Below are positions 1 through 64,000 of a stretch of 64,000 bases of DNA, in pieces (the first letter of the stretch is position 1; the number at the start of each line of letters is the position of its first letter). The notes under the pieces are model-generated. The model ran no database searches, was not told the DNA's origin, and saw only the letters and a list, made by a program, of their open reading frames with translations. The position numbers were made by a program, and so were the translations under genes. Source of the DNA: a virus. Location of the stretch: the IMG/VR virus record IMGVR_UViG_3300022538_000539, positions 51,400 to 115,399 of that record; one strand, 5' to 3'.

Positions 1-566
1 AGCTTATCAATTTTTTCTCTATTATAGATTCTCATATAAGAGTTATCCGTTTCTGAATATTCCTTACTTTGTTTAGAATTATATTCGGTTGTCAGAAGCA
101 ATAAACCATTAGGTTTCAAAACTCTCATCATTTCTGATATAGCTCCAAAATCATTATCAATATGTTCAATTGTAGAAATTGACAATACTTTATCAAAACT
201 ATTATCACTATATTGGAGATTACAAACATCTGCTATTTCAGCACTAACTTTGCCTTGAGATTTTATTTCAACTTGTCTCATCCATTCTTCAGGAGAAGTC
301 AATTTAGATTGTTTATAATATGTTCTTTTTGCCCAAGCCATATTATCAGTTGTTATTACTGACTTAACTAATGGTGCTAAAAATATACTAAAATAACTTT
401 GAAGTGCTCCTGTATCTAAAACTACATCCTTTGGTTTAAATTCTCCATATTCAAGAATTTGTTCAAAATCCCAGCCACGAAAATTAGACAAATAAACCTT
501 ATCACCATCAAAAATCTTATCTAAATAATTAATAATTTCATTACTTTTAATTATAGTTTTACTCAT
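1..566 (-). CDS. SAM-dependent methyltransferase, partial (C-terminus beyond window)
   Basis: Class I SAM-dependent methyltransferase, cut by the left window edge; about 188 N-terminal residues are visible. VVLDTGALQSYFSIF is the motif I region, FDKVLSISTIEHI fits the motif IV region of small-molecule methyltransferases, and VLKPNGLLLLTTEYN is the usual following strand. The ATG at 564-566 overlaps the TGA of the upstream glycosyltransferase (ATGA), so the two are coupled. Three glycosyltransferases directly upstream suggest that it methylates a sugar or glycan; the substrate cannot be read from the sequence. Confidence 0.85.
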   Translation of the reverse strand, partial: MSKTIIKSNEIINYLDKIFDGDKVYLSNFRGWDFEQILEYGEFKPKDVVLDTGALQSYFSIFLAPLVKSVITTDNMAWAKRTYYKQSKLTSPEEWMRQVEIKSQGKVSAEIADVCNLQYSDNSFDKVLSISTIEHIDNDFGAISEMMRVLKPNGLLLLTTEYNSKQSKEYSETDNSYMRIYNREKIDK

Positions 567-1201
567 ACTGGTTGTCTGCCTACATATTTCTTTAAATCTG
601 GACTAGCTAATAAATCTGGAATTGGTTGTCCTGGATAATATCTAGCATATCTTCCTTTTGCATCTAATGCCCAACCATAATGAAAAATTATAGCATTAGG
701 AACAAGTGTATATTCAGATATAGGACGAGGATTACCAACCTTATAAACAATTTCATGGATTACATTTTTCCAATAATAACCCAATCCTAATCTTATAGCT
801 CTGCCTTGAGTATCTGGAAATAATTTGTATTTAAAATGTTTTGTATCTCCAAAAAATTCTATTCTTGGAAAAACTAAAAATTCATTCTTTTTATTATTCA
901 TAAACAATTTTGCTTCTTCAATTCCCTCTTTAAACATACACTCATCAGCATCGAGCATAAAAAGCCAATCATAACCTTTCTCTTCTGCTTTTTTAACACA
1001 ATAAGTTCTTGCTTCGCCAAAATTATTATTCCATGGTCTATTAAATACTTCTGCTCCATATCCTTGTGAAATTTCAACTGTTTTATCAGTAGATTCTGCA
1101 TCAATTACTATAAAATGTTCAAAACAAGGAGCAATAATTGGTAGATGTCGTTTTAACATAAATTCCTCATTCTTTGTTATCATTCCAAGTACTATTTTCA
1201 T
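563..1201 (-). CDS. Glycosyltransferase family 2
   Basis: A 212-residue GT-A fold glycosyltransferase of family 2. The N-terminus MKIVLGMITKNEE is the nucleotide-sugar binding strand, VIDAESTDKT follows the usual D-x-S-x-D pattern, and LMLDADE-type WLFMLDADECMF at about residue 85 contains the metal-binding D-x-D. It transfers a sugar from an activated donor to an unknown acceptor. Both ends overlap neighbours by 4 nt, so it sits in a four-gene unit with two GT4 enzymes and a methyltransferase. Possible roles are decorating virion proteins, modifying phage DNA bases or altering host surface glycans. Confidence 0.93.
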   Translation of the reverse strand: MKIVLGMITKNEEFMLKRHLPIIAPCFEHFIVIDAESTDKTVEISQGYGAEVFNRPWNNNFGEARTYCVKKAEEKGYDWLFMLDADECMFKEGIEEAKLFMNNKKNEFLVFPRIEFFGDTKHFKYKLFPDTQGRAIRLGLGYYWKNVIHEIVYKVGNPRPISEYTLVPNAIIFHYGWALDAKGRYARYYPGQPIPDLLASPDLKKYVGRQPV

Positions 1202-2295
1202 TTAATTGCCTCCAATTTCTTTAAAATATCATCTCCAACTACTTTCATATTTAATTTATTTTTAACAAAATCTTGAGCTAATTTACCTTTTTGAATAGTT
1301 AATTTTCTGTTAGAATACGCTTCCCACATACTAATTGCTAAATTACTATCATTAGGTTCTGCCCACAATTGAGAAGAATTATACCACTGAATATGTTCCA
1401 TTCCAAATACATTAATTAATTTATATTCAAGCAACCAAGAATTTTTATTATTAAGAAATTTATGAATACCACCAAAATTAGTAGATATAATAGGAGTAGC
1501 AACTGACATAGCTTCCATTTGTGGATAACCCCAACCTTCTCCTCTGTGAGGAGCAACAAAACAATTACCTGTTTTATGTAATCTCATAATATCATAAGTA
1601 CTTAATTCTTCAAGAAATAAAAATATTTTAGGATAATGTTTTAAATTTAATTCTTCTTTCCATTTATAAATATTATCCTTAATTGTTTTTGTTCCATCTT
1701 TTAAAAAATTACTTTGATAAACTTTCAATAACAAAGCAACATCATTTTTATTCGCAAAAGTTTTCCAATAAGTTTTGAGTAGCATTTTAGGATTTTTTCT
1801 TTCTGTCCACTCAAATATAGAATAAAAAAGAAAACCTTTAAATCCCTTAATTTTAATAGGTTTATATTCATTTTTGATTTCAATAGGTTGTTTAATAACT
1901 TTAATAGGAACAATAACACCACTATCTTTAAAAGTATTAGCAGAAACATGAGAAGAAGTCCAAATCTCACTCATCTTGTTCATACAATCTACCCAATATT
2001 TATCCACCCCTAATACTTCCCAAAATAACATTCCAATATTATATTTATTTTTTTCTCTTGCAAAAATTGCATATTCAGGTGTAAACATTATTATTTTAAT
2101 ATCATAATTAAGTTTCTTATTTGCTAATTTTTTTGCTTGTTTTGCACCTTCATCTAAATTATCCATTTCTGCACGAATAAGTGCAACTTCTGTTGTTACA
2201 TTGATACCAGCTTCTAACATAGCTTGAAGTAAACTTCTTGCTGCTCGACCATAACCACTATAACTAAGAAACCAAGATGTAAATTTTATATTCAT
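1198..2295 (-). CDS. Glycosyltransferase family 4
   Basis: A 365-residue GT-B fold glycosyltransferase. The N-terminal SGYGRAARSLLQAM is the glycine-rich acceptor-side loop. The C-terminal donor domain carries APHRGEGWGYPQMEAM, the family 4 E-x7-E type motif, followed by ATPIISTNFGG. Length is normal for the family. The ORF overlaps both the GT2 gene (1201) and the next GT4 gene (2292) by 4 nt. It is homologous to, but well diverged from, the adjacent GT4, so the pair may build consecutive linkages. Donor and acceptor are unknown. Confidence 0.93.
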   Translation of the reverse strand: MNIKFTSWFLSYSGYGRAARSLLQAMLEAGINVTTEVALIRAEMDNLDEGAKQAKKLANKKLNYDIKIIMFTPEYAIFAREKNKYNIGMLFWEVLGVDKYWVDCMNKMSEIWTSSHVSANTFKDSGVIVPIKVIKQPIEIKNEYKPIKIKGFKGFLFYSIFEWTERKNPKMLLKTYWKTFANKNDVALLLKVYQSNFLKDGTKTIKDNIYKWKEELNLKHYPKIFLFLEELSTYDIMRLHKTGNCFVAPHRGEGWGYPQMEAMSVATPIISTNFGGIHKFLNNKNSWLLEYKLINVFGMEHIQWYNSSQLWAEPNDSNLAISMWEAYSNRKLTIQKGKLAQDFVKNKLNMKVVGDDILKKLEAIK

Positions 2296-3548
2296 ACTTT
2301 TTCTACCTCTAACAAATCATTGATTGTATTGTAAGTAATCTGTTTAATATTATTGTTAGCTAAATTTATTTTTGTATGTTTAAATTCTTTTTTTATTTTT
2401 CCAAAAAATCCTTTCATATAATTTTTCCACACATATTCCATATCCCATTTTTTAGCAGTTTTTAAACACCCCTCTTTGTAATAATCAGGATTTCTTTTTA
2501 AATTTAAATAAACAATTTCCATTTTTCTAATTATATCATCAATGTCTGGTTTTTTTCTCCAACTTCCATAATATGTCATATGTATATCTTTTGTTTTTAC
2601 TAACTCACCATTTATACCCGGTTCTACAATATCAGGCATTGAACTAAAATTAGTAGCAATAACAGGAGTACCTGCTGATATACTTTCTATAAGAGGAACT
2701 CCAAATCCTTCTCCACTTGAACAATTCATTAAACAATCTATTACATTATAAATTTTATTTACTTCTACTTGGGATAAACCAATAAGACATTGCCATTTAT
2801 CTATTACTGTTACATACTCATCTAATTTAAGAGTTTTTACATAATCTCTAATAGGAATACAAGGCATTCCAAGACGAATATCATTTGTGTGTATAAATAA
2901 TCTAACATTAGGATATTTTTTAACAAATTGTTTAAAAGCAAGTAACTGACTTCCAAATTCTTTTCTATCTTCATAATCTAAATTTGCTGCTACTATTCCA
3001 AATACAAAATTTCTTTTATTAAAACCTAAAGTTGTTTTTTTATTTTCTATATTAATAGGTTTAAAAATAGTACTATCAACACCAAAAGGCAAATAAGTTG
3101 CATTAATTCCTACTTTCTTAAGTTCTTTAATAGCAAATTTACTATAAGATACAGGTTTCCAACAACCTCGTAAATTATGATAGACAAATCTACTTACAGG
3201 TTGATGGTCTACTGGAAAAATTGCTATCCATTTATTTGGAAATCTTTCTCCATAATTTCTAAGAACAAAAACATCACAATGAGTAATAATAATATCACAA
3301 TTAAATCTTTTAAAATAATAATCAATTATATCTTGACAATGATTCTGATATCCTGTAGGCAAAACTACAATAGGATAAAATTTATTTCTATATTTAAGAG
3401 AATAAGTAAGTGACGCTTCATTCAAACCATAATTAGAAGCCCAAATTACTTCATGATTATTTTGTAATAATTTTACTGCCAATAATGTTCCTTGAACAGA
3501 ATATCCAGTATGACAAAAAGGTGCTGTAGTTTGAAGTAATATTTTCAT
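2292..3548 (-). CDS. Glycosyltransferase family 4
   Basis: A 418-residue GT-B glycosyltransferase. FCHTGYSVQGTLLA near the N-terminus matches the glycine-rich loop of GT4 enzymes. SSGEGFGVPLIESISAGTPV at about residues 280-300 is the C-terminal E-x7-E donor-binding motif, followed by NFSSMPDIV. The last 30 or so residues are Asn/Ile/Lys-rich and probably not part of the fold. Start and stop overlap neighbours by 1-4 nt. It is the first gene of the sugar cassette downstream of the ribosomal protein gene. Confidence 0.92.
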   Translation of the reverse strand: MKILLQTTAPFCHTGYSVQGTLLAVKLLQNNHEVIWASNYGLNEASLTYSLKYRNKFYPIVVLPTGYQNHCQDIIDYYFKRFNCDIIITHCDVFVLRNYGERFPNKWIAIFPVDHQPVSRFVYHNLRGCWKPVSYSKFAIKELKKVGINATYLPFGVDSTIFKPINIENKKTTLGFNKRNFVFGIVAANLDYEDRKEFGSQLLAFKQFVKKYPNVRLFIHTNDIRLGMPCIPIRDYVKTLKLDEYVTVIDKWQCLIGLSQVEVNKIYNVIDCLMNCSSGEGFGVPLIESISAGTPVIATNFSSMPDIVEPGINGELVKTKDIHMTYYGSWRKKPDIDDIIRKMEIVYLNLKRNPDYYKEGCLKTAKKWDMEYVWKNYMKGFFGKIKKEFKHTKINLANNNIKQITYNTINDLLEVEKV

Positions 3549-3808
3549 TATTCCCCTTCTTTTAATACATTTATACTTTTTTTTATTTTAGATAATTGTT
3601 TAAAAAATACAGTTCCTGAAACTTTAGCAAAAAGTGTAAAATCTCTTCCTCTTCCTACATTTAATCCAGCTTTATAATGACTACCTCTTTGTCTGATAAG
3701 AATTTCTCCACCATTTACAAATTGTCCACTAGAATGTTTTATTCCTAAACGCTTTGAACTGCTTTCTCTTCCATTGCGTGATGTACTTTTGCCTCTTGTT
3801 TTTGCCAT
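3548..3808 (-). CDS. rpmA: Ribosomal protein bL27 homologue
   Basis: An 86-residue protein with full-length similarity to bacterial large-subunit protein bL27. Matching blocks in order are STSRNGRESSSKRLGIK, the GQFVNGGEILIRQRG strand, the KAGLNVGRGRDFTLFAK core, and a Val/Phe-rich final strand. In cellular ribosomes the flexible N-terminal tail reaches the peptidyl transferase centre. Here the tail starts MAKTRGK, without the cleavable leader typical of Firmicutes L27. The ATG is placed by conservation and directly follows the TAA of the small gene at 3809. A phage copy could replace or compete with host bL27; incorporation is inference. Confidence 0.93.
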   Translation of the reverse strand: MAKTRGKSTSRNGRESSSKRLGIKHSSGQFVNGGEILIRQRGSHYKAGLNVGRGRDFTLFAKVSGTVFFKQLSKIKKSINVLKEGE

Positions 3809-3937
3809 TTATTTTTCCTTTATAAATTTTGCATAAAAATAATCTTCTACAAACATATATAATAATACTGAAATTGTTATTGTAAGCCATCCAAATAAAA
3901 TACCAGCAAACATCCACCAAAATTCATTCCAATTCAT
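3809..3937 (-). CDS. Small single-span membrane protein (42 aa)
   Basis: A 42-residue ORF exactly filling the gap between the HslV-like gene (stop TAA shares the ATG, TAATG at 3935-3939) and bL27 (ATG immediately after its TAA). The sequence is a Trp-rich start MNWNEFWWMF, one hydrophobic span (AGILFGWLTITISVLLYMF) and a charged tail. Gene status rests on position, coupling and composition; no function is recognised. Confidence 0.75.
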   Translation of the reverse strand: MNWNEFWWMFAGILFGWLTITISVLLYMFVEDYFYAKFIKEK

Positions 3938-4494
3938 TATTTTACTTCCTTTCTTAATTTTAATATTACAAATGGTTTTCTTACACTAGTATTAAATCGT
4001 TCTGCACTTTCAAGTGCTAATTTTATTCTATCTTCAGATTTTAAAGAAGCATTCTTTGTAGAATAAAGACTACCCAAAGCAATATCTGCTCCACAACCAA
4101 CACTAATAAAGTTATCAACCATTTCACCAACTTGATAATCACTATCAATAATAAATAATCTACCTTTAAAACCAACCAAAAATGTTCCACCTTTTTCTGC
4201 TTTATTCTTTTCTTGTGCAAAACCACCTTCTTTTAAACATTTTCTTACTTTATTTATAAATGTAGTCACCATGTAATTGTATAAATCTGTATCACCATAA
4301 AACTTAGGTGGTGTAAAACCATATCTTAAAAGTTGTCCCATTCTAAAACTGCCAGTAAATCCCATAATATAACCTTCATTTATAAATATTTTTTCATCTG
4401 CCCTAACAAATAAACTATATCCACTAATTCCTGCACTATCACCACCCATATAAATATCACCATTCTTATCTAATAATCCCACTATACAAGTCAT
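3937..4494 (-). CDS. HslV/proteasome-beta-like Ntn-hydrolase peptidase
   Basis: A 185-residue protein of the HslV / beta-type proteasome fold. It begins MTCIVG; removal of Met would expose Thr2 as the N-terminal nucleophile, and Asp18/Ser20 in MGGDSAG match the conserved Asp/Ser region of the active site. IMGFTGSFRMGQLL is the following strand-helix unit, and a conserved GCGAD-x-ALGSLY segment occurs late, as in HslV (GSGGxYAxAAAxAL). Cellular HslV works with the ATPase HslU. No HslU or Clp ATPase is present in the window, so it may act alone, use a host ATPase or have another role. SD GGAGGAG lies just upstream. Confidence 0.85.
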   Translation of the reverse strand: MTCIVGLLDKNGDIYMGGDSAGISGYSLFVRADEKIFINEGYIMGFTGSFRMGQLLRYGFTPPKFYGDTDLYNYMVTTFINKVRKCLKEGGFAQEKNKAEKGGTFLVGFKGRLFIIDSDYQVGEMVDNFISVGCGADIALGSLYSTKNASLKSEDRIKLALESAERFNTSVRKPFVILKLRKEVK

Positions 4495-4803
4495 TTACTC
4501 CTCCTCTATAATAATTAAAAAATTAATAGGATAATTCTTAAAGGTAATTCTCATTACAGGTATCTTTTCTGTATCAATAGCATGTTTAACTAAATTTTTA
4601 AGGTCTTCTAATTTAATACTAATACTTTTCTTACTAGTAAATTTATCCTGTATGAGTAATTTATTAGTTCTTACATCTTCTTTGTATCCAGAAAAAGCAC
4701 CACTACCTGCTTGTTTTTTGCCTTTGTATTTTTTAGCAGTTTTATTTTCTTGGTCTTTATAATCTTTAGTCATCATCCAACGAGGATATTTCATTTTTTT
4801 CAT
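4495..4803 (-). CDS. Hjc-like PD-(D/E)xK nuclease, putative Holliday junction resolvase
   Basis: A 102-residue protein. AKKYKGKKQAGSGAFSGYKED then LLIQDKFTSKKS follows the order seen in small phage and archaeal resolvase-like PD-(D/E)xK nucleases: a glycine-rich loop, the catalytic Asp (KEDV) and the second acid plus lysine strand. Here that strand reads Q-D-K rather than E-x-K, a variant that would need testing. The remaining IKLEDLKNLVKHAI helix and MRITF strand also fit. Position beside a RecA-like recombinase supports a recombination or branch-resolution role. The assignment is from motif order only. Confidence 0.6.
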   Translation of the reverse strand: MKKMKYPRWMMTKDYKDQENKTAKKYKGKKQAGSGAFSGYKEDVRTNKLLIQDKFTSKKSISIKLEDLKNLVKHAIDTEKIPVMRITFKNYPINFLIIIEEE

Positions 4804-5150
4804 ATTATAACTCCTCTTTTTAATTCACAATGATATATCATTTTTGAATCCATACTAAAAATCATAATTTTAAATGGAACATCCCAATAATTTTTACTCA
4901 ATATTTCTAATATATATTTCATTTTATTATCCTCATTTGAACCAGAATAATAATACTTTTTTACTTCAAAATCTATATATATTATATTCCCATCATCAAC
5001 CATTCCTATTTTATTTATTAATTTCATATTTAAAGAAAGGAAAGTTAAAAAATTTGCTATTTCCTTTCTTCTTTTTTTCACTACTTTATATACCATAAAT
5101 TCGCTATTAATAGTATGAGTATATACTGATTGTTTTTTCATTCTATTCAT
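4800..5150 (-). CDS. Small alpha/beta paralog (tandem triplet, copy 1)
   Basis: 116 residues, no recognised function. It is clearly related to the next two genes: all share a K-K-Q-(S/F)-V-Y start (absent in the middle copy), a KxxKEIANFL helix, an I/V-rich strand with Y-I-x-F, a helix with ILxxKY and a last strand. The same layout recurs in the dispersed family at 18804, 19039, 20289, 30299, 40456 and 49860. Stop and start overlap neighbours by 4-8 nt. Confidence 0.85.
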   Translation of the reverse strand: MNRMKKQSVYTHTINSEFMVYKVVKKRRKEIANFLTFLSLNMKLINKIGMVDDGNIIYIDFEVKKYYYSGSNEDNKMKYILEILSKNYWDVPFKIMIFSMDSKMIYHCELKRGVII

Positions 5151-5403
5151 ATTCTCTTAAAAGCATCCAATTATTATCATAAATTTTAATATTAAGAGGA
5201 ATTTCCTTATATTTATGTTGCAATATTTGTGCTACTTTTTTTATTCTATTCCCATCATAAAGAATAAATTTATCTATCATAAAATGTATATATGTATTAT
5301 TACCACTAGTAGTCATTTTTGTTTCCATAATTAATTTATCATTAGAAACAATTAAATGTAAAAAATTTTTTATTTCGTTTCTTTTTTCTTTTATTTTTTT
5401 CAT
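5143..5403 (-). CDS. Small alpha/beta paralog (tandem triplet, copy 2)
   Basis: 86 residues. RNEIKNFLHLIVSN corresponds to RKEIANFLTFLSLN in the gene at 4800 and to KEEIANFLVLISRN at 5403. NTYIHFMIDKF and VAQILQHKYKEIPLNIKIY match the later strand-helix-strand part. It lacks the first 25 or so residues of its two neighbours. Function unknown; probably a local duplication. Confidence 0.85.
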   Translation of the reverse strand: MKKIKEKRNEIKNFLHLIVSNDKLIMETKMTTSGNNTYIHFMIDKFILYDGNRIKKVAQILQHKYKEIPLNIKIYDNNWMLLREYE

Positions 5404-5741
5404 TATCTTCTATCAAAACTGCTAAAACTTTCATATTGATTACCTTTTGTATTCTGAATGTGAATTATAAAAAAAATATTATTATACTTTTCATAAAGTA
5501 TATTTCCTACTTGTTTTATTTTATTACTCAATATGCTATTGTAATTATTCATACTAAATACAATTAAAATATATTTCTCTCTATTGTGCATCAATATATT
5601 CTTTATTGATTTCATATTGCGAGAAATCAAAACTAAAAAATTTGCTATTTCTTCTTTGTTTTCTTTTGTTATTTTGTATATTAAAAATCCATCACTAACA
5701 CTATCATTATATACGAATTGTTTTTTCACTTTATTCATCAA
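5403..5741 (-). CDS. Small alpha/beta paralog (tandem triplet, copy 3)
   Basis: 112 residues. KKQFVYNDSVSDGFLIYKI and KEEIANFLVLISRNMKSI align directly with the gene at 4800 (KKQSVYTHTINSEFMVYKV, KEIANFLTFLSLNMKLI). The C-terminal strand-helix-strand is more diverged. Unknown function. Confidence 0.85.
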   Translation of the reverse strand: MMNKVKKQFVYNDSVSDGFLIYKITKENKEEIANFLVLISRNMKSIKNILMHNREKYILIVFSMNNYNSILSNKIKQVGNILYEKYNNIFFIIHIQNTKGNQYESFSSFDRR

Positions 5742-5747
5742 CTTTCA

Positions 5748-5825
5748 TTATTGAAATAGTAAAATAATTTGTACTATTAAACAAATAAAAATAAGTATTC
5801 CTATTTTAACTAAATCTATTTCCAT
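5748..5825 (-). CDS. Micro-protein, one membrane span (25 aa)
   Basis: A 25-residue ORF, MEIDLVK then an uninterrupted hydrophobic run ending LLFQ. Its ATG shares bases with the recombinase stop (TAATG at 5823-5827). It fills the gap before the next gene and matches the pattern of other micro membrane genes here. Gene status is moderate; no function is assigned. Confidence 0.5.
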   Translation of the reverse strand: MEIDLVKIGILIFICLIVQIILLFQ

Positions 5826-6814
5826 TATATATCCTTAATATATTTAATCCCTTTTTTAATTTCTTCATTTAATGTATTAATTAAATCTTTATTTTTCATA
5901 ATTTCTTTTCTTAATTTTTTAATACCATGATATTTTGTTCCCTTGTATTCATACCATCCAGCTGATTTGCTTTTAATATATCCTAAATCTAAAGCAACTT
6001 GTATATACTGTGGAGCATTATCTATACTACCATCATAATAAAATGGAAAACTACAAGTTTGCTGTGGAGGAGCAACTTTACTTTTAGTTATATCACAAAC
6101 TACATAATGTCCTATTCTTTTTTTCTTGTATTCTATCCATTGACCTCTTTTAACTTTTATCATTATTGTACTAATAAAATCTAATCCTCTACCTCCTGGT
6201 CTTGTATATGGACTGCCATATAATATTCCTATTTTTTCTCTTACTTGATTAATCATAAAAATAATAGTATTTTTATTAACAGCAATAAGTTTTCTAAGTG
6301 CTTTATTCATCATCCTTGCAGCAACACCCATTTGTTGGTCTTCCATTTTGCTTTCTAATTCTACAAGAGGTACTAAACTTGCTATACTATCTAATACAAC
6401 TATTGAAAACATATCTGGTACTACAAGACTTTCCATTATATCTAATGCTTCTTCTCCATAACTTGGTTCACTAATATATAATTCTTTATTATTTACTCCT
6501 AATTTTGTAGCCCAATTTTTATCATAAGTTTTTTCAGTATCTATAAAAGCACATTTTTCTCCTCTTTTTTGAGCAGCAGCAATAGTTTTAAGAGAAAGTA
6601 GTGTTTTTCCACTATTAAAAGTTCCATATACTTGAATAAGTCTTCCTCTTGGTATTCCACCACCTAATATATAATCAAGTATAGGAATACCAGTACTAAC
6701 TACCTCATACTTCATATCACTTGCTCTCATAAGTACTTTTTTTCCAAACTTTTTATTCAGTACTGTAATTAATTCATCTATATCCATAAGCAATAATTTA
6801 CCAATATCTGACAT
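5825..6814 (-). CDS. recA: RecA/UvsX-like recombinase
   Basis: A 329-residue RecA-family strand-exchange ATPase. Walker A is GTFNSGKT (about residues 64-71), the catalytic Glu lies in FIDTEKTYD (about 90-98), Walker B is SIVVLDSIA (about 137-145), and loop L2/switch is NQVREKIGILYGSPYTRPGG. The RecA C-terminal domain is shortened. It would polymerise on ssDNA for recombination-dependent replication and repair, together with the SSB at 12407 and the resolvase-like nuclease at 4495. Its TAATG overlaps the micro-ORF downstream; its start overlaps the DnaE stop by 1 nt. Confidence 0.96.
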   Translation of the reverse strand: MSDIGKLLLMDIDELITVLNKKFGKKVLMRASDMKYEVVSTGIPILDYILGGGIPRGRLIQVYGTFNSGKTLLSLKTIAAAQKRGEKCAFIDTEKTYDKNWATKLGVNNKELYISEPSYGEEALDIMESLVVPDMFSIVVLDSIASLVPLVELESKMEDQQMGVAARMMNKALRKLIAVNKNTIIFMINQVREKIGILYGSPYTRPGGRGLDFISTIMIKVKRGQWIEYKKKRIGHYVVCDITKSKVAPPQQTCSFPFYYDGSIDNAPQYIQVALDLGYIKSKSAGWYEYKGTKYHGIKKLRKEIMKNKDLINTLNEEIKKGIKYIKDI

Positions 6815-9800
6815 TATTTTAACTCCTTTAGTTTCTTTATCTTATTCCCTGCTTTTGAATTAAAAACTAATCCACCCCTATCATTTTTCTCAAGATGCAT
6901 AGCATATATTTCTCCTACTTCTAAATATTCTTTATACTTTTTAGTAGCATCAGACCAAAAAATAACATTCTTGGCTATTTCATTTTCATCTGAAAGTTTA
7001 AGAAAAGTCATTATTTTGCCTTTTTTAGTTATCCAAAAATGATAATTCTCTATAACAGTAGCAAAAGAATAACTACTTCTTATAAATACTTTTTTTCTAT
7101 CTGATAAAGTTTTAAGATTATATTTTTTAATTATTGTTCTGTATTTATCAAAAAGATTTTCAAAAAGTCTACAATTTTTAATCTTTTTATCTAATACAAA
7201 CATTTCAGAAGCATATACTCTATCTTTTTCTTTTAAAACTTTTCCTATTATACTTACAGGTTTATTCATACCTTCTTCTAACATCCAAACCTTATATTTT
7301 TCAAATACTTCTGGTTTCATATTGACAGAAATAACTCCTTGTCCATTAGATATACTTAGATTACAATACATCCTTTCTGATTCTTTTGCACTAAATAATG
7401 TACTACCTTTTACATTTTTTACTGTTTCTTTATATTTTTTTGAATTAATACTCACAATAATACCTGATATAACAACTAAATCTCTTGCACATTCTATTAC
7501 TTTTACATAATTTTTTATATAATATTGTTTATAAAAATTACTTAAATTACTAATAAAATTTTGCTCAATCTTTCTCCATTTAGAAAAATTAATTAACTTT
7601 TTGATTACATCAGTAGAATATTCTTCTTTCATTGGTTTTGTATTTGCAACTTCATCTATAATTGTTATTTTCTTTTTTAATAAATCATCTAAATTATTTA
7701 AAGTTTCTATTTCATTTGGAAACCAACATTTAAAAACACCTGCTTTAATTAAATTTTTAATTCTTGCTGAATTTACTGTTCTTCGTTCAATTTTATCTAA
7801 AAAATCTATCCAATCTTTAAAAGTTTGTTTTTCAATAATGTGATTACTTGCTCTATTGCCCATCCCCATGATTTGATTAAAACCTTGTCTAATAGCATTT
7901 TTCTCGATAGAATATTCAATTGTAGATTTATTTATATCAGGTGGTAAAATTTCTATACCATATCTATTGCACTCTTGTAACAAGTTTTGTTCATTCTTTT
8001 TATCTACTATTAAATTGCTAATTAAAAATTCTAATGGATAATAAACTTTTAAATACATATTAATATATCCTAACAATGAATAAGCAACAGCATGTGCTTT
8101 ATTAAAAGTCCAACTTCCATAATGCATATATCCTCTGTACATATTGCTTGCAGTTATTCTTGGAATACCCTTCTTAACAGCATTTTCAATAAATTTATCT
8201 TGCTTATCCAAAAAATATTCTGCACCTAAAGTTTTACTTATTGCCTGTCTAATTTGCGATATTTCTATCCAATTAAAATTGCCTATATTAGATAAAATTT
8301 CCATTAGTTGTTCTTGAAAAATTACTTCACCATAAGTAGATTTTAAAATATGTTCTATATCAGGATGTTCATATTTAATTTTTTTTCTACCTTTTTGTAC
8401 ATCTATATATCTTTTAGTAGCACCAGAACCAAGAGTTCCAGGTCTAGAAATAGCATTAGCATGTGCTAAATGTTCAAATTTAGTGATTTCCATATTATTA
8501 CATAATTTACGAAAAGCATATGTATCAAATTGAAAAATACCAATAGTATTTGCTTTATCAAATTCTTTTATTATTTTTTTATCATCTAACTTTAAATTAT
8601 ATACATCTATATCCTTATTGTGTCTTTTCTTAATTAAATCTAAAGTTTTTTGTATAATAGTAAGATTAGATAATCCTAATACATCGAGTTTAAGAAGATT
8701 TAATTCTCCTTCTTTACTATCATTCTTATCAAATGGTATTGCTGTTCCTAAATTAGTTCTTATTAAACCACAATATTCAGTTAAATCTTGTAGCGAAATT
8801 ATTAAACCAGCAGCATGTACACCATGATGTCGTACTCGTCCTTCTAATTTTTGTGCTACTTTTATTACTTGTGGATATTTATTGGCAAATATTTTTGCTT
8901 CTTTAAATGTTTTAATACTATCTTCTATTGTAAATGTCTGATGTGTTTTTGCGAAAGACCCTTGTAAAATATATTTAGTGATTTTATTTGCTTCTTTAAG
9001 CGGAACATCAAATACTCTACACACATCTTTTAATACAGCTCTACCTTTTAAAAGAGAATGCGTAATCATATGTGCTACATGATTTTTGCCATATTTTCTT
9101 TTTAAATATTCTTTAATTTCATGTCTTCGGTTATCTTGAAAATCTATGTCAATATCAGGCAAATCATCTCTACTTGGTGAAATAAATCTAAAAAACAATA
9201 AATTATGTTTTATTGGGTCAACATTTGTTATATTTAAGCAATAAGCAAGTAATGAACTTGCAACAGAACCACGTGCTGTACCTACCATAATTATTTGTGA
9301 TTTTGCCCACTTAATTAAATCCCAGACAATTAAAAAATATTTTTCAAACTGTAAACTTGTTATTAAATCATATTCTTCTTTAAGTCGTTTTAAATATTCC
9401 TTTTTTTGATGCAAATTTTTGTTTTTTAAACCCTGAAAAGATAAATACCAAAGCCATTCTTTATAATTATTAAATTTTTTTGGTAAAAATAAACTAGGAA
9501 GCATTTTATGTATGCTAGGTATTTTAAAATCTATATTGATTTTATTGGCAATTTTTAAAGTATTATTCATTGCTTCTTTAATAATTTTATCACTTATTTT
9601 AGAATGATATTTTTTACAAGTATCAATCATTTCATCTGCTGTTTTTAAATATATTCCTTCCAAATCAAAAATTGTTCTATTTTTATCATAGTATTTTTCT
9701 TTATATCCTATACAATGCATAACATCTCTTACCCATGAATCATTTTGATTAAGATAATGTATATCATTTGTTAGCACAAGAGGAAGTTTATATCTTTTAC

Positions 9801-10422
9801 TTAATTCTATTAAAGATAAATTAACCATTCTTTGTGCATCCATATTATGTGGTTGTAATTCTAAATAATAATCATCTTTAAATAATTTTTTCATAAATTT
9901 AATATGCTTATCTATCTTAACAAAATTATTATTCTGTATATTATAACCTAAAAAACCATCTCCACAACCAGACAAAGCAATTAAATTACTAGTTTGAATT
10001 TGATTAAGATAATCCCAAGAAATTCTTGGTTTATAATAAAAATGATTTTCATCATTAGCATAACTAATTAATTTGCAAAGTTCTTTAAAACCCTCATAAT
10101 TTTTTGTAAGTAATACAAGATGATATACTGTTTGTTTTATAGTCCTAAATCCTTGTTTTTTCTCTTCATCTACAACTTGAATGCCTTTTGTATTAGCATC
10201 TTGAACTACATAAAATTCACAACCAAGAATTGGTTTAATATTTTTTTCTTTACAATTTTTATAAAATCTCCATAATCCAGAAATACTAGCATGGTCTGTA
10301 AGAGCAAGTGCTTTAAAACCTAATTGATGTGCTTTTTCAACTAATTCTTTGGGTTTAGGAATAGCATCGAATAAACTAAAATGTGAGTGACAATGTAAAT
10401 GTACAAAATCTTTATTTTTCAT
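6814..10422 (-). CDS. dnaE: DNA polymerase III alpha subunit (DnaE) with PHP domain
   Basis: A C-family replicative polymerase of about 1200 residues. The N-terminal PHP domain shows HLHCHSHFSLFDA, ALTDHASISG, GCEFYV, HLVLLTKN, SGCGDG and TNDIHYL, so the metal-site motifs look intact. The palm has GTARGSVASSL, PDIDIDFQD (two catalytic Asp) and KLDVLGLS (third Asp). Helix-hairpin-helix and OB-like parts follow. No separate epsilon exonuclease is seen in the window, so the PHP domain may proofread. I prefer ATG 10422 (MKNKDFVHLHCH) to the TTG at 10458, which overlaps the upstream gene. It works with DnaN (53710), DnaB (17508) and primase (13883). Confidence 0.95.
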   Translation of the reverse strand: MKNKDFVHLHCHSHFSLFDAIPKPKELVEKAHQLGFKALALTDHASISGLWRFYKNCKEKNIKPILGCEFYVVQDANTKGIQVVDEEKKQGFRTIKQTVYHLVLLTKNYEGFKELCKLISYANDENHFYYKPRISWDYLNQIQTSNLIALSGCGDGFLGYNIQNNNFVKIDKHIKFMKKLFKDDYYLELQPHNMDAQRMVNLSLIELSKRYKLPLVLTNDIHYLNQNDSWVRDVMHCIGYKEKYYDKNRTIFDLEGIYLKTADEMIDTCKKYHSKISDKIIKEAMNNTLKIANKINIDFKIPSIHKMLPSLFLPKKFNNYKEWLWYLSFQGLKNKNLHQKKEYLKRLKEEYDLITSLQFEKYFLIVWDLIKWAKSQIIMVGTARGSVASSLLAYCLNITNVDPIKHNLLFFRFISPSRDDLPDIDIDFQDNRRHEIKEYLKRKYGKNHVAHMITHSLLKGRAVLKDVCRVFDVPLKEANKITKYILQGSFAKTHQTFTIEDSIKTFKEAKIFANKYPQVIKVAQKLEGRVRHHGVHAAGLIISLQDLTEYCGLIRTNLGTAIPFDKNDSKEGELNLLKLDVLGLSNLTIIQKTLDLIKKRHNKDIDVYNLKLDDKKIIKEFDKANTIGIFQFDTYAFRKLCNNMEITKFEHLAHANAISRPGTLGSGATKRYIDVQKGRKKIKYEHPDIEHILKSTYGEVIFQEQLMEILSNIGNFNWIEISQIRQAISKTLGAEYFLDKQDKFIENAVKKGIPRITASNMYRGYMHYGSWTFNKAHAVAYSLLGYINMYLKVYYPLEFLISNLIVDKKNEQNLLQECNRYGIEILPPDINKSTIEYSIEKNAIRQGFNQIMGMGNRASNHIIEKQTFKDWIDFLDKIERRTVNSARIKNLIKAGVFKCWFPNEIETLNNLDDLLKKKITIIDEVANTKPMKEEYSTDVIKKLINFSKWRKIEQNFISNLSNFYKQYYIKNYVKVIECARDLVVISGIIVSINSKKYKETVKNVKGSTLFSAKESERMYCNLSISNGQGVISVNMKPEVFEKYKVWMLEEGMNKPVSIIGKVLKEKDRVYASEMFVLDKKIKNCRLFENLFDKYRTIIKKYNLKTLSDRKKVFIRSSYSFATVIENYHFWITKKGKIMTFLKLSDENEIAKNVIFWSDATKKYKEYLEVGEIYAMHLEKNDRGGLVFNSKAGNKIKKLKELK

Positions 10423-10445
10423 TATTTCATATTCCAATGTTTTTT

Positions 10446-10967
10446 TTACCCTGTCCAAATATATTTTTTAAAAGTTCCATTTTTTATTTCTTTTAAGTGT
10501 TGTTTTAATGCTTCAATTCCATTAGCATAACCTATACAAGCATGAGCCATCATTAAGTTTAACTTTCTATACATTACATTAGAATAAGCAAGTATAGGAG
10601 TTTTAACTTGATAAGCAATTCCCATTTCAAATGCAACACTACAATCCCAATCATCTATTATAGCCAATACAAAATCTGCATTTTTTACTTCTTTTATATT
10701 TCTATTAAATGCTTTTTGACGTTCTTTGAAAGAATCAAAATTTACAATAAGATTATCATCTTTTGGACTAAATACTTCAAATCCAAAATGTTCACATAAT
10801 AATTTAAGAGTATCTACTAACTTCTGTTGCTTGTCATTAAAAAATGGAGCAACAAGATAAATTCTTTTTTTACTTTCCTTTTTTACTTCTATATTCATAC
10901 CACTAAATAAATCTTTTGTTTTTATTTTTTTCTTTTTTTCTGTTAATACAATATTTTCTTTATTCAT
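10446..10967 (-). CDS. Nucleoside 2-deoxyribosyltransferase-like protein
   Basis: 173 residues. After a basic N-terminal tail of about 35 residues comes a Rossmann-like domain: RIYLVAPFFNDKQQKLVDTL, NIKEVKNADFVLAIID, and DWDCSVAFEMGIAYQVKTPIL, the D-x-G/S-x-x-x-E-x-G signature of nucleoside 2-deoxyribosyltransferases (Glu nucleophile in FEMG). It probably handles deoxynucleosides, for nucleotide salvage or modified-base metabolism. Located between HTH/SSB genes and dnaE. Confidence 0.85.
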   Translation of the reverse strand: MNKENIVLTEKKKKIKTKDLFSGMNIEVKKESKKRIYLVAPFFNDKQQKLVDTLKLLCEHFGFEVFSPKDDNLIVNFDSFKERQKAFNRNIKEVKNADFVLAIIDDWDCSVAFEMGIAYQVKTPILAYSNVMYRKLNLMMAHACIGYANGIEALKQHLKEIKNGTFKKYIWTG

Positions 10968-10993
10968 TTTTTCTCCTTTTTTATTATTTAATT

Positions 10994-11167
10994 TTACTTA
11001 CTAGTTGGTGATTGCATTTTATAATCGTCAATTATTCCTTTCTCTGTCTTATCTAAAAAAAATCTTAATGTAGAAAGACTTAATTTAAGTTCTTCTGCAA
11101 ATTCAGCTTCAGACATATAACCTCTATAGAAACTAATTAATAATTCAAAGAACTGTTCTATTTTCAT
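10994..11167 (-). CDS. Mini helix-turn-helix protein (57 aa), copy 1
   Basis: MKIEQFFELLISFYRGYMSE, then AEFAEELKLSLSTLRFFLDK, a compact HTH (AEELKLSxSTLRxxL), then a short tail. The start is set by a strong SD (AAAAGGAG) 6 nt upstream. Two paralogs of the same length lie at 34358 and 55654, sharing xxFFELLI, G-x-(M/I)-(S/T)-(E/K) and the HTH. Probably a DNA-binding regulator; no target is known. Confidence 0.8.
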   Translation of the reverse strand: MKIEQFFELLISFYRGYMSEAEFAEELKLSLSTLRFFLDKTEKGIIDDYKMQSPTSK

Positions 11168-11193
11168 TTTTTCTCCTTTTCTAATAATTTTAT

Positions 11194-11406
11194 TTATCTA
11201 ATACTTCCTCTTTGTGTCACTAAAGATAATTCATTTAATTGCTTTGCTATTTTATTAATATCTGCTTTTTCATAAACCACTAATTGTTGAATAGTTATAG
11301 GTTTTGAATAATTCTTTAATATATTTTTCATTTCAATTTCTAAATCAAATGTTTTTGTTTTTAATTTAGATATATCTTTTTTTATTTTTTCTAGTTCTTT
11401 TTCCAT
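11194..11406 (-). CDS. Hypothetical coiled-coil protein (70 aa)
   Basis: MEKELEKIKKDISKLKTKT forms an amphipathic coiled coil, followed by a short winged-helix-like segment PITIQQLVVYEKADINKIAKQ. No family recognised. It sits between the mini-HTH gene and the cytosine methyltransferase, with its own AAGGAG-like SD. Confidence 0.75.
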   Translation of the reverse strand: MEKELEKIKKDISKLKTKTFDLEIEMKNILKNYSKPITIQQLVVYEKADINKIAKQLNELSLVTQRGSIR

Positions 11407-11474
11407 TTTTCTCCCTCAAAATAGTTTAGGTTTATTATTTATGTTTCATAAAATACCAATAATTCATCTTAGTA

Positions 11475-12383
11475 TCATAATAATAATCTTCTTCCTATTT
11501 CAGTTATTACATTTGTAGTTACTGCATTACCCAACATTTTATATCTCTGTGTATCACTTACTCCCTCTGTCCAACCATCAGGGAAACCTTGCAGTCTTTC
11601 ACATTCTGTTGGAGTTAATCTTCTAATTTTAGAATCTTCAATCATTGGAATATGATGTCCACCACTTGAAGTTGGTATAGTAGGACTTATTCCTTTTTTG
11701 TTATATGTTCTATATGCTTGTCCTCCATCTCTGATTTTTTCAAGAACATAGGTTTCATTGGAAAATCCTGTGGAATAGTTTGTCCGGAGTGTATTACTAA
11801 CTTGTTCTGAAAATTTTTGCTTCTTGTCATTATTAAATTCATTTGTATTTCTGAAAGGAAATACTTTTGGTCTACTTGTTCCTCTAATATGTCCAATAAT
11901 GAACACTCTTTCCCTATTCTGTGGGACTCCGAAATTCTTGCTGTTAAGCACCTGCCATTGAAGGTCATACCCCAATTCATCAAGGGTTGAGAGCATAATC
12001 TTGAAGGTTCTTCCTTTGTCGTGTGACAAAAGTCCTTTGACATTTTCAAGAAGTAAATATCTTGGTTTTTTGGCATTGAGTATCCTTGCGATATCAAAGA
12101 AGAGAGTGCCTCGTGTATCTTCAAATCCTTTTCTGTGCCCAGCAATTGAGAAAGCTTGGCAAGGAAATCCTGCTGTGAGTAAGTCGTGATTGGGGACTTC
12201 AGTAGCTTCAATTGTTCTGATGTCTCTTGTATCTGGTTTTTCTCCAAAGTTTTTTTCATAGATTTTGACTGCGTATTTATTCCATTCATTTGCCCAAACA
12301 TATTCATATTTTCCTGTTTTTTCAAGCCCATATCTAAATCCACCTATACCTGCAAAAAGTTCTACTAATTTTATATTTTTCAT
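11475..12383 (-). CDS. DNA (cytosine-5) methyltransferase
   Basis: A 302-residue C5 cytosine methyltransferase with motifs in canonical order: LFAGIGGFRYGLE (I), TAGFPCQAFSIAG (IV, catalytic Cys), LENVKGLLSHD (VI), QNRERVFIIG (VIII), a short target-recognition region, then LTPTECERLQGFPDGWT (IX) and MLGNAVTTNV (X). No cognate restriction enzyme is adjacent, so it likely protects phage DNA. Base composition and codon use are visibly more GC-rich than in neighbours between about 11880 and 12330, suggesting recent acquisition. Confidence 0.95.
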   Translation of the reverse strand: MKNIKLVELFAGIGGFRYGLEKTGKYEYVWANEWNKYAVKIYEKNFGEKPDTRDIRTIEATEVPNHDLLTAGFPCQAFSIAGHRKGFEDTRGTLFFDIARILNAKKPRYLLLENVKGLLSHDKGRTFKIMLSTLDELGYDLQWQVLNSKNFGVPQNRERVFIIGHIRGTSRPKVFPFRNTNEFNNDKKQKFSEQVSNTLRTNYSTGFSNETYVLEKIRDGGQAYRTYNKKGISPTIPTSSGGHHIPMIEDSKIRRLTPTECERLQGFPDGWTEGVSDTQRYKMLGNAVTTNVITEIGRRLLL

Positions 12384-12406
12384 TTTTCATTCTCTTAATA
12401 AAATTT

Positions 12407-13021
12407 TTAAAAACTAGCAATTTCAGAACTAGATGTACTATCGTTTTCCTCATCAAAAGAATTATAAGTTTTTACAATTGATTCTATATCTTGTTTGTTG
12501 TAAATACGAATAGTATCTTTCAACTCAGAAAATTGTTTCATATCTACCTTTGGTGCTTTTGTTGGACTTTCTGGAATAAAATAATATTTTGTATCTAATC
12601 CTCCACCTTTTCTTGTAATCTCATAATCCCTATCAATAAGAGTGCCATACTTATTATATAATACTCCCAAATCAGTCATTACTCTTATTCCCTGAATTAT
12701 TCTTTCTACTTGTTTAGTATTTTTGTTCCATATATAAGTAGTAAATCTATATGTTTTCTTTTTTATATTACTATCACTTTCCATACACAATGGACATGGC
12801 TCTTTATCACTAATACAAGGTATATTGCGATAATAATTTACTTTCCTTTTAACAATCCTATGTTCATACCATTGAACAAATTTATCAGCATCTAATAGAA
12901 ATCTTACTGTTGTTTTTTGTCCTGATTCAAGTTTAAATAATGGTACACCTTCACGAGATGATTCATATTTATCTATTGCTTTGTTTAGAAAATCTAAACC
13001 TTCAGACAAAATTTTACTCAT
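12407..13021 (-). CDS. Single-stranded DNA-binding protein, gp32-like
   Basis: 204 residues from ATG 13021, chosen because AAAGGAG stands 6 nt upstream; an upstream in-frame ATG gives a basic extension overlapping the next gene. SGQKTTVRFLLDADKF is the first OB-fold strand. CISDKEPCPLCMESD supplies Cys residues for a structural zinc. The tail DEENDSTSSSEIASF is acidic and disordered, as in SSBs that recruit partners. The layout matches phage T4 gp32-type SSBs. It would coat ssDNA for the replisome and the RecA-like protein. Confidence 0.75.
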   Translation of the reverse strand: MSKILSEGLDFLNKAIDKYESSREGVPLFKLESGQKTTVRFLLDADKFVQWYEHRIVKRKVNYYRNIPCISDKEPCPLCMESDSNIKKKTYRFTTYIWNKNTKQVERIIQGIRVMTDLGVLYNKYGTLIDRDYEITRKGGGLDTKYYFIPESPTKAPKVDMKQFSELKDTIRIYNKQDIESIVKTYNSFDEENDSTSSSEIASF

Positions 13022-13025
13022 TTGT

Positions 13026-13247
13026 TTACTCCTTTGATTTTTTATATTTTTTGCATTTAGTACCATAATTAGTACTACGTTCTAAAAGTTCAATCATACT
13101 TTCTTTTTTAAAAATATCTTCTTCACACCTTACGAATAAAGAATTTATAACAATACAATTACTACAATTTAAACAACACTCTGTATTTTCCTCTAAAAGT
13201 TTATCAATCAGATAAATTAATTGACTTTTAGAAAGATTATTTTTCAT
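13026..13247 (-). CDS. Cys-rich hypothetical protein (73 aa)
   Basis: ENTECCLNCSNCIVINSLFVRC and a late TKCKKYK contain about seven Cys, suggesting a small zinc-binding module. The gene lies directly upstream of SSB (5-nt spacing). No family recognised. The region upstream holds a possible promoter and a strong SD (AAAGGAGGAAAG). Confidence 0.75.
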   Translation of the reverse strand: MKNNLSKSQLIYLIDKLLEENTECCLNCSNCIVINSLFVRCEEDIFKKESMIELLERSTNYGTKCKKYKKSKE

Positions 13248-13288
13248 TTTACTTTCCTCCTTTAAAAATATTTAAACTCCTTTATATA

Positions 13289-13317
13289 ATTATACTAAAA
13301 AAAGCATTATTTTTCTT
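13289..13317 (-). promoter_or_regulatory. Candidate promoter (weak -35)
   Basis: TATAAT at 13289-13294 on the minus strand in the same TATAATTATAT context as the strong promoters further right. The hexamer 17 bp upstream (AAGAAA) is a poor -35. It lies in the only intergenic gap of this area (13248-13327), upstream of the Cys-rich protein and SSB. Confidence 0.4.
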
Positions 13318-13327
13318 TAACTATTTT

Positions 13328-13876
13328 TTATATCTCATTTCCCCAAACATCCCAACCTTTAGTTTTTTGTCTTGCAAATAACTCTATTCGAGGCAAATCA
13401 CCAGAACATCTAACTATTAAATCTCTTATTTCAGGAGGTTTTTGAGAATGTTTTAATCTATTACTTATAAACCAAGTACTTTGTTTTCTATCTCTCGTAT
13501 GAAACTTGCCTTTAACACCAAAAATAAGATGTTCTGAACTATTCCTAAAATAATATCCTAATGAAATCTGTGGTTTACACCAAGTAATAATATTCATTGG
13601 TCTAAAACCCCACTCTTTACACACTTTAATAGCATCTCCATCCATCAAATGTCTTGATGTAGTCCATAAATACAGATGACAATTTTTTTCAGTTAATTGT
13701 TTAACAGGCAAAGAACAAATCTCTTCTATAGACATTGTGTCATAATGAGCTTCAGGTTTGCTTTTTTGTCTATCCCAAAATCCTGTCTTAAAATGCCATG
13801 GTGGGTCGGCATATATTATTTGATATTTTTTATTAGGAAATGGTATTTTTTTTATTTTAGTTTTTATTTTTCTCAC
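13328..13876 (-). CDS. MT-A70 family adenine methyltransferase
   Basis: 182 residues. IIYADPPWHFKTG carries the D-P-P-W catalytic motif of MT-A70 adenine N6 methyltransferases. HLYLWTTSRHLMDGDAI, MNIITWCKP and SEHLIFGVKGKF are typical later segments. Phage members usually act on DNA. It lies between primase and SSB genes and could give the replicated genome an N6-methyladenine mark. Confidence 0.92.
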   Translation of the reverse strand: MRKIKTKIKKIPFPNKKYQIIYADPPWHFKTGFWDRQKSKPEAHYDTMSIEEICSLPVKQLTEKNCHLYLWTTSRHLMDGDAIKVCKEWGFRPMNIITWCKPQISLGYYFRNSSEHLIFGVKGKFHTRDRKQSTWFISNRLKHSQKPPEIRDLIVRCSGDLPRIELFARQKTKGWDVWGNEI

Positions 13877-13882
13877 CTCTTT

Positions 13883-14803
13883 TTATTTTTTTAATCTATT
13901 CAATTTTACTTTAAAATAATTTATTTTATTGGACAGAATTTCTTTAATTTCTTTTTCAGAACATTCACGAATATCCTTTCTATTATTAGGTAATTTAGTT
14001 AAATAAATTGGAATTTTACTAGATAATTTTTCAATTATTTTCTTAGTACCTCTTACGCCACCATCATCATTATCAAGACACAGAGTTATGCAATCAAAAT
14101 ATTGAGTTATTAATTCTACTTGTTTATCAGAAATAAGATTTCCCATTATAGCAACAGCATTTCTATATCCGTATTGATAAAGCCAAATTACATCCAATGA
14201 ACCTTCTACTATAATTCCATCTCTACTTTCTAATTTATTACTACCAAATAAGAAAAGACTTTTTTTAAAATCACGCATATATTTGTATCTGGGTTCTCCC
14301 ATCATTTTTCTATAAATTATTCCTACTAATTGATTAAGATTATTTCTTACAGGAATAGTTATTGCCCATTCTTTTTTAAAAAAACCTATTTCCCATTCTT
14401 TTAATATATCTTCTCCAAAACCTTCTCTATACAACCATTTATGTCTAAATCTATAATTGTCTAAAATTGAATCTTGAAGAATTTTTATTTTTTTAGTTTG
14501 TGAAGTTATTTTTTTAGTTAGTTTTGATGTAGTCTTAGATGCCATTTTTTTAACTAACAATATCGCTTGCCATCTAAATATACCTTCCATTTTGCTTACA
14601 AAAGTATATAAATCACCTTTTTCTCCACACCCAAAACATTGCCATATACCTTTGCTTCTACTCATAGAAAAACTTCGTTGTGTATCCCGGTGAAATGGAC
14701 ACAAAGCCATAAGTTGTTCCTGATTAATAGTTAATTGATTTAAATTATAATATCTTAAAACATCTGCTGGGTCAATTTCTAAGAAAAAATCTTTTAATCT
14801 CAT
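13883..14803 (-). CDS. dnaG: DNA primase, DnaG type
   Basis: 306 residues. The N-terminal zinc-binding domain has ALCPFHRDTQRSFSM and WQCFGCGEKGDLYTFV (CHC2 pattern). A linker and RNA-polymerase core follow, with TOPRIM motifs GIIVEGSLDVIWLYQ (catalytic Glu) and ITLCLDNDDGGVRG (D-x-D type). It lacks the long C-terminal helicase-binding domain of cellular DnaG. It makes primers for DnaE with the DnaB helicase at 17508. ATG overlaps the stop of the upstream methyltransferase (ATGA). Confidence 0.93.
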   Translation of the reverse strand: MRLKDFFLEIDPADVLRYYNLNQLTINQEQLMALCPFHRDTQRSFSMSRSKGIWQCFGCGEKGDLYTFVSKMEGIFRWQAILLVKKMASKTTSKLTKKITSQTKKIKILQDSILDNYRFRHKWLYREGFGEDILKEWEIGFFKKEWAITIPVRNNLNQLVGIIYRKMMGEPRYKYMRDFKKSLFLFGSNKLESRDGIIVEGSLDVIWLYQYGYRNAVAIMGNLISDKQVELITQYFDCITLCLDNDDGGVRGTKKIIEKLSSKIPIYLTKLPNNRKDIRECSEKEIKEILSNKINYFKVKLNRLKK

Positions 14804-16275
14804 TTTTCTGCCTTAATCCTTGCATTAGCAATTTCTATATATTCTTTATTTGTTTCAAAACCTAAATATCTTCTATTTAATATCTTACAAGCAATAGCAG
14901 TAGTTCCAGAACCAATAAAAGGGTCAAAAATTATATCTCCTTCTCTACTTCCAAGAATAATAAGATAAGACATTAATTTAATTGGTTTAACAGTTGGATG
15001 TATATTTTTAATTGGAGTAGGTCTTGTCTTGTAAGGAACATTCCTTATATCTTGTCCTTTATCTCTACCTTTAATTCTTGTCTTTTTAAATTCTTCTAAT
15101 CCTCTATTCTTTTCACTCTTACTTGCTTTAGGAACTATTAAGAAGGGAAAAGTATCTTTAACACCTTTTGAAACTGCCCAAGCATCTAAATCAAAATATC
15201 TACTATAACTCCCTTGTCCTTTTGGTTTCTTTTTATCAACTTCGCCTGTTGGTTTAAATCCATAGCCATTTCCTCTACTGTGTTTTCCTCTTCCACCTAT
15301 TCCACCATCTTTGCGAATTTTCCCATCATTTAACACATCATCACTAACTAATAGATTTGCAGGAAAGCGACCTTTAATATCCGACCTACAAGGTTTAGGA
15401 GGTATTCCTTTTCCACCACCATAAATAGTTTGTGGAACTTTATTATTTCTTAATTTAGTCCCACTTTTTAAATCTTTCTCACTTTTGTAAGGCATTTTAC
15501 AATCATCTAACCAAGTTATCCCCTTTCTATTCTCTAATGCTTGGTCAATATAAGTCTTTTCTGACAATGGTTTCATAGCAACAATAATAATTTCTACTGC
15601 TGGTTTAGGTTGAAAACCTGCATAAGAACCTTCTAATTTTTGTGCTTGTGGAGAAACTCTTTCTTTAATTTCATATACTTGTTTCATACTATGTTCGTGC
15701 CAACCTCTTTTTGGTTCAAAACCAGTAGGACTTGTTCCATTTTTTCTTATTTCTTTAATTGGAGCAAATTCTTTCCACGCTATCTCAAATTCTTTTTTAG
15801 TCGGTTTCTTACCTAATTTTTTAGTTAATTGTTTTCTACATTCTCGTTTGTCTACCATCTTACTTATATTACCTGCTTTTGGAAATCCACTTGCATAAGT
15901 CCAATAGATAGAAGTAAAACCTGTATTAAATCCTGCTTCGGATAATGCCTGAATCTGTGTCATTAGAACATCTTGACGAGACGAACACATTATAAAAGCA
16001 AAACCACCTGGTTTTAAAATTCTTAAACACTCTTTCCAGACTGGCACAAAAAATTCCATCATTGCATTAGTGCTATGTCTTGGTAATTGTTTAAATCCTT
16101 TTTTGTGTTGGTATGCACCTTTTGGTTCAAAAGTATCCCATTTCTTTCCCATAAATGCTATTCCATAAGGTGGGTCAGTTCCTATTAAGTCTACTTTATT
16201 GCTTGGAATATATTGCATTAATTTTTCACAATCACCACAATATATTTTATCTAGTTCGAATTTGCCTAATTTCAT
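14800..16275 (-). CDS. Site-specific DNA methyltransferase (N4-cytosine/N6-adenine, beta class)
   Basis: A 491-residue amino-methyltransferase. GTDPPYGIAF (motif IV) is near residue 35 and DPFIGSGTTAIACKI (motif I) is at the C-terminus, the order of the beta class. NIHPTVKPIKLMSYLI is the motif preceding the SAM pocket. About 250 residues between them form a large target-recognition region with WTYASGFPKAGNISKM and GSYSRYFDLDAW, both common in phage orphan methyltransferases. Probably self-protection of the phage genome. ATGA overlap with primase. Confidence 0.93.
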   Translation of the reverse strand: MKLGKFELDKIYCGDCEKLMQYIPSNKVDLIGTDPPYGIAFMGKKWDTFEPKGAYQHKKGFKQLPRHSTNAMMEFFVPVWKECLRILKPGGFAFIMCSSRQDVLMTQIQALSEAGFNTGFTSIYWTYASGFPKAGNISKMVDKRECRKQLTKKLGKKPTKKEFEIAWKEFAPIKEIRKNGTSPTGFEPKRGWHEHSMKQVYEIKERVSPQAQKLEGSYAGFQPKPAVEIIIVAMKPLSEKTYIDQALENRKGITWLDDCKMPYKSEKDLKSGTKLRNNKVPQTIYGGGKGIPPKPCRSDIKGRFPANLLVSDDVLNDGKIRKDGGIGGRGKHSRGNGYGFKPTGEVDKKKPKGQGSYSRYFDLDAWAVSKGVKDTFPFLIVPKASKSEKNRGLEEFKKTRIKGRDKGQDIRNVPYKTRPTPIKNIHPTVKPIKLMSYLIILGSREGDIIFDPFIGSGTTAIACKILNRRYLGFETNKEYIEIANARIKAEK

Positions 16276-16278
16276 ATT

Positions 16279-16860
16279 TTATCCATTCAATTCTTTTTTC
16301 AATTCTTTATAAACATTATAAATCACAGATAAATTTTCTTTAAATAATTTTAAAAATACTTTTTTATTAACAGTAGGCAATTGATGCCAATAATTTTTTA
16401 AACTTTTTATTTGATGAACTAACTCATTAAAATCTGCTACAGTTATATTTAATTGCCTAATAATAGTAGTGAATCTTCCTATATTTCGTTTTAAATATTC
16501 TTGTTCAATTAATCTATAAAATTCAATACTAGATAAAGTTTCTATTTTTTGAAACCATTCTTTATAATTCTTTTTATTTAAAAAAGGTAATATATCTATT
16601 AATTTCCCCACATTTAAAGTTTTTAAATATTCTTTGTCTACTTTATATCTCACACATAATATTTTATAAATTTTAATTAAGCTCATTGTTTTATCAACAG
16701 AATTCAAATAATTATTAGCAAGAATAAAATCCTCAAATGAATCAAATTTGTAATTTCTGTAAAGTTTATTTTTTAATATATTGACAAGATATTCTACTGC
16801 TTTTATCCAATCATCTTGATATAAAATATAAAATTGTTTAGCATTTAATATTATTTCCAT
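16279..16860 (-). CDS. Hypothetical helical protein (193 aa)
   Basis: Lys/Leu/Tyr-rich, predicted mostly helical from pattern (WIKAVEYLVNILKNKLYRN, RQLNITVADFNELVHQIKSL). No motif recognised. It sits between the homing endonuclease and a methyltransferase within the replication cluster. A loader or accessory role with DnaB is possible by position only. Confidence 0.8.
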   Translation of the reverse strand: MEIILNAKQFYILYQDDWIKAVEYLVNILKNKLYRNYKFDSFEDFILANNYLNSVDKTMSLIKIYKILCVRYKVDKEYLKTLNVGKLIDILPFLNKKNYKEWFQKIETLSSIEFYRLIEQEYLKRNIGRFTTIIRQLNITVADFNELVHQIKSLKNYWHQLPTVNKKVFLKLFKENLSVIYNVYKELKKELNG

Positions 16861-17508
16861 TTAAAAACCTAATTTAATATTATAATTTTTACATTTATTC
16901 AAATAATTTATTATATTGAAATTATCTTTTTCAATTTTATTTCCCCAAATACGAACAATATTATACTTATTTCTAATAGCACATTTATTTTTTCTTTTAT
17001 CTCTTTTTGTTCCATTTGGATAATTGTGCCAATATTCACCATCTATTTCAATTATAAGATTATATTCAGGTAAATAAAAATCATAAAAAAAATTATTTAA
17101 TCTGTATTGATGAATAAAACTGATATTATTTTTTTTTAATTGTTTTTTAACTTTTAATTCTATATTTGATGGATTTTTTTGTCCACTTATTATAAATTTT
17201 TTTAATTCTTCAGGATTATTTTTGAAATACTCTTTTTGTGCTTTACTTAATTTTTCTTTATGTTTTTTAGATAATTTTTTATTTTTCATTGCTTTACTTA
17301 TTTTTTTCTTAGTTTCTTTTGATTGTTTATATCCTGTGTGTCCTCTATTCTTTTCTCTATATTCAGGATTTTGCCATCTCTTTTTTGCTGTTTTACGCAT
17401 ATTCCTTTTTTCTTTTTCAGTTAATACTACATTTTTTCTATTATGCCCCCAAATATATCTTTTTCCAAGTTTAACTATTTGTCCACATCCACACAAACAT
17501 TTATTCAT
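16861..17508 (-). CDS. Free-standing homing endonuclease, NUMOD3 plus Vsr-like nuclease
   Basis: 215 residues. An N-terminal Cys-containing segment (CLCGCGQIVKLGKRYIWGH) precedes NUMOD3-type repeats (SKETKKKISKAMKNKKLSKK). The C-terminal Vsr/EDxHD-like nuclease shows NIELKVKKQLKKNNISF, FYDFYLPEYNLIIEIDGEYW and a final His. These modules bind and cut DNA at homing sites. It is inserted directly between DnaB (1-nt overlap at 17508) and the 193-aa gene, typical of phage homing genes near replication loci. Confidence 0.88.
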   Translation of the reverse strand: MNKCLCGCGQIVKLGKRYIWGHNRKNVVLTEKEKRNMRKTAKKRWQNPEYREKNRGHTGYKQSKETKKKISKAMKNKKLSKKHKEKLSKAQKEYFKNNPEELKKFIISGQKNPSNIELKVKKQLKKNNISFIHQYRLNNFFYDFYLPEYNLIIEIDGEYWHNYPNGTKRDKRKNKCAIRNKYNIVRIWGNKIEKDNFNIINYLNKCKNYNIKLGF

Positions 17509-18782
17509 TAAAAACTCGCTCCCCTTTCTTTTACAAAATCTTCTTTGGTAGCAATATAACCTTTATCAACATCCCAATAAAGCCAAAATTCTTCTATTTC
17601 TCTTCCACCCCTATTTTTAATAAGAGCACAACGCATATAATCCTTACCATCATCTTCATTTCTAACTCTACTAATAGAAAGAATTTTATCACTATCTCTA
17701 CCTACACTATCACTATGTGCTATTTGATGAATCTTAGGAAGATAACCTGATTTTCTTGCAGCACCTCTGCCTGCCTGTACTACCACAATAATAGGAGTAC
17801 CTCTTCTTGCTATTGCTTTCATATCTCTTGTTAGAACTGTAACTTTTTCCCAGATACTACTAAATTTTGTAGTTGTATTTAATAAATTAAGATAATCTAC
17901 AAAAACAATATCAGGTTCATATTCAATTATTTTTGCTTCTAAATCAATCATTGTAAATCTCGTAGAATCCTTTGCTCTAGTAATTAACCAAAAATCCCTA
18001 TTTTTTGATAAATTTTTCTCAATAAATTTTTTATATTCTTTTATATCTATATCTGATATTTTTCCTTGCATTAGTCCTATATTAGAAAATTGTTTACTAA
18101 TAAGAGTATCCATTCTAAATCCTATTTCATATTGTCCCATTTCTAGGTTTATCATCAATGGTGTATATCCTGCTTTCCATGCTTCTACTGCCATTTTTAA
18201 AAGAAGCCAACTCTTACCCATCCCTGTACGACCTACTACAATCCAAACATCATTGGGTAAAACACCTCCTGTATAATTATCAAGCACTTCTATACCTGTA
18301 GTAATACCTACTAATCCTTGATTTTTAACTTTTGTTCTTCTTCGTTCTAATTCTTCATATCTACTCATTGCATCTTTTGTTAGATTTATATCATGTCCCA
18401 CTCCTAATACTGTAGTTAATTTTCTAATATCCCCTAAATGCCTATCTATGATATTTCTAACAGGAGTATTTTTAATTAAATCATTTGAAGTCGTTTCTAA
18501 AACAGATACCATTTGATTTTTTAAAAATCTATTACGCATTCTTTCTATTAAAAAATCTAAATCATAACTTTTTATTTCTTTCTCAGTAGGAATATTTGCA
18601 TATATTCCTTTTAAAACTTCAAGAGTTAGTTTTTTATATTGTTTGTAGTAAGTCTTAATATATTGCCATTTCTCTAAATGAAAAAGAAACAGAGTATCAT
18701 TTAGACCTTTTTGAAATGCTTCTTTAATTTTATTTTCTAAACATATTTTACTTATAGTTTTTATTTCTAAATCTATTGTCAT
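17508..18782 (-). CDS. dnaB: Replicative DNA helicase, DnaB family
   Basis: A 424-residue DnaB-like helicase. A short N-terminal helical domain is followed by the RecA-like motor: IVVGRTGMGKSWLL (Walker A), PLMINLEMGQYEIGFRM, PDIVFVDYLNLLN (Walker B), and IVVVQAGRGAARKSGY with a later RVRNEDDGKDYMRCALIKNRGG segment in the arginine-finger region. A hexamer would unwind DNA ahead of DnaE and recruit the primase at 13883. Confidence 0.93.
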   Translation of the reverse strand: MTIDLEIKTISKICLENKIKEAFQKGLNDTLFLFHLEKWQYIKTYYKQYKKLTLEVLKGIYANIPTEKEIKSYDLDFLIERMRNRFLKNQMVSVLETTSNDLIKNTPVRNIIDRHLGDIRKLTTVLGVGHDINLTKDAMSRYEELERRRTKVKNQGLVGITTGIEVLDNYTGGVLPNDVWIVVGRTGMGKSWLLLKMAVEAWKAGYTPLMINLEMGQYEIGFRMDTLISKQFSNIGLMQGKISDIDIKEYKKFIEKNLSKNRDFWLITRAKDSTRFTMIDLEAKIIEYEPDIVFVDYLNLLNTTTKFSSIWEKVTVLTRDMKAIARRGTPIIVVVQAGRGAARKSGYLPKIHQIAHSDSVGRDSDKILSISRVRNEDDGKDYMRCALIKNRGGREIEEFWLYWDVDKGYIATKEDFVKERGASF

Positions 18783-18803
18783 TTAATATTCATTCCTTTA
18801 TAT

Positions 18804-19049
18804 TTAATGTCCCCATATAACATCTGTACCTCTTATTAATTCAACTTTAATATTTGGAAACATTTTTTTTAAACATTGTTCTAATTTATAATGATAAATA
18901 TCTTCATTTTTGTAAAGAATCATAAGATAATCATCACGAATCCATCTATACATATCCATATCAATTTTAGGAAATACTATCCTTTTTAAAAAATTTAATA
19001 TTTCTTTTCTACGTTCTCTTGTAGCCATTTTTTTATTTTTACCTTCCAT
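18804..19049 (-). CDS. Small alpha/beta family protein (dispersed family)
   Basis: 81 residues. RKEILNFLKRI helix, YLMILY strand, LEQCLKKMFPNIKVELI helix-strand: the same layout as the family at 19039, 30299 and 40456. ATG at 19049 overlaps the upstream gene; an internal ATG (MATRERR, 19028) is an alternative start. Function unknown. Confidence 0.75.
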   Translation of the reverse strand: MEGKNKKMATRERRKEILNFLKRIVFPKIDMDMYRWIRDDYLMILYKNEDIYHYKLEQCLKKMFPNIKVELIRGTDVIWGH

Positions 19050-19266
19050 GTCTATATAATATAAAACCTACATTTTCGCTTTCAAATATTTTATCTAAAA
19101 TCTCTGTTAATTTATCTATATTAACTGTTTCTATTGATTCTATATATATATAAACATAATAATTATAAAGATTTTCACTTGTTCCTGGTGAAATTTCTGT
19201 ACTTTTTATTTTAAGATGAAATGATAAAAATTCTAATGTTTTTTTTATTTTTATTTTTGTATTCAT
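19039..19266 (-). CDS. Small alpha/beta family protein, immediately downstream of the tmRNA-like RNA
   Basis: 75 residues from ATG 19266. LYNYYVYIYIES and KLTEILDKIFESENVGFILY are diagnostic of the dispersed family: YYVHVYIN and ILDAIFKKENVGFIL at 30299, YYVHVYFG and ILEEIFKTQNIGFLL at 40456. The longer ORF beginning at 19326 reads through the RNA gene and is rejected. There is no SD before this ATG; only about 12 nt separate it from the RNA 3' end, so processing would leave a near-leaderless message. Confidence 0.8.
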   Translation of the reverse strand: MNTKIKIKKTLEFLSFHLKIKSTEISPGTSENLYNYYVYIYIESIETVNIDKLTEILDKIFESENVGFILYRHGR

Positions 19267-19278
19267 TTTTAATTTTGA

Positions 19279-19373
19279 TGGAGCAGGAGGGATTTGAACC
19301 TTCGTCCAAAATAAACAAATAAACAAATATTATGTCAGTTTATTCATTTATCCTGTCGAAACCCATCTGCCCC
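19279..19373 (-). ncRNA. ssrA: Minimal tmRNA: tRNA-like domain without mRNA-like domain
   Basis: A 95-nt RNA read from 19373 to 19279. The 5' end GGGGCAG pairs with CTGCTCC near the 3' end (7 bp, G3-U wobble, the alanine identity element). It is followed by GGTTTCGACAGGAT, the invariant tmRNA D-loop region; the 3' part has GGACG, GGTTCAAATCCC (T-arm, one A-C mismatch in the stem) and discriminator A. P2 is a 14-bp helix (19338-19351 with 19311-19324, two G-U pairs) closed by only 13 nt (19325-19337). Normal tmRNA has about 200-300 nt here (tag ORF, four pseudoknots). CCA is not encoded (TCA follows). No anticodon loop exists. Confidence 0.88.
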
Positions 19374-19380
19374 TGTATCT

Positions 19381-19764
19381 TTAATCCCATAAATGTGCAA
19401 AATACTTAGCAAATAATTTTATTCCATGTTGAAATTTTTTTTCTAATAAATCTATTTTTTTGCTATCTATTTCTTGTTTAAATTTACCTTTAATCCATTT
19501 GGGTTCGTCATAAGAATCCTTGTATGCTTTAAAACCTTGTATCATTATTTCTAAAGTTTCAGACCATTTATGACATTCATCATTCTCTACTTTTTCATCC
19601 CAGAATTCTGATGAACAACCATGATGTTCTTTTTTTAATCGTTCTAATCCTGCAATAATAATACCTGCTAAATAATCATTGAAATCCCATACATCACAAT
19701 CAGCCCATCCTCTTTTACCTCTCTGGCAAAACCACTTTATATCTTGAAATATATGTTTAATCAC
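19381..19764 (-). CDS. Hypothetical phage protein (127 aa)
   Basis: CQRGKRGWADCDVWDFNDYLAG, then GLERLKKEHHGCSSEFWDE and a long helix. Proteins with this RGxRGxxxxDxWxxxxYLA pattern are common in phages and remain uncharacterised, to my knowledge. It ends 7 nt before the 5' end of the tmRNA-like RNA, so the two are co-transcribed. Confidence 0.85.
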   Translation of the reverse strand: MIKHIFQDIKWFCQRGKRGWADCDVWDFNDYLAGIIIAGLERLKKEHHGCSSEFWDEKVENDECHKWSETLEIMIQGFKAYKDSYDEPKWIKGKFKQEIDSKKIDLLEKKFQHGIKLFAKYFAHLWD

Positions 19765-19775
19765 TTTACACCTCC

Positions 19776-20267
19776 TTATTTTTTCTTTATCTCTTTTATA
19801 AGTAATTCTTCTAATATTTTTTCAGTTTCTTTATGTAATTGCATTTTATTTTTATTTTTCAAATACCATTCTCTTACAGGAGTATCATTCCTTTGTGCTT
19901 TTCCTGCACCCTTCCAATCATAAATCATCTCTAATATATATTTTTTAGGCATAGGTAAAATCTTAATAGCACCACTATCTTCTAGTAAAATCCACCATTG
20001 CCAATGATGTCTATTTCTTTTTTGATGAAGTAGCCAAGCAAAATCAAAAGCATCATCACCTGTATCTGTAGGTTTATAATATCCTGTTTTATCTCTAATT
20101 ATTTGTTTTTTACCATAAAAATAATTTACATAAGGAATAAATTCATCTAATCTAAATTTTGATAAATCATGTACTAAACCTTGCCAATATAATCCTAATT
20201 TAAAACACTCTATCATTACAAACCATTTGTGTCTTAACATATAAGACAAATACTTAATAAACTTCAT
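19776..20267 (-). CDS. DUF5662-like phage protein
   Basis: 163 residues. YMLRHKWFVMIECFKLGLYW, GLVHDLSKFRLDEFIPYVNY, AWLLHQKRNRHHWQWW, and MPKKYILEMIYDWKGAGKA form a His-rich helical domain (VHDLSK, HQKRNRHHW) typical of phage proteins annotated as DUF5662. The His/Asp spacing resembles an HD-type metal site, but catalysis is unproven. Confidence 0.8.
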   Translation of the reverse strand: MKFIKYLSYMLRHKWFVMIECFKLGLYWQGLVHDLSKFRLDEFIPYVNYFYGKKQIIRDKTGYYKPTDTGDDAFDFAWLLHQKRNRHHWQWWILLEDSGAIKILPMPKKYILEMIYDWKGAGKAQRNDTPVREWYLKNKNKMQLHKETEKILEELLIKEIKKK

Positions 20268-20288
20268 TTTTTATTTCCTTTCATCCTA

Positions 20289-20519
20289 CTAATAAGGAGA
20301 AAATTTTCTTTTCACATATATACGAAATCTTACATGCTGTTTAATAAATATTTCATCTAAAATTTCTTCTAATTTATTTCTTTCTATTGTTCCCTTTTCT
20401 TTAAGAGTTATACAAATAATACAACTATTTGATAATCCAAACATTTTTGGTACAACATGTGTTTTCTCTATTTTTAAATTTTCGTTTAAAAAATTTATTA
20501 TATTTTCTGTAATATTCAT
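20289..20519 (-). CDS. Small alpha/beta family protein (dispersed family)
   Basis: 76 residues: ENIINFLNENLKIEKTHV, ICIITL-like strand (CIICITLKE), then KLEEILDEIFIKQHVRFRIY, which matches KLTEILDKIFESENVGFILY at 19039. Overlaps the next gene by 4 nt. Function unknown. Confidence 0.82.
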   Translation of the reverse strand: MNITENIINFLNENLKIEKTHVVPKMFGLSNSCIICITLKEKGTIERNKLEEILDEIFIKQHVRFRIYVKRKFSPY

Positions 20520-20785
20520 TTTCTTTCTTTTTTTAAACCATCCTTATAACCTATTTTATATGCTCTTTCTATTAATTCGTCAGGTTCATTTAAAATATTA
20601 GACAATATTTTTTTTCTTGTAAACCATCTTTTCATATCTACAAAAGCAATTAATCTTCCATAATGCCAATATACTCGTTCTACTGTTCCTCCATCACAAT
20701 GTTTTTGTTCTTTGAAAATTTCTGGATAATTTTTATATAACCATTTTTCAAGTTTTTCAATTTCATTTTTTAATATTTTTTTCAT
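20516..20785 (-). CDS. Hypothetical protein (89 aa)
   Basis: EKLEKWLYKNYPEIFKEQ helix, a central basic/aromatic part (HYGRLIAFVDMKRWF), and a C-terminal AYKIGYKDGLKKERK helix. The last motif (A-x-x-I-G-x-K-D-G-L) recurs in the gene at 36643. No function recognised. Confidence 0.82.
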   Translation of the reverse strand: MKKILKNEIEKLEKWLYKNYPEIFKEQKHCDGGTVERVYWHYGRLIAFVDMKRWFTRKKILSNILNEPDELIERAYKIGYKDGLKKERK

Positions 20786-20805
20786 CTTTCTTCCTAAAGT
20801 TATTT

Positions 20806-20901
20806 TTACTTATGTTTTTTCTTATGTCTTGCTTTTCTTTTTCGTTTTTTGTATTTATGTTTCTTCATTTTTTTTCTTTTTTTCTTAACTACTGAACCCA
20901 T
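20806..20901 (-). CDS. bS22/mS38-like ribosomal mini-protein (AURKAIP1/COX24 domain)
   Basis: 31 residues: MGSVVKKKRKKM, KKHKYKKRKRK, ARHKKKHK. This matches the MGSV-x-KKRRK-x-M-x-K-x-K-x-RK pattern of the AURKAIP1/COX24 family, which includes mitochondrial mS38 and the small-subunit protein bS22 of actinobacteria; both bind rRNA near the decoding region. I know of no assigned role in phages. The start is ATG 20901, set by homology. It lies inside a 13-codon ORF (20885-20926) that owns the SD, so expression may be by coupled reinitiation. It is 1.4 kb upstream of the tmRNA-like RNA. Confidence 0.7.
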   Translation of the reverse strand: MGSVVKKKRKKMKKHKYKKRKRKARHKKKHK

Positions 20902-20926
20902 ACTCACTCTCACTCTTATAACTCAT
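20885..20926 (-). CDS. Possible 13-codon leader peptide overlapping the bS22-like gene
   Basis: ATG 20926 shares bases with the TAA of the upstream gene (TAATG), and AAGGAG lies 10 nt upstream. It encodes MSYKSESEYGFSS then TAA. The bS22-like ATG (20901) lies inside it in another frame. It may deliver ribosomes to that start. No evidence for a function of the peptide itself. Confidence 0.4.
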   Translation of the reverse strand: MSYKSESEYGFSS

Positions 20927-21237
20927 TATTTTTTCTCCTTAATTTGTTTTTGAATTTCTTTTGCTACTTTTTTTACTCTTTTTTGAATTTCTCTTTCTTC
21001 TATCATTTCTTGTATCCACATATTAATATTATAACCAAGTAAAAAACTAATATCATAATATTCTAATTCTAATTCAAATATATAATCTATTAATCTTTTA
21101 ATCAATTCTGTATTATTCATCTGGTCTAAAAAATTTTTTGCTAAAGCAGTATCTCGTTTCCAATTAATTATATAAGGAAAACCTATTTTTTCTAAATATT
21201 TTTTTGACCAATACAGAACTAATTCTTTTGAATTCAT
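20926..21237 (-). CDS. Hypothetical helical protein (103 aa)
   Basis: All-helical pattern with acidic/aromatic middle (YIFELELEYYDISFLLGYN) and a Lys-rich coiled C-terminus (KRVKKVAKEIQKQIKEKK). No recognised family. TAATG coupling to the downstream leader/bS22-like gene; follows the RHH gene with no gap. Confidence 0.8.
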   Translation of the reverse strand: MNSKELVLYWSKKYLEKIGFPYIINWKRDTALAKNFLDQMNNTELIKRLIDYIFELELEYYDISFLLGYNINMWIQEMIEEREIQKRVKKVAKEIQKQIKEKK

Positions 21238-21405
21238 TTATTTTTCCTTCTTTTTACGATATTCCTTTAATATTCTTTTTATTATGTCTTCAAGATAAAT
21301 ATCTTTTTCTTCTTTTTCAGATGCATCAATTACCTTCAGTTCTAAATAATTAAGCAAGTCTCTACTTATCCTTAAACAAATTTCTTTACTCCCCTTTATT
21401 TTCAT
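21238..21405 (-). CDS. Ribbon-helix-helix-like small protein (55 aa)
   Basis: Begins MKIKGSKEICLRISRDLLNY (strand then helix), then IYLEDIIKRILKEYRKKKEK (second helix), the layout of a MetJ/Arc-type DNA-binding protein. Fills the gap between two genes exactly (stop at 21238 follows the ATG of 21237). Possible repressor; weak assignment. Confidence 0.65.
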   Translation of the reverse strand: MKIKGSKEICLRISRDLLNYLELKVIDASEKEEKDIYLEDIIKRILKEYRKKKEK

Positions 21406-21407
21406 TT

Positions 21408-21716
21408 TTACTCCTTTTTAAAAGCAAAATCAAATTTTGGAAATATAGCATCTAATAGTAATATTAATTCTATATACACCTTGGGTATTCTATCTACATA
21501 CATATCCACTCTAATTTTTTCATTCTTGTTGTATTCTCCATCACTATATCCAACAACAAAATCTCTTTTATTAGTATCCAAGAATAATTTAATACCAATA
21601 GCACCATTAAATTGTACATAACTTATATGTGTATTTTTTAGTTGTTGATTAATATAAAAAATTATTGCTTGTATTTGTTTCTGTATATTCTCTTGTATTT
21701 GTTTTTGCATATTCAT
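21408..21716 (-). CDS. Hypothetical protein, tandem paralog of the next gene
   Basis: 102 residues. INQQLKNTHISYVQFNGAI, VDMYVDRIPKVYIELILLLD and AIFPKFDFAFKKE align with GEQLKNTKIKRIDFNSVI, VNIFVDRLPKRSSILLYTL and DIFPQYTFCFKKE in the gene at 21717. Layout resembles the dispersed alpha/beta family. Function unknown. Confidence 0.85.
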   Translation of the reverse strand: MNMQKQIQENIQKQIQAIIFYINQQLKNTHISYVQFNGAIGIKLFLDTNKRDFVVGYSDGEYNKNEKIRVDMYVDRIPKVYIELILLLDAIFPKFDFAFKKE

Positions 21717-21965
21717 TTATTTCTCTTCCTTTTTAAAACAAAAAGTATATTGTGGAAATATATCTGCCAATGTATATAATAAAATTGATGACCTTTTAGG
21801 TAATCTATCTACGAATATGTTAACACAAATTTTTTTATTTAGCAAATCTCGTGAAACATTGCCAATAGTAGTATCAATAACTGAATTAAAATCTATGCGT
21901 TTTATTTTGGTATTCTTTAATTGTTCCCCAATATATAAAATTATATTAACTACTACTTCTGTCAT
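21717..21965 (-). CDS. Hypothetical protein, tandem paralog of the previous gene
   Basis: 82 residues, clear duplicate of the gene at 21408 (QLKNTxI, V-x-x-x-VDR-(I/L)-PK, (A/D)IFP, FxFKKE). Stop-start spacing is 0 nt to the paralog and 4-nt overlap with the methyltransferase. Function unknown. Confidence 0.85.
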   Translation of the reverse strand: MTEVVVNIILYIGEQLKNTKIKRIDFNSVIDTTIGNVSRDLLNKKICVNIFVDRLPKRSSILLYTLADIFPQYTFCFKKEEK

Positions 21966-22477
21966 TTATTTTTTTTCCTTTTCCAACTTATTCTTTTAAT
22001 TATAATATCTCCTTCGTACCCTTTCTCCCAAACATACCATCCAAATAGCCATCCTAAATTTACTTCAACCCACTCAATTTTCTCATTAAACACATAAATA
22101 GTTTTTAGATTTTTTGATGTTTTTGTTTCAATTTCATTACCCAAATTTTTAACATACCATAATAAAGCCAATTTCCTTTTTGTTAATGGCAATAAGTGTT
22201 TTTTAACAAGTTGCTGTTGTGAAAACGGTGGATTAGTGATAATATTATCGTATTGTTTAGAAATACTAAACAAATCTTTAATTTCTCCATATCCATAAGG
22301 AAATTTATCAAAGGAGTAAACTTTATATCCGTGTTTTTTTAAAACTTTTGAAATAGCACCATCTCCACAACAAGGTTCTAAAATATTACCATCAAACTCT
22401 TCATATTTTAATAATGCTTTTGTAACTAATGAAGGTGTTTTGATAAAATCAGCTTTCATTTTGCTTCCTTTTGCCAT
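21962..22477 (-). CDS. DNA N6-adenine methyltransferase-like protein (NPPF)
   Basis: 171 residues. ADFIKTPSLVTKALLKYEE, NILEPCCGDGAISKVLKKHG (SAM motif I: E-P-x-x-G-x-G), YDNIITNPPFSQQQL (catalytic N-P-P-F). A compact class with no target-recognition domain, seen in many phages. Could methylate adenine in phage DNA or another substrate. This is the fourth methyltransferase likely to act on nucleic acid in the window. Confidence 0.88.
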   Translation of the reverse strand: MAKGSKMKADFIKTPSLVTKALLKYEEFDGNILEPCCGDGAISKVLKKHGYKVYSFDKFPYGYGEIKDLFSISKQYDNIITNPPFSQQQLVKKHLLPLTKRKLALLWYVKNLGNEIETKTSKNLKTIYVFNEKIEWVEVNLGWLFGWYVWEKGYEGDIIIKRISWKRKKNK

Positions 22478-22674
22478 TTAATAGCATTTCTTATATGAAT
22501 AAATGTATAACCTAAAACACCAGGTAGAAGTCCCCAATGTTTAGTCTGTATAACATAAGCTATCCATAATACTTGATTAAAAATACCGATGATTGGAGCA
22601 CAAGGATGTTTATTTCCCATTAACCATAACATAACAAAACTACTAAAACTTAATATCCAATTTAAATAATTCAT
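22456..22674 (-). CDS. Small membrane protein, PnuC-like hairpin (72 aa)
   Basis: Two hydrophobic spans around GNKHPCAPIIGIFNQVLWIAY, then TKHWGLLPGVLGYTFIHIRN. The pattern N-Q-x-L-W-x-x-Y ... G-x-L-x-G-x-x-x-Y resembles part of PnuC-type nicotinamide riboside transporters but is far too short for a transporter. Overlaps the methyltransferase start by 22 nt. Confidence 0.75.
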   Translation of the reverse strand: MNYLNWILSFSSFVMLWLMGNKHPCAPIIGIFNQVLWIAYVIQTKHWGLLPGVLGYTFIHIRNAIKWQKEAK

Positions 22675-22675
22675 T

Positions 22676-22849
22676 TTATCTTTCTTTCAGATGTTCATTA
22701 ATTTCTTTTTTATTTTTTATTTTTTGTTTTTTTCTATCATAAGTTTTTTTACTTTTTTTAATTCTAGTAAAAGGTTTAATTTTCCATATTCTTCTAAACC
22801 TACCTCTAATAGTACTACCTCTAGCAGTACCTCTTGTACTTTTAGCCAT
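22676..22849 (-). CDS. Very basic small protein (57 aa), possible ribosome/RNA-binding
   Basis: MAKSTRGTARGSTIRGRFRR, IWKIKPFTRIKKSKKTYDRK, then a Lys/Asn-rich helix. The Arg/Gly-rich start looks like an RNA-binding tail. The segment KPFTRIKKSKKTYDRKK loosely resembles the K-K-x-x-Y-x-R-K core of ArfA-like rescue factors and of small ribosomal proteins. Homology is not established. SD AGGAGAAGAAA sets the start; it overlaps the upstream gene by 8 nt and starts downstream gene 22674 with 1-nt spacing. Confidence 0.7.
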   Translation of the reverse strand: MAKSTRGTARGSTIRGRFRRIWKIKPFTRIKKSKKTYDRKKQKIKNKKEINEHLKER

Positions 22850-23126
22850 TTTCTTCTCCTTGATTCATCAAACAATATAAAGCAAGAAGCATTAAAGAAG
22901 TTTTGCCATCAAATTGAAAAGAAAAATCTTCATCTAAATTATATTCTTTTTCAATTTGCTCTAGTACTGAATGTACTTCCTCATCATTATCTGTGTATAT
23001 ATATAAATTCGCACCATATGGGTCAAAAAGCATTATATCATAAACATCATTAATACACTTCTCAATAATATCTGTTATTACACATAATATACTCCAAAGT
23101 TTATTTTCTAATTGTTCTTTTTTCAT
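22842..23126 (-). CDS. Hypothetical protein (94 aa)
   Basis: KLWSILCVITDIIEKCIND helix, ANLYIYTDNDEEVHSVLEQIEK strand-helix, then a short C-terminal helix. Secondary-structure order resembles the dispersed alpha/beta family, but no conserved motif is clear. Acidic overall. Confidence 0.8.
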   Translation of the reverse strand: MKKEQLENKLWSILCVITDIIEKCINDVYDIMLFDPYGANLYIYTDNDEEVHSVLEQIEKEYNLDEDFSFQFDGKTSLMLLALYCLMNQGEENG

Positions 23127-23163
23127 TAAATTTCTCCAATTTTTAGATTTCTTGATTTTATTC

Positions 23164-23574
23164 TTATAAACGATAAGTTGGATATTCGAATGTAAAACTT
23201 ATACTTTTTTCCGCATTAAATGGTATGTGTCCCTTTAATTCATTAATCAATCTATCTAAATTATAATCACTTTTACTTAATAAACATTTTATATTATGTG
23301 AAATATATCTACCAATCCCTTTTATTATTTTCGATTTATAAGTTGCATAATACCCTTTTGTCTCTACATCTATTGACCAAATTACTGAATTACTATAAGC
23401 ATTATAATAATAATTTGCTCTTTCAAATGGAATATTACCACAAGATGTATAATCAGTATTATTTGCTTGAGAATAAAAGAATACCTGTGTATTACCACTC
23501 AACAATAAACACCATTTATCAGGAAACCAAAAATAAAAATCTATTACTGGTTCATTTTTTCTATAATGTTTCAT
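23164..23574 (-). CDS. Tandem triplet paralog A (136 aa)
   Basis: Starts MKHYRKNEPVIDFYFWFPDK. Later TSCGNIPFERANYYYNAYSN, SVIWSIDVETKGYY, and a C-terminal helix SDYNLDRLINELKGHIPF. The same blocks occur in the next two genes. No known family; Tyr/Asn-rich, no membrane span. Confidence 0.88.
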   Translation of the reverse strand: MKHYRKNEPVIDFYFWFPDKWCLLLSGNTQVFFYSQANNTDYTSCGNIPFERANYYYNAYSNSVIWSIDVETKGYYATYKSKIIKGIGRYISHNIKCLLSKSDYNLDRLINELKGHIPFNAEKSISFTFEYPTYRL

Positions 23575-23580
23575 TTTAAC

Positions 23581-23973
23581 CTATAATTCACGAATATTCA
23601 TTGCTGTTATATTTTTACTTATTTCATCTATTATTTCTTGTATATTCTTATTATATTTTTTTGTCATCACTACTACATTTCTCCAAATATATCCTGCTAC
23701 TCCTTTTAATTTTTTCAATTTCAACAATTCTAAATCATCCCTATTAACAATCCATGACCAAGATAAACAATTGTTATAATTAAGAAAATATTTATTTGCA
23801 ACCTCATAAGACATATAACTATAATTTATTTTTTTAGCAACATAAACATAATCTATTTGAAGTATCTCTTTTCCACTATTAAATATTATGCAAGTTGAAA
23901 GAGATTGAGCATCTTTGCCATATGGAAAGAAATATAAATCTATTCTTGGATTATTTTTACTATAATGAGTCAT
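23581..23973 (-). CDS. Tandem triplet paralog B (130 aa)
   Basis: MTHYSKNNPRIDLYFFPYGKD matches the start of the gene at 23164; SYEVANKYFLNYNNCLSWSW matches the ANYYYNAYSNSVIWS block; KLKGVAGYIWRN and YNKNIQEIIDEISKNI match the end. Unknown function; duplicated and strongly diverged. Confidence 0.88.
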   Translation of the reverse strand: MTHYSKNNPRIDLYFFPYGKDAQSLSTCIIFNSGKEILQIDYVYVAKKINYSYMSYEVANKYFLNYNNCLSWSWIVNRDDLELLKLKKLKGVAGYIWRNVVVMTKKYNKNIQEIIDEISKNITAMNIREL

Positions 23974-23982
23974 TTTTATTCC

Positions 23983-24405
23983 TCATAAATAATATATTTC
24001 TACATTATCAACTACTCTTACTTTCTTTGGACGCATTCGTTCTTTTATAGTACTAATACATTTTTCTACATTCATATGACACTTTTTAAAAAGACTTACA
24101 AAATTACGCACTACAAATTCATTATTACCACTTATTTGTTTTTTATTAAATAAAGGATAGTGATAATCATAAAAATCATTGTTAAGTTTTAATGAAAAAA
24201 TTATACTTCTATAATTACTATTATAATATTCATTTGCTTCTTTTTCAGACATATTGCCACAAGATAATCCAAATTTTGCATTAGGATAACCTGATTGGTA
24301 AATATAAAATACCTGTTCTCCACTACTTAATATTAAACAATAAAGATTGCATTCCAAATCGTAAAAATCTACTCGTGGTATATCTTGATAGTGTTCTTTT
24401 TTCAT
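23983..24405 (-). CDS. Tandem triplet paralog C (140 aa)
   Basis: MKKEHYQDIPRVDFYDLE, LILSSGEQVFYIYQSG, LSCGNMSEKEANEYYNSNYR, SIIFSLKLN, and CHMNVEKCISTIKERM correspond block by block to the genes at 23164 and 23581. First gene of the triplet and directly downstream of a candidate promoter. Confidence 0.88.
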   Translation of the reverse strand: MKKEHYQDIPRVDFYDLECNLYCLILSSGEQVFYIYQSGYPNAKFGLSCGNMSEKEANEYYNSNYRSIIFSLKLNNDFYDYHYPLFNKKQISGNNEFVVRNFVSLFKKCHMNVEKCISTIKERMRPKKVRVVDNVEIYYL

Positions 24406-24421
24406 TTTATTTCCTAATATA

Positions 24422-24450
24422 ATTATACTATATTTTTACTATTTTTTTCT
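24422..24450 (-). promoter_or_regulatory. Candidate promoter (weak -35)
   Basis: TATAAT at 24422-24427 (minus strand) followed by TATATTAGGAAAT and the ATG of 24405, the same -10 context as the strong promoters. No good -35 hexamer at 17 bp (AGAAAA). Located in a 44-nt gap. Confidence 0.35.
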
Positions 24451-25127
24451 TAAAATTCCCAATATTTTTTTCTCATTTTAATTAGAAAATCATTAATTTC
24501 CTTTTGATTACGCTCTTTCTTTGGTTTATTTTTATAGATTTCCTTGGCAATATTAATATATTTCTCAGCAATATCTATTACATATCCTGCTGTATACATA
24601 CCTTTTTTTAATTTTAATAACATTTCTCTAATTTCTTTACTTTGAATTCTAACATTAAAAATACCTGTATCAAGTAATTCGCATAATTGAAATAGAACCC
24701 TTACATAAGCAACTGCATACTTGTGTGGTCTACTATCCTTTTTATTAAGAAACTTTTTACGTTGATTAAGACCATAACCTATAAAAGCATCGAGAGCATA
24801 TTTACTACTCCAAATATATGGAAAAAGTTTTCTTAATTCTTGTCCATCTTCGTTTGCTTCTATTACAGGTGCAAGAAATACTTCTAAAATACTTGGATTA
24901 CTTTTACTTGCTAAATGCAAAAAGTGTCCTAATTCATAAGCAACATTATCCTCTTTGCCTTGTATTTTAACCCAAGTACTTCCTTTATAAAAATTTCCCA
25001 AAGACAATAATTCTTTTGTAGGTATAATATAAACTGCTCTATAATCATAATCACTATCCTTGTTATGAAGTCCATGTGCTCTACTACCACAAAGCACTTT
25101 CAATAAAATTTGTTTTTTTAATTTCAT
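24450..25127 (-). CDS. Nucleotidyltransferase (RlaP-like, Pol-beta superfamily)
   Basis: 225 residues. LLKVLCGSRAHGLHNKDSDY is the Pol-beta-type signature G-S-x-x-x-G-x-x-x-x-x-S-D-x-D, followed by DYRAVYIIP with the second acid. VAYELGHFLHLASKSNPSIL and YIWSSKYALDAFIGYG are typical of the phage/bacterial RlaP-like family. It would transfer NMP to RNA or a protein; target unknown. An RNA ligase at 31845 suggests RNA repair or modification as a shared theme. Confidence 0.88.
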   Translation of the reverse strand: MKLKKQILLKVLCGSRAHGLHNKDSDYDYRAVYIIPTKELLSLGNFYKGSTWVKIQGKEDNVAYELGHFLHLASKSNPSILEVFLAPVIEANEDGQELRKLFPYIWSSKYALDAFIGYGLNQRKKFLNKKDSRPHKYAVAYVRVLFQLCELLDTGIFNVRIQSKEIREMLLKLKKGMYTAGYVIDIAEKYINIAKEIYKNKPKKERNQKEINDFLIKMRKKYWEF

Positions 25128-25594
25128 TTCCCACCTATAAAATATTTTAAAAAATTTACTATTGATTTTATTTTAGGTAATTGTGAGTCGCAACTCAAAT
25201 AGATATTTTTTCTAAATAATAATGAATACATACTTTTAGTTATCAAAAAAGTACCTAGTCTTATTGTATAAAGTGGAGATGTATATTTATGTTTAGTATT
25301 CAAAAAAATATAATATCTTTCTAAACCAGAAGTTGTAAAAAATCTTATTGCTCCTCCTTTTTTTAAATAATGAGTATCAACATTATTCATTTCTTTAATA
25401 TATTTGACTTCTTTAAAACGATTGATACTTTCGAGAATATCTTTTTCAGTCTTAATATATGATTTGTATGCATTATCATATATTGTGTATGCTTTGTATA
25501 CAATAGTATTTGGTTTTGTAATACGAACATTAATATATAATATAGCATTTATTGTATCTAAAAAAATCTTAAATACTTTTATTTTCTTTTTCAT
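25124..25594 (-). CDS. Expanded-superfamily protein (156 aa)
   Basis: KIFLDTINAILYINVRIT at the N-terminus and KKGGAIRFFTTSGLERYYIF, then LNTKHKYTSPLYTIR. The adjacent gene carries NKGGAIRMFATMNKGHYYIF and LNKKHKYISKLFYMR, so the pair is a duplication. The N-terminal hairpin and the R-x-F-x(n)-YY element link both to the arrays at 39908-42639 and 46341-49483. Unknown function. Confidence 0.88.
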   Translation of the reverse strand: MKKKIKVFKIFLDTINAILYINVRITKPNTIVYKAYTIYDNAYKSYIKTEKDILESINRFKEVKYIKEMNNVDTHYLKKGGAIRFFTTSGLERYYIFLNTKHKYTSPLYTIRLGTFLITKSMYSLLFRKNIYLSCDSQLPKIKSIVNFLKYFIGGK

Positions 25595-26049
25595 TTTTTT
25601 CTTCCTATAAAATATTCTATAAAATCTGAAAAATATTCTGTTTTAGGTATCATATGATTTTTTGTTAAATAAACATTGCCAAGTTTATCCTCTAATAAAC
25701 TCCTAACTTCATAAAGCTGACTTTCTCGCATATAAAAAAGTTTAGAAATATATTTATGTTTCTTGTTCAAAAAAATATAGTAATGACCTTTATTCATAGT
25801 TGCAAACATTCTTATTGCTCCTCCTTTGTTGAAATAAAAGGTATCTATACTATTTATTAATAAACAATCATCATCTTCTCTAAAAGTAATAATTTCTTCT
25901 GCAATAGATTCTACAATATCAGTGAGAAAAAAATTATCGCCAAATATATAAACAAAAAATTTATCTGATTCTTTATAATGTATACACACAGACAAAGCAT
26001 TAGTTTTTTTATTTAAAAATATATCTAATATTCTAAATGTTTCCTTCAT
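25591..26049 (-). CDS. Expanded-superfamily protein (152 aa)
   Basis: ILDIFLNKKTNALSVCIHYK is the N-terminal beta hairpin (compare KIFINKKTGNLIVVYYKY at 46816). NKGGAIRMFATMNKGHYYIF matches the neighbour at 25124. Ends with YFSDFIEYFIGRKK, again like its neighbour (SIVNFLKYFIGGK). Unknown function; 4-nt overlap with the paralog. Confidence 0.88.
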   Translation of the reverse strand: MKETFRILDIFLNKKTNALSVCIHYKESDKFFVYIFGDNFFLTDIVESIAEEIITFREDDDCLLINSIDTFYFNKGGAIRMFATMNKGHYYIFLNKKHKYISKLFYMRESQLYEVRSLLEDKLGNVYLTKNHMIPKTEYFSDFIEYFIGRKK

Positions 26050-26058
26050 TTTATTTCT

Positions 26059-26382
26059 TTATTTTGGTATTCCATTTTTTATTTTATTTAATATATCAAA
26101 TAATTTTTTTCTATTTCTAATATCTTGTAAATATTTTTTTGGAGTCTCATCATTTAATTGTTCATTTTTGGTATACAACCATTTTTTGTATCCTTCTTTG
26201 CCTATAACATCTAATGCTAATTTTGTTACTTTTTCAATTTCTCGATTATTCCACAATACATAATGCCTATTACAACAAAATAATTTATAATTTTTAGGTT
26301 CATCCTTGTAATAAACTTTTAACCGACTTTTAGAAAATTGTTCTTCTAGTTTATTACAAAATAAACAAATATTTTTTTTCAT
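26059..26382 (-). CDS. Zinc-finger-like hypothetical protein
   Basis: From ATG 26382 (GGAAAG 6 nt upstream): MKKNICLFCNKLEEQFSKS, then KLFCCNRHYVLWNNREIEK, a C-x2-C ... C-x2-H style metal site, and a helical C-terminal half (LDVIGKEGYKKWLYTKNEQ). An in-frame ATG at 26400 lacks an SD. No family recognised. Confidence 0.78.
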   Translation of the reverse strand: MKKNICLFCNKLEEQFSKSRLKVYYKDEPKNYKLFCCNRHYVLWNNREIEKVTKLALDVIGKEGYKKWLYTKNEQLNDETPKKYLQDIRNRKKLFDILNKIKNGIPK

Positions 26383-26403
26383 CTTATTCTTTCCAATCAT
26401 TAT

Positions 26404-26616
26404 TTAATTTTTATTTACTAACTTTTTTACAATAATTTTACTTTTAAATTCACCACAAGCAATACCATCTAATAATACTTCTGGATATGTTTGCTTATAT
26501 CTTATCTTAGGAAAAATTTTTCTTATTGTTCTTTTAGGTGGAAATCTCCAACAATATCCCCAAACTGAATCTTCCCATCTATACCAATAACATTCTCCAC
26601 ATTTTTTAAATTTCAT
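26404..26616 (-). CDS. Cys/aromatic-rich small protein (70 aa)
   Basis: MKFKKCGECYWYRWEDSVWG, YCWRFPPKR and GIACGEFK give a C-x2-C ... C ... C set as in small phage zinc proteins of the CxxCxxW/Y type. Function unknown. Confidence 0.8.
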   Translation of the reverse strand: MKFKKCGECYWYRWEDSVWGYCWRFPPKRTIRKIFPKIRYKQTYPEVLLDGIACGEFKSKIIVKKLVNKN

Positions 26617-26774
26617 TTCTCCTCCTTTATTTCCTTAATAATTTTAATTATCAATTTAGCAGTTCTTTCACATTCAAAATCCCTACTATCATAACTTGAC
26701 CAATTATCTTTGGTGCTTGATAACATTTCTTCTAATTGTTTAGCTAATTGTTTTATTCGTTTATTTTCTTTCAT
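26613..26774 (-). CDS. Hypothetical small protein (53 aa)
   Basis: ATG 26774 chosen because AAAGGAG lies 6 nt upstream; a longer in-frame ORF overlaps the upstream gene. Sequence MKENKRIKQLAKQLEEMLSS, a middle loop and a LIIKIIKEIKEEK helix. No family recognised. Confidence 0.7.
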   Translation of the reverse strand: MKENKRIKQLAKQLEEMLSSTKDNWSSYDSRDFECERTAKLIIKIIKEIKEEK

Positions 26775-26790
26775 TTTTTCTCCTTTTTGT

Positions 26791-26979
26791 TTATTCAAAC
26801 CATAATAAATAATATTTATCAACTAAATTTGGTTCTCCCCATTCTTCATTCTTATCTTCATCTAATCCCTCCATACCTAAAAACCAAGCTTTTTTCTTTA
26901 AAACTAAATTGAACCAGAAAAATCTTATAATTTTAAAAATTCTATGTGCAAATTTATAATTTGAAATTCTTATTTTCAT
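26791..26979 (-). CDS. Hypothetical small protein (62 aa)
   Basis: ATG 26979 preceded by AAAGGAAAG and overlapping the HigA-like stop (ATGA). MKIRISNYKFAHRIFKIIRF, then an amphipathic FWFNLVLKKKAWFLG and an acidic tail. Possibly membrane-associated. Function unknown. Confidence 0.7.
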   Translation of the reverse strand: MKIRISNYKFAHRIFKIIRFFWFNLVLKKKAWFLGMEGLDEDKNEEWGEPNLVDKYYLLWFE

Positions 26980-27572
26980 TTTCTTTCCTTTAAATATTTT
27001 TGATAATTTTTTTCTAAATTTAGCCAAAATTTTGCTGAAACATTAAATTCTTTTTCAAATATTTTTGCTATTTTTGGAGTTATTGAATAACTTCCTCTAA
27101 TAATACTTTTTAATACACTAGAAGATACACCTGTCTTTTTAGATAAACCATATACACTCATATTTCGAGCTTCTAATGTTTCCTTTAAAGTTATTCCAGG
27201 AGGAAAAACCATATCAGGATTATATTCTTTTAAATTCATTTTACACATTATATCTATACACAATTTTTTATGAATATTAGCAGGAATATTTAACCACCAT
27301 TCATTATCAAATTGTTTTAAACAATCTAGTGCTTTTTCTACCGAAAAAGATGTATGTATAAGAAGGTATAATTCTTTATATTCAGTTTCACATTCTGGGT
27401 CAATTGTAATTTCAAGAGTAAGCTGTACTAATTCTCCAAAATATTCTTTAATTTTTTTATTTGCTTCATAGAGAACTTCTATAAGAGATAAATTATCCAT
27501 AAGAAATTTCTCTACTTCTGTGTGTTTATGAAAAGTATAAAATTGTTTTAATAAATCTAATTTAGTTTTCAT
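26976..27572 (-). CDS. HigA-like XRE-family HTH protein with N-terminal extension
   Basis: 198 residues. The C-terminal 75 are a HigA-type HTH: FPPGITLKETLEARNMSVYG, LSKKTGVSSSVLKSIIRGSY, then IAKIFEKEFNVSAKFWLNLE (the FW.NLQ-like end is diagnostic). About 120 N-terminal residues are a helical domain without clear match. HigB toxin is not evident next to it, so this may be an orphan antitoxin, anti-toxin decoy or regulator. Confidence 0.87.
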   Translation of the reverse strand: MKTKLDLLKQFYTFHKHTEVEKFLMDNLSLIEVLYEANKKIKEYFGELVQLTLEITIDPECETEYKELYLLIHTSFSVEKALDCLKQFDNEWWLNIPANIHKKLCIDIMCKMNLKEYNPDMVFPPGITLKETLEARNMSVYGLSKKTGVSSSVLKSIIRGSYSITPKIAKIFEKEFNVSAKFWLNLEKNYQKYLKERK

Positions 27573-27584
27573 TTCCTTTCCTTT

Positions 27585-27803
27585 TTAAATAAACATTAAT
27601 CTTTCAGGATTAGTTGCTACACCTGTATAATCTTGAAATCTATTCCAATTGCCAGCACATTTATATACAACAAAAATATACTTATTGTTCCAAGATTTTA
27701 TTTTGCCTTTTTCTATTAAATGTTCTTGATATTCTGCAAATGTACCAATATATTCTACCCATTTGCCAATATCTTCTTTTTTTAATTTTGTTATATCTAT
27801 CAT
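27585..27803 (-). CDS. Conserved phage protein (72 aa)
   Basis: MIDITKLKKEDIGKWVEYIG, GKIKSWNNKYIFVVYKCAGN, WNRFQDYTGVATNPERLMF. A small beta-rich (SH3-like) protein widespread in phages, as I recall; function unknown. Confidence 0.85.
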   Translation of the reverse strand: MIDITKLKKEDIGKWVEYIGTFAEYQEHLIEKGKIKSWNNKYIFVVYKCAGNWNRFQDYTGVATNPERLMFI

Positions 27804-28546
27804 TCTTTCTCCTTTAAAATAGTTATAGATTTTTCACCATCCATAATTCGTTTTAATTCCTCATTTATTGCATTTATTAAAATCACTAATTCACCCATTC
27901 CATCTTTTTCACCTCTTAATTTATCCAATCTTTCTACTTCTTTCTTTGTCCTTCTACCCCACAAATCATAAATTTTTTTTAATCTTTTAATACAAATTTT
28001 TACAGAGATTATAAATTGTCTTACAGTTTCTCTAAATACTTCTTGAGTATAATTTTCAGGAAACATCTTGCCTTCAAATTGTTCCCAATTAGAAAGCGAC
28101 GGTGACGGCGTTTTCTGTGCTTTCTTTAATAATCTACGAATTTCTTTTAAAGAATTAACTTCCAACATTTTTAATAAATCTTTAACTTGTTGTTTATCTT
28201 TTGCTATTTTTACTACTGGAGCAATTTCAGATAATTTTGACCATTCATATTGTTCTATATCACTTGCTAATAATTTCCATTTAAGTATAAATATCTTGTA
28301 GATTTGAATAATTTTTTGAACTGTTCTTAATTCAAATCCTATTTCACTGCACTGAACATAATCTTGCCAAGAATTATAAGTCAATAATAAATATCCTTTT
28401 GATTCTTTCATTTCATACAATTCTTTACCTAAAAGCAAATAATGTTTCTTAATATTATGAATATTCTGTAAAATATTTAAATGCTTTTTTTCTACCTCTT
28501 TGCGAGTTAGAACTCCTTCTTTTAAAATTTCTATTTCATTTCCCAA
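27800..28546 (-). CDS. Hypothetical protein, DUF3102-like N-terminal part (248 aa)
   Basis: KKHYLLLGKELYEMKESKGY and YNSWQDYVQCSEIGFELRTV, QKIIQIYKIF resemble DUF3102/partition-type helical proteins that regulate phage or plasmid genes. The C-terminal half is helical and Lys/Glu-rich. The start appears to be TTG at 28546. Around 28081-28113 the coding sequence (KTPSPSLS) uses unusual GC-rich codons and could fold as a hairpin. Confidence 0.75.
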   Translation of the reverse strand: MGNEIEILKEGVLTRKEVEKKHLNILQNIHNIKKHYLLLGKELYEMKESKGYLLLTYNSWQDYVQCSEIGFELRTVQKIIQIYKIFILKWKLLASDIEQYEWSKLSEIAPVVKIAKDKQQVKDLLKMLEVNSLKEIRRLLKKAQKTPSPSLSNWEQFEGKMFPENYTQEVFRETVRQFIISVKICIKRLKKIYDLWGRRTKKEVERLDKLRGEKDGMGELVILINAINEELKRIMDGEKSITILKEKE

Positions 28547-28701
28547 TTTTTTTTCATCTCCTTTGATAATTTTTTAACTTCTTTTACAAATTCTTTCATT
28601 ACTGCTTGTGTCTTACTTGTTTCTACCATAAGTTTAACAAAACTTTTTGCCCATTTATTAAATTTCATAAAAGCTTCAAAATCTGTAAAATTTGTTATCA
28701 T
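28531..28701 (-). CDS. Small helical protein (56 aa)
   Basis: MITNFTDFEAFMKFNKWAKS then two Lys/Glu helices. ATGA overlap with the upstream gene (28698) and a 16-nt overlap with the next; the gap is otherwise empty. Function unknown. Confidence 0.65.
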   Translation of the reverse strand: MITNFTDFEAFMKFNKWAKSFVKLMVETSKTQAVMKEFVKEVKKLSKEMKKNWEMK

Positions 28702-29189
28702 TTTTTTATTATTAAGCTAAATAATATATCTTTTATTTTTTCTATACTAGGCACTTTTGTATAAGTATCTAAATATATAATAGTAGCACTAAATTTTGTT
28801 AATAAATCGTTTCTTATTATTTCCCATTTTTCATCTTGAATTTTAATTGGTTTATTAATTTTCTTGTTACTTACGAATTGATAATACCAATCTCTAAAAC
28901 TTTTTAATAATCTAATTTTATAATTTGCTTGTTTTATTTGACAAGAATAAATAATGCTAATTGCTATACTATCCTTAATACAAAGTTGTCTTACCATTTC
29001 ATTTATTGCCATTCCTAAATTAGCATTTTGTGGAACAAGTTTTTTTTCAACTAATTGAAAATTATCATAAGAAACCAATATACAATGTAATATATGATAT
29101 ATATTATCTTTTTTACCCTTATTTTCTTTAATAATAAAATTAAGCAAACCTGTTTCTAAATCTAAACGAATTCTTTCTATTTTAAACAC
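28698..29189 (-). CDS. Expanded-superfamily protein, isolated member (163 aa)
   Basis: IERIRLDLETGLLNFIIKEN at the N-terminus corresponds to the KIFINKKTGNLIVVYYKY hairpin at 46816, and YKIRLLKSFRDWYYQFVSNK to YKIRVFSFKDKYYKQVLH. Ends in a helix (VPSIEKIKDILFSLIIKK). Unknown function; coupled to neighbours at both ends. Confidence 0.82.
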   Translation of the reverse strand: MFKIERIRLDLETGLLNFIIKENKGKKDNIYHILHCILVSYDNFQLVEKKLVPQNANLGMAINEMVRQLCIKDSIAISIIYSCQIKQANYKIRLLKSFRDWYYQFVSNKKINKPIKIQDEKWEIIRNDLLTKFSATIIYLDTYTKVPSIEKIKDILFSLIIKK

Positions 29190-29632
29190 TATTTTATTAC
29201 TCCTTTTCTATGTTGAATATGATTACATTTTTCACATTGTACCCAATCTTTTGTTATTTCTTTATTTTTATACATATCTGCGATATCAGTATAAGTATGT
29301 CCATTTAAATTTTGAAATAAATCAGGTCTTTTAATTACTCCGAGAACAAATTTAGTTTTTTCTATAAGAACTCTTTTAAAATTCTTAAAAAATAAAGGAG
29401 TATTTACATTTACTGTTTTTAATACTTCTCGAAAATGTATATTTATAATAATAGGAGTTTCATAAAATTGAATTTCAATCATTTCCCTTTCCATATATTT
29501 TTTTATAATTATTTTATTTTCCGAATCTGCCCAAGTACAATAATCAAAAGGAATAGGATTAGGAATTTTTTTAATTGCCTCCATAATTTCTTTTTCTTTA
29601 CTTAAAATTTCTTTTCTTGTCTTCATTTTCAT
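29189..29632 (-). CDS. Hypothetical protein (147 aa)
   Basis: Helical start, beta-rich centre (EIQFYETPIIINIHFREVL), and a C-terminal VQCEKCNHIQHRKG which may bind zinc (C-x2-C-x2-H...H). No family recognised. Confidence 0.8.
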   Translation of the reverse strand: MKMKTRKEILSKEKEIMEAIKKIPNPIPFDYCTWADSENKIIIKKYMEREMIEIQFYETPIIINIHFREVLKTVNVNTPLFFKNFKRVLIEKTKFVLGVIKRPDLFQNLNGHTYTDIADMYKNKEITKDWVQCEKCNHIQHRKGVIK

Positions 29633-29738
29633 CTCTCTCTTTAATAAACCATATAATTCCTATTGATTTAAAAACATTATATACTAAATCTCTCAATGCT
29701 TCTCCTACTTTATTAAGTGCTTCCCTAGTTGTTTTCAT
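29598..29738 (-). CDS. Small hypothetical protein (46 aa)
   Basis: MKTTREALNKVGEALRDLVY, NVFKSIGIIWFI, charged tail. ATGA overlap with the phosphoesterase (29735) and 35-nt overlap with the next gene. Weak hydrophobic stretch in the middle. Function unknown. Confidence 0.55.
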   Translation of the reverse strand: MKTTREALNKVGEALRDLVYNVFKSIGIIWFIKERDENEDKKRNFK

Positions 29739-30289
29739 TTTACTAATCCTTTTTTAATTTGCTGATAGAGTTTCATTATTTCCTGTAATGTAACAGGTCT
29801 GTAATTATGCACATCTACGCCTACATTAATTAGTATTCTCAATTTATTTCTATCAATCATTTTTCTTTGAAATTTCCAATTTTGATGTATATGTCCTACT
29901 AAATTTAATTGATAATTATAATTTGCTTCTGCTGGATTATGAACTAAATTTATTAACATTTTACTATAATATATTTGCAATGATTTTATTCTACTTTTTA
30001 CAGAATTATTTCTATCATGATTTCCTATAATATGAGTAATCTTACCATTTAACATATCTTCCCAATATTTTGCAGGTTCTATTCCACCTTCTCCTCTATA
30101 TATCATAGCAGGAGTATTTTTAAAACAAAAATCTCCTATTACATAAACTACATCTTCATTCTTAACTCTTTCATTCCATCTACGAATTAATTCTTCATTC
30201 ATATGTGTTAAACTCTTAAATGGTCTTCCACAGTATCTGATAATATTGTAATGATTAAGATGTAAATCACTTGTCACAAAATATTTCAA
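29735..30289 (-). CDS. Calcineurin-like metallophosphoesterase
   Basis: 184 residues. FVTSDLHLNHYNIIRYC (D-x-H), VYVIGDFCF (G-D), THIIGNHDRN (G-N-H-D) and LNLVGHIHQNWKF (G-H-x-H) are the di-metal motifs of calcineurin-like phosphoesterases of the small YfcE-type class common in phages. Substrate unknown (phosphodiester or nucleotide). Confidence 0.92.
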   Translation of the reverse strand: MKYFVTSDLHLNHYNIIRYCGRPFKSLTHMNEELIRRWNERVKNEDVVYVIGDFCFKNTPAMIYRGEGGIEPAKYWEDMLNGKITHIIGNHDRNNSVKSRIKSLQIYYSKMLINLVHNPAEANYNYQLNLVGHIHQNWKFQRKMIDRNKLRILINVGVDVHNYRPVTLQEIMKLYQQIKKGLVK

Positions 30290-30298
30290 TTTTCCTCC

Positions 30299-30583
30299 TT
30301 ATAGTGTTTTATGATTTTTATCATGTAATATAAAACCTACATTTTCTTTTTTAAATATTGCATCTAAAATTTCCTCTAATTCTCTTAATTGCTTTCTATT
30401 AATAATATTAATATATACATGAACATAATAATTAAATAAATTCTCTGGATAACTTTTTGCACGAATTTCTGATTTTCTAACTCTAAAAGAAATTGATATC
30501 AATTCTAATATTTTATTTATATTCTTTTTAATATCCTCTTCAATCATTTTATTTTTATAACTTTTAATATTTTTGTTAATCAT
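30299..30583 (-). CDS. Small alpha/beta family protein (dispersed family)
   Basis: 94 residues. INKILELISISFRVRKSEI, ENLFNYYVHVYINI, RELEEILDAIFKKENVGFIL. Very close in motif to 19039 and 40456. Start 30583 directly follows the upstream stop; ATG 30547 is an alternative. Function unknown. Confidence 0.85.
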   Translation of the reverse strand: MINKNIKSYKNKMIEEDIKKNINKILELISISFRVRKSEIRAKSYPENLFNYYVHVYINIINRKQLRELEEILDAIFKKENVGFILHDKNHKTL

Positions 30584-30928
30584 TTAATTTCTTTTTATAT
30601 AGTAATAATCTTCTAAAAAACTTTTTATTAATACTAAAACTGTTATATCAACTAAACATCCATCTAATTCATCATTATTAAATTTCTCAATATATCTTTC
30701 ATAAATTTTTTTACCTTTAAACATTTCTTTTTCCCAAACTGTAAACTGCAAATTTCCTCGTCTATATCTAAAATAAAACCACTCATTATCATTAGTAAAT
30801 CCATCCCATTGCGTAGGACATGCTGAACAAGTTTTTCTTAAAAATGTACAATATTTTTTAATAAGTAATTTCCATAATTTTTTTTCTATTTGCTTTTCTT
30901 CATTAAAAATATCTTTTATTATTTTCAT
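30584..30928 (-). CDS. Hypothetical protein (114 aa)
   Basis: KKYCTFLRKTCSACPTQWDG, NEWFYFRYRRGNLQFTVWE, then an acidic helix (NNDELDGCLVDITVLVLIKS). No motif recognised. Possibly a compact alpha/beta protein. Confidence 0.82.
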   Translation of the reverse strand: MKIIKDIFNEEKQIEKKLWKLLIKKYCTFLRKTCSACPTQWDGFTNDNEWFYFRYRRGNLQFTVWEKEMFKGKKIYERYIEKFNNDELDGCLVDITVLVLIKSFLEDYYYIKRN

Positions 30929-30934
30929 CTTAAA

Positions 30935-31342
30935 TTACTCCCAATTTTTACCATATTTTAAAAACTTTTTAGCATTTAAACACATTTCTTCTGGATGAAA
31001 TTCAGCACAGAACCAAGGATAATAATCATCTGTATTTCTTGTTCCTATGTATAAAATATCTCTTTTAGCAATAACATCTTGAACAATAATCATATCTGCT
31101 TCGCAACCATCATATTCTTCTACATATCTTACTTTTACTGGAATAGGAGGAAATTTATTTTTTATTTTTATATTAACTGTTACATAAATTTCTTCCATAC
31201 TACTTCTATATCCATTTTGTTCATCTTCTATTGCAAAATGAATAAAATCATTTAAAATAAAAGCAATACCTGTTTTATCTCCATCTTTAATCATTTCAAC
31301 ACCTGATAATTCGTGGAATCCTACTAAATCTTTTAGTTTCAT
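30935..31342 (-). CDS. Hypothetical phage protein (135 aa)
   Basis: VGFHELSGVEMIKDGDKTGI, AFILNDFIHFAIEDEQNGYR, then VRYVEEYDGCEADMIIVQDV and a terminal AEFHPEEMCLNAKKFLK. Looks like a small all-beta phage protein; no assigned function. Confidence 0.85.
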   Translation of the reverse strand: MKLKDLVGFHELSGVEMIKDGDKTGIAFILNDFIHFAIEDEQNGYRSSMEEIYVTVNIKIKNKFPPIPVKVRYVEEYDGCEADMIIVQDVIAKRDILYIGTRNTDDYYPWFCAEFHPEEMCLNAKKFLKYGKNWE

Positions 31343-31668
31343 TCTTTCTCCTTATTTTCTAATAAATAAAATTCTTTAATTATCCATTCATTTCTTGCTA
31401 AAATTTCATCAATAAATCTTGCATTAATTTCTGCACATGTTTCATTGCTTAAATTATCTAAACAATCAAAAACTAAATGAGTTAAGTCATGCCAGAATGC
31501 TATTCTTTTTAATACAATTGACAATTCTTTCCTTATATATATATCTTCTGTTTCCTTATCAATAAAAGCATGAACATAACCCATATTATATTTCTTTTGC
31601 CACTCTTCTATCTTTTTAGTATCAAAATGAATTTTAATTTCTCTACTTCCCCATTTTACTATTTTCAT
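31339..31668 (-). CDS. Putative metallopeptidase-like protein (HDxxH variant)
   Basis: 109 residues. After beta strands, IAFWHDLTHLVFDCLDN has H-x3-H in the position of the HExxH helix of ImmA/IrrE-like peptidases, followed by ETCAEINARFIDEIL with a possible third ligand Glu. The catalytic Glu is replaced by Asp, so activity is doubtful. Confidence 0.6.
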   Translation of the reverse strand: MKIVKWGSREIKIHFDTKKIEEWQKKYNMGYVHAFIDKETEDIYIRKELSIVLKRIAFWHDLTHLVFDCLDNLSNETCAEINARFIDEILARNEWIIKEFYLLENKEKE

Positions 31669-31831
31669 CTTGTTCCTTTCTAATTTTGTCTATATCTTTT
31701 ACTAACATTACCTCATTACAATTTCTACATTTCACAATTTTATTTCCCAATTTATTATAACCTACTTCACACAACGCATATTTATTACAATAAGGACAAG
31801 TTTCAATAGAATAAAAACTTTTATAATCCAT
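31643..31831 (-). CDS. Zinc-ribbon protein (62 aa)
   Basis: SIETCPYCNKYALCEVGYNK and KIVKCRNCNEVMLV form a four-Cys zinc ribbon, followed by a charged helix. Overlaps the next gene by 26 nt. Could be a nucleic-acid or protein adaptor; function unknown. Confidence 0.82.
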   Translation of the reverse strand: MDYKSFYSIETCPYCNKYALCEVGYNKLGNKIVKCRNCNEVMLVKDIDKIRKEQDENSKMGK

Positions 31832-31844
31832 CTTCTCTCCTATA

Positions 31845-32570
31845 CTAAAATCCTTTTTGTATTTTTAATCTCTTCATTTGACTTTTAGATAATTCAATTA
31901 ATTCTGCAATACCATAATCCTTATGTTTTATTTTAGTAATTACTCTATTGCCATTTCTTGCCTTCAGTTCTACCATAGGTTTTAATACCATTCCTTCTGC
32001 TAAAAAATCTCCCCATTGAGATTTAAGAGTACCTGATTTAATCAATTTGATAGCATCATCAAGAGTACCTTTTCCTATAATTGGAACTACCTTTAAATCA
32101 AGTTTACTTGCTATTTCTTCTACATCATTTCTCTTTAACCACCAATCTCCTATTTTAATATCAAAAAGTATAAAATCTACTCCTTTTGGAATATATTTAC
32201 CACCACTTTTTTGAATTTTAGCACCATAACCTTCTCCATACATACAAACATCTGGAATGTCATCACTCTCTCCAATTTTAAATACTTTCAACATTTTATC
32301 TTCTATAAATATTTTATTTAATTTTGCTAATAAAAAAATCGGTATTTGTGCCTTATCAGTTCTACCTTTAAAAACTATATGTGAAACCATTAATGGATGA
32401 CTATGCCATAATATTCTAATATTTGTTCCATTTATTTTTTCAGTCCAATACCATATATTATTTGCTAAATACTCTAGCCATTCTGTACTATACTGTCCTT
32501 CCAAAAAAGTCTTATAATTATCATCAGGATTTCTTTTAAATATACTTTGTATTTTAGGATATTTAGTCAT
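31845..32570 (-). CDS. RNA ligase family protein (Rnl2-like)
   Basis: 241 residues of the covalent nucleotidyltransferase superfamily. WYWTEKINGTNIRIL holds motif I (Lys45 in K-x-N-G, the AMP acceptor). VFKGRTD fits motif Ia/III, VDFILFDIKIG motif IIIa, LAEGMVLKP motif IV, and VITKIKHKDY motif V. It would seal RNA nicks, for example host tRNA breaks made by anti-phage nucleases. Confidence 0.9.
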   Translation of the reverse strand: MTKYPKIQSIFKRNPDDNYKTFLEGQYSTEWLEYLANNIWYWTEKINGTNIRILWHSHPLMVSHIVFKGRTDKAQIPIFLLAKLNKIFIEDKMLKVFKIGESDDIPDVCMYGEGYGAKIQKSGGKYIPKGVDFILFDIKIGDWWLKRNDVEEIASKLDLKVVPIIGKGTLDDAIKLIKSGTLKSQWGDFLAEGMVLKPMVELKARNGNRVITKIKHKDYGIAELIELSKSQMKRLKIQKGF

Positions 32571-33121
32571 TTTATCTCCTTTTTTAATTTTTTAAAATAT
32601 TCATAGCTTTTAAATGCTTCAAGTTCTTTTAATATACCATTTGCTTTTGTTGGTTTATAATATTTTCCATTGCCTTGACACCAAACTTTATAATTAGGAA
32701 AGTGTTTTATAAAACAATTAACACTATTTTTTAAATCAAATAAAACATTTTCAAAATTATATCTTACTCCTTCTTCTCCATAATGTCCATAATCACAACC
32801 AACTTTAATTGCAAAAATATCTCCTATTTCATTTTTTAATACTTCATAAAAAGTTATTCCATAATGCATATCAAAATAATCTGCAAGTTTATAATCATCA
32901 TAACAATATCTACCATCAAATTTACTTTTGTAAGGTTTCAACACTAATTTTTTAAAAGTATAAGGTAGATTTTTCTTTTTAATCAAAATATAAGCATTCC
33001 ACATTGGATTAGTTTCAAAATTTAGATATTTGCTATTAGTATCAGCATATCCCCATTTAACTATTTCAGTTCGTAATCCTTTAATATATGGTTTCCAAAT
33101 TATTTTTTTAATTTTATTCAT
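32567..33121 (-). CDS. Hypothetical protein (184 aa)
   Basis: IWKPYIKGLRTEIVKWGYAD, AIKVGCDYGHYGEEGVRYNF, and VLFDLKNSVNCFIKHFPNYK. Phage-type conserved protein with no recognised domain. Coupled to the RNA ligase (4-nt overlap), so a linked role is possible. Confidence 0.82.
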   Translation of the reverse strand: MNKIKKIIWKPYIKGLRTEIVKWGYADTNSKYLNFETNPMWNAYILIKKKNLPYTFKKLVLKPYKSKFDGRYCYDDYKLADYFDMHYGITFYEVLKNEIGDIFAIKVGCDYGHYGEEGVRYNFENVLFDLKNSVNCFIKHFPNYKVWCQGNGKYYKPTKANGILKELEAFKSYEYFKKLKKEIK

Positions 33122-33461
33122 TTTTTTCTCCTTTTATTTTGCGTCTTTTTGCACACCAATTGATAATTTTTACTAATTCATCTGATGTAACATAACCTAA
33201 AGTATCATCAGGATATTTATCTGGATATAAATCCTTCATCATTTTATTTGTAATCCATCTGTGTTCTTCTCCTATCTCTCTCCATATTGCTACTTCACAA
33301 TTTAAAGAACAAAGACGACCAAATTCATCCTTCAAACAATCTTTATCTGTATAAACATCATTATTATCAGAATAAGTTCCCCAACCGAATTGAACAGATA
33401 ATAAAATATTATTCTTAAATTTAATATGAAATCCACTACCATTTCTTGTTATTGTAAACAA
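33114..33461 (-). CDS. Conserved phage protein, paralog of 49501
   Basis: 115 residues. ITRNGSGFHIKFKNNILLSV, QFGWGTYSDN, then CEVAIWREIGEEHRWIT. The gene at 49501 has ISYHNAGFFIEFKNGITIST, QFAPGTYCKN and DSEIAIM. A family often seen in phages; function unknown. Confidence 0.87.
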   Translation of the reverse strand: MFTITRNGSGFHIKFKNNILLSVQFGWGTYSDNNDVYTDKDCLKDEFGRLCSLNCEVAIWREIGEEHRWITNKMMKDLYPDKYPDDTLGYVTSDELVKIINWCAKRRKIKGEKNE

Positions 33462-33658
33462 TTATTTTCCCTCCTTTTTCTAAAATTAAACCACAATTTA
33501 ATAAATCCAAAATAAATTCTAAACATCCAACCCATACTTTCACATTCGAGATATCTTATACTAATTCCAAAAGCACATTGATAAGGAAAAAATACCAACT
33601 CGCCACAACCAAATTTAGTATGGAATTCTTTAATTATTTGAACTTTCATTTGATTCAT
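33449..33658 (-). CDS. Small hypothetical protein (69 aa)
   Basis: MNQMKVQIIKEFHTKFGCGE, then aromatic/hydrophobic GWMFRIYFGFIKLWFNFRKR, possibly membrane-peripheral. SD GAGGAA precedes ATG 33658. Overlaps the next gene by 13 nt. Confidence 0.75.
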   Translation of the reverse strand: MNQMKVQIIKEFHTKFGCGELVFFPYQCAFGISIRYLECESMGWMFRIYFGFIKLWFNFRKRRENNCLQ

Positions 33659-33679
33659 TATTCCTCTTTATTAAATTGT

Positions 33680-33775
33680 TTAACAATTCATAAAAATTAA
33701 TACTAAAAGTCCACAAATAAAATGACCATTTAATATTAAATAAATACCAATAAAGACTAAAATCATTTCTCTCAT
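33680..33775 (-). CDS. Micro membrane protein (31 aa)
   Basis: MREMILVFIGIYLILNGHFI then CGLLVLIFMNC: almost entirely hydrophobic. ATGA overlap with the stop at 33772. Function unknown. Confidence 0.6.
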   Translation of the reverse strand: MREMILVFIGIYLILNGHFICGLLVLIFMNC

Positions 33776-34131
33776 TTTTCACCTTCTTTTACTTCTTCCT
33801 CATATCCAAGAAGTTTCACATCAGCAAAAAACATATCTGGTGGGTCACCACATGGTTTAGTTTTTATAAATCTTCCAACCATTGTCTTTCCACTCTTCAT
33901 AGGAATAAGTAATAAATCTCCTTCAATTGGTAAAGGATTCTTCCACCCATAAACTTTGACAAGTGGTTTTCCATCAACAGCATATTTATCAATTACAATA
34001 CTATCTCCCCAACCACCACCTATTTTATATGTTCTCTGTTCTTTACTATGTGATTTCATAGGAATAATTTTATCAATAAATTGATTATAAACTGCACCAA
34101 TTATTTTTTGGAAATTTCGTCTTAAATTCAT
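33772..34131 (-). CDS. Hypothetical protein (119 aa)
   Basis: HSKEQRTYKIGGGWGDSIVI, PLPIEGDLLLIPMKSGKTMV, GRFIKTKPCGDPPDMFFADV. Beta-rich, acidic tail. Phage-type protein of unknown role. Confidence 0.85.
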   Translation of the reverse strand: MNLRRNFQKIIGAVYNQFIDKIIPMKSHSKEQRTYKIGGGWGDSIVIDKYAVDGKPLVKVYGWKNPLPIEGDLLLIPMKSGKTMVGRFIKTKPCGDPPDMFFADVKLLGYEEEVKEGEK

Positions 34132-34358
34132 TTTTTTCTCCTTTTCTCTTTATGTTCTGCTATTATCTCTTCACATACTTTATGTAAATTCTCCTTTAAA
34201 ATTTTTTCCCAATCTTCGTTTATATCATCCATATATTCTTCCATATCTTCTTCATCTATTCTTGATTTTGTATTATAAGACTCAGTTTTTATATATGTTA
34301 TTTTATATTTTTTTGTGCCATTCCTATTATCTGTATATTTTTCAATTTTTCCTTTCAT
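34128..34358 (-). CDS. Hypothetical acidic protein (76 aa)
   Basis: Start ATG 34358 is preferred because GGGAGGAG lies 3-4 nt upstream and it overlaps the HTH gene stop as TAATG; a longer frame (34379) has no SD. MKGKIEKYTDNRNGTKKYKI then acidic EEDMEEYMDDINEDWEKIL. Unknown function. Confidence 0.78.
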   Translation of the reverse strand: MKGKIEKYTDNRNGTKKYKITYIKTESYNTKSRIDEEDMEEYMDDINEDWEKILKENLHKVCEEIIAEHKEKRRKK

Positions 34359-34528
34359 TACTCCTCCCTTATAAACCATAGATAGTCATCTATAATTATT
34401 TCCTCTACTTTGTTTAAATAAATTCTTAATTGAGAAAAAGAAATACCTAACTCTTCTGCCAATTTCATTTTTGACATATCACCTTTTAGATATGTTATTA
34501 ATAATTCAAAAAATTTTTTAATTTTCAT
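34358..34528 (-). CDS. Mini helix-turn-helix protein (56 aa), copy 2
   Basis: MKIKKFFELLITYLKGDMSK, MKLAEELGISFSQLRIYLNK, then IIIDDYLWFIREE. Aligns along its length with 10994 (FFELLI, AEELxxSxSxLRxxLxK, IIDDY). Likely DNA-binding regulator. TAATG coupling downstream. Confidence 0.78.
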   Translation of the reverse strand: MKIKKFFELLITYLKGDMSKMKLAEELGISFSQLRIYLNKVEEIIIDDYLWFIREE

Positions 34529-34728
34529 TATTTCTTTTTCTTCTTTTTATTTGTTTCTATTAATCCTTTAATATATTCTAACACATCATCAATAAAATTA
34601 TCATATTCTTCTCCAGTAGCAAAACAAAGAGGAGCAGGATTTACTCCATGAAGATGATGCATCATACTAACACAAGTATTTTTTTTAAGAATTTCTTTTA
34701 TATCTCCTTTTATTTTATCCCAATTCAT
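34528..34728 (-). CDS. Hypothetical small protein (66 aa)
   Basis: MNWDKIKGDIKEILKKNTCV, SMMHHLHGVNPAPLCFATGE, a helix and a poly-Lys end. His/Cys in the centre could bind metal. Unknown function; 4-nt overlap with the peptidase-like gene. Confidence 0.78.
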   Translation of the reverse strand: MNWDKIKGDIKEILKKNTCVSMMHHLHGVNPAPLCFATGEEYDNFIDDVLEYIKGLIETNKKKKKK

Positions 34729-34991
34729 AATTTCATCTCCTTTTTTATTTCACAATATTTATGGACTAACTTTGTATATTCATCTGCCCACAAAACAGTA
34801 TGAAATTTTTTTCTTTCTTTGGCAAGTGCATGTGCAATTTCGTGTAAAACCATTGCTATATTTAATTGGCGTCTATCAATCCATATTTGTTTATCTTCAT
34901 ACCAACAACAACTACCACTATTGGTTATTACTAGTTTCCAACCTACTAATCCTTCTTTTTTAAATATTGCTTCAATTTCTTCCCTTGTCAT
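34725..34991 (-). CDS. Small zinc metallopeptidase-like protein (HEIAH)
   Basis: 88 residues. IAMVLHEIAHALAKERKKFH has the H-E-x-x-H helix; FHTVLWADEYTKLVHKYC follows with a third His/Asp, like SprT/WLM-type minimal peptidases. Two Cys (SGSCCWYEDK) precede. Too small for a substrate domain; could cut a specific host protein. Confidence 0.8.
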   Translation of the reverse strand: MTREEIEAIFKKEGLVGWKLVITNSGSCCWYEDKQIWIDRRQLNIAMVLHEIAHALAKERKKFHTVLWADEYTKLVHKYCEIKKEMKL

Positions 34992-35027
34992 TATTTTATA
35001 TCCCTTTTATTTTACTAAATAAATTTT

Positions 35028-35498
35028 TTATATTTTATTTCTTTCTATTCCTAAAATTTCTAAAATATATCCTTTATCATAATAAAATCCATTTTTTAAA
35101 TGATATTTTCCCCAAGAACATTTTTGTATATTAGGTAAATTCACATTTTTATCTACTTTATTAATTTCTGATTTATGTTTCCCTTTAATTGATTGATAAT
35201 ACTGAATTGTATCAGTACCTATTTCTTGAAGATAAAAAGGTTTCATCAATTTTAAAAATACAGATTTATCAACTATAAAAAAAGTTATATCATCTACTCT
35301 TATTGTTTTTGACCATAATGAAGGAGAATAAACTCTTTCAACATCAATCATACCTTCATCTATCAATATTTCATAAAACTTTTTATGACTACTCTGAAAA
35401 ATATATGCACAAAAATTTTTATTCCCTAAGCGTATATATGAAGTAAGAAACCTTAATTTCTTGGGTAAATCTTTTAATTTCATTTTATTAATCACCAA
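35028..35498 (-). CDS. Expanded-superfamily protein, isolated member (156 aa)
   Basis: TSYIRLGNKNFCAYIFQSSH and the C-terminal block with YYQSIKGKHKSEINKV parallel YKGYIKPNTKRSFYIFKY and CSKKFQGNYNEIN at 40700. A late GFYYDKGYILEI echoes the GLYFDRGYISP start at 41660. Unknown function; overlaps deformylase gene by 11 nt. Confidence 0.8.
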   Translation of the reverse strand: MVINKMKLKDLPKKLRFLTSYIRLGNKNFCAYIFQSSHKKFYEILIDEGMIDVERVYSPSLWSKTIRVDDITFFIVDKSVFLKLMKPFYLQEIGTDTIQYYQSIKGKHKSEINKVDKNVNLPNIQKCSWGKYHLKNGFYYDKGYILEILGIERNKI

Positions 35499-35913
35499 TT
35501 AAAATTCCATTAAGATGGTCAATTTCATGTTGAATTACTATTGCCATCAAATTTTTAGTTTGAAATGTAAATATCTTATTATTTACATTTTTAGCAATTA
35601 CTTTAATTTCTCTTGCTCTATTTATTGTATAACTCTTGCCAGGAAGACTTAAACATTCTTCCATCATACTTATTTTTCCCTTTTTCCAAACAATAACAGG
35701 ATTAATCATTTCTATTATTTTACTATTCTTTCTAATGACAATTATCCTTTTTAGTATTCCAATTTGATTAGATGCAAGCCCCAAAGCATTATGCTCTTGT
35801 AAAGTATCTTTTAAATTTTCAACTAATTTACAAACACTACTGTCTATTTTATTTACTTTTTTTGCTTTTTCTCTTAACAAAGGAGAATCAAAAATTAAAA
35901 TTTTCTTAATCAC
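35488..35913 (-). CDS. def: Peptide deformylase
   Basis: 141 residues. Motif 1 GLASNQIG, motif 2 EECLSLPG (Cys metal ligand) and motif 3 QHEIDHLNG (two His ligands and Glu) are all intact. It removes the formyl group from nascent proteins at the ribosome exit. Shorter than cellular enzymes, lacking the C-terminal helix, as in other phage deformylases. Start appears to be GTG. Part of the translation-related set with bL27, bS22-like protein and the tmRNA-like RNA. Confidence 0.95.
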   Translation of the reverse strand: MIKKILIFDSPLLREKAKKVNKIDSSVCKLVENLKDTLQEHNALGLASNQIGILKRIIVIRKNSKIIEMINPVIVWKKGKISMMEECLSLPGKSYTINRAREIKVIAKNVNNKIFTFQTKNLMAIVIQHEIDHLNGILIGD

Positions 35914-35915
35914 CT

Positions 35916-36179
35916 TTATTTACTTTTCTTTTTAGATTTGACTTGTGCCTGTTTAATGCGAATTAATTTTTTATTAACTTCTTCTGTTACCAATTCTTCT
36001 GCTTTTTTGAATGCTTCTTTATAGTCTCCTTCTGCTAATTTTAATTCATCTGGTGCATCAGCACTACTCACTAATTTTACTTCTGCCTGAATTCTTGCAC
36101 TTTCATAATTTCCTAAATTAATGGTTAATCCCATAGATACACTAACTGAATCTACAGACCATTTTGTTTTTTTACCCAT
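35916..36179 (-). CDS. Hypothetical phage protein (87 aa)
   Basis: VDSVSVSMGLTINLGNYESA, RIQAEVKL, then a helical acidic part and a Lys-rich tail. The SVSxGxTINLGNYES pattern occurs in phage proteins of unknown function near replication genes. Confidence 0.85.
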   Translation of the reverse strand: MGKKTKWSVDSVSVSMGLTINLGNYESARIQAEVKLVSSADAPDELKLAEGDYKEAFKKAEELVTEEVNKKLIRIKQAQVKSKKKSK

Positions 36180-36627
36180 TATCTACCTCCTTAAAGGTTT
36201 CTTTATAATATTCTTTTAATTCATTCCAAACACCTTCACTACCTTTTTCTAATAGAATTTCATATACATCTTTTGCTCTTAAACCAGAACCATCATAATA
36301 ACAAGGTTTACCATCTAAATATGGACAATTTTTAGTAGGTTTCTGTCCCTTATACATTGGTTTAAGACTATGATAACCTACATCAGCAGGTAAAGGCAAA
36401 AATCTTACTTTTATATCTAATAAATCTCCTATTCTTTTTCCTAAAAATTCTTCTGTAACATGTGGAAGTTGCCAATTAGTAAAAAGCACAAACTGAACAG
36501 CACCTTTTTCACCTTTTAAAACAAATCTTAAATCAACTCCGTATATTCCATAATTCTTTTTTGGGTCAGAATCTCTTCCATCATAAGCAGGACTAAATGT
36601 TATAATTTTTTCATATTTTTTATTCAC
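36172..36627 (-). CDS. Hypothetical phage protein (151 aa)
   Basis: ITFSPAYDGRDSDPKKNYGI, VDLRFVLKGEKGAVQFVLFT, PTKNCPYLDGKPCYYDGSGL. Looks like a widespread phage protein with a conserved Cys pair; function unknown. Confidence 0.87.
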   Translation of the reverse strand: MNKKYEKIITFSPAYDGRDSDPKKNYGIYGVDLRFVLKGEKGAVQFVLFTNWQLPHVTEEFLGKRIGDLLDIKVRFLPLPADVGYHSLKPMYKGQKPTKNCPYLDGKPCYYDGSGLRAKDVYEILLEKGSEGVWNELKEYYKETFKEVDNG

Positions 36628-36642
36628 TATTTCTCCTTATTT

Positions 36643-36876
36643 TTACATTCCTTTTATTTTTAAACTTAAACCTTCTTTTCTGCCTTTTATCAATCCATCT
36701 TTATGTCCTATATTGTGTGCTTCCTTTACTAATTCCTCCCAATCTTCTTTTAATCTACTTTTTAATAATCTAATAGCAACATCTACGGCACTTTCACTTG
36801 TTTCCTTTCCTATTTCATAAGGATAATTTTTAAGTATAAAATCTGCAAGTCTATCAATTTCACTTTCACAACTCAT
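36643..36876 (-). CDS. Hypothetical helical protein (77 aa)
   Basis: SEIDRLADFILKNYPYEIGK, EDWEELVKEAHNIGHKDGLI. The last block resembles AYKIGYKDGLK in the gene at 20516. Acidic, helical; unknown function. Confidence 0.82.
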   Translation of the reverse strand: MSCESEIDRLADFILKNYPYEIGKETSESAVDVAIRLLKSRLKEDWEELVKEAHNIGHKDGLIKGRKEGLSLKIKGM

Positions 36877-37226
36877 TATTTTTCCTTATTTTTACATTTT
36901 TCACAAATAAAACATATACCATTAAAATATCCTTCTTTGATAGAAACACCACAGAAATCACATTTGCCTAAAAATTCTCCTGTTACTTCATCTATATTAA
37001 CAGAATTCAATGGTAATTGCAAATCAAATTCTTTATCCCAATTAAACTTCCATTTCTTTGTATATTCCTTAAAAATTCTTAAATTAGGACTATCCAATAA
37101 ACATTCTGGTATTTTCATATTCTTACATGCTTTTAATTTTTCTGTTAAATAAATAGGTGCTTTTCCTACAATACCTTCATTGTTTTGCATTAGAATACAA
37201 AAAACTACTGCTTGTCTTAAATTCAT
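36876..37226 (-). CDS. Hypothetical protein with C-terminal zinc ribbon (116 aa)
   Basis: N-terminal helical part (RQAVVFCILMQNNEGIVGKA), then FLGKCDFCGVSIKEGYFNGI and CFICEKCKNKEK, two C-x2-C knuckles. Unknown function. Confidence 0.83.
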   Translation of the reverse strand: MNLRQAVVFCILMQNNEGIVGKAPIYLTEKLKACKNMKIPECLLDSPNLRIFKEYTKKWKFNWDKEFDLQLPLNSVNIDEVTGEFLGKCDFCGVSIKEGYFNGICFICEKCKNKEK

Positions 37227-37246
37227 TTTTTCTCCTTTTAAATAAT

Positions 37247-37450
37247 TTATTCTTGTTTTTCCTCACAGTTATCCCAACCATCATCATGTCCATCTTTATA
37301 TCCTTCGTCATAAATTTTATGAAAAGCTTCTTCTAATTCATCAAAAAGAGAATCACTTATATTTAATTTTTTTATTAATTCTTCCTTTGATATATCTACA
37401 TTAATATATTTAATTAATAATTTAAGAAATCTTTCACTATTATTTTTCAT
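37247..37450 (-). CDS. Hypothetical acidic protein (67 aa)
   Basis: ERFLKLLIKYINVDISKEEL, then EEAFHKIYDEGYKDGHDDGW. The DEGYKDGHDDGW end resembles the A-x-x-x-G-x-K-D-G ends of 20516 and 36643. ATG overlaps the TGA of the interrupted ORF upstream (ATGA). Confidence 0.78.
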   Translation of the reverse strand: MKNNSERFLKLLIKYINVDISKEELIKKLNISDSLFDELEEAFHKIYDEGYKDGHDDGWDNCEEKQE

Positions 37451-37668
37451 TTTTCCTCCTTTTTAATTTCTTCAATTTTTGCTTCTCTAATCCTTGCTTC
37501 AAAATGCTTAATCTCATCCCACCTGAGATTAATGTCCCTTATAAACTCATTCATATCTTCTATGTCTACTTTAAAAGACCTAATTCCATATGTTCTTCTA
37601 TAACCTACTTCATAATATTCCTCATTATCTCATTCATCTCTTTCGTATTTTTTAAGAAGTCCTTTCAC
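37447..37668 (-). pseudogene. Small ORF interrupted by an in-frame TGA (codon 13)
   Basis: GTG 37668 has a perfect SD (AGGAGGTG, 9 nt upstream of the start region). It reads KGLLKKYERDE, then TGA at 37630-37632, then stays open for 60 codons (DNEEYYEVGYRRTYGIRSFK..., MNEFIRDINLRW...) to a TGA that overlaps the next ATG. The strong SD and the precise overlap indicate one former or readthrough gene of about 73 residues. A TGG-to-TGA change would explain it. Alternatively an internal ATG gives a 35-residue product. Confidence 0.6.
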
Positions 37669-37671
37669 TTA

Positions 37672-37935
37672 TTACACCTCCTTTTGATGATTTTTATGCC
37701 ATTTCATATGCTTTAATAACTCTCTTTTAGAACGCCCTCCATCTAACTCCTCTTTTAAAACCATTATTGTAACTCCACAATAACGACATTTGCCCATATC
37801 ACACCAAGGACAAATAACAGTTCCGCCCACAGAAGCACTTACAACAGGTTCTCCACACATTATACAAGGAGCATTTTCATCATATTCTACTTCTATAACT
37901 TCTCCACTCATTAATGTATATTTAGCTTTTTTCAT
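37672..37935 (-). CDS. Zinc-finger protein (87 aa)
   Basis: ENAPCIMCGEPVVSASVGGT, VICPWCDMGKCRYCGVTIM, then LLKHMKWHKNHQKE. Three C-x2-C pairs plus His, probably two zinc sites. Possible DNA- or protein-binding regulator. Overlaps the HNH gene by 4 nt. Confidence 0.87.
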   Translation of the reverse strand: MKKAKYTLMSGEVIEVEYDENAPCIMCGEPVVSASVGGTVICPWCDMGKCRYCGVTIMVLKEELDGGRSKRELLKHMKWHKNHQKEV

Positions 37936-38276
37936 TTTTCTAATCTCCTTTTTAAATAATTTTTTATTTTGATATAAATAATTCTTATTATTTTTGTTAT
38001 CAATATACTGATTATATTGTTATCGGTTATTTGTTTTATTTTTTGTTCATTATAATGTAATTCGCTATGACAATTAAGACATAATATTTGACATTTTTCA
38101 ATTTCTCGTAAAATCTTTTTTTTGCCAAATCCTATTCCTATCATATTATTAGGAGAAGTAAATTTCTCTTCTGGATTTCTGTGATGGAAACTTAATGCTC
38201 CTACACATTTATTATATCCACACCTTTCACATTTTAATTTAGATTTGTATTCTTTTAGCCAATCTCTTCTTTTCAT
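37932..38276 (-). CDS. HNH endonuclease
   Basis: 114 residues from ATG 38276 (an upstream frame overlaps the neighbour). KLKCERCGYNKCVGALSFHH supplies the first Cys pair and the catalytic H-H, with CQILCLNCHSELHYNEQ giving the second Cys pair and final His. This is the standard zinc-supported HNH fold; a free-standing homing or packaging-type nuclease. No intron is evident next to it. Confidence 0.88.
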   Translation of the reverse strand: MKRRDWLKEYKSKLKCERCGYNKCVGALSFHHRNPEEKFTSPNNMIGIGFGKKKILREIEKCQILCLNCHSELHYNEQKIKQITDNNIISILITKIIRIIYIKIKNYLKRRLEK

Positions 38277-38283
38277 TTTCGTT

Positions 38284-38535
38284 TTATATTTTTTCGGATT
38301 TTTCTTTAAAAAACTCTTCAAATGTTTCAACTTTTCCTTCAGCATAATCTTTACGTGATTGTTCAATTTCTTTTATCACTTCTGAATTACTTACAAGTAA
38401 TATATCTTCTAACTTCTTATCTAATTTTTTTATTATTTGTCTACACTTTTTTATCTCTTTTTCATAATTCTTTATATTTTTTTTATAATATTTTAGTTGG
38501 TCTTTCACAATTCTTATAATATCTGTATTACTCAT
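38284..38535 (-). CDS. Coiled-coil protein (83 aa)
   Basis: Continuous Lys/Glu helix with heptads (QLKYYKKNIKNYEKEIKKCR, QIIKKLDKKLEDILL) and a final EETFEEFF-like acidic segment. SD AGGAGGTG upstream. Function unknown. Confidence 0.8.
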   Translation of the reverse strand: MSNTDIIRIVKDQLKYYKKNIKNYEKEIKKCRQIIKKLDKKLEDILLVSNSEVIKEIEQSRKDYAEGKVETFEEFFKEKSEKI

Positions 38536-38550
38536 CTTTTTTTCACCTCC

Positions 38551-38895
38551 TTATTTTATATTAACATTTAGTAAAGCAGGATTTAAAATTGCTCCTTCTT
38601 TTTTATTAGCTTCTTCTCCTTCATCTTTTATCTGATATTCTATATTCCACCACTTTCTGAATTCCTCACCTCTTGGATGATATTTAGATATTGCACTTGC
38701 AATACAACCAGACTGAAATCCTGTTATTCCTAAGTCTCCAATTCCATCCCAAAATGCTTTCTTGCAATCCATATTTAAGTCAAGATTTTTTCCAACCTTT
38801 TCAACACATATTAAAACTGCCTCAGCATAAGGACTATTACTATTAATTTCTAAATATTCTTTGTATTTTTTTTCTAACCCTTTTTTAATTTTCAT
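38551..38895 (-). CDS. Hypothetical phage protein (114 aa)
   Basis: KYKEYLEINSNSPYAEAVLI, CKKAFWDGIGDLGITGFQSG, CIASAISKYHPRGEEFRKWW. Conserved-looking helical protein with W/G pattern typical of phage accessory genes; unknown function. Confidence 0.85.
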   Translation of the reverse strand: MKIKKGLEKKYKEYLEINSNSPYAEAVLICVEKVGKNLDLNMDCKKAFWDGIGDLGITGFQSGCIASAISKYHPRGEEFRKWWNIEYQIKDEGEEANKKEGAILNPALLNVNIK

Positions 38896-38925
38896 TTTTC
38901 CTCTTTGTTTTTAATAAATATTTTA

Positions 38926-39060
38926 TTATTTTCTCCATATTTGATTAATTTTCACTATTAAATTTGCAATATAAATAAATGCATATAGAATGCCAATAAA
39001 TGCTCCTAAAAAAAGTATGATTGTTAAAAAGAATACTCCTAATTGTATTAAATAATCCAT
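38926..39060 (-). CDS. Small membrane protein (44 aa)
   Basis: MDYLIQLGVFFLTIILFLGA then FIGILYAFIYIANLIVKINQ: one long or two short hydrophobic spans with a basic end. Good SD (AGGAG) before ATG 39060. Function unknown. Confidence 0.7.
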   Translation of the reverse strand: MDYLIQLGVFFLTIILFLGAFIGILYAFIYIANLIVKINQIWRK

Positions 39061-39075
39061 TTATTTTTCTCCTTT

Positions 39076-39339
39076 TTAATTTTTACCTCTTTCTTTTTTA
39101 GAATACCTTTTGTAATATATATTATTAAAATAATCTTTTATTGCCCCCAATTGTCTATCTATAAAAGTTAAACTTCCTTTTATATTTATTAATTCTTGTT
39201 CTTCTATCCAATTCTGATTTTTAATTGCGTTCCTTTTTAATTCTGTAATTCGTTTATTTGTCATTCCTTGTTTTATCTGCATATTACATAAATTATTTAC
39301 TATAATAGCAACCATTAATTCTATTTCTTTTTTAGTCAT
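39076..39339 (-). CDS. Hypothetical protein (87 aa)
   Basis: Helical: IELMVAIIVNNLCNMQIKQG, LINIKGSLTFIDRQLGAIKD, basic tail. No motif recognised. 4-nt overlap with the upstream gene. Confidence 0.8.
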   Translation of the reverse strand: MTKKEIELMVAIIVNNLCNMQIKQGMTNKRITELKRNAIKNQNWIEEQELINIKGSLTFIDRQLGAIKDYFNNIYYKRYSKKERGKN

Positions 39340-39704
39340 TTTATATCTACCTCTTTTATTTTATCTACTTTTTTAACAAATTTATCACTTACTTCTTTTG
39401 TATATTTATATGCTTCTTTATCAGTTTCAAATTTTATTTTTCTATGTGTGAATTTTCTCATTTCCTTTAAAAATTCTCTACCTACTAAATGAAGTCTGAT
39501 TGCTTTTACTATTCCAAATCTTGATATTAATTTAAAAAAAGATTTTATTTCTCTCCACATCATTATCATTCTAAATACAAATATATTTTTCTCTTCTATA
39601 TTATCTATTTTTTTCATTTTTCTATGATGAGAATAAAGTTTCAATCCCTTTATTATTCCATATTTTTTTATTAAATTAAGCAAAACTCTTGTATATATTT
39701 TCAT
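39336..39704 (-). CDS. Hypothetical basic protein with an internal repeat (122 aa)
   Basis: LIKKYGIIKGLKLYSHHRKM near the N-terminus and LISRFGIVKAIRLHLVGREF in the middle form an internal repeat (L-I-x-(K/R)-(Y/F)-G-I-(I/V)-K-x-x-(K/R)-L). Repeat-built helical protein, basic; unknown function. Confidence 0.8.
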   Translation of the reverse strand: MKIYTRVLLNLIKKYGIIKGLKLYSHHRKMKKIDNIEEKNIFVFRMIMMWREIKSFFKLISRFGIVKAIRLHLVGREFLKEMRKFTHRKIKFETDKEAYKYTKEVSDKFVKKVDKIKEVDIK

Positions 39705-39721
39705 ATACTCACCTTTTTTTA

Positions 39722-39785
39722 CTATTATAATATAGTATAATTATATTAAGATATAATAATATATATACTTATATTATAATATATT
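39722..39785. repeat. Nearly pure A/T low-complexity tract
   Basis: About 64 bp made of TATA/ATTATA repeats with very few G or C. It lies between the gene at 39336 and a small membrane gene whose end it overlaps. Several TATAAT-like hexamers occur on both strands but none has a credible -35 at 16-18 bp, so a promoter is not called. Confidence 0.6.
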
Positions 39786-39917
39786 TTTATCCTTTTTCTT
39801 TTTAGATATTTTAAAAGATTTTATAATTAATACTAACCATCCTATGAATACTAATATGCTAATTAATATACTAAAAAATAAAAAAGATAATTGTAATATA
39901 CCTATTGTTATGGGCAA
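39774..39917 (-). CDS. Small membrane protein (47 aa, TTG start)
   Basis: TTG 39917 with SD AGAGGTG. PITIGILQLSFLFFSILISI then LVFIGWLVLIIKSFKISKKK: two hydrophobic stretches and a basic C-terminus. Overlaps the upstream gene by 10 nt. Unknown function. Confidence 0.6.
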   Translation of the reverse strand: MPITIGILQLSFLFFSILISILVFIGWLVLIIKSFKISKKKKDKNIL

Positions 39918-40465
39918 TATTTTTCACCTCTTTCCATTTTTAAAAGTTGAATTATTAAATCAGGATGTTCTGTGGTATTTAAGTAGTAGTGTACTTGAAA
40001 ATATTTTTCTAAAATCTCAACAGTCTCTCTATTTAATGATTCTGGTATTGTTTGCATTTTTCCTCTACCTTTTGATGTTATCATTTGTATATAAATATTT
40101 TTTCCCCTAAATAATTTTATTGCTAAATCTTTTTCAAAATCGTGTATTGATTTATTCATAGAATATCTAACTATATTTATTTTTTCAGGTTTTAATAAAA
40201 TGAATTCTATAAAATTTTTTATTCGTTGTTTTTGATTTTCACCAGATATTTGGGCTACATCAAATATATTTTCAACTGAAATAAATAAATAATGAGTATT
40301 TGATTTTTCATGTTTAAAAATATATATTATATCATTTTCAAATGATGTCATGAGTTCTTGATAATGTTGCTTGTGCATATCCCAAAATGCTTCAATAAAC
40401 TTTAATTCATATGGTATATCTTTAAATTTTACATAGTCAAATAAACTTTTAAATGTCAATGCCAT
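39908..40465 (-). CDS. Expanded-superfamily protein (185 aa)
   Basis: SNTHYLFISVENIFDVAQIS, KINIVRYSMNKSIHDFEKDL, RGKNIYIQMITSKGRGKM, and ILEKYFQVHYYLNTTEHPDL. The YIQMITSKGRGK block matches TYIQAITKNNKTKT at 42163. Last member of the left array; unknown function. Confidence 0.83.
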   Translation of the reverse strand: MALTFKSLFDYVKFKDIPYELKFIEAFWDMHKQHYQELMTSFENDIIYIFKHEKSNTHYLFISVENIFDVAQISGENQKQRIKNFIEFILLKPEKINIVRYSMNKSIHDFEKDLAIKLFRGKNIYIQMITSKGRGKMQTIPESLNRETVEILEKYFQVHYYLNTTEHPDLIIQLLKMERGEKYCP

Positions 40466-40707
40466 TTTCCTTTCTCATCTTTTAATAAAAAACCTATATT
40501 TTGTGTTTTAAATATTTCTTCTAAAATTATTTCTAATTTTCTCAATTTTGTTGAATCTTTTTCTTGCCCAAAATATACATGAACATAATAATCATATTTG
40601 TTATTTATGTTATCCTTTTTATTAATTATTGTTCTGCTTATAGGCAAATAAAATGATATTATTTTTAATATATTATTTATATATTCTTTAATATTTTTTT
40701 CATCCAT
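40456..40707 (-). CDS. Small alpha/beta family protein (dispersed family)
   Basis: 83 residues. INNILKIISFYLPISRTII, KYDYYVHVYFGQEKD, KLEIILEEIFKTQNIGFLLK. Close to 30299 and 19039. Embedded in the left paralog array with overlaps on both sides. Unknown function. Confidence 0.87.
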   Translation of the reverse strand: MDEKNIKEYINNILKIISFYLPISRTIINKKDNINNKYDYYVHVYFGQEKDSTKLRKLEIILEEIFKTQNIGFLLKDEKGKWH

Positions 40708-41194
40708 TTTTATTTTTTAAATTAAAATATTTTTTTATAGTGCTAATACTGTAAAAATCTGAATCAGTTATTTTGAGACCAATCCAACTGTAAAATCCTT
40801 TTTTTCCTGTATCAAAGTAAGTATAAGTCAATGATTGTAATAAGTCAAATTTTTCTGTATTTATTTCGTTGTAATTACCTTGAAATTTTTTACTACATAT
40901 TTGTGTAAATTGGGATTTTTTATTTTTAACTATTTCTATAAATAATGGATTAGATTGTTTAGAATGTAAAGGATGAAAACATGTACACATTCTTATTGTA
41001 TCTATTTCTATAAATCTAGGAGGACACTTTGGATATTCACCATCAATACCATTGTATATATCAACATAATTATCTGTTAGAATATTTCCATATTCTACAA
41101 TACAAAAACGTGTTTCATCTTTATATTTAAAAATATAAAAACTACGTTTTGTATTTGGTTTTATGTATCCTTTATAAAAATATACATCCTTCAT
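40700..41194 (-). CDS. Expanded-superfamily protein (164 aa)
   Basis: MKDVYFYKGYIKPNTKRSFY, IFKYKDETRFCIVEYGN, PPRFIEIDTIRMC, FIEIVKNKKSQFTQICSKKF. The next gene begins MKNLYFYKGYIAPNENYNCY, IFKHTNKAYLLVAEY and continues in the same order, so this is a tandem duplication. Unknown function. Confidence 0.88.
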   Translation of the reverse strand: MKDVYFYKGYIKPNTKRSFYIFKYKDETRFCIVEYGNILTDNYVDIYNGIDGEYPKCPPRFIEIDTIRMCTCFHPLHSKQSNPLFIEIVKNKKSQFTQICSKKFQGNYNEINTEKFDLLQSLTYTYFDTGKKGFYSWIGLKITDSDFYSISTIKKYFNLKNKNG

Positions 41195-41195
41195 A

Positions 41196-41663
41196 TTATT
41201 TCTCAGATTTGAAATTAAAAAGGTCTTTTAAATCATCTAAAATATATTTTGTTTTGCCAAATATACTAAACAAATGGTAAAAAATTTTTCGTAGTTTATA
41301 AACTTTTTCTTTATTTATTTTTTTATATTTTTCACAGAATTGTTTGCTATACATTTGTAGAAAATATGTTTTATCAGATGTTTCTATTATTTCTATCATA
41401 AATTTTACATTTGAAAAAATACTATTAAATGCATAAAAATCAATTCTTTTAATTTCTACAAGATTAGGATGTTCATTTGCTGTAATGTGTCCTAACCACG
41501 AATCTATATACATTTCATCCATTGCTTTTACATCAGTCAATTTATATTGTTTATCTCTATATTCAGCAACTAATAAATATGCTTTGTTTGTATGTTTAAA
41601 AATATAACAGTTATAATTTTCATTTGGTGCTATATATCCTTTATAAAAATACAAATTTTTCAT
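41196..41663 (-). CDS. Expanded-superfamily protein (155 aa)
   Basis: YFYKGYIAPNENYNCYIFKH, HPNLVEIKRIDFYAFNSIF, IEIIETSDKTYFLQMYSKQF. Pairs with 40700 over the whole length. Stop and start almost touch the neighbours (1-4 nt). Unknown function. Confidence 0.88.
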   Translation of the reverse strand: MKNLYFYKGYIAPNENYNCYIFKHTNKAYLLVAEYRDKQYKLTDVKAMDEMYIDSWLGHITANEHPNLVEIKRIDFYAFNSIFSNVKFMIEIIETSDKTYFLQMYSKQFCEKYKKINKEKVYKLRKIFYHLFSIFGKTKYILDDLKDLFNFKSEK

Positions 41664-42166
41664 AATGAATCCTTTTTGTCTAATATTCTTCTTATAAAAA
41701 AACTATCAATTTTGTGTGGATATTTACTATCATTCATAGTAAGATATGTTTTGAAATTAATTATCAAATCATGATGTTGTTTAGAAGTAATTTTTTTAAT
41801 TCCATTTATTATTTTATTACGACTATATACTGTTGCATATAAATTGTTCTTTTCTGTTATTAAGGTTTCTATTATAATACTTTTTATATCCACAATACTT
41901 AATTCAGAATTTGCCAACATAAAAGAACATTTTTTTATATACATAAAATTTGTATCGTGTTTACACTTTGCTTCAAAAAATGCTTCAGAATACTTACTAT
42001 TTTTTAGTTCATAAAATATAAGTAATTTATTTTCATATAACTCAAATATATATTTATTTTTTTTACCACTTCTAAATACATAATATATTAAATTATGTTT
42101 TGGAGAAATATATCCTCTATCAAAATATAATCCTTGTGGCAAATCATATAAAGTAATTTCTTTCAT
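41660..42166 (-). CDS. Expanded-superfamily protein (168 aa)
   Basis: GLYFDRGYISPKHNLIYYVF, KNKYIFELYEN, SIVDIKSIIIETLITEKNNL, YATVYSRNKIINGIKKITSK. Same block order as 40700 and 41196 (F-x-x-GYI-x-P ... YxF ... Y-x-x-x-x-S-(K/R)). Unknown function. Confidence 0.87.
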   Translation of the reverse strand: MKEITLYDLPQGLYFDRGYISPKHNLIYYVFRSGKKNKYIFELYENKLLIFYELKNSKYSEAFFEAKCKHDTNFMYIKKCSFMLANSELSIVDIKSIIIETLITEKNNLYATVYSRNKIINGIKKITSKQHHDLIINFKTYLTMNDSKYPHKIDSFFIRRILDKKDSL

Positions 42167-42639
42167 ATTTTTTCTACAATCTTTTTAATATTTGATACTT
42201 TAGCAGTATATATATTATTAAATACATGTTGTCTACCAGTATCTATTAATAATTTGATTAAATCATTATGTTTTTTACTACCATTAAGTTTTGTTATTGT
42301 TTTTGTTGTTTTTGTTTTATTATTTTTTGTAATTGCTTGTATGTATGTTTGTCCATTTGATTCGTCTATAAATACTCTAACTTTTATATAATTTTTTTTA
42401 ATATTACCTAATATAAAAACATTTGTCATTGTAGATATTAAGTATCCTTTTTTAATTAAAGAATTAGATTTGTTTTCATAATATTTTGAAGTACGCAATG
42501 TGTTTTTAAAATTTGATTCATCTTCCATTTCTAAACCTATATAGAATTCATTAGAATATTCTATATATTGGAGTTCATCTAAAAATATTATTGTTAATAA
42601 TGTTGTTCTTGGTTTAAAATATATTTTACAACTAAACAT
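42163..42639 (-). CDS. Expanded-superfamily protein (158 aa)
   Basis: KIYFKPRTTLLTIIFLDELQ is the N-terminal hairpin; YIKVRVFIDESNGQTYIQAI then TKNNKTKTTKTIT is the central R-x-F ... Y-x-Q block. It links the right array (INKKTG type) and the left array (KGYIxPN type) into one superfamily. It directly follows the VWA gene stop at 42640. Confidence 0.85.
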   Translation of the reverse strand: MFSCKIYFKPRTTLLTIIFLDELQYIEYSNEFYIGLEMEDESNFKNTLRTSKYYENKSNSLIKKGYLISTMTNVFILGNIKKNYIKVRVFIDESNGQTYIQAITKNNKTKTTKTITKLNGSKKHNDLIKLLIDTGRQHVFNNIYTAKVSNIKKIVEKI

Positions 42640-44328
42640 TTATTTTCTAATCCTAAATACTTTTTTAAATAAATTAATTAATGCTTGTCCTAATTCATTT
42701 ATTTTCCTAATTAGAGTAAAATTCTGTCCAAAACTTTCTTTTAATGTATCTACATTTGTATCATCTCCTACACCAATTGCTGTATATAGAATTTTAGGGT
42801 ATTTGTGAATATATTCTCTCATAGCAATTCTACCTGTATCTCCTGTATCGTTTTCGCCATCTGTTATTAATACAAAAATTTTATCTTTTTCTGGTCTTTT
42901 TTCTAATAAATGACTTCCATAAACAAAAGCAGGATATGTAGGAGTACTACCATGTGAAGTTATACTAACAATTTGTTTTTTAACTTTTGGAGATAACAAT
43001 TCATGAAATTTTTTAATTGGTATAATAATACAAATGCCTCCCATATCATAGTATCCTATAATATTAAATTTAATTTTTAGATTTTCTAATAATTTCCCAA
43101 ACAGTATCATAGTATGTCGTTCAGTTTCTAATTTATCTTGTGTAATACTACCTGATAAATCTATTAAAAAAGACCATACCATATTATATTTTTTCGGTTC
43201 TAATCTTCTTTCAAAAATTCTGTCGTGTTCCAAACTTCCTGTTATCCATCTACCAACTACTCTTATATTTATTCTACTGCCACTCCTTTGATTATTTTCA
43301 AATGTATCTCTTTTACTTTTTTGTAGAAGTTGTTTTAAGATAGTCAATAATTTAATATAATTACCACCCATTTTCTTTTCATATTGTTGATAATTATCAA
43401 TATCTGATGATGGTCGAATTATTTGATATTCCAATTCTTCTATTTCTTTTGGAGATTTTCTTATGGTTATAGAATAATATTCATCATATTTTTGTTGACT
43501 GTAATTATCTTTTTGGGCAATATTGCCTTTTTTAATTTCTTTTAAAATAGCAGGTAATAAAATTTCTGTTAGAACTTTCATTACTTCTTCATCCATTTCA
43601 AAAGTGCCTTGACTACCCTTTTTACCTTTCCCTTTCCCTTGACCACTACCTTTTCTTTTTAATTCACTTTGGAAATAACCTTCTTTTTCAAGTGTTTTAA
43701 AGAATGGAAAAGATTTATCAACTAAATCAATTATACTATTTAATTTCGCAAACTTTTCTATTTTATTTTTATATTTTCTTAAAGTCTTAATAACTCTTTT
43801 GCTATAATTTGGAAGTATAATACCATAAGGAAGAGAATACATACCTAATGCCAAATCAAGGTCATCTTTAAATTGTTGTTTTTTCTTTGGTAATTTTTTG
43901 TGAACTTTTTTTCTAATTGTTTTTACTACTTCTAAAATATTGCCTTGTATATAAGGCACAGTTCCTATATATGTGTTAGTTAGTATTCGTTCTACTCGTA
44001 CATCTTCTATTGGATTAATAAAGAAAGGAAACCATGGATTTTTTTCAAGATTTTCCATATATTCAAATATAGTTTTATCTCCTACATGCATTTGAGTTAA
44101 TAAAGCATGAGCACATTCATGAAGTAAAAATCCTTTTATATCCTTTATTTTTCCACTCATTAATCTGTCTAATGGCAAATAAATATTTTTACCATCATAT
44201 GCTGGTGTACCAAATTTAATACGGATTTCACTTTCAGAAAAGATACTTGCAAAATTTTCAATTATTGGAAGTATTTTCTTTAATTTTTTTATATCTTGTT
44301 TATTCACTTTCCATAAACTCCCTACCAT
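42640..44328 (-). CDS. Metallopeptidase-like plus VWA domain protein (DUF2201-type)
   Basis: 562 residues. The N-terminal domain has GFLLHECAHALLTQMH (H-E-x-x-H, about residues 70-74). The middle is basic with a Gly/Lys linker (KGSGQGKGKGKKGSQG). The C-terminal VWA domain has FLIDLSGSITQDK (MIDAS D-x-S-x-S, about residue 390) and LITDGENDTGDTG. This is the partner type of MoxR AAA ATPases (CobS/CobT-like chaperones that insert metals or remodel complexes). GTG 44307 is an alternative start. Overlaps the MoxR gene by 29 nt. Confidence 0.9.
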   Translation of the reverse strand: MVGSLWKVNKQDIKKLKKILPIIENFASIFSESEIRIKFGTPAYDGKNIYLPLDRLMSGKIKDIKGFLLHECAHALLTQMHVGDKTIFEYMENLEKNPWFPFFINPIEDVRVERILTNTYIGTVPYIQGNILEVVKTIRKKVHKKLPKKKQQFKDDLDLALGMYSLPYGIILPNYSKRVIKTLRKYKNKIEKFAKLNSIIDLVDKSFPFFKTLEKEGYFQSELKRKGSGQGKGKGKKGSQGTFEMDEEVMKVLTEILLPAILKEIKKGNIAQKDNYSQQKYDEYYSITIRKSPKEIEELEYQIIRPSSDIDNYQQYEKKMGGNYIKLLTILKQLLQKSKRDTFENNQRSGSRINIRVVGRWITGSLEHDRIFERRLEPKKYNMVWSFLIDLSGSITQDKLETERHTMILFGKLLENLKIKFNIIGYYDMGGICIIIPIKKFHELLSPKVKKQIVSITSHGSTPTYPAFVYGSHLLEKRPEKDKIFVLITDGENDTGDTGRIAMREYIHKYPKILYTAIGVGDDTNVDTLKESFGQNFTLIRKINELGQALINLFKKVFRIRK

Positions 44329-45403
44329 AAACTGCTTCTAATATCTCATAAGCAGTAACTTTACTTTCTTTACTTAATTTATCTAATATACTTAATTCTA
44401 ATGCAGATTTTAATCCTACATCCAATAAATTAAGTACATTTAGTAAACTACGTGTCCCTATTACTAAATTGATTTTACCTTCCCCAAGAGCATATCTCAT
44501 CTTTTGGGCAAATAATATTAATCTTTCTATTAATGCCTTTTTTATTTTTGGAAAATGAGTTTTTAATATTTTGTATTCTTCTTTTTTGTCTGGAAAACCC
44601 ATTTTAATCCAAACTAATCTGCTTTTATCTGCCTGATTTAACATTTCAATTCCACCATAAAGATGAGTATGTTCTGCAGGATTCATAGTTGCAAATATTA
44701 ATATATTGTTTGGCAGTATTAATACTTCATGATTTTCATCATCTAATTGGAGATTCTTTCTTTTATCAAAAAGACTTCTTGTACTTAATTGGATAGATTT
44801 GCTCGCGGCATTCCATTCGTCTAAACAAAATACAAAATAACTATTTGGATATTTTTTTGCTTGTCGTATATAGTGTGGTAGAATACCATCCCACCATACC
44901 AATTTTCCATCAAGTGGTTGTGGATAACCTAAAATACTATCAGGTATTCTTGCTCCATTAAATTGTACAAATATAAATGGAGCATTTAAGAGTTGTGCTA
45001 TGTGTCTAACCATTTCAGTTTTTCCTATACCAGTATGTCCTTCGAGAGCAATTGATTTATTTTTCACAATAGCCATCCAAACTTTTTTCATTCTTTTTTT
45101 ATTCTCTATATATACAATATCTTTTGGAACTAAATGTTCAAATTCTTTTGGTACTTTTCCTATAGAAATTTTATGTTTTCCAATTGTAATATATTTATCT
45201 GTTTTTGTATATTTTATTTTTTTCTTAATTACCTTTTTTTCAGGTTCTGTAAATTGTTCTGCTCCACTTTCAAAACCTTCACACCCATTCAAGATTCCTT
45301 GCAATTTACCATGATTTTCGGAGATAGGAATCTCATATTGCTTACAGTATTTTTGTTTTCTATCATAATTTTTACACTTTAAGCAAAGATTTTCTTCTCC
45401 CAT
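44300..45403 (-). CDS. MoxR-like AAA+ ATPase with N-terminal Cys-rich segment
   Basis: 367 residues. N-terminal CLKCKNYDRKQKYCKQYE...C may bind zinc. The AAA+ core has ALEGHTGIGKTEMVRHIAQL (Walker A), SYFVFCLDEWNAAS (Walker B, D-E), ILIFATMNPAEHTHLYGG (sensor 1) and later arginine-finger region. It would power the VWA partner downstream. Such pairs mature or dismantle protein complexes; in phages the target is not known. Promoter at 45569 lies upstream. Confidence 0.92.
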   Translation of the reverse strand: MGEENLCLKCKNYDRKQKYCKQYEIPISENHGKLQGILNGCEGFESGAEQFTEPEKKVIKKKIKYTKTDKYITIGKHKISIGKVPKEFEHLVPKDIVYIENKKRMKKVWMAIVKNKSIALEGHTGIGKTEMVRHIAQLLNAPFIFVQFNGARIPDSILGYPQPLDGKLVWWDGILPHYIRQAKKYPNSYFVFCLDEWNAASKSIQLSTRSLFDKRKNLQLDDENHEVLILPNNILIFATMNPAEHTHLYGGIEMLNQADKSRLVWIKMGFPDKKEEYKILKTHFPKIKKALIERLILFAQKMRYALGEGKINLVIGTRSLLNVLNLLDVGLKSALELSILDKLSKESKVTAYEILEAVYGREFMESE

Positions 45404-45422
45404 AATTTACTCCTTTTAATTT

Positions 45423-45551
45423 TTATAATTTTCCTTTAATAATATCTATTACTACTTTGCCTATAAATAATACAGACAATGTCATAAGTATTGCAAGAAT
45501 AAATAAAAAATATATTACAAAAATTGCATAAATACTTAATATTATTTTCAT
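45423..45551 (-). CDS. Small membrane protein (42 aa)
   Basis: MKIILSIYAIFVIYFLFILA then ILMTLSVLFIGKVVIDIIKG: one or two hydrophobic spans. First ORF after the promoter at 45569. Unknown function. Confidence 0.7.
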   Translation of the reverse strand: MKIILSIYAIFVIYFLFILAILMTLSVLFIGKVVIDIIKGKL

Positions 45552-45568
45552 TTTTCTCCTTCAATATA

Positions 45569-45597
45569 ATTATACTACATATTTATATAAAAGTAAA
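45569..45597 (-). promoter_or_regulatory. Sigma70-type promoter
   Basis: -35 TTTACT (45592-45597), 17-bp spacer, -10 TATAAT (45569-45574), reading toward the MoxR/VWA genes and the left paralog array. Same TATAATTATATTGAAGG downstream context as other promoters here. Confidence 0.75.
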
Positions 45598-45599
45598 AT

Positions 45600-45782
45600 T
45601 TATTTTTTTAAATATTGTATAATTTCTGTAATTGTAGAAGTAAGATAACCAATTGCTATTCCTATTAATACTAATTCAAAAAAAGGTACATTTATAAGAA
45701 TATTTTTTCTAATCACAGTGTATAAAATAATTATAGTAATTGTTAAGATTATGTCAAAAAATTTCATTTTATAACCTTTCAT
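45600..45782 (-). CDS. Small membrane protein (60 aa)
   Basis: KFFDIILTITIIILYTVIRK and FFELVLIGIAIGYLTSTITE are two hydrophobic spans. SD AAGGAG before ATG 45782. Unknown function. Confidence 0.75.
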   Translation of the reverse strand: MKGYKMKFFDIILTITIIILYTVIRKNILINVPFFELVLIGIAIGYLTSTITEIIQYLKK

Positions 45783-45798
45783 TTATTTCTCCTTTTTA

Positions 45799-45978
45799 TT
45801 AATTATTTTTTTTACTTAATTTCTTTTTAATTAGTGCAATTATAAATATAGGGATAATACAAATAAAAAATATACTTGCTATTACAAAAAAGACCAATGT
45901 TACAGGAAATAAAAGTATTTGTAATAGTACTTTTTCTGTTTTACTTAATTTTTCCATTCCTTGTATTTCTATACTCAT
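45799..45978 (-). CDS. Small membrane protein (59 aa)
   Basis: MSIEIQGMEKLSKTEKVLLQ, then a long hydrophobic region (ILLFPVTLVFFVIASIFFIC) and basic tail KKKLSKKNN. SD AAAGGAGG. Directly downstream of the right paralog array. Unknown function. Confidence 0.72.
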   Translation of the reverse strand: MSIEIQGMEKLSKTEKVLLQILLFPVTLVFFVIASIFFICIIPIFIIALIKKKLSKKNN

Positions 45979-46341
45979 TTATCCTCCTTTATTAAAATCT
46001 TTATCTAAAAAATAACAAATAGTTTTTTTATCCATTTTGTAATCCTTACTAAAAACTGTTCTTAATTTATCTGTATAATCTATTTGTTTTTCATTTTTTG
46101 GGTTGTATATAAAATCTACAAATATATTATTTTTATTTTTAATTCCTACCCAAATTAAATCCTTTCGATTAGCATATAAATAAGTATCAAATGCATATTT
46201 ATTTACATCATATGTATTTGCTGGTTCTGTAGTCTTTATATCAAGTTTAAAAATATATCTATCTTTGTATTCTACAAATATTGTATAAAAATTTCTTTTA
46301 GAAGTGTGATTTTGTCCAAAATGAAATACATATATTGTCAT
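45979..46341 (-). CDS. Expanded-superfamily protein (120 aa)
   Basis: MTIYVFHFGQNHTSKRNFYT, IFVEYKDRYIFKL, then a C-terminal helix. The start resembles the KGYIxPNxxxxxYIFK type of the left array. Overlaps the next paralog by 1 nt. Unknown function. Confidence 0.82.
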   Translation of the reverse strand: MTIYVFHFGQNHTSKRNFYTIFVEYKDRYIFKLDIKTTEPANTYDVNKYAFDTYLYANRKDLIWVGIKNKNNIFVDFIYNPKNEKQIDYTDKLRTVFSKDYKMDKKTICYFLDKDFNKGG

Positions 46342-46814
46342 TATAAATCCTTTAACATTGAAAATAAATTAAAATCACGAATATATTGTGAAGTTTTTAT
46401 ATTTTTAAAAATTGTATTGTTAAATTCTTTACTTATATTTAGCATATCTTTGGTTTCCATATTAAAAACATCTTTAGATTTCATATTTTTTCCTGTTATT
46501 TCTTGAAAATAAATAACTCTTGTTCCTGTTGTATTTAATATTTGTCTATAATATTTGTTTCTAAAAGAAAATATTCTTCTTTTTTCACCTTGATAATTTA
46601 GCATAATTAAATTACTTGTTCGCATCCAATTATTATCCAATTGTGTTTTTATATATTGTGTAATTGGAATGACTGAATACCCAAACTGTAAACTCAAAGG
46701 TTGCATTTTATTTTTAGATTGGCTATATATTTCTAAAAAATCATTTTTCCAATCACAATATATTATTATTAAGTCTCCTGTTTTTTTATTTATAAATATT
46801 CTATTTATTATCAT
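46341..46814 (-). CDS. Expanded-superfamily protein (157 aa)
   Basis: INRIFINKKTGDLIIIYCDW (hairpin), IKTQLDNNWMRTSNLIML, then RRIFSFRNKYYRQILNTTGT and IYFQEITGKN. The neighbour at 46816 has KIFINKKTGNLIVVYYKY, IKAQLDQNWLQASKLTIF and IRVFSFKDKYYKQVLH: a clear recent duplicate pair. Confidence 0.9.
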   Translation of the reverse strand: MIINRIFINKKTGDLIIIYCDWKNDFLEIYSQSKNKMQPLSLQFGYSVIPITQYIKTQLDNNWMRTSNLIMLNYQGEKRRIFSFRNKYYRQILNTTGTRVIYFQEITGKNMKSKDVFNMETKDMLNISKEFNNTIFKNIKTSQYIRDFNLFSMLKDL

Positions 46815-46815
46815 T

Positions 46816-47295
46816 TTATAAATCCCATAATATTTTTAATAAATCAGAATTGTAAGTATGTCCTGCGGTTTGGACATTTATAATTTTATTTTTTCTATTT
46901 TGAATTTCATCCTCATAATCCACTTTTGAAATTCTTACAAACCAAATATCATTTGGATATCTATGTAGTACTTGCTTGTAATATTTATCTTTAAAAGAAA
47001 ATACTCTTATTTTATAATGTTCATGTTCGAATATAGTTAATTTACTTGCTTGTAGCCAATTCTGGTCTAATTGTGCTTTTATATAATTTGTATAAAATAC
47101 AAAAGTGTATCTTATATTATTATCTATTAGAACAATCTTTTTTTTATGTTGATTGAATATGTGTGCTTCTCTTACAATTAAATTTTTCCAACCACCTTTT
47201 GAAAATCCACCTATAATATTTTGATTTTTATATTTGTAATATACTACAATTAAATTACCTGTTTTTTTATTTATAAATATTTTGCTTATATTCAT
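46816..47295 (-). CDS. Expanded-superfamily protein (159 aa)
   Basis: Best-conserved member of the right array: KIFINKKTGNLIVVYYKY, YIKAQLDQNWLQASKLTIFE, KIRVFSFKDKYYKQVLHRYP. Used here as the reference for motif comparisons. No known domain; no signal peptide. Confidence 0.9.
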   Translation of the reverse strand: MNISKIFINKKTGNLIVVYYKYKNQNIIGGFSKGGWKNLIVREAHIFNQHKKKIVLIDNNIRYTFVFYTNYIKAQLDQNWLQASKLTIFEHEHYKIRVFSFKDKYYKQVLHRYPNDIWFVRISKVDYEDEIQNRKNKIINVQTAGHTYNSDLLKILWDL

Positions 47296-47304
47296 CTTCT
47301 TTTT

Positions 47305-47712
47305 TTAAAATAATTCTAAAAATCCTGATGTAGACCAAATATCCCATCTATTAGATATTCTATAATAATGATTATAATTTTTTTTGTTTAATTGATAATA
47401 TAAATAATTATATTGCTTACCTGTAAGCGAAATTGTTTCAAGAGAATTTGATATACAATCTAATTTTTGTACATAATATTTATTTCTAAAACTAAAAAGT
47501 CTAATTTTAAATGTTTTTTCTTTATCACTAAAAGTAGTTAAACAAGTTGCTGGAATATGAATATTGTAATTTAGTGCATCTATACTATCTAAATAAAAAA
47601 AGTGTTTTTCTTCAACATTGTATATTTGATAAGGTCGTGTAGAATTATTTATTTTGTATATAAAATAAATATTATTTCTTTTTTTATTTATAAGAATTTT
47701 ATATAAATACAT
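47305..47712 (-). CDS. Expanded-superfamily protein (135 aa)
   Basis: YKILINKKRNNIYFIYKINN and FKIRLFSFRNKYYVQKLDCI, then ISLTGKQYNYLYYQLNKKNY. Same two diagnostic blocks as 46341 and 46816, shorter middle. Unknown function. Confidence 0.88.
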   Translation of the reverse strand: MYLYKILINKKRNNIYFIYKINNSTRPYQIYNVEEKHFFYLDSIDALNYNIHIPATCLTTFSDKEKTFKIRLFSFRNKYYVQKLDCISNSLETISLTGKQYNYLYYQLNKKNYNHYYRISNRWDIWSTSGFLELF

Positions 47713-47719
47713 ATTTCTC

Positions 47720-48142
47720 CTAAAAATTTTTTAAAAAATCTTCTATATTATACATTGTTAATTTATCACCTTTTCGTATTTTAAATTTTATATAAGGTTG
47801 ATGACCTTCAAGATACTTTTTATACTCATTGTATGAAATTAATGTAGTATTACTTTCATTAGATTGTGTGTATTTTTTATTAACATAACATTGGTCAGTC
47901 ATTGTTAGTATATATCTTTGTTTATGTGTATTGTGTATAATTGTGTGTATATCTTGTATTTCCATTATTTTTTTATTTTTTTTGATTTGCTGTGCTTTAA
48001 AAAATTTCTTGTAATTACGGATTTCTGAATGAGCAACTAATCTAATTAATTGATTATCCTTGAAATAATGCAAACCATACTTATTTTCTATAATAAAATA
48101 AATATTGCTTTTTTTATCCATAAGAATATCATGTACTAACAT
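47720..48142 (-). CDS. Expanded-superfamily protein, diverged (140 aa)
   Basis: HDILMDKKSNIYFIIENKYG keeps the N-terminal hairpin; the central block is degenerate (QRYILTMTDQCYVNKKYTQ). Then LISYNEYKKYLEGHQPYIKF, as the Lys/Tyr helix in 47305 and 48520. Unknown function. Confidence 0.84.
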   Translation of the reverse strand: MLVHDILMDKKSNIYFIIENKYGLHYFKDNQLIRLVAHSEIRNYKKFFKAQQIKKNKKIMEIQDIHTIIHNTHKQRYILTMTDQCYVNKKYTQSNESNTTLISYNEYKKYLEGHQPYIKFKIRKGDKLTMYNIEDFLKNF

Positions 48143-48151
48143 TTTATTCCT

Positions 48152-48523
48152 TTATATTATTTGTTTGCCATTTATAAATTTTATAAATTCTGATTGTCGT
48201 ACAGTACCATTTGTATATTCTGTGTATTGATTTCTATATATAGGAACATAACCTTTTTGTAATTTTTCATATATTTTTTCTGATAGTATTTTGAAAACTT
48301 CATCTTTTTTTAAATCCATTTTCATTACAGTTCTTAATTTTTTAATATCTTTCATAATTTTGCTCCAGTAGAATAAAATATTATAATATGGTTCTCCCAT
48401 ATTATAATGCACTTGTACTTCAAATCCCCACATTTTGAAATGACCATCCCAAATATGAAAATAAAGTATTCTATTTAAACTCCAGTCTCTTTTTAATTTT
48501 ATCTCTATATCTAATTTATTCAT
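48152..48523 (-). CDS. Hypothetical protein within the right array (123 aa)
   Basis: LKRDWSLNRILYFHIWDGHF, KMWGFEVQVHYNMGEPYYNI, and a helical end. The superfamily blocks are not visible, so it may be an unrelated insertion or a highly diverged member. Overlaps the next gene by 4 nt. Confidence 0.82.
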   Translation of the reverse strand: MNKLDIEIKLKRDWSLNRILYFHIWDGHFKMWGFEVQVHYNMGEPYYNILFYWSKIMKDIKKLRTVMKMDLKKDEVFKILSEKIYEKLQKGYVPIYRNQYTEYTNGTVRQSEFIKFINGKQII

Positions 48524-48984
48524 CTCAAAAAATACTCCATAAATTTTTTACTTATTGCAACTGTATCATTTTTTAAATTTAAAAATACTTCTTGTTTACT
48601 ATAATCTGAGTTTTCTCGTACCTCTTTTATTATATTATCATATTCTTTTTTATTATAATTATATTTTTTCTTTGTTTTCCCATCAATTGTAAAATAGTGT
48701 CCAAAATATTTTCCATTTTTTGTTTTAAAAACTCTTGCCATATTAATTGGTAGAATTTCATGTTTCCATGTATACATTTCTGTTAATTCTAAATATTTTT
48801 TTATTTGATGTTTTACATAATGCAAAGTACTATTGATTTCTTCACTTAAAGTATGAATACTATATTTTTTATCACCATTCGTTATACACAACTTATGTGT
48901 TTCTACATTGTATATTATACTCAGAAAATCATCTTTTTTTTCATTATAAAAAATGCTAAATATAATATATGGGTGTTTTTTCAT
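48520..48984 (-). CDS. Expanded-superfamily protein (154 aa)
   Basis: IIFSIFYNEKKDDFLSIIYN hairpin, INMARVFKTKNGKYFGHYFT for the R-x-F ... Y-F element, KKYNYNKKEYDNIIKEVREN helix. Unknown function. Confidence 0.85.
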   Translation of the reverse strand: MKKHPYIIFSIFYNEKKDDFLSIIYNVETHKLCITNGDKKYSIHTLSEEINSTLHYVKHQIKKYLELTEMYTWKHEILPINMARVFKTKNGKYFGHYFTIDGKTKKKYNYNKKEYDNIIKEVRENSDYSKQEVFLNLKNDTVAISKKFMEYFLR

Positions 48985-48991
48985 TATACTC

Positions 48992-49483
48992 CTATTGAGT
49001 TATATTTATAAAATCTTTTTGTATTCTTGTAGAAAGTGTTTTAAAAAATATATTATTCAGATAACTCACAATACTTTTATCTGTAATATTTGAATCCAAA
49101 TCCATTTCCCAATAACTACTACACAACTGAAAAATATCAGTACATTGTTTAACAGTTGTTTGATTTATTTTATTTAAAACTTTTCCACCTTTTATAAAAT
49201 TATAAAAATACTTATTTTTTATTCTCATTAATCTTATAGAGATATGTTTAAAATAACATATTCGCATATTATTTACTATTTCGTATCCTGTTTTTTTATA
49301 ATATGCTATGTTTAAATTTTTTTGTTTTTCTTTTATTAAATTATGTATAGGCAATATATTACCTATTATATCTATTTTTTTTATATCAAATCGTTTTTTT
49401 TGATATACGCCATAAGATAAATATATCAAAAAATCGTTAGTTTGCTTATTAAATAATATTTTTTCTATTTGATATGTTATCAT
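48992..49483 (-). CDS. Expanded-superfamily protein, first of the right array (163 aa)
   Basis: EKILFNKQTNDFLIYLSYGV hairpin, SIRLMRIKNKYFYNFIKGGK central block, then a helical end. The ATG lies 1 nt from a copy of the AAACTGTAAACC element (49485-49496) and has no visible SD, unlike its neighbours. Unknown function. Confidence 0.85.
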   Translation of the reverse strand: MITYQIEKILFNKQTNDFLIYLSYGVYQKKRFDIKKIDIIGNILPIHNLIKEKQKNLNIAYYKKTGYEIVNNMRICYFKHISIRLMRIKNKYFYNFIKGGKVLNKINQTTVKQCTDIFQLCSSYWEMDLDSNITDKSIVSYLNNIFFKTLSTRIQKDFINITQ

Positions 49484-49484
49484 A

Positions 49485-49496
49485 GGTTTACAGTTT
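49485..49496 (-). promoter_or_regulatory. AAACTGTAAAC element at a start codon
   Basis: AAACTGTAAACC on the minus strand, one of about ten copies of a tandem AAACT half-site element found from here to 62624. This one abuts the ATG at 49483, where an SD would normally be. No -10/-35 pair is seen here. Confidence 0.55.
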
Positions 49497-49500
49497 CAGG

Positions 49501-49863
49501 TTATCTTCTTTTAAATTTTAATTTCTTAATTTCATCTTTTAATTCTGGAATTACATAATTTATAAATACATAAATAAAAATCATTCCCCATTCTTCTGGT
49601 AAAATATGTATCATAATATCATTGTTTAAATCTCTTTTATAAAGTCTTTTATAAACTTCATCAGTAATAAATGTTTTATCTTTCATAATTGCTATTTCAC
49701 TATCTTGACAAAATACTCTTTTCATTCCATCTTTTTGAATTTCATCATAATTTTTACAATAAGTTCCAGGTGCAAATTGAGTAGAAATTGTTATACCATT
49801 TTTAAACTCTATAAAAAAACCAGCATTGTGATATGATATTTTAAAACATCCTTCTTTTTTCAT
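49501..49863 (-). CDS. Conserved phage protein, paralog of 33114
   Basis: 120 residues. KISYHNAGFFIEFKNGITIS, TQFAPGTYCKN, CQDSEIAIMKDKTFIT: same order as 33114 (GFHIKFKNN, QFGWGTYSDN, CEVAIW). C-terminal part differs, ending in a basic helix. Unknown function. Confidence 0.87.
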   Translation of the reverse strand: MKKEGCFKISYHNAGFFIEFKNGITISTQFAPGTYCKNYDEIQKDGMKRVFCQDSEIAIMKDKTFITDEVYKRLYKRDLNNDIMIHILPEEWGMIFIYVFINYVIPELKDEIKKLKFKRR

Positions 49864-50114
49864 TCTATTTCTCCAATCATAAAAGCAACTCTTTCATTTT
49901 TAAAAAATAAATCTTGCAAAAACATTTCAAACTCATGATATTGTCCTGTTTCCCCTTTAAAATAGTTGAGAACATTTGCTAATCTTTTTGGAGAAAAATA
50001 TAAATAAATATAGTAATCGAACATAGAATCTCCTTTGTATATTTTTGAACTTATTCTATATTCATTAGGATTTAATAATTTAATTACTTTTTTAATTTTT
50101 TTTTCTCTATTCAT
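49860..50114 (-). CDS. Small alpha/beta family protein, diverged (84 aa)
   Basis: FDYYIYLYFSPKRLANVLNY and FEMFLQDLFFKNERVAFMIG correspond to YYVHVYF and ILEEIFKTQNIGFLL at 40456, with an insertion between them. Unknown function. Confidence 0.83.
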   Translation of the reverse strand: MNREKKIKKVIKLLNPNEYRISSKIYKGDSMFDYYIYLYFSPKRLANVLNYFKGETGQYHEFEMFLQDLFFKNERVAFMIGEIE

Positions 50115-50126
50115 TATTTTGCTTTT

Positions 50127-50351
50127 TTAATTTATTTTTATACCCATTTCTTTACATACTTCTTCTAATTCTTTTTCTCGTCTCATATATTCTTTAATAT
50201 GTTCAATCCATATATTTTCTATTTCATTAAGTTCTTCGTATAGTTTTATCAATTTTTTTACACTTTTTAAATATCCTGTAGGAAATGTGCTACCATTACG
50301 CATTTCACATTGTATTTTATTGATTTCTTCTAATATTTTTTCTTTTTTCAT
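50127..50351 (-). CDS. Helical hypothetical protein (74 aa)
   Basis: KEKILEEINKIQCEMRNGST, then KSVKKLIKLYEELNEIENIW and a charged helix. A 23-nt hairpin lies just upstream of its SD. Unknown function. Confidence 0.78.
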   Translation of the reverse strand: MKKEKILEEINKIQCEMRNGSTFPTGYLKSVKKLIKLYEELNEIENIWIEHIKEYMRREKELEEVCKEMGIKIN

Positions 50352-50367
50352 TTTATCTCCCTTTTAG

Positions 50368-50390
50368 CCATAGTACTTTTTAAACTATGG
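50368..50390. other. Hairpin upstream of the gene at 50127
   Basis: CCATAGT and ACTATGG form a perfect 7-bp stem with a 9-nt loop in the 57-nt gap between two genes. No U-run follows on the minus strand, so it is not a typical terminator; on the plus strand five T follow but no plus-strand gene exists. It could affect initiation or mRNA processing. Confidence 0.35.
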
Positions 50391-50408
50391 GATTTTTAAA
50401 ATTCGTTT

Positions 50409-50930
50409 TTATATTGCTCTCTCAGTATTTTTCAATAGACAATTAGGACATTCTTTTTCATGCAATAGACGTATCTCTTTTGCATAAATACCTCTTATTT
50501 CATAATAAGCATTACACAACCTGCTGAAAATCTCTGCTCCTGGGTTAAAATAAGTATCTTTTGCCTTCTCATAAAGATTTTTTATTTCTATCGCAAGACT
50601 TTTATTAGAATGTTCACTATCATAAAGAATGTTGCGTACATTAGAAAAAATGTCTTGAACTTTCAAAAATTCCTTCCATTGTTTTTCATGACGCAAAACC
50701 CACGCTTCATCATATAGTTTATGAGCATCAACAAGTGCTTTTGGAAATTCTCCTTTAACAGGTTTAATTAATTTCAATCTTAATTCTGCTTTTGGAACAT
50801 CTTGTGGATAATGTTCATTTGGTTCAGTTGCAATTCTTTGATGATGACAAATAGCATCTTTATATTCTTCATCACTCAAGTATTCAGCAAGCATTAAATA
50901 ATAAGTGTGCCAATACCATTTTTTACTCAT
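50409..50930 (-). CDS. Hypothetical protein (173 aa)
   Basis: KKWYWHTYYLMLAEYLSDEE, HQRIATEPNEHYPQDVPKAE, LRHEKQWKEFLKVQDIFSNV, and a C-terminal ECPNCLL. Helical, aromatic-rich, codon use slightly less AT-rich than neighbours. No family recognised. Overlaps the YgjP-like gene by 4 nt. Confidence 0.83.
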   Translation of the reverse strand: MSKKWYWHTYYLMLAEYLSDEEYKDAICHHQRIATEPNEHYPQDVPKAELRLKLIKPVKGEFPKALVDAHKLYDEAWVLRHEKQWKEFLKVQDIFSNVRNILYDSEHSNKSLAIEIKNLYEKAKDTYFNPGAEIFSRLCNAYYEIRGIYAKEIRLLHEKECPNCLLKNTERAI

Positions 50931-51487
50931 TTCTCTCCTTCTTGTAAAAGTTTATATGTATATTTTTCTAATAATTTTTTATTTTTTAAAACATTTGAAT
51001 AAATTATTTCAAGAGTAAACCAAAATCTTTTTGGATGTTTAGAAATTTTAAAGTGTAAAATTTCATGTGCTATTACATATTCTAATAGATTTCGTGGAAC
51101 ATATTGTAATTTTGTATTTAAAGCAATTAAATTTTTACTAATATAACATCTGCCCCAATTATTTTTATTAGTGAAAAATTCATAATTTGGTTTCTTTAAT
51201 GCTAATTTTTTTGAATACTTTTTAATAAAAAATCTAATATCTTTATTAAAATTTCCATTAGAATATTCTGGTAGTTTTTTACAAGTGTTTATATATTCAT
51301 TATTTTTTAAAACCCATTCTGTATTTTTTTTAATAAAATCTATACCATTTCCTAAAATTTTTTTACTACCACTAATTATAAAAACACCATTCCATTTCAT
51401 ACTTATTTGTTTTTTAGTGGGATTTTTATAATTTTTATAAACAACTCTATATTCAATTTCTTGTCCATTAAGTATTATTGTTTTCAT
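50927..51487 (-). CDS. YgjP-type zinc metallopeptidase (DUF45/WLM clan)
   Basis: 186 residues. N-terminal YRVVYKNYKNPTKKQISMKW beta region, then NNWGRCYISKNLIALNTKLQ and LLEYVIAHEILHFKISKHPK-RFW. The W-G-x-C, L-N, and H-E-x-x-H ... H motifs match YgjP/DUF45 proteins. Zinc ligands are complete. Substrate unknown. Confidence 0.92.
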   Translation of the reverse strand: MKTIILNGQEIEYRVVYKNYKNPTKKQISMKWNGVFIISGSKKILGNGIDFIKKNTEWVLKNNEYINTCKKLPEYSNGNFNKDIRFFIKKYSKKLALKKPNYEFFTNKNNWGRCYISKNLIALNTKLQYVPRNLLEYVIAHEILHFKISKHPKRFWFTLEIIYSNVLKNKKLLEKYTYKLLQEGEK

Positions 51488-51580
51488 TTATCTGGTTGTA
51501 TAGAAAATTATAAATACAATTAATCCTATTAAAATTGTACCAATTCCAAATGCAAGATAAATTATTTTTTCTGTTCCCAT
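51488..51580 (-). CDS. Micro membrane protein (30 aa)
   Basis: MGTEKIIYLAFGIGTILIGL then IVFIIFYTTR: single span. First ORF downstream of the strong promoter at 51601, whose -10 is only 21 nt upstream of its ATG. Unknown function. Confidence 0.7.
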   Translation of the reverse strand: MGTEKIIYLAFGIGTILIGLIVFIIFYTTR

Positions 51581-51600
51581 TTATTTCACCCCTTAATACA

Positions 51601-51640
51601 ATTATAAACTATTTTTGAGAGAAAGTCAAGTTTACAGTTT
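51601..51640 (-). promoter_or_regulatory. Consensus sigma70 promoter with overlapping AAACTGTAAACT element
   Basis: -35 TTGACT (51624-51629), 17-bp spacer, -10 TATAAT (51601-51606). The element AAACTGTAAACT (51629-51640) touches the -35 from upstream, a position where a bound protein would block or recruit RNA polymerase. The -35 to -10 block is identical to the promoter at 61434. Confidence 0.9.
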
Positions 51641-51659
51641 AAGGTTTTTTTGATATATT

Positions 51660-52058
51660 TTATTCGTCTTTTTCATCTATTATATTTTCTAAATTACTAA
51701 TTTCTTTTTCTAAATCACAAGTTTCATCAATTAATTTGTCATTTTCTCTTTCTAAATTATCATTTTCTATTTCTAAATTCTCATTGTTTTTTTCTAAATC
51801 TACAATTTCATCTTCTAATTCTTCAACTTTATATTCTAAATCATTTCTTTCGCCTTCTAATTCATCTTTCATTTCTTCCATTTCATCTCTTTCTGCTACT
51901 GTATCACTAACTTTATCTTCTAAATCTTCTTGGTCAATTTCTAAATCATCAATTCTATTTTGCAAATCAGCATTTGCTTCCATTACTTCATCATATTTCT
52001 GTGCTTTCCTTTCCAATTTTGCCAAATATTTTATTTTATCTTTATATTTTTTTTCCAT
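51660..52058 (-). CDS. Long acidic coiled-coil protein (132 aa)
   Basis: Nearly the whole chain is heptad repeat with Leu/Ile at a/d and Asp/Glu elsewhere (DLQNRIDDLEIDQEDLEDKV, DLEYKVEELEDEIVDLEKNN). Highly acidic; could mimic DNA or RNA, or act as a scaffold. It is immediately upstream of the promoter at 51601. Unknown function. Confidence 0.85.
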   Translation of the reverse strand: MEKKYKDKIKYLAKLERKAQKYDEVMEANADLQNRIDDLEIDQEDLEDKVSDTVAERDEMEEMKDELEGERNDLEYKVEELEDEIVDLEKNNENLEIENDNLERENDKLIDETCDLEKEISNLENIIDEKDE

Positions 52059-52165
52059 TTTCTTTTTTTATTTAATTTCTTTTTCTTTTTATATTTCCTA
52101 TCATAAATACCTCTTTTAATTAAATCTTCTTTAATAAGAAATAGTTCTTTGTTTTTTGGTATCAT
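52031..52165 (-). CDS. Small basic protein (44 aa)
   Basis: MIPKNKELFLIKEDLIKRGI then YDRKYKKKKKLNKKRKWKKN. Very Lys-rich, likely nucleic-acid binding. Overlaps the start of the acidic coiled-coil gene by 28 nt; the charge contrast is notable. Gene status moderate. Confidence 0.6.
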   Translation of the reverse strand: MIPKNKELFLIKEDLIKRGIYDRKYKKKKKLNKKRKWKKNIKIK

Positions 52166-52190
52166 TTTACTAATTTCCTTTTTATTTCTT

Positions 52191-52334
52191 TTAATTTTTC
52201 CCTTTCATTAATTCTACAATTTTATCTAATGCTTTTCTAATACCTCTGATATTAGAAGCAATTGATAGAAATTTTAAGAATAGAGTTATATATACAATTG
52301 TTTGTATTAATAAAGCCAATTCCTCAATAGTCAT
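52191..52334 (-). CDS. Small membrane-associated protein (47 aa)
   Basis: MTIEELALLIQTIVYITLFL, KFLSIASNIRGIRKALDKIV, ELMKGKN. One hydrophobic span then an amphipathic basic helix. Start is supported by a purine-rich AAAAAGGGG SD. Unknown function. Confidence 0.68.
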   Translation of the reverse strand: MTIEELALLIQTIVYITLFLKFLSIASNIRGIRKALDKIVELMKGKN

Positions 52335-52346
52335 CTTTACCCCTTT

Positions 52347-52748
52347 TTAATTATTTTTAATTTTTGATATTATATTTGTGTACATTTTTACAATTTTTTC
52401 GTAGTCTTTTGCTCCAAATTCATCAATAATATTTAATACACACATCATTAAATCACTTAATTCACCTATATATTTAAGTAATTTATTATATCTTTTATCA
52501 GTTTCATTAATTAATTTGTATAATGCTTTTTCTTTACTCAATTTTTTTCCTTTATAAGTTGTAAAAAGTTTATTTTTCTTTTTATTACATTTTCCACAAA
52601 GCCAAGCATCATAAATTTTATCACCATTTTTTAATTTTATTTTATAAGCATCCCAATCATTTAAAACATCTCCACAACCTGCACACAAATCATATGTAAT
52701 AGGATTAAGTTCTATATCTCTAAATTCTTCGTATATTATTTCTTGCAT
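52347..52748 (-). CDS. Zinc-finger hypothetical protein (133 aa)
   Basis: TYDLCAGCGDVLNDWDAYKI and DAWLCGKCNKKKNK form a four-Cys site; the C-terminal half is helical (LYKLINETDKRYNKLLKYIG). No family recognised. Confidence 0.83.
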   Translation of the reverse strand: MQEIIYEEFRDIELNPITYDLCAGCGDVLNDWDAYKIKLKNGDKIYDAWLCGKCNKKKNKLFTTYKGKKLSKEKALYKLINETDKRYNKLLKYIGELSDLMMCVLNIIDEFGAKDYEKIVKMYTNIISKIKNN

Positions 52749-52756
52749 TTTAGATT

Positions 52757-52981
52757 TTAAGTTCCAGCAATTTGTATTTTTATTATAGCGTCTTTTATAC
52801 TGATTTCAAGTACAATTTTATTATTTCCTTTTAAATATCCTATAATTTGTTCATCACTTCTTACAGCATTAAAAATAACTTCTTTTATATTACTAAACAT
52901 TGTCATTACATTATTCTTTATATCAGGTTCACTTATTTCTGGTACAAAAATTTTTTTCAATATATTAATTATTTTACCCAT
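52757..52981 (-). CDS. Hypothetical protein (74 aa)
   Basis: INILKKIFVPEISEPDIKNN, IIGYLKGNNKIVLEISIKDA, IIKIQIAGT. Helix then beta hairpins. Unknown function. Confidence 0.78.
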   Translation of the reverse strand: MGKIINILKKIFVPEISEPDIKNNVMTMFSNIKEVIFNAVRSDEQIIGYLKGNNKIVLEISIKDAIIKIQIAGT

Positions 52982-52995
52982 TTTCTATCTCCTTT

Positions 52996-53265
52996 TTATT
53001 TCAATTTATTAATGTAAGAAGAAACAACTAAATTAGAAAGCAAAGCATTTATACTTTTAATATTTATTATATCTATATAAGATGGATGAGAGATTTTTAA
53101 TAATTCAATATTAAATAATAAATTAGTTAATATTTTTATTATTACATCATTATGCTCTAATATAAGCATATTTTCTACAGTATTGCAATATTCATCCAAG
53201 ATTTCATTTCTATTTTGTTTTGTTAAGATTTCTTTTTTAATTTTATTTATTTTTTCTTGTTCCAT
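52996..53265 (-). CDS. Helical hypothetical protein (89 aa)
   Basis: ATG 53265 (MEQEKINKIKKEILTKQNRN) has an AAGGAA SD 8 nt upstream; the longer frame from 53322 lacks one and overlaps a micro-ORF. Helical with a hydrophobic middle (VIIKILTNLLFNIELLKI). Unknown function. Confidence 0.72.
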   Translation of the reverse strand: MEQEKINKIKKEILTKQNRNEILDEYCNTVENMLILEHNDVIIKILTNLLFNIELLKISHPSYIDIINIKSINALLSNLVVSSYINKLK

Positions 53266-53267
53266 AC

Positions 53268-53357
53268 TTATTTTTTCCTTATATAAATAATATAAAATAA
53301 TATACTTATTAAACTCATCCAAATTAATACACCCAAAATTATTAAAATATCTAACAT
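53268..53357 (-). CDS. Micro membrane protein (29 aa)
   Basis: MLDILIILGVLIWMSLISIL then FYIIYIRKK. SD AAAGGAG before ATG 53357; stop 2 nt before the start of the next gene. Unknown function. Confidence 0.62.
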   Translation of the reverse strand: MLDILIILGVLIWMSLISILFYIIYIRKK

Positions 53358-53369
53358 AATTTCTCCTTT

Positions 53370-53543
53370 TTATTTAGCACTAATAATAAATTCCAATTTA
53401 ACATCTCTATCATAAAATTCTTTTTCAATTTTTTTATACCAAATTTTTAATCCTTCTGGACAACCATTTTTATTAATCATTACATTTTGAATTGCCCACA
53501 ATAATTCTTCATCTGACAATCTTTTAGGATTTGGCAGTTTCAT
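53370..53543 (-). CDS. Small hypothetical protein (57 aa)
   Basis: MKLPNPKRLSDEELLWAIQN, VMINKNGCPEGLKIWYKKIE, then DVKLEFIISAK. Soluble; no family recognised. Stop/start touch the neighbours. Confidence 0.7.
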   Translation of the reverse strand: MKLPNPKRLSDEELLWAIQNVMINKNGCPEGLKIWYKKIEKEFYDRDVKLEFIISAK

Positions 53544-53651
53544 TTATCTCTCTTTCCATTTTCTATCTATAAAAAATAATCCAAAAATTATAATTACTAT
53601 AATCAAACTTATTATTCCCATACCAAGAATAAATCTCATATTGCCACTCAT
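53544..53651 (-). CDS. Micro membrane protein (35 aa)
   Basis: MSGNMRFILGMGIISLIIVI then IIFGLFFIDRKWKER. SD AAAGGAG. First ORF after the AAACTGTAAACT copy at 53676 and after dnaN. Unknown function. Confidence 0.68.
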   Translation of the reverse strand: MSGNMRFILGMGIISLIIVIIIFGLFFIDRKWKER

Positions 53652-53675
53652 TTTTTCTCCTTTCATTTATTTTTA

Positions 53676-53687
53676 AGTTTACAGTTT
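53676..53687 (-). promoter_or_regulatory. AAACTGTAAACT element
   Basis: Minus-strand AAACTGTAAACT preceded by GC, between dnaN (ends 53710) and the small gene starting at 53651. No clear -10/-35 pair accompanies it here. Confidence 0.6.
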
Positions 53688-53709
53688 GCGTGTTTTTTTC
53701 TATTTCATT

Positions 53710-54864
53710 TTAACTTATTCTAATGGGCATTATTATATGCTTAAAATTATCATCTTTAATTATTACAGGACTAAGATTATCTTTAATTAAAATTTCAACT
53801 GTATCTTTTTCAATTGCTTTTAATGTATCAATTACATATTTAACATTTAATCTTAATTCTAAACCATCTACTATATTAGAATGTATAGACAATTCATTAT
53901 TAATTTCTATTTCAGGATTACTTCGAAGAGAATCCTTATATTCTATTTTAAGACTATCACAATTCACCATATTAAAAGTAATAAAATCATTACTCCACTT
54001 ATCAACAAATTTTGACATCTGAATAGCATTAGTTAGTAATTGTTTTCTATTTACTTCAATAAATTGCTTATGTTTTTTGTCGCTTGTTACATAATCAGTT
54101 TTAGGATAGTTTAAATCTTTAGTTCTGTCTGTTATTTCTACATTATCAAATTTTAAACCTGCTCCAAAACCAGTTTTAAATATTTGTATATTCGTAATCT
54201 TTTTTATATTCTTTACAATATTATTTAAAAATAATCCATCAATTAGATATTCCTTGCTTGTAATTTTTGCACAATTAGTATCTTTAATTTTAACTAATTT
54301 GTATAATCCTATTCTATAACTATCAGTACAACACAATTCTGAAAAATCATTTCCTACTTTTATTAATGTTTTAGTTAGTACAGGTCTTGTTTCGTCTTTA
54401 CTAATTGCATAAATTATTTTAGACAATATTGTTTTTAAATCCAATTTGCTAATGTTTAAAGTATTACTCTTTTTATAATCTAACATAGGATAGTCTTTTT
54501 CAGGATAACTTCTAATTTTAAATTCCATTGCAGTTTCAATTATTACAGGTTTATCATTATCTACTTCTGTTACTTCTACTGCTTTAATTTTAATAAAATC
54601 TGTTGTAGCATTATTTACTATTTTATTAAATTTATTAAATTCAAATACAGCAGAACCTTTATTAATAATTGTTGCAGGTATATTAATTTTAATAATTTTA
54701 TCTAAATCGGTAGTATAAATTACAACTTTGTTATTTACAGTTTGAATCCTTAAACATTTTAATATCGGCAATAATGCTTTGTTACTAATAGCAAATTTAA
54801 GCAATTTTAAATTTTCTTTTAATATTTTTTTCTTTAGTATTAATTCCATAGCAGGTTTTTTCAT
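53710..54864 (-). CDS. dnaN: DNA polymerase III beta subunit, sliding clamp
   Basis: 384 residues, normal length for a bacterial DnaN with three clamp domains. KENLKLLKFAISNKALLPIL (N-terminal helix-strand), the conserved TDLDKIIKINIPA segment, YPEKDYPMLD, TKTLIKV ... CCTDSYRIGLYK (domain 2, like TDGHRL), and the C-terminal HIIMPIRIS (like MPMRL) that forms part of the partner-binding pocket. It tethers DnaE to DNA. Own promoter at 54885 with GAGGGGG SD, far from the other replication genes, suggesting separate timing. Confidence 0.95.
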   Translation of the reverse strand: MKKPAMELILKKKILKENLKLLKFAISNKALLPILKCLRIQTVNNKVVIYTTDLDKIIKINIPATIINKGSAVFEFNKFNKIVNNATTDFIKIKAVEVTEVDNDKPVIIETAMEFKIRSYPEKDYPMLDYKKSNTLNISKLDLKTILSKIIYAISKDETRPVLTKTLIKVGNDFSELCCTDSYRIGLYKLVKIKDTNCAKITSKEYLIDGLFLNNIVKNIKKITNIQIFKTGFGAGLKFDNVEITDRTKDLNYPKTDYVTSDKKHKQFIEVNRKQLLTNAIQMSKFVDKWSNDFITFNMVNCDSLKIEYKDSLRSNPEIEINNELSIHSNIVDGLELRLNVKYVIDTLKAIEKDTVEILIKDNLSPVIIKDDNFKHIIMPIRIS

Positions 54865-54884
54865 TTTTTTACCCCCTCAATATA

Positions 54885-54943
54885 ATTATAAAGGATATTT
54901 TCTTAAAAGTCAAGATTTTTAGTTATATTTGAGTTTACAGTTT
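54885..54943 (-). promoter_or_regulatory. dnaN promoter with upstream AAACTGTAAACT element
   Basis: -35 TTGACT (54908-54913), 17-bp spacer, -10 TATAAT (54885-54890). AAACTGTAAACT at 54932-54943 lies 18 nt upstream of the -35. Drives dnaN. Confidence 0.88.
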
Positions 54944-54947
54944 CCAA

Positions 54948-55304
54948 TTAATAAATTATTCTCCATTTTACATTTGTTACACCTATTTCTAATAATCCTA
55001 ACATCTCTGCAACTCTATAAGACAAATCAAATTCTCTACCATATTTATCAAAATCACCTCTATCATTACATTTTGCTATAACTAATACACTTTTATATTT
55101 AAACTCTACCAAAGTTCCAAAAGGCAATTTATTGTGAGCAAATGTTAAATCTGTACTATTGTAAATTTCTCCACTGGTAGTTTCTTTGCTAAAAAATGAT
55201 TCTCCATACCAACTCATTTTACTAACTTGCCAAGGAATTGCCGAAAAAAATTTTGCTCCTACTAAAAAGAATAATAAAATAATTATTAAATTTTTATTTT
55301 TCAT
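54948..55304 (-). CDS. RlpA-like double-psi beta-barrel secreted protein
   Basis: 118 residues. An N-terminal signal peptide (KNKNLIIILLFFLVGAKFFS) precedes SWYGESFFSKETTSGEIYN, AHNKLPFGTLVEF, and KCNDRGDFDKYGREFDLSYR. These are the RlpA/expansin DPBB motifs (S-W-Y-G, T-x-S-G-E, L-P-F-G-T, N-D-R-G, D-L-S). Cellular RlpA proteins cleave or bind peptidoglycan. No SPOR domain. May act in host lysis or cell-wall remodelling. Confidence 0.88.
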   Translation of the reverse strand: MKNKNLIIILLFFLVGAKFFSAIPWQVSKMSWYGESFFSKETTSGEIYNSTDLTFAHNKLPFGTLVEFKYKSVLVIAKCNDRGDFDKYGREFDLSYRVAEMLGLLEIGVTNVKWRIIY

Positions 55305-55627
55305 TTTTCTTCTTTTTTAAATTTTATCTTTTGCAAAGGAATACAATTTCTAACTTCCATATTGTTTATCCAAAATATATTCTCTTTTAAATTATTAAGA
55401 TTTTTAATTAAAGCAAATCCATCTGTTGACATTCTACCACTCGGAGATATATCATTCCATTTCAAATATTTATAAAGTATTTTATCATCTGGAAAATAAA
55501 AATAATCATTTTTTTTTGGTTGCCATAAATATCTGTGCCAATCATAACTATATTTAATTCCCTTTTTTAAAATAAATTCTTTTGAAATTTTAAAATTAAT
55601 TTTTTTATCTTTATAAATTGCTTTCAT
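55301..55627 (-). CDS. Hypothetical protein (108 aa)
   Basis: YSYDWHRYLWQPKKNDYFYF, PDDKILYKYLKWNDISPSGR, EVRNCIPLQKIKFKKEEK. Aromatic-rich, no motif recognised. Overlaps the RlpA-like gene by 4 nt. Confidence 0.8.
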   Translation of the reverse strand: MKAIYKDKKINFKISKEFILKKGIKYSYDWHRYLWQPKKNDYFYFPDDKILYKYLKWNDISPSGRMSTDGFALIKNLNNLKENIFWINNMEVRNCIPLQKIKFKKEEK

Positions 55628-55653
55628 TTATTCTTCCTTTGTAATAATTAAGT

Positions 55654-55827
55654 TTACTTTTTAAGGTTTTTTCTCTTTTTTATATCCTTTGCAACAAATT
55701 TTTCTAATCTCTCCAAATATCTTGTTAATTCAGAAAGTTTTAGTCCTAAATTTTTTGCTAATGCCATTTTTGTTATTTTACCTTTATAATATAATATAAG
55801 CCATTTGAATAATTTTTCTCTTAACAT
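55654..55827 (-). CDS. Mini helix-turn-helix protein (57 aa), copy 3
   Basis: MLREKLFKWLILYYKGKITK, MALAKNLGLKLSELTRYLER, basic tail. Same length and block order as 10994 and 34358. Flanked by AAACTGTAAACT elements (55844-55855 upstream; a variant at 55651-55662 overlaps its end), so it could be the protein that reads them; this is inference only. Confidence 0.75.
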   Translation of the reverse strand: MLREKLFKWLILYYKGKITKMALAKNLGLKLSELTRYLERLEKFVAKDIKKRKNLKK

Positions 55828-55843
55828 TTTTTGCTCCCTTTCG

Positions 55844-55855
55844 AGTTTACAGTTT
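55844..55855 (-). promoter_or_regulatory. AAACTGTAAACT element
   Basis: Exact copy 17 nt upstream of the mini-HTH start at 55827, just before its SD. Without a clear promoter; it may lie in a 5' leader or serve as an operator. Confidence 0.6.
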
Positions 55856-55863
55856 GAAGTTTT

Positions 55864-56043
55864 TTAATTTATAATTTTACTTTTTTTATCCATTATTAAT
55901 AACATCAGAAATGTAATTCTACTGGTCAATTCTAAAACAATTATTTCATTATCTTTAAATTGTTCTTTTGTAACAAGTAATCTATTCATTTCTTGCTTTA
56001 GAGTTTTTATATCACTTTTTTCATAAATTTCTGTCCAATTCAT
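55864..56043 (-). CDS. Helical hypothetical protein (59 aa)
   Basis: ATG 56043 has AAAGGA 8 nt upstream; a longer frame overlaps the upstream gene. MNWTEIYEKSDIKTLKQEMN then VLELTSRITFLMLLIMDKK. Unknown function. Confidence 0.7.
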   Translation of the reverse strand: MNWTEIYEKSDIKTLKQEMNRLLVTKEQFKDNEIIVLELTSRITFLMLLIMDKKSKIIN

Positions 56044-56053
56044 TTTTTTTCCT

Positions 56054-56254
56054 TTATCCAAATATTTTCATATATTTATCTTTATATACAAATTTCCTAA
56101 TAATTCTTTTAATAATATTGTAATCATACATATAAGCAATACTGGGTAAATTTAAACATCTTGGACATATCAAAGAAAAAGAATACTCTGAAAATTTACA
56201 ACCTTTTATAAAACATATAAATCTTCTTATTTTAAATACAAATTGATTAATCAT
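56054..56254 (-). CDS. Small basic zinc-knuckle protein (66 aa)
   Basis: ATG 56254 with GAAGAGGA SD. MINQFVFKIRRFICFIKGCK, SLICPRCLNLPSIAYMYDY, basic end. C-P-R-C knuckle plus Cys upstream. Promoter at 56292 is 38 nt upstream. Unknown function. Confidence 0.72.
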   Translation of the reverse strand: MINQFVFKIRRFICFIKGCKFSEYSFSLICPRCLNLPSIAYMYDYNIIKRIIRKFVYKDKYMKIFG

Positions 56255-56291
56255 TTTCCTCTTCGAGTTTAAAAAATATTCCTTCAATATA

Positions 56292-56320
56292 ATTATAATA
56301 GATTTTTATATAAAAGTCTA
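56292..56320 (-). promoter_or_regulatory. Sigma70-type promoter
   Basis: -35 TAGACT (56315-56320), 17-bp spacer, -10 TATAAT (56292-56297), overlapping the end of the membrane gene at 56323 by no bases. Drives 56054. A degenerate AAACT half-site (TTTAAACTC) lies downstream in the leader. Confidence 0.8.
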
Positions 56321-56322
56321 AT

Positions 56323-56496
56323 TTATTTTTTTAAATATGCCCAAAGATACTTAATACATTTTATAACAAATATTACAAAAGTTATAATTGTAAGCCAACC
56401 CCATATTTGATTTTTTGTTAGGTGATATATTATTTTAAATAGTAATGCAGTTATCAAAATATGGTCATTTGCTAATGACTTTGTATACATTCTCAT
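56323..56496 (-). CDS. Small membrane protein (57 aa)
   Basis: MRMYTKSLANDHILITALLF, KIIYHLTKNQIWGWLTIITF, VIFVIKCIKYLWAYLKK: two hydrophobic segments. Its stop directly abuts the promoter. Unknown function. Confidence 0.68.
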   Translation of the reverse strand: MRMYTKSLANDHILITALLFKIIYHLTKNQIWGWLTIITFVIFVIKCIKYLWAYLKK

Positions 56497-56649
56497 TTAT
56501 TTCACATCCTTAATTTTAAATAAAAAATAATTAAATTTTCCACAATTTTCACACATAAATAGTTCTTTTGGTCTTTCGTTAAAATTACCAAACAAACCAT
56601 CAATTTGTTCTAAATTGTCCGAGTCACATTCTTTACATTTATGTTTCAT
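56497..56649 (-). CDS. Zinc-ribbon micro-protein (50 aa)
   Basis: MKHKCKECDSDNLEQIDGLF, then ELFMCENCGKFNYFLFKIKD. Two C-x2-C knuckles give a complete zinc ribbon. Unknown function. Confidence 0.75.
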   Translation of the reverse strand: MKHKCKECDSDNLEQIDGLFGNFNERPKELFMCENCGKFNYFLFKIKDVK

Positions 56650-56794
56650 TTATTTCACATCTTTTTTTAAATAAATATGGCTTATCTTTTTTTAATTCTT
56701 TTAATTTTTTGTTTAAAGCATACTTGCAATTAAACATTCCAAATATTAATATTTCTTGTAAATCTTTTATATCACTTTTATTTAATTTTTGCAT
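56639..56794 (-). CDS. Small helical protein (51 aa)
   Basis: MQKLNKSDIKDLQEILIFGM, FNCKYALNKKLKELKKDKPY, basic end. SD AAAGGGAG upstream. Overlaps the zinc-ribbon start by 11 nt. Unknown function. Confidence 0.68.
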   Translation of the reverse strand: MQKLNKSDIKDLQEILIFGMFNCKYALNKKLKELKKDKPYLFKKRCEINET

Positions 56795-56826
56795 TTATTT
56801 TTCTCCCTTTAATAAATTCAATAATT

Positions 56827-57096
56827 TTATAATTTAATTTCTAATTTCTCAATAGGCAATTCTTTTATTACTTCTATATAACTATAATTATCGTTTAATT
56901 TATTTCTTATTATACTATAATCTTTTCCTCCAAAATCCCAATCACTTTGTAATTTTGAAACAATATTTTTTACTATTTTAGTTATTGATTCATTAGTTAG
57001 AGTTGTTTTAATTAATAATAGTATTCCTTCCTCATCACATTCTCTATTCTCGTGAAATATACTTATTTCTACATATCTACCATTTATCATTCTCAT
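56827..57096 (-). CDS. Hypothetical protein (89 aa)
   Basis: RYVEISIFHENRECDEEGIL, ITKIVKNIVSKLQSDWDFGG, YSYIEVIKELPIEKLEIKL. Short beta-alpha-beta protein, similar in build to 57103 (EIIIATFFDEEGEK) and possibly a paralog. Unknown function. Confidence 0.8.
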   Translation of the reverse strand: MRMINGRYVEISIFHENRECDEEGILLLIKTTLTNESITKIVKNIVSKLQSDWDFGGKDYSIIRNKLNDNYSYIEVIKELPIEKLEIKL

Positions 57097-57102
57097 ACCT
57101 CC

Positions 57103-57339
57103 TTAAATTCTTACACTATAATTTTTTTTAGTTGGTATAATTTCAATTTCGTCGTCTTTATTAAGTTCTTCTATTATTTCATCATCATACCAATCAATAT
57201 AATCTTCGTCAAGCCATTTATTTATTATGTCGCCAACTTTAAATTGAAACTGTTTTTCAGTCAATTCTGTCTTAATCATAAAACTACACTTTTCTCCCTC
57301 TTCGTCAAAAAAAGTTGCTATTATTATTTCTCTTTCCAT
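57103..57339 (-). CDS. Acidic hypothetical protein (78 aa)
   Basis: REIIIATFFDEEGEKCSFMI, KTELTEKQFQFKVGDIINKW, then DEDYIDWYDDEIIEELNKDD. Very acidic; adjacent gene at 56827 shares the start (I-x-x-x-F-x-E-x-x-E) and TE/TN-L-T-x-K features. Unknown function. Confidence 0.8.
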   Translation of the reverse strand: MEREIIIATFFDEEGEKCSFMIKTELTEKQFQFKVGDIINKWLDEDYIDWYDDEIIEELNKDDEIEIIPTKKNYSVRI

Positions 57340-57372
57340 TATCTATCTCCTTTTTAACAATTTATTTCATTT

Positions 57373-57612
57373 TTACAATTTATGTCTTAATTTCCAAAAG
57401 AAAAAACTAATATCTTCCCACATTTTACTTTTTCTTTTTTTACCTAAATTATAATTAGTCCAAGCATAATGTTCTGCCCAATGCTCTAATCTCCAAAGCA
57501 TCTCTCCAACATTAGGAAAATCATCCCATAACAAAACTAAAATATTATCTTGTCCTGGCATAGGAATTTCTATCATTTCTCTTTTTTCCAAATCTTTTTT
57601 TGTTTTTTTCAT
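57373..57612 (-). CDS. Hypothetical protein (79 aa)
   Basis: EMIEIPMPGQDNILVLLWDD, FPNVGEMLWRLEHWAEHYAW, SKMWEDISFFFWKLRHKL. Unusually Trp-rich (six Trp). Driven by the promoter at 57653. No family recognised. Confidence 0.8.
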   Translation of the reverse strand: MKKTKKDLEKREMIEIPMPGQDNILVLLWDDFPNVGEMLWRLEHWAEHYAWTNYNLGKKRKSKMWEDISFFFWKLRHKL

Positions 57613-57652
57613 TTTGTCTTCCTTTAAGTTTAAAAAACATCTCCTTAATATA

Positions 57653-57701
57653 ATTATAACTGATTTTTTAGTAAAAGTCTAATTTTTCAAGTTTACAGTT
57701 T
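57653..57701 (-). promoter_or_regulatory. Sigma70-type promoter with AAACTGTAAACT element
   Basis: -35 TAGACT (57676-57681), 17-bp spacer, -10 TATAAT (57653-57658). AAACTGTAAACT at 57690-57701 is 8 nt upstream of the -35 and preceded by GC. Drives the Trp-rich gene at 57373. Confidence 0.87.
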
Positions 57702-57707
57702 GCCTTT

Positions 57708-57929
57708 TTACTCTAAAATTTTATCTATATTTTTTGATACTAAACTGCTCAAATAATTATTTATATTTTGGATAATAGTCTCGTGGTCATTTATTTTTTC
57801 AAGTTCTTTTAACAATCCTAATGGAAAACTATTTAAATTTTTAATTTGCACAAATAATCCAATTTCTTTTTTATGCTCTTCATACCATTTATCTAATATT
57901 CTTTTTTGTTTCTTATATAAACCTCTCAT
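57708..57929 (-). CDS. Helical hypothetical protein (73 aa)
   Basis: KKQKRILDKWYEEHKKEIGL, FVQIKNLNSFPLGLLKELEK, INDHETIIQNINNYLSSLVS. Unknown function; ends 6 nt before the AAACTGTAAACT element. Confidence 0.78.
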   Translation of the reverse strand: MRGLYKKQKRILDKWYEEHKKEIGLFVQIKNLNSFPLGLLKELEKINDHETIIQNINNYLSSLVSKNIDKILE

Positions 57930-57959
57930 TTCATCCCCCTTAAATTATTTTTTTTATTT

Positions 57960-58172
57960 TTACCAATGCCAGTTTTTCTCAAAATGTTCTATTGCTTTGA
58001 TAACATCCTCTTTTTTAACTGCTCTTTGCGTTTTCATAATTAACCAATCAACCCAATTTTGTAATTGATATATACTTATCGGACTTATAAATATATCATT
58101 TTTTATTAACAATTTATCTAATTCTTCGCTTAACACTATCATATTGTCATTTTTTTTATCGTTGTTACTCAT
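57960..58172 (-). CDS. Helical hypothetical protein (70 aa)
   Basis: MIVLSEELDKLLIKNDIFIS, PISIYQLQNWVDWLIMKTQR, AVKKEDVIKAIEHFEKNWHW. Unknown function. Confidence 0.78.
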   Translation of the reverse strand: MSNNDKKNDNMIVLSEELDKLLIKNDIFISPISIYQLQNWVDWLIMKTQRAVKKEDVIKAIEHFEKNWHW

Positions 58173-58195
58173 TTATTTTATCTCCTTTTTTAGTT

Positions 58196-58381
58196 TTATT
58201 TAATAATTGAAGCAATGTCCAAATCTGTTATTATTTCACCTTTTATTGTTTCATATTCTTGCACATAAGGTTTTTGTCCTCCAAGTTCATATTCTACATT
58301 TTCTAAAGTTTTTTGTCCACCTTTTAATTCAACCTCTCTCATATCCAAAAGTAATACTTTTATTATTTTTTCTTTACTCAT
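58196..58381 (-). CDS. Small hypothetical protein (61 aa)
   Basis: IIKVLLLDMREVELKGGQKT, LENVEYELGGQKPYVQEYET, beta-rich with two GGQK segments (a short internal repeat). Unknown function. An AAAGTGTAAACT element variant precedes its SD. Confidence 0.75.
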   Translation of the reverse strand: MSKEKIIKVLLLDMREVELKGGQKTLENVEYELGGQKPYVQEYETIKGEIITDLDIASIIK

Positions 58382-58396
58382 TTTTTCTCCTTTTTG

Positions 58397-58408
58397 AGTT
58401 TACACTTT
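58397..58408 (-). promoter_or_regulatory. AAACTGTAAACT element, one-mismatch variant
   Basis: AAAGTGTAAACT on the minus strand, 15 nt upstream of the ATG at 58381 and just before the AAAGGAG SD, as at 62524. Confidence 0.5.
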
Positions 58409-58414
58409 CCAGTT

Positions 58415-58690
58415 TTATATACTTATTACTCCAGTTAGTACATCATCCATCCATTCCATTTCCACATTTGCTTGTTCAGAAGGTTTTAAGTACTCATATA
58501 ATTGAGTATCATAAAAATTAGGATTTCTCCAGTTTTTTATATATTTTTCAAATGCTTTTTTGACTTTTTTTATTTGCCAAAAACTTTGACTAATAAGAAA
58601 AGTTATTGTATCATAATCCTCTGAGTCTATTGCCGCTTTATATTCTTGTTTCAAAGTTTTTAATTTATATGCCATTTCCATTTCCTCCAT
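58415..58690 (-). CDS. Hypothetical protein (91 aa)
   Basis: YKLKTLKQEYKAAIDSEDYD, TITFLISQSFWQIKKVKKAF, EYLKPSEQANVEMEWMDDVL. Helical, acidic C-terminus. Unknown function. Confidence 0.78.
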   Translation of the reverse strand: MEEMEMAYKLKTLKQEYKAAIDSEDYDTITFLISQSFWQIKKVKKAFEKYIKNWRNPNFYDTQLYEYLKPSEQANVEMEWMDDVLTGVISI

Positions 58691-58698
58691 TTAATTAT

Positions 58699-58848
58699 TT
58701 ATTGAAAAGAATTTAATAATTTTTCTTTATTATAACTTTTTGTTTTGTCTCCACATTTTGGACATTCTTCATAAATATAAATTTTGCCTCTCCATATTTT
58801 CTCTTTGGATTTCATTACTATTCCACATTTTCCACAAATAGTCATCAT
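58699..58848 (-). CDS. Zinc-ribbon micro-protein (49 aa)
   Basis: MMTICGKCGIVMKSKEKIWR, GKIYIYEECPKCGDKTKSYN: two C-x2-C-G knuckles, a complete zinc ribbon. SD AAAGGAAAGAAGGTG upstream. Unknown function. Confidence 0.75.
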   Translation of the reverse strand: MMTICGKCGIVMKSKEKIWRGKIYIYEECPKCGDKTKSYNKEKLLNSFQ

Positions 58849-58868
58849 TTCACCTTCTTTCCTTTTTA

Positions 58869-58880
58869 AGTTTACAGTTT
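58869..58880 (-). promoter_or_regulatory. AAACTGTAAACT element
   Basis: Exact copy 20 nt upstream of the zinc-ribbon start at 58848, 13 nt after the stop of the upstream gene (58894). No accompanying promoter hexamers evident. Confidence 0.6.
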
Positions 58881-58893
58881 CCCAATTATTTAT

Positions 58894-59064
58894 TTATAAA
58901 CCTGTTTTTAAAATTTTATAACAATTTTCACACAAATAAACTAAATTTTTTGTTCTATAGAAAGTCTTTTCTAAAAATCTATGTTCGCATTTCAAACATT
59001 TAAAATATTCAAAATTTCTTTTTCTTGTTATTTTTCTAAATTCTTTTAAATTTATTTTTTTCAT
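58894..59064 (-). CDS. Zinc-finger micro-protein (56 aa)
   Basis: MKKINLKEFRKITRKRNFEY, FKCLKCEHRFLEKTFYRTKN, LVYLCENCYKILKTGL. C-x2-C-x-H ... C-x2-C with basic N-terminus. Unknown function. Confidence 0.74.
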   Translation of the reverse strand: MKKINLKEFRKITRKRNFEYFKCLKCEHRFLEKTFYRTKNLVYLCENCYKILKTGL

Positions 59065-59078
59065 TTCTTTCTTTCTAT

Positions 59079-59507
59079 TCAGATTATAATTTTTAAAATT
59101 TTATTTTTATACTTGCCACTCAAAGCATTTCCATTTTTAGTTATTTGTTTTAATTCTGCTTTACTAAAATAATCAGTTGATAAAGCACAACTACCAGAAT
59201 AAATTTTAACCTTAAATATTTTATGTAATTTTTTAAATAAATTCGCAATTATTTTATATAAATGTTCCTCTTTAATTTCAAAACCTGACGCTTTCCAATC
59301 TCCTGCTCCTAATTTTTTATAATTTGGACATCCTCGTCCTGTTTCTTTTAGTCTTTTTTTCTCAATTGCTATATCTTTATTACTCCAAAACCATAAACCT
59401 CTTTGATATTTTTTTAATTCTCCTTGTTCCTCTTGTTTAGATATCCAATTTTCTATTTTGTCAGTTTCTTTTTTATTAACTAATTGATAAAAGATATATG
59501 CTCCCAT
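59079..59507 (-). CDS. Hypothetical protein (142 aa)
   Basis: YIFYQLVNKKETDKIENWIS, RGLWFWSNKDIAIEKKRLKE, CPNYKKLGAGDWKASGFEIK, and a basic end. W/K-rich, no domain recognised. Confidence 0.82.
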   Translation of the reverse strand: MGAYIFYQLVNKKETDKIENWISKQEEQGELKKYQRGLWFWSNKDIAIEKKRLKETGRGCPNYKKLGAGDWKASGFEIKEEHLYKIIANLFKKLHKIFKVKIYSGSCALSTDYFSKAELKQITKNGNALSGKYKNKILKIII

Positions 59508-59510
59508 ATT

Positions 59511-59699
59511 TCAAAAATCTCCTTTGTTTATTTGTTTTACAATTTCCTTTCTTACCCAGTGAGTATCCCGATGTCCGCAAGGAAGAGTCATCATTTTCAT
59601 TATGCGAAAACATTTTCGGTTTGCTTCTCTCAAATCAGTTTTTTTAATTTCCATCTCATATTTTTTGCCACATCTATTGCATAATACTTTCATTTTCAT
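59511..59699 (-). CDS. Zinc-finger small protein (62 aa)
   Basis: MKVLCNRCGKKYEMEIKKTD, CFRIMKMMTLPCGHRDTHWV. C-x2-C-G at the start and a P-C-G-H later give a plausible zinc site. MKMKVLC and MKVLC are both possible starts. Unknown function. Confidence 0.78.
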   Translation of the reverse strand: MKMKVLCNRCGKKYEMEIKKTDLREANRKCFRIMKMMTLPCGHRDTHWVRKEIVKQINKGDF

Positions 59700-59730
59700 T
59701 TTTCACCTTCTTTTATTTATTTATATCACA

Positions 59731-59883
59731 TTATTCTTTTTCTATTCTTATGTTCATTAGGTTGACAGTTTCGTCCTTTGTCAAATGTACTAATTTTATA
59801 GGAAATAATCCAAATTGAATGCCAAATTTTTCACTATCAGTTAATTTATTGTATATTTTTGTTAATTCTTTTTTGCTTTTCAT
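59731..59883 (-). CDS. Small hypothetical protein (50 aa)
   Basis: MKSKKELTKIYNKLTDSEKF, GIQFGLFPIKLVHLTKDETV, NLMNIRIEKE. AAGGAG SD. Unknown function. Confidence 0.68.
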   Translation of the reverse strand: MKSKKELTKIYNKLTDSEKFGIQFGLFPIKLVHLTKDETVNLMNIRIEKE

Positions 59884-59899
59884 TTCTTATTTCTCCTTT

Positions 59900-60058
59900 T
59901 TATTTTTGTAATCTTTTAGTTATTTCACTATCAATTAAATCAATTTGGTCAGTATCAATATTTTCAATTCTGACTATTCTATTTCTTAACTCTACTAATT
60001 CAGTAAATTTTTTATTTTTTAAATTTTCTTTTACTATTTTTATATCTTTTTTTTCCAC
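59900..60058 (-). CDS. Small helical protein (52 aa, GTG start)
   Basis: GTG 60058 with AAGAGGA SD. EKKDIKIVKENLKNKKFTEL, VELRNRIVRIENIDTDQIDL, IDSEITKRLQK. Unknown function. Confidence 0.62.
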   Translation of the reverse strand: MEKKDIKIVKENLKNKKFTELVELRNRIVRIENIDTDQIDLIDSEITKRLQK

Positions 60059-60073
60059 TTTTTTTCCTCTTTG

Positions 60074-60085
60074 AGTTTACAGTTT
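60074..60085 (-). promoter_or_regulatory. AAACTGTAAACT element
   Basis: Exact copy preceded by CGC, just upstream of the SD of the GTG-started gene at 60058 (AAACTGTAAACTCAAAGAGG, the same layout as at 62524). Confidence 0.62.
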
Positions 60086-60093
60086 GCGTTTTT

Positions 60094-60267
60094 TTAACAT
60101 AAAATATCATATTTACTTTTTGCTAATTTTAAAATTAATTTTGTTTCTTTAATAGTCAATGGATTATATCCAAATCCAATTAAATTATCATTTATCATTC
60201 TAATTTCACTTTTTATATGATTTATGTAATCTCTTTTATTTAAAAATTCTTTATAATAAATTTCCAT
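60094..60267 (-). CDS. Small hypothetical protein (57 aa)
   Basis: MEIYYKEFLNKRDYINHIKS, EIRMINDNLIGFGYNPLTIK, ETKLILKLAKSKYDILC. Helical; unknown function. Confidence 0.68.
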   Translation of the reverse strand: MEIYYKEFLNKRDYINHIKSEIRMINDNLIGFGYNPLTIKETKLILKLAKSKYDILC

Positions 60268-60278
60268 TTTTTTCCTTT

Positions 60279-60551
60279 TTATATTAAATCAAAAATTGAT
60301 ACTCTTACAGAATTTATAATTTCATAAATATTATTCCATGTTATTTTTCTTGTAAATTTTCTAATAAAATATCTTTTTCTGAAAGATATACAAGGTTCTG
60401 GATTGCCAAAAACTAATTTTCTTATAGGTTGTTCGTCCAAAGTAATTTCTTCAGGTAGTTTTTCTTTTAGTTCTTTGTCCCATTTTTCTATATCTTTTTT
60501 ATTTTTTCCAAATCTGCTATCTGCAATAAAATTAAATGTTAAGGTTCTCAT
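60279..60551 (-). CDS. Hypothetical basic protein (90 aa)
   Basis: MRTLTFNFIADSRFGKNKKD, IEKWDKELKEKLPEEITLDE, CISFRKRYFIRKFTRKITWN. Unknown function. Confidence 0.78.
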   Translation of the reverse strand: MRTLTFNFIADSRFGKNKKDIEKWDKELKEKLPEEITLDEQPIRKLVFGNPEPCISFRKRYFIRKFTRKITWNNIYEIINSVRVSIFDLI

Positions 60552-60576
60552 TTTTTAAATCTCCTTTTTTATAAAA

Positions 60577-60786
60577 TTATTTAGGATTTATTATATCATC
60601 ACTATATTTATATTGTTTTTTATGATTTTCCTCATTTAGTCCGCTTCCAAAAAATCCCAAATTATTGCCATCAAAATCATAATCATAACTACATTTAAAA
60701 CAATGCTGAATTTTATCCCTAAAATAAATTTTAGTTAATCTCCCACAACATTTTATTCTTTTTTTAATTCTTTTGTCTATTTTCAT
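60577..60786 (-). CDS. Zinc-ribbon small protein (69 aa)
   Basis: KKRIKCCGRLTKIYFRDKIQ, HCFKCSYDYDFDGNNLGFFG. C-C-G and C-x2-C form a likely zinc ribbon with a basic N-terminus. Unknown function. Confidence 0.77.
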   Translation of the reverse strand: MKIDKRIKKRIKCCGRLTKIYFRDKIQHCFKCSYDYDFDGNNLGFFGSGLNEENHKKQYKYSDDIINPK

Positions 60787-60800
60787 TTTTTTCTTCTTTT

Positions 60801-60983
60801 TTATAAAAGATTATCTATCATAGATGTAATTTCTGTTCTCATATAGCGTAATTCTATAATGATTTCGTCTAAAAGATATTTTTCTAAATCATCTTTTTTG
60901 CTTTCATTAAAAATTATTTTAAGATTTTTCCAAGTTTCATTAATTTTTTGGTCTATTTTTTTCTCTGTTTTTTCTTTACTCAT
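60801..60983 (-). CDS. Helical small protein (60 aa)
   Basis: MSKEKTEKKIDQKINETWKN, LKIIFNESKKDDLEKYLLDE, IIIELRYMRTEITSMIDNLL. ATGA overlap with the upstream gene. Unknown function. Confidence 0.73.
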   Translation of the reverse strand: MSKEKTEKKIDQKINETWKNLKIIFNESKKDDLEKYLLDEIIIELRYMRTEITSMIDNLL

Positions 60984-61084
60984 TTTGCTCCTCTAACTAA
61001 AATTTTTTTACTTTCCTTTTTTCTTTTTTTAATTGCACAATCTACCATTTTATCGATTAATTCATTTTTCTCTTTGTTATTCAT
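60980..61084 (-). CDS. Micro basic protein (34 aa)
   Basis: MNNKEKNELIDKMVDCAIKK then RKKESKKILVRGAK. SD AAAGGAG before ATG 61084; stop overlaps the next ATG. Unknown function. Confidence 0.6.
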   Translation of the reverse strand: MNNKEKNELIDKMVDCAIKKRKKESKKILVRGAK

Positions 61085-61101
61085 TTTTCTCCTTTTTAAA
61101 A

Positions 61102-61413
61102 TTATTCTTTAAAAATATGCATAACAGAATGCTCTATAAAATCTCCAGCCCAATTATTCCCCTCAAATAAATTGTCAAATTCTTGTCCTAAATTTTTAAA
61201 TAATTTATATCCATTTATATAAATTGCTCCATGATAAATTAAATCAGCAAGAATTCCATCATAATAAAAAGCGAAATCTCCTTTATAATAATGGTCGTTT
61301 TCAAATTTATATGATTCTTTAATTTCAGGAGCATCTGTTTTTTTGGCAACTTTATTAATCCACCTTTTTATTTTATTTTTTATTTCAAATCTTTTTAAAA
61401 TTTTCTTTGTCAT
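61102..61413 (-). CDS. Hypothetical protein (103 aa)
   Basis: ILKRFEIKNKIKRWINKVAK, YYKGDFAFYYDGILADLIYH, GAIYINGYKLFKNLGQEFDN. Phage-type protein, function unknown. First gene of the unit driven by the promoter at 61434. Confidence 0.82.
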   Translation of the reverse strand: MTKKILKRFEIKNKIKRWINKVAKKTDAPEIKESYKFENDHYYKGDFAFYYDGILADLIYHGAIYINGYKLFKNLGQEFDNLFEGNNWAGDFIEHSVMHIFKE

Positions 61414-61433
61414 TTAAATCTCCCCTCAATACA

Positions 61434-61462
61434 ATTATAAACTATTTTTGAGAGAAAGTCAA
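61434..61462 (-). promoter_or_regulatory. Consensus sigma70 promoter
   Basis: -35 TTGACT (61457-61462), 17-bp spacer, -10 TATAAT (61434-61439). The 29 bp are identical to the promoter at 51601-51629, but no AAACTGTAAACT element is attached here. Confidence 0.9.
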
Positions 61463-61472
61463 TTTTTTTTTT

Positions 61473-61700
61473 TTAACTTAATATTCCGCCAATTGATAAA
61501 ATTTTATCTATTTTATTTTCTGCTATTGCTTGGGCTTGACTTAAAGCCAATATATTTTTAGTTTCTTCTTTTTCTTCTGGATGTCCACAAATCCAAGTTT
61601 TTAAATTATACTTATCATTTTTTTGTTTTTCAATAGAAATCCAATATTCTCTATACTTATATCTAAATTTTCCAGTTTTTAAATAGGTATCATAAGCCAT
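61473..61700 (-). CDS. Hypothetical protein (75 aa)
   Basis: YLKTGKFRYKYREYWISIEK, YNLKTWICGHPEEKEETKNI, ALSQAQAIAENKIDKILS. SD AGGAGG lies within the end of the 13-codon ORF upstream. Unknown function. Confidence 0.8.
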   Translation of the reverse strand: MAYDTYLKTGKFRYKYREYWISIEKQKNDKYNLKTWICGHPEEKEETKNILALSQAQAIAENKIDKILSIGGILS

Positions 61701-61703
61701 TTT

Positions 61704-61745
61704 CTACCTCCTAATTCTTTGGGGTATTGATTTTTTAGTAATCAT
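61704..61745 (-). CDS. Possible 13-codon leader ORF
   Basis: MITKKSIPQRIRR then TAG, ending within the AGGAGG SD of the gene at 61473. Could couple translation; also could be chance in a 70-nt gap. Confidence 0.3.
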   Translation of the reverse strand: MITKKSIPQRIRR

Positions 61746-61770
61746 AAGAAAATTTTCCAGTTTTGTTTTT

Positions 61771-62259
61771 TCAGTTCAAAATTATTTTATTTTTAATAAT
61801 CCATTTAATAGCAGGATAATTTAATTTTCCTTGTATTAATAAACTGACTGCTATTCTATAAATATCCTTCTTGTAATTTTTAATAAATTCTACTACTTCT
61901 ATTTGCCATTTTTCTGTATTATATTTCCTTTTTAATTTTTTTATAGTTTCTTCTGCGTGTCTTTTATCTCCTTCACATCCAGAATATCTTTCTATTTTTA
62001 AAAAATACCATTCAGAATAAAATCCTACCATATCATTTTTTATACCTTCTATTTCTATATCATCAGTAAATAAACTGAATAATTTTCTTAATTGTACTGA
62101 ATTAGCAATTTCGGTTGTTCCACCATTCCAAGTGAAATATACTTTATTAGGTTTAAAATATTTAGAATACCAACTAAAAACAGTGTGTCCTGCTTCGTGA
62201 AATGCCGTTTGTAAGTCTCTTCGTGAATATTGTTTTTCTAATTGTTTTAAGTCAATCAT
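61771..62259 (-). CDS. FtsH-type M41-like metallopeptidase protein
   Basis: 162 residues from ATG 62259. RRDLQTAFHEAGHTVFSWYS carries H-E-A-G-H, the M41 motif. The later YSGCEGDKRHAEETIKKLKR corresponds to the region with the third zinc ligand in FtsH (the S-G-A-x-x-D-L-x-x-A-T segment). There is no AAA ATPase domain, so it is a free peptidase-like protein. The start is chosen because the upstream reading frame ends exactly across it; a GTG at 62292 is an alternative. Confidence 0.82.
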   Translation of the reverse strand: MIDLKQLEKQYSRRDLQTAFHEAGHTVFSWYSKYFKPNKVYFTWNGGTTEIANSVQLRKLFSLFTDDIEIEGIKNDMVGFYSEWYFLKIERYSGCEGDKRHAEETIKKLKRKYNTEKWQIEVVEFIKNYKKDIYRIAVSLLIQGKLNYPAIKWIIKNKIILN

Positions 62260-62509
62260 TTTTTTTGCAAGAAAGTAATTTTTTGCTCTCACAATTTTTT
62301 ATAATTTCAGAATTTCTAATTAACTTTTCTCAAAAATCAAATATTAAAAATCTGATACTTATTTCTATTATTTTTTCTTTTTTTATTTTTGGATTTTCCA
62401 GTAGAAATTCATCTATCATCATTTTAATATTCATATTTTCTGATACTATTATATTTAATTTATATTCTTGCTTATTTTTTAATTTTATATAAACCTCTTT
62501 AATAATCAT
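62252..62509 (-). CDS. Small protein (59 aa) with an in-frame TGA and 25-codon extension
   Basis: From ATG 62509 (SD AGAGGAG): IIKEVYIKLKNKQEYKLNII, ENMNIKMMIDEFLLENPKIK, ending IRFLIFDF then TGA at 62330-62332. The same frame stays open for 25 more codons (EKLIRNSEIIKNCESKKLLS...) to a TGA at 62252 that overlaps the M41-like ATG. The protein may stop at 59 residues, or the TGA may be a mutation or readthrough site. Confidence 0.65.
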
Positions 62510-62523
62510 TTTTCTCCTCTTTG

Positions 62524-62535
62524 AGTTTACAGTTT
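62524..62535 (-). promoter_or_regulatory. AAACTGTAAACT element in a 5' leader
   Basis: Exact copy, preceded by CCGC, between the promoter at 62576 and the SD of 62509. It repeats the 17-nt string CCGCAAACTGTAAACTC found upstream of the same promoter (62613). Confidence 0.68.
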
Positions 62536-62575
62536 GCGGTTTTTCTTTTTAAATTTTAAAAGTCCTCCTAATATA

Positions 62576-62624
62576 ATTATAAAGGATTTTCACAAAAAAG
62601 TCCAGTTTTTCGAGTTTACAGTTT
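62576..62624 (-). promoter_or_regulatory. Sigma70-type promoter with AAACTGTAAACT element
   Basis: -35 TGGACT (62599-62604), 17-bp spacer, -10 TATAAT (62576-62581). The element at 62613-62624 is 8 nt upstream of the -35, and a second copy lies about 40 nt downstream of the -10. Starts a new unit just after a terminator. Confidence 0.88.
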
Positions 62625-62637
62625 GCGGTTTTTAGAC

Positions 62638-62675
62638 AAAAAAAAATGCTCAATCAGTAATTACTGATTGAGCAT
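62638..62675 (-). terminator. Rho-independent terminator
   Basis: A 30-bp perfect palindrome (62646-62675; arms ATGCTCAATCAGT and ACTGATTGAGCAT) followed on the minus strand by eight or nine U (62645-62638). It ends transcription of the genes at 62687 and above. The only strong intrinsic terminator noticed in the window. Confidence 0.93.
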
Positions 62676-62686
62676 CTTCTCCTTTT

Positions 62687-62893
62687 TTATTTTTTCCTTG
62701 CTTGCAGAATTCCATCAAAAATTGCTTGCCAGGTCTTTTTGTCCCATTTGTATAGTCGAGTGTCTAATTCTAAATTTCCTAAAGCATCTCCATCGTTCGT
62801 TCCCATACTCATAAGGAAATTCTCGACGGCAATCCTTCTTACTCCTGTTCTACCTGAAAAAACCTCAATTTCCTCAATACTTAATTTTCTCAC
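62687..62893 (-). CDS. Hypothetical phage protein (68 aa)
   Basis: IEEIEVFSGRTGVRRIAVEN, FLMSMGTNDGDALGNLELDT, RLYKWDKKTWQAIFDGILQA. Noticeably more GC-rich codons than neighbours. Soluble helical protein located right before a terminator. Function unknown. Confidence 0.85.
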   Translation of the reverse strand: MRKLSIEEIEVFSGRTGVRRIAVENFLMSMGTNDGDALGNLELDTRLYKWDKKTWQAIFDGILQARKK

Positions 62894-62908
62894 TTTTTAT
62901 TCTCCTTT

Positions 62909-63067
62909 TTAATTGTGAATTTCTTTTCTACCATCTTTGAAATGAATTACAAATTCTGTTAATATTAAATATTTATAATTTGCAGGTTTTTTATATTTTT
63001 TAATTATTTTTGTAATTGTATTACTTTCTCCTTTGCGTTTTTTGTAATTAATAATCATAGGTTTCAT
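62909..63067 (-). CDS. Small basic protein (52 aa)
   Basis: MKPMIINYKKRKGESNTITK, IIKKYKKPANYKYLILTEFV, IHFKDGRKEIHN. Ends 16 nt before the next start. Unknown function. Confidence 0.68.
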   Translation of the reverse strand: MKPMIINYKKRKGESNTITKIIKKYKKPANYKYLILTEFVIHFKDGRKEIHN

Positions 63068-63092
63068 TTTTCATTTCTCCATTTTTAAAAAT

Positions 63093-63446
63093 TTAACAGA
63101 TTCTATGTCCTTTTATCGGCAAGTCGTCTTTAGTGTAGAAAATTTTATTCCAGGTTTTATTAAAATCGATTACTATGTCAGCGGACAATTCTCTTTCTAT
63201 TTTATTAATTCTGTTATAACATCTTTCAGAATGATACAAAAATTTTTCTTCATTTTTTGTAGTTGCCAGTATCCAATCTTTTTGCAATTCTTTGCCACAA
63301 AAATCACAGTTTCCATTTGGTAGTTCTCCAAAAACCGCTTTTTCTGATAGTTTTTGGAGTTTAGTTTTTAAATGAATTTCTAATTTTTTCCTTAGTTTTC
63401 TTGCCACTTTTTTTCCAATTATAGGATATCTTTTTAATACTGTCAT
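63093..63446 (-). CDS. Zinc-finger hypothetical protein (117 aa)
   Basis: ATG 63446 has TAGGAG 6 nt upstream. RKLRKKLEIHLKTKLQKLSE, NGNCDFCGKELQKDWILATT, FLYHSERCYNRINKIEREL. C-x2-C ... H-x3-C treble-clef-like site; basic N-terminus. Unknown function. Confidence 0.8.
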   Translation of the reverse strand: MTVLKRYPIIGKKVARKLRKKLEIHLKTKLQKLSEKAVFGELPNGNCDFCGKELQKDWILATTKNEEKFLYHSERCYNRINKIERELSADIVIDFNKTWNKIFYTKDDLPIKGHRIC

Positions 63447-63454
63447 GTTTTCTC

Positions 63455-63823
63455 CTACCAAGTTAAATTATATTTTATTTGTAATCTGTTCAATTCGTCT
63501 TCTCCATAAGAAATTAGTGAATTCATATCATTAATAAATTTTTTATAACTATCCATATTTCCAGAAAAAATATTTGTTCTATAACTATTATTTAAATTAG
63601 TTTGATAGTCCCAACACAATATTATTGCCTCTTCGAAAGCAATGTCCAATAAATTTCTTTCTTTTATAGTTTCAATAAGTAAACTATCCAGTTTATTTTT
63701 TTCCTGTTCTAATGTAATTAATTGGAGTTCTAATTCACTAATTTTTTCCTGCTTTTCTAATAAAAATATTGTATTAAATATTAGAAAAATTGCTAAGAGA
63801 ATAATTAGAATTTTCGTAGCCAT
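63455..63823 (-). CDS. Membrane-anchored coiled-coil protein (122 aa)
   Basis: MATKILIILLAIFLIFNTIF is an N-terminal membrane anchor, followed by a coiled coil (KQEKISELELQLITLEQEKN) and a second helical region. Topology resembles inner-membrane spanin or holin-accessory proteins, but no partner is visible, so lysis function is only a guess. Confidence 0.78.
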   Translation of the reverse strand: MATKILIILLAIFLIFNTIFLLEKQEKISELELQLITLEQEKNKLDSLLIETIKERNLLDIAFEEAIILCWDYQTNLNNSYRTNIFSGNMDSYKKFINDMNSLISYGEDELNRLQIKYNLTW

Positions 63824-63879
63824 TGTTCCTCCATTTTTAATAAGAATTGAAATTTTAAAAATTTTATAATTAGAGAATT

Positions 63880-64000
63880 TTAAGAAATAAATTGCTGTAA
63901 ATTATTTGTAATTTTATTTTTACATCTTTTTATGTTTTTTATTATTTTATGACTAATAGAATTAGAATTTTCTAATAGAAATTTTATATCTTTATATTGC
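63880..64000 (-). CDS. Partial ORF at right edge (C-terminal 39 codons)
   Basis: QYKDIKFLLENSNSISHKII then KNIKRCKNKITNNLQQFIS and TAA. Only the end of a frame entering from outside the window; basic and helical. The 56 nt before the next gene hold nothing recognisable. Confidence 0.4.
   Translation of the reverse strand, partial: QYKDIKFLLENSNSISHKIIKNIKRCKNKITNNLQQFIS

Follow-up and report, generated by a model that had tools for sequence, protein, structure and literature searches.

A phage-borne minimal tmRNA without a tag-coding region, and a survey of similar RNAs in phage genomes

Introduction

A phage tmRNA reduced to little more than its tRNA-like domain (TLD) has been described from Mycobacterium phage DS6A (Mao 2009, as cited in PMC4131195 and PMC11915505) and is the sole phage example of its kind in the literature that we found. 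According to these citing articles, a DS6A-like TLD-only molecule acts in E. coli as a strong inhibitor of tmRNA, and the inhibition is reported without chargeability. A tmRNA database of 2025 contains 9 'standard, no CDS' and 79 phage sequences among 97,179 (PMC11915505). The mRNA-like region has also been lost from jakobid and oomycete mitochondrial tmRNAs (RF02544), which by our reading account for most of the 'permuted, no CDS' class (PMC11915505, Tables 2 and 3), and coding regions are lacking in the very short tmRNAs (about 65 bp) of Mallomonadaceae plastids (PMC11915505). SmpB contacts E. coli tmRNA at U17, G19 and A334, and ribosome binding is known for a truncated tmRNA in company with SmpB and EF-Tu (PMC8363625).

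Results

Identification of a tag-less tmRNA

The window analyzed here is a 64,000-nucleotide stretch taken from a virus record of 115,399 nt. On its minus strand is a 95-nt RNA, with its 5' G1 at 19373 and its discriminator A at 19279, which is a tag-less minimal tmRNA borne by a phage (Table 1). An earlier note, made from the sequence without database searches, had proposed this identity, and comparison with the Rfam tmRNA models using Infernal bears it out: a cmscan search of the 64 kb gives an end-to-end RF00023 match at 19276-19373 (minus strand) that scores 68.9 bits where the cut-off is 47, with an E-value of 9.8e-25. RF00023 is the sole family above cut-off at this locus and the best match of its clan. 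The alignment spans model positions 1-374, including both of the TLD ends that had been recognized by eye, with 286 consensus positions reduced to 11 nt. As the same note held, this leaves no room for a tag reading frame or pseudoknots; there is no resume codon, nothing able to encode a tag, and no sequence remaining for PK1-PK4, all of which are absent. The RNA is in one piece and in standard order from 5' acceptor to 3' acceptor, not the permuted two-piece order of RF02544; it lacks an anticodon arm and cloverleaf, and P2 starts directly after UUCGAC. ARAGORN reports 0 genes at the locus, neither tRNA nor tmRNA. A covariance model (R1) built from 39 sequences with the window left out also matches the RNA, with 52.5 bits and an E-value of 1.4e-13, and the predicted minimum free energy is -36.2 kcal/mol (z = -5.6), a value that 0 of 200 shuffles equalled.

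The 7-bp acceptor stem carrying the G3-U alanine determinant is as the earlier note described it, with all seven pairs formed and G3-U70 confirmed. P2 differs in part from the earlier account: the loop is indeed 13 nt, and the helix is longer than the 14 bp claimed, with 17 consecutive pairs following C19 and closed by exactly UGACAUAAUAUUU. A run of 17 pairs was seen in 1 of 200,000 shuffles of the P2 stretch. The D-loop is GGUUUCGAC, and by our numbering of the sequence the counterparts of U17, G19 and A334 are present. The T-stem is one pair short (4/5), a stem that is complete (5/5) in the other 99 of 100 tag-less sequences described below. CCA is encoded by nearly all of the tRNAs checked in this phage, unlike its tag-less tmRNA.

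Table 1. Parts of the tag-less tmRNA and genes around it (window coordinates)
Feature	Position	Strand	Remarks
Tag-less tmRNA (TLD + P2 only)	19279..19373	minus	95 nt; RF00023 and model R1 matches
Acceptor stem 5' strand GGGGCAG	19367..19373	minus	7/7 pairs with 19280-19286; G3 at 19371
D-loop consensus UUCGAC	19355..19360	minus	from sequence; holds counterparts of E. coli U17, G19
P2 helix 5' strand, 17 nt	19338..19354	minus	17 consecutive pairs with 19308-19324; MFE structure
13-nt loop UGACAUAAUAUUU	19325..19337	minus	occupies place of tag region and pseudoknots
P2 helix 3' strand	19308..19324	minus	pairs with 19338-19354
GGACG motif	19303..19307	minus	from sequence; its A corresponds to E. 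coli A334
T arm GAAGG-UUCAAAU-CCCUC	19287..19303	minus	stem 4/5, one A.C mismatch
Acceptor stem 3' strand CUGCUCC	19280..19286	minus	U70 at 19282
UCA right after discriminator	19276..19278	minus	CCA not encoded
Upstream ORF, 127 aa	19381..19764	minus	weak match to phrog_11543 (unknown function)
DnaB-like replicative helicase	17508..18782	minus	downstream of RNA, same direction; marks replication module
DnaG-type primase	13883..14803	minus	replication module
DNA polymerase III alpha	6814..10458	minus	query used for distant kin with tagged tmRNAs

The stop codon of the upstream ORF and the start of the RNA gene are 7 nt apart, and the gene ends 12 nt before an ATG at 19266, the intergenic gap being only just large enough to hold it. 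Neither a second tmRNA piece above cut-off nor an SmpB gene was found in the full 115,399-nt record. More than 25 tRNAs form an array far from the tmRNA gene, at about 29000-33500 of the record (G000:C1; L002-L004).

Comparison with described tmRNAs

Judging by the descriptions of DS6A in the citing articles, the window RNA is similar in being phage-encoded, in having little beyond a TLD, and in lacking a tag; it is set apart by its AU-rich 17-bp P2 and 13-nt loop, and its phage belongs to a different lineage, with a window G+C content of 22-27% and replication of the DNA polymerase III type. A TLD-only form in a phage is not new, the tmRNA of DS6A having already been described, as the same articles report. 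Compared with canonical RF00023 tmRNAs, the window RNA keeps the acceptor with G3-U70, UUCGAC, GGACG, the T arm, and the base of P2, but is 95 nt long rather than about 300-400, and has no tag frame, resume or stop codon, or pseudoknots. It shares loss of the mRNA-like region with the jakobid and oomycete RNAs but is unpermuted and phage-borne, and it resembles the Mallomonadaceae tmRNAs in being very short and without a coding region, although those are plastid-encoded and shorter still. Tagged phage tmRNAs—such as those of mycobacteriophages PegLeg and Phabba, and of four distant kin (L189-L192) that share the DnaB-primase-polymerase III replication module with the window phage—have the same TLD but are full length, and the four kin keep tags of 24-26 aa where the window RNA has none. 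The kind is thus already known from DS6A, and the window RNA is a new member of it. The breadth of the survey below appears to be unreported; we found no report of comparable breadth in the literature searched, which excludes most subscription journals and all bioRxiv preprints.

Survey of tag-less tmRNAs in viral and cellular genomes

A strict pattern of UUCGAC, a short gap, GGACG, and the T-loop identified one further contig in IMG/VR; looser patterns gave 39 and then at least 119, and a pattern with a longer gap gave 4. Matches were retained if they had at least 6/7 acceptor pairs and at least 4/5 T-stem pairs, which leaves at least 100 distinct sequences at no fewer than 139 loci, counting the window and the named phages discussed below. 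One of the 100 (L156, 112 nt) is an overlapping false match, and another (L089) has a broken acceptor. The scale is nonetheless at least about 100 distinct tag-less sequences versus the 9 'standard, no CDS' entries among the 97,179 of the database (PMC11915505). Nearly all are 78-82 nt long among the matches listed, and the discriminator is A throughout these.

The typical member is about 79 nt long, with a P2 of about 7-9 bp, an A-rich internal loop, and a 3-bp hairpin at the tip. The window RNA departs from this type in its continuous P2 and 13-nt loop, and the tips of four others (L005, L030, L032 and L039) are likewise unlike the typical hairpin; from these atypical tips, separate reductions likely lie behind these five RNAs. 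Four of the sequences are reduced tmRNAs of 120-137 nt (L178 is 120 nt; L177, L179 and L180 are each 137 nt) which are possibly intermediates between tagged and tag-less forms. The three 137-nt RNAs could accommodate a very short reading frame with UAG as its stop codon.

Thirty-two records were examined individually. The Rfam tmRNA model scores above cut-off in 27 of them, and no second, full tmRNA above cut-off is present in any of the 32. SmpB was not found in these or in 30 others (62 related records in all), a result that is weak for the short records because many are fragments. ARAGORN reported no tmRNA in any of the tag-less loci scanned.

No tag-less tmRNA was found with the corresponding pattern in a set of 84,980 genomes of bacteria and archaea, one per species, so that, with this pattern, the form is a viral trait. 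Twelve bacterial-genome matches were rejected as a bacterial tag-less class: cmscan identifies eight as full tmRNAs that happen to contain an internal UUCGAC and gives no tmRNA match for the remaining four.

Conservation and covariation

Since UUCGAC, GGA, and the T-loop were fixed by the search patterns, their constancy proves nothing; P2, G3-U70, and the discriminator were not so fixed. We therefore examined these in a non-redundant set of 48 sequences less than 80% identical to each other, in which a fully paired acceptor was required but G-U at pair 3 was not. Pairs were counted in a fixed register, since differences in D-loop length lead MAFFT to misalign the 5' acceptor strand. Of the 336 cells that make up the first seven pairs of P2, 303 (90%) are paired, as compared to a mean of 152 (45%; sd 8.9, maximum 184 of 336) when 3' strands are shuffled among the sequences; in slid registers the figure is about 40%. 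At most of the P2 positions, each of the six standard pair types is represented. The third acceptor pair is G3-U70 in 48/48, and positions 4, 5, and 6 each take GC, CG, AU, and UA. We infer from these pairing patterns that tag-less tmRNAs are under selection. A lack of conservation or compensatory change in relatives had been named earlier as grounds for abandoning the reading; the pair counts and the match to R1 show both to be present.

Tag-less tmRNAs in named phages

The tag-less form is present in several phages that carry names: Streptomyces phages pSt2308, BRock and LuckySocke, Stenotrophomonas virus Jojan60, and Pontimonas phage phiPsal1. It is also found in Streptomyces phage Karimac and, as a full-length BLAST match, in Streptomyces phage GiJojo; BLAST alone places it in more than 20 listed Karimac relatives. 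Several tag-less tmRNAs lie within phage tRNA arrays, and in the named phages checked the tag-less loci carry no tmRNA annotation. The phiPsal1 copy (L269:1500-1578) is flanked by the genes for the prohead protease and the major capsid protein, an odd setting for a tRNA-like gene. The copy in Streptomyces phage Alone3 is damaged (L059:1480-1559) and that of its relative LuckySocke is intact.

Streptomyces phages Samisti12 and NootNoot each have an annotated full tmRNA plus a tag-less one among the tRNAs. In these tag-less copies the D-loop has diverged, with no UUCGAC, and G3-U70 is retained. The pairs of full and tag-less genes are at L271:37761-37837 and 48648-48916, and at L272:34342-34418 and 45472-45740.

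Other BLAST matches did not prove to be tag-less. Stenotrophomonas phage QDWS359, Xanthomonas phages XacN1 and X1, and Tunturiibacter phage Tunturi_4 have permuted tmRNAs, and the candidates in PegLeg, Phabba, and GMA2 are full tmRNAs.

Relatives of the window phage

DNA of window positions 17400-21400 has no match in 50,697 phage records, and a peptide pattern for the window DnaB revealed no relative among IMG/VR contigs; the 95-nt RNA thus has no close orthologue for comparison. Distant kin are reached through the DNA polymerase (31-38%), and five of their records contain full-length tmRNAs, in four of which ARAGORN recognizes the tags. In four of the five the gene sits between dnaB and the primase gene; the window RNA lies immediately upstream of dnaB. 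As in the window, CCA is not encoded by most of these full-length tmRNAs. Because tagged tmRNAs occupy the same replication module in distant kin, the simplest history is likely one in which the message was lost from a phage tmRNA within the lineage of the window phage.

Discussion

Our preferred reading, held with somewhat better than even confidence, is that the window RNA is the product of a functional phage gene and that its TLD and P2 would serve as a dominant-negative decoy of host trans-translation. The RNA would be trimmed from a phage transcript and the CCA added by the host; host AlaRS would charge it, and host SmpB and EF-Tu.GTP would bind. SmpB would be the host's given that none was found in the window record or the 62 related records. 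The charged RNA could then enter ribosomes stalled on non-stop mRNA and either accept the nascent chain or merely occupy SmpB and the A site. With no resume codon, tagging could not proceed, and phage proteins would be spared tagging and proteolysis during infection. The strictness of G3-U70 while pairs 4-6 drift suggests that it is the charged form that works on the ribosome; and as the citing articles have Mao 2009 obtaining inhibition without chargeability, simple titration would not explain a constant G3-U70. Charging probably matters in nature, and titration of SmpB is probably not the whole story.

A decoy blocking host trans-translation had been suggested in the earlier note. The idea is plausible, since a TLD-only RNA inhibits tmRNA in E. 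coli, but it is not new, having already been published according to the articles that cite it. The other suggestion made there, that stalled chains are released with only an Ala through UGA and UAA in the loop, does not hold up, as the loop sequence is not kept and most relatives end P2 in a 3-bp hairpin. Two observations count against a decoy. Samisti12 and NootNoot keep a full tmRNA too, which is odd if the sole aim is to shut down trans-translation; and the window copy has a T-stem mismatch and no encoded CCA, yet most of the tagged tmRNAs of its kin also lack CCA.

The main rival is that the RNA helps stalled ribosomes without tagging, as is suspected in mitochondria, where SmpB is present alongside tag-less tmRNAs that are nonetheless believed to be helpful (PMC11915505). 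Such a role would also account for G3-U70 in all 48 sequences, a pair for which a pure SmpB sponge would have no use, and SmpB itself aids ejection of non-stop mRNA on translocation (PMC8363625). We consider it rather unlikely, in that no release step is known without a resume and a stop codon, TLD-only RNAs inhibit tmRNA in E. coli as reported in PMC4131195 and PMC11915505, and a search of 19 larger records, the window phage's among them, found no RF-1/ArfB-type release factor. The T-stem mismatch and missing CCA of the window copy, the damaged gene in Alone3—which shows that decay of such genes is possible—and the full tmRNAs of distant kin could instead point to a tmRNA gene or ssrA attachment site that has lost its middle and drifts without function. 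This is improbable given the 17 perfect P2 pairs and 7/7 acceptor pairs, the strong covariation across relatives, and the tight fit of the RNA gene between its neighbors; moreover, both TLD ends are present, and an attachment site keeps the 3' end only.

Two further explanations have very little to recommend them. The source is a single metagenomic virus contig, and certain older MAGs are known to have large deletions in their interior (PMC11915505), so the tag region might have been lost in assembly; however, a 17-bp helix with a short loop is not what a random deletion would leave (the 1 in 200,000 shuffles above), the same kind of RNA is present in isolate genomes, and an assembly or chimera artefact is largely refuted. 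It is scarcely more credible that the RNA is an unusual tRNA or another structured RNA of the tRNA clan. Several tag-less tmRNAs do reside in phage tRNA arrays and the T arm is common to the clan, but there is no anticodon arm, P2 runs from UUCGAC to GGA in the tmRNA register, and it is RF00023, not tRNA, that exceeds the cut-off in cmscan, with ARAGORN finding no tRNA.

Returning to the proposed decoy, we put forward more tentatively, as a prospect a little short of even, that TLD-only tmRNAs constitute a widespread and repeatedly evolved phage class in which alanylation is selected, acting as charged, chain-capturing decoys and not as mere SmpB sponges. If so, trans-translation would be a common target of phage counter-measures. 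The class is present in isolates that can be grown—Karimac, Samisti12, NootNoot, LuckySocke, GiJojo, pSt2308, BRock, Jojan60, and phiPsal1—and both phage suppression of ribosome rescue and the need for charging are now directly testable in laboratory phages.

Additional observations

Several other features were noted in the genomes examined. In the window, adjoining VWA-domain and AAA ATPase genes at 42640-45403 match phage families annotated as cobalamin/porphyrin biosynthesis (CobT/CobS-like). An RF-1 domain release-factor gene adjoins the unannotated permuted tmRNA of Tunturi_4 (L064:1118-1465 and 1470-1879). A GOLLD RNA lies near the tmRNA and tRNAs of PegLeg (L061:2304-2717), and another in XacN1 is cut off and below the cut-off score (L063:2815-3038). 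The tRNA array of Gordonia phage GMA2 contains a Pistol ribozyme (L062:1843-1899).

Follow-up and report, generated by a model that had tools for sequence, protein, structure and literature searches.

Why does a tailed phage carry two runs of small, divergent proteins on either side of a MoxR ATPase and its VWA partner, and do these neighbors work together? The question is raised by a locus in a stretch of 64,000 nucleotides, here called the window, that makes up positions 51400-115399 of a virus record of 115,399 bases (115.4 kb). The record comes from an AT-rich tailed phage, a virus of bacteria. The GC content across the window is 20-30%, and the minus strand carries nearly all of the window genes. 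The record outside the window was surveyed as ORF lists, and the 115-kb record may be incomplete. The gene content seen in the ORF lists includes a portal, a tape-measure-like protein, a terminase, a DnaE-like polymerase, RecA, a helicase, a primase and a sliding clamp. Among viral sequences, the nearest polymerases found share 31-37% identity with that of the record and the nearest terminases 29-30%, thus no close relative is at hand.

Genes are named here by their first position in the window, and the array genes, the MoxR and VWA genes and the outlying copies all lie on the minus strand. The arrangement in the original prediction, two arrays flanking a MoxR/VWA pair, is borne out. Six small ORFs are located at 39908-42639 (39908, 40456, 40700, 41196, 41660 and 42163) and eight at 45979-49483 (45979, 46341, 46816, 47305, 47720, 48152, 48520 and 48992). 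The array genes had been described as joined by overlaps of 1-8 nt, but neighboring genes overlap by as much as 10 nt or lie up to 17 nt apart, and overlaps are present at some junctions only. A promoter scan gave no enrichment relative to shuffled sequences.

The two genes between the arrays can be assigned from profiles, motifs and alignments. The 367-residue product of 44300-45403 is by these measures a MoxR/CobS-type AAA+ ATPase. It matches AAA_5 (3.6e-13) and AAA_3 (3e-6) in Pfam, both above the cut-off, as well as phrog_249 (2.9e-32), and it has a Walker A motif, GHTGIGKT, at 122, a Walker B motif, FCLDE, and a sensor, ATMN, at 238. The 562-residue product of 42640-44328 is a predicted co-chaperone in which a metallopeptidase-like (HExxH) domain is fused to VWA. 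The VWA part matches PF00092 (3.6e-7), phrog_1576 (2.6e-16) and phrog_5298 (6.8e-10) and has the MIDAS elements DLSGS at 390 and TDG at 489, while the N-terminal domain has HECAH at 70 and EDVRVER at 108 and was aligned with two viral relatives. No candidate for a large CobN subunit was found among the listed ORFs beyond the 1214-aa polymerase and a 1041-aa tape-measure-like ORF of this possibly incomplete record.

MoxR with a metallopeptidase-VWA protein is an already known phage chaperone/co-chaperone pair. MoxR-vWA pairs in which the vWA protein carries a metallopeptidase domain are described from jumbo phages, with a proposed role in assembly (PMC7824862), and AAA/vWA pairs have been described in haloviruses (PMC7911831). 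The group 2.2 jumbo phages of PMC7824862 have adjacent AAA+ and VWA genes with HExxH, and all of these motifs are present here; the present record, possibly incomplete, differs in its size of 115 kb and in the orphan paralog arrays that flank the pair, of which the passage on those phages makes no mention. The same pair is found in Roseobacter CRP-810, Rhizobium RHEph10 and Gordonia GMA6, where it is annotated as CobS/CobT or as an ATPase and a von Willebrand protein. However, their ATPases are only 23-29% identical to 44300, and no arrays are annotated in those phages. In the relatives seen, the pair adjoins replication genes, and in RHEph10 the neighbor is a DnaE-like polymerase.

Do the arrays belong to this pair in function as well as in position? 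It had been suggested that the array proteins may be inhibitors or clients of the AAA machine, but such a coupling is not supported. Small paralog arrays were found beside the pair in none of 15 other viral loci that have both MoxR and VWA, some of which may be closely related to each other, and the few paralog pairs listed in these loci are larger proteins or are not adjacent. The adjacency is therefore probably local to this phage, in which tandem small paralogs also occur far from MoxR. These results bear on the possibility that the array proteins serve the pair as clients or adaptors or act as its inhibitors; the ATPase might, for example, remodel them, or the metallopeptidase-like domain might cut them. 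The adjacency itself, the common direction and the gap of 0 nt between the VWA gene and 42163 agree with such a role, as does the view that the VWA protein is an adaptor for the AAA chaperone in related systems (PMC7911831 and PMC7824862). We nevertheless consider it quite unlikely, given the 15 loci without arrays, the location of 25124, 25591, 28698 and 35028 at 7-17 kb from the pair, and the other tandem families of this phage (4800-5741, 21408-21965 and 23164-24405), which have no MoxR neighbor. It is very unlikely that the array proteins are virion or assembly parts, such as minor fibre or decoration proteins folded or processed by MoxR/VWA. In jumbo phages, MoxR-vWA has been proposed to take part in assembling virions and in the processing of structural proteins (PMC7824862), but the arrays are on the minus strand, far from the plus-strand structural genes (portal and tape measure), and have no structural PHROG match. 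We give even less weight to the idea that the arrays are a diversified panel of a new fold that aids MoxR/VWA, in which each protein would mark or shield a host target of its own that the complex would remodel or cleave. The known pair can be set apart from its neighbors here, and adjacency should not be taken as common function.

If the arrays are to be understood on their own, which of the small ORFs belong together? Significant paralogy in an all-against-all BLAST is confined to three groups, which supports the predicted expansion of a divergent small-protein family. The left trio consists of 40700 (40700-41194, 164 aa), 41196 (41196-41663, 155 aa) and 41660 (41660-42166, 168 aa), with E 2e-12 between the first two and 2e-4 between the last two. 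The right trio consists of 46341 (46341-46814, 157 aa), 46816 (46816-47295, 159 aa) and 47305 (47305-47712, 135 aa), with E 4e-20 and 5e-4 in the same order. The third group is a pair outside the arrays, 25124 (25124-25594, 156 aa) and 25591 (25591-26049, 152 aa), with E 3e-20.

Other proteins appear to join these groups more weakly, 28698, 48520, 48992 and 47720 on the right-type side and 35028 on the left-type side. Two shared motifs had been proposed for all of them, an N-terminal hairpin and a central element, R-x-F-S-F-x-x-K-Y-Y-x-Q. The strict form of the central element is present in three proteins only. The fairer measure comes from leave-out tests, since the hairpin patterns were derived from these same proteins and several profiles were tried. 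Leave-clade-out scoring of the first hairpin recovers eight proteins (46341, 46816, 47305, 48992, 25591, 48520, 47720 and 28698), each at an uncorrected p of 0.0005-0.02. The hairpin claim thus holds for the right type. Among the eight, 48992 (48992-49483, 163 aa; p 0.001) also aligns with the right trio in hhalign (E 0.014, 82 columns), and 25591 is recovered at p 0.001 (second hairpin 0.08); its paralog 25124 is not recovered alone (p 0.33). HMMs were searched against all window ORFs with shuffled sequences as decoys. In these searches, 48520 (48520-48984, 154 aa; first hairpin p 0.005, second p 0.45) was recovered by a leave-out HMM at E 0.0025, with none of 6160 decoys equally good, and is a probable right-type member. 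The right-trio HMM recovered 28698 (28698-29189, 163 aa; first hairpin p 0.019, second p 0.0015) at E 0.0023, with 1 of 6160 decoys equally good. The probable membership of 47720 (47720-48142, 140 aa) comes from the first hairpin only (p 0.0145).

The further members that had been named outside the arrays fall into two sets: 25124, 25591 and 28698 are right-type, and 35028 (35028-35498, 156 aa) is only probably left-type, with a phmmer E of 0.009 to 41660. Several ORFs within the arrays are not confirmed as members. 40456 (40456-40707) belongs instead to a five-member family with 19039, 20289, 30299 and 49860 (E 2e-14 to 30299). For 39908 (39908-40465, 185 aa), 45979 (45979-46341, 120 aa) and 48152 (48152-48523, 123 aa) there is no significant link to either type, apart from a p of 0.019 for the second hairpin of 39908. 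The link of 42163 (42163-42639, 158 aa), a possible left-type protein, is not significant, and it does not bridge the two types by HMM, hhalign or PSSM as had been claimed. A better count than the predicted 16 or so would be 8-9 right-type and 3-5 left-type proteins by sequence, possibly with one fold.

Are the left and right types related to each other? HMMs built from the right trio, the left trio, the pair and singletons gave no significant left-right link among the window ORFs and shuffled decoys, and the best hhalign E values, 0.32 between the trios and 0.05 for the left trio against the 25124/25591 pair, are not significant. The predicted structures point to a common order of elements. 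The left-type AlphaFold2 model was made for 41196 aligned with four others, including two uncertain members, 35028 and 42163, and has a pLDDT of 77 (77.4) and a pTM of 0.72. It has strands at 5-12, 17-24, 27-36 and 39-48 and a helix at 50-63, followed by strands at 69-79, 88-95, 100-106 and 114-116 and helices at 118-133 and 138-148. The right-type model, made for 46341 aligned with two others, is of low confidence (pLDDT 52). It has strands at 2-9, 15-21, 26-33 and 36-39 and a helix at 48-61, followed by strands at 63-65, 70-74, 77-84, 87-93 and 102-106 and helices at 113-116, 121-133 and 151-156. The two models, built from non-overlapping sets of sequences, largely agree in their element order, in which four strands are followed by a helix and the unit (bbbb-a) then recurs once. 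The two proposed motifs map to corresponding hairpins. One of these is formed by strands 1-2 in both models, and the other is located at 88-106 in the left type and at 77-93 in the right type. The predicted element order suggests that both types have one fold, with the reservation that the right model is weak and no sequence link is seen.

The repeated bbbb-a order raises the possibility that the array proteins bind nucleic acids through a PUR/Whirly-like fold and act as accessory proteins in replication or in the shut-down of host transcription. PUR-alpha repeats match both models over 38-62 residues (Z 4.3-4.6), and the right-type Foldseek list includes 2gje, a guide-RNA-binding complex. However, no PDB match in Foldseek was below E 0.001, the PUR scores do not rise above background and cover one repeat only, and the scores of CYTH barrels, likewise at background, equal or exceed them (best Z 5.8-6.2). 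The PF04845 (PurA) and PF11680 (DUF3276) profiles have no match at E<=10 across the whole record. The likeness to the PUR-alpha/Whirly fold is one of element order. An N-terminal ExExK motif is the mark of the CYTH/triphosphate tunnel metalloenzyme family, and none of the 17 proteins examined inside and outside the arrays has this catalytic motif, nor is there a sequence match to CYTH. XRCC4/PAXX-like structural matches were likewise at background level. A BFVD match at E 7.7e-4 was rejected (TM 0.26, rmsd 14.7 A), and sequence searches gave no credible match to PDB chains. The composition can be read in two ways. The array proteins are basic (median pI 9.4), and they are richer in Tyr/Phe than the other proteins of the same size in this phage (p 0.0003), which is consistent with binding surfaces. 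Basic, aromatic proteins would be equally suited to the binding of nucleic acids, but the array proteins show no difference in pI or net charge from the other small proteins of the phage (p 0.21-0.26). On this evidence a nucleic-acid-binding role seems unlikely, if less so than the roles tied to MoxR/VWA.

How did so many copies arise? Tandem duplication of small genes is spread over the whole window and is not special to the array site. There are 17 small-protein paralog pairs in the window, 9 of them adjacent, whereas none of 35 other viral loci, each at least 18 kb long and all shorter than the window, has more than 3 such pairs or more than 1 that is adjacent. Every 21-kb third of the window has 2-5 adjacent pairs. 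The arrays could then be a largely neutral outcome of a high rate of tandem duplication in an AT-rich phage, with copies that have no specialised roles, and the many unrelated small families duplicated in tandem here fit this. However, every array copy has kept its reading frame intact in DNA of 20-24% GC, and conserved residues were kept while synonymous positions between paralogs came near saturation, so that dN/dS is not usable. With such saturation and no close relative for comparison of copy number, the fast evolution and the arms race that had been proposed are conjectural. Where paralogs share a residue, they use the same codon in 75-79% of cases, and 65-72% is expected at saturation; the duplications therefore appear old. 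This points to old copies retained by selection and makes the neutral explanation rather improbable.

The array family is absent from all collections searched. Pattern scans, with tblastn in phages, found no relatives in IMG/VR, 84,980 bacterial and archaeal genomes or 50,697 phage records, and six DNA matches to RxFSFxxKYYxQ were rejected as short chance frames. Searches of Pfam, PHROG and PADLOC gave nothing convincing (best PHROG not below E 0.0018). In PADLOC, the four array-type proteins scanned had no match to known defence or anti-defence systems. A match of 25124 to EFF-AFF (E 8e-4) is under the cut-off of that family and was taken as chance. Accessory genes usually have no database relatives. 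We tentatively favor, at somewhat less than an even chance, the reading of the arrays as a lineage-specific expansion of small accessory host-interaction proteins. It is drawn from the paralogy within clusters, the leave-out recoveries, the shared element order, the tandem duplication across the window, the lack of relatives or known-family matches, the 15 MoxR and VWA loci without arrays, the missing CYTH motif and the Tyr/Phe-rich composition. Against it, the array proteins match no known inhibitor.

In such an expansion, a single orphan family of small, strand-rich proteins of about 120-170 aa would have grown in an uncharacterised tailed phage lineage by tandem duplication in co-directional, probably co-transcribed gene runs, giving two clusters and, away from them, a few scattered genes. 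The copies would have diverged until the two hairpins alone stayed recognisable, and each would most likely bind a different host or defence component through a variable surface. The MoxR/VWA pair would be a separate chaperone and co-chaperone that shares the gene run by chance. The operon, the function and the target binding of the array proteins are all inferred here. Expansions of such small families are a source of new host-interaction proteins. In the present case an orphan family has reached roughly a dozen copies in a single phage, and its predicted element order is open to experiment.

The literature held nothing close to these arrays, and the hyperplastic regions of phage 0305phi8-36 were set aside as a parallel since virion genes are involved. 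More broadly, it is known that a small phage protein family can expand within a single lineage. In Bacillus phage G, zinc ribbons have undergone a lineage-specific expansion to about 35 (PMC7824862), which is alike in having many copies of one small family in one phage only. The protein expanded here is a different one, with 0-5 cysteines in each copy and no zinc-ribbon match, and it is present in fewer copies.

The window encodes two proteins that may together form an RNA-repair set countering RNA-cutting defences of the host: an RlaP-type RNA-repair nucleotidyltransferase (24450-25127; PF10127, 1.5e-26) and an RNA ligase (31845-32570; PF09414, 6e-16). Other enzyme genes are those for a peptide deformylase (35488-35913; PF01327, 1.4e-37) and a YgjP-like metallopeptidase (50927-51487; PF01863, 1.6e-20), the latter lying upstream of the right array of small ORFs, at a distance of a few genes. 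Very short hydrophobic ORFs (GRAVY >1) adjoin the arrays at 45600-45782, 45799-45978 and 39774-39917, and it is possible that they encode membrane peptides.

Tandem families of small proteins are also found at 4800-5741, 21408-21965 and 23164-24405, which the original prediction did not include. Other families are dispersed. Proteins of 76-95 aa make up a scattered family of five members (ORFs 19039, 20289, 30299, 40456 and 49860), and a second scattered family consists of very short proteins (10994, 34358, 55654 and 37247) that have an N-terminal stretch in common (E 4e-16 to 4e-3). A Pfam scan of one member of a dispersed paralog pair, 33114-33461 and 49501-49863 (E 5e-11), gave no match. 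One member of this pair lies immediately upstream of the right array.
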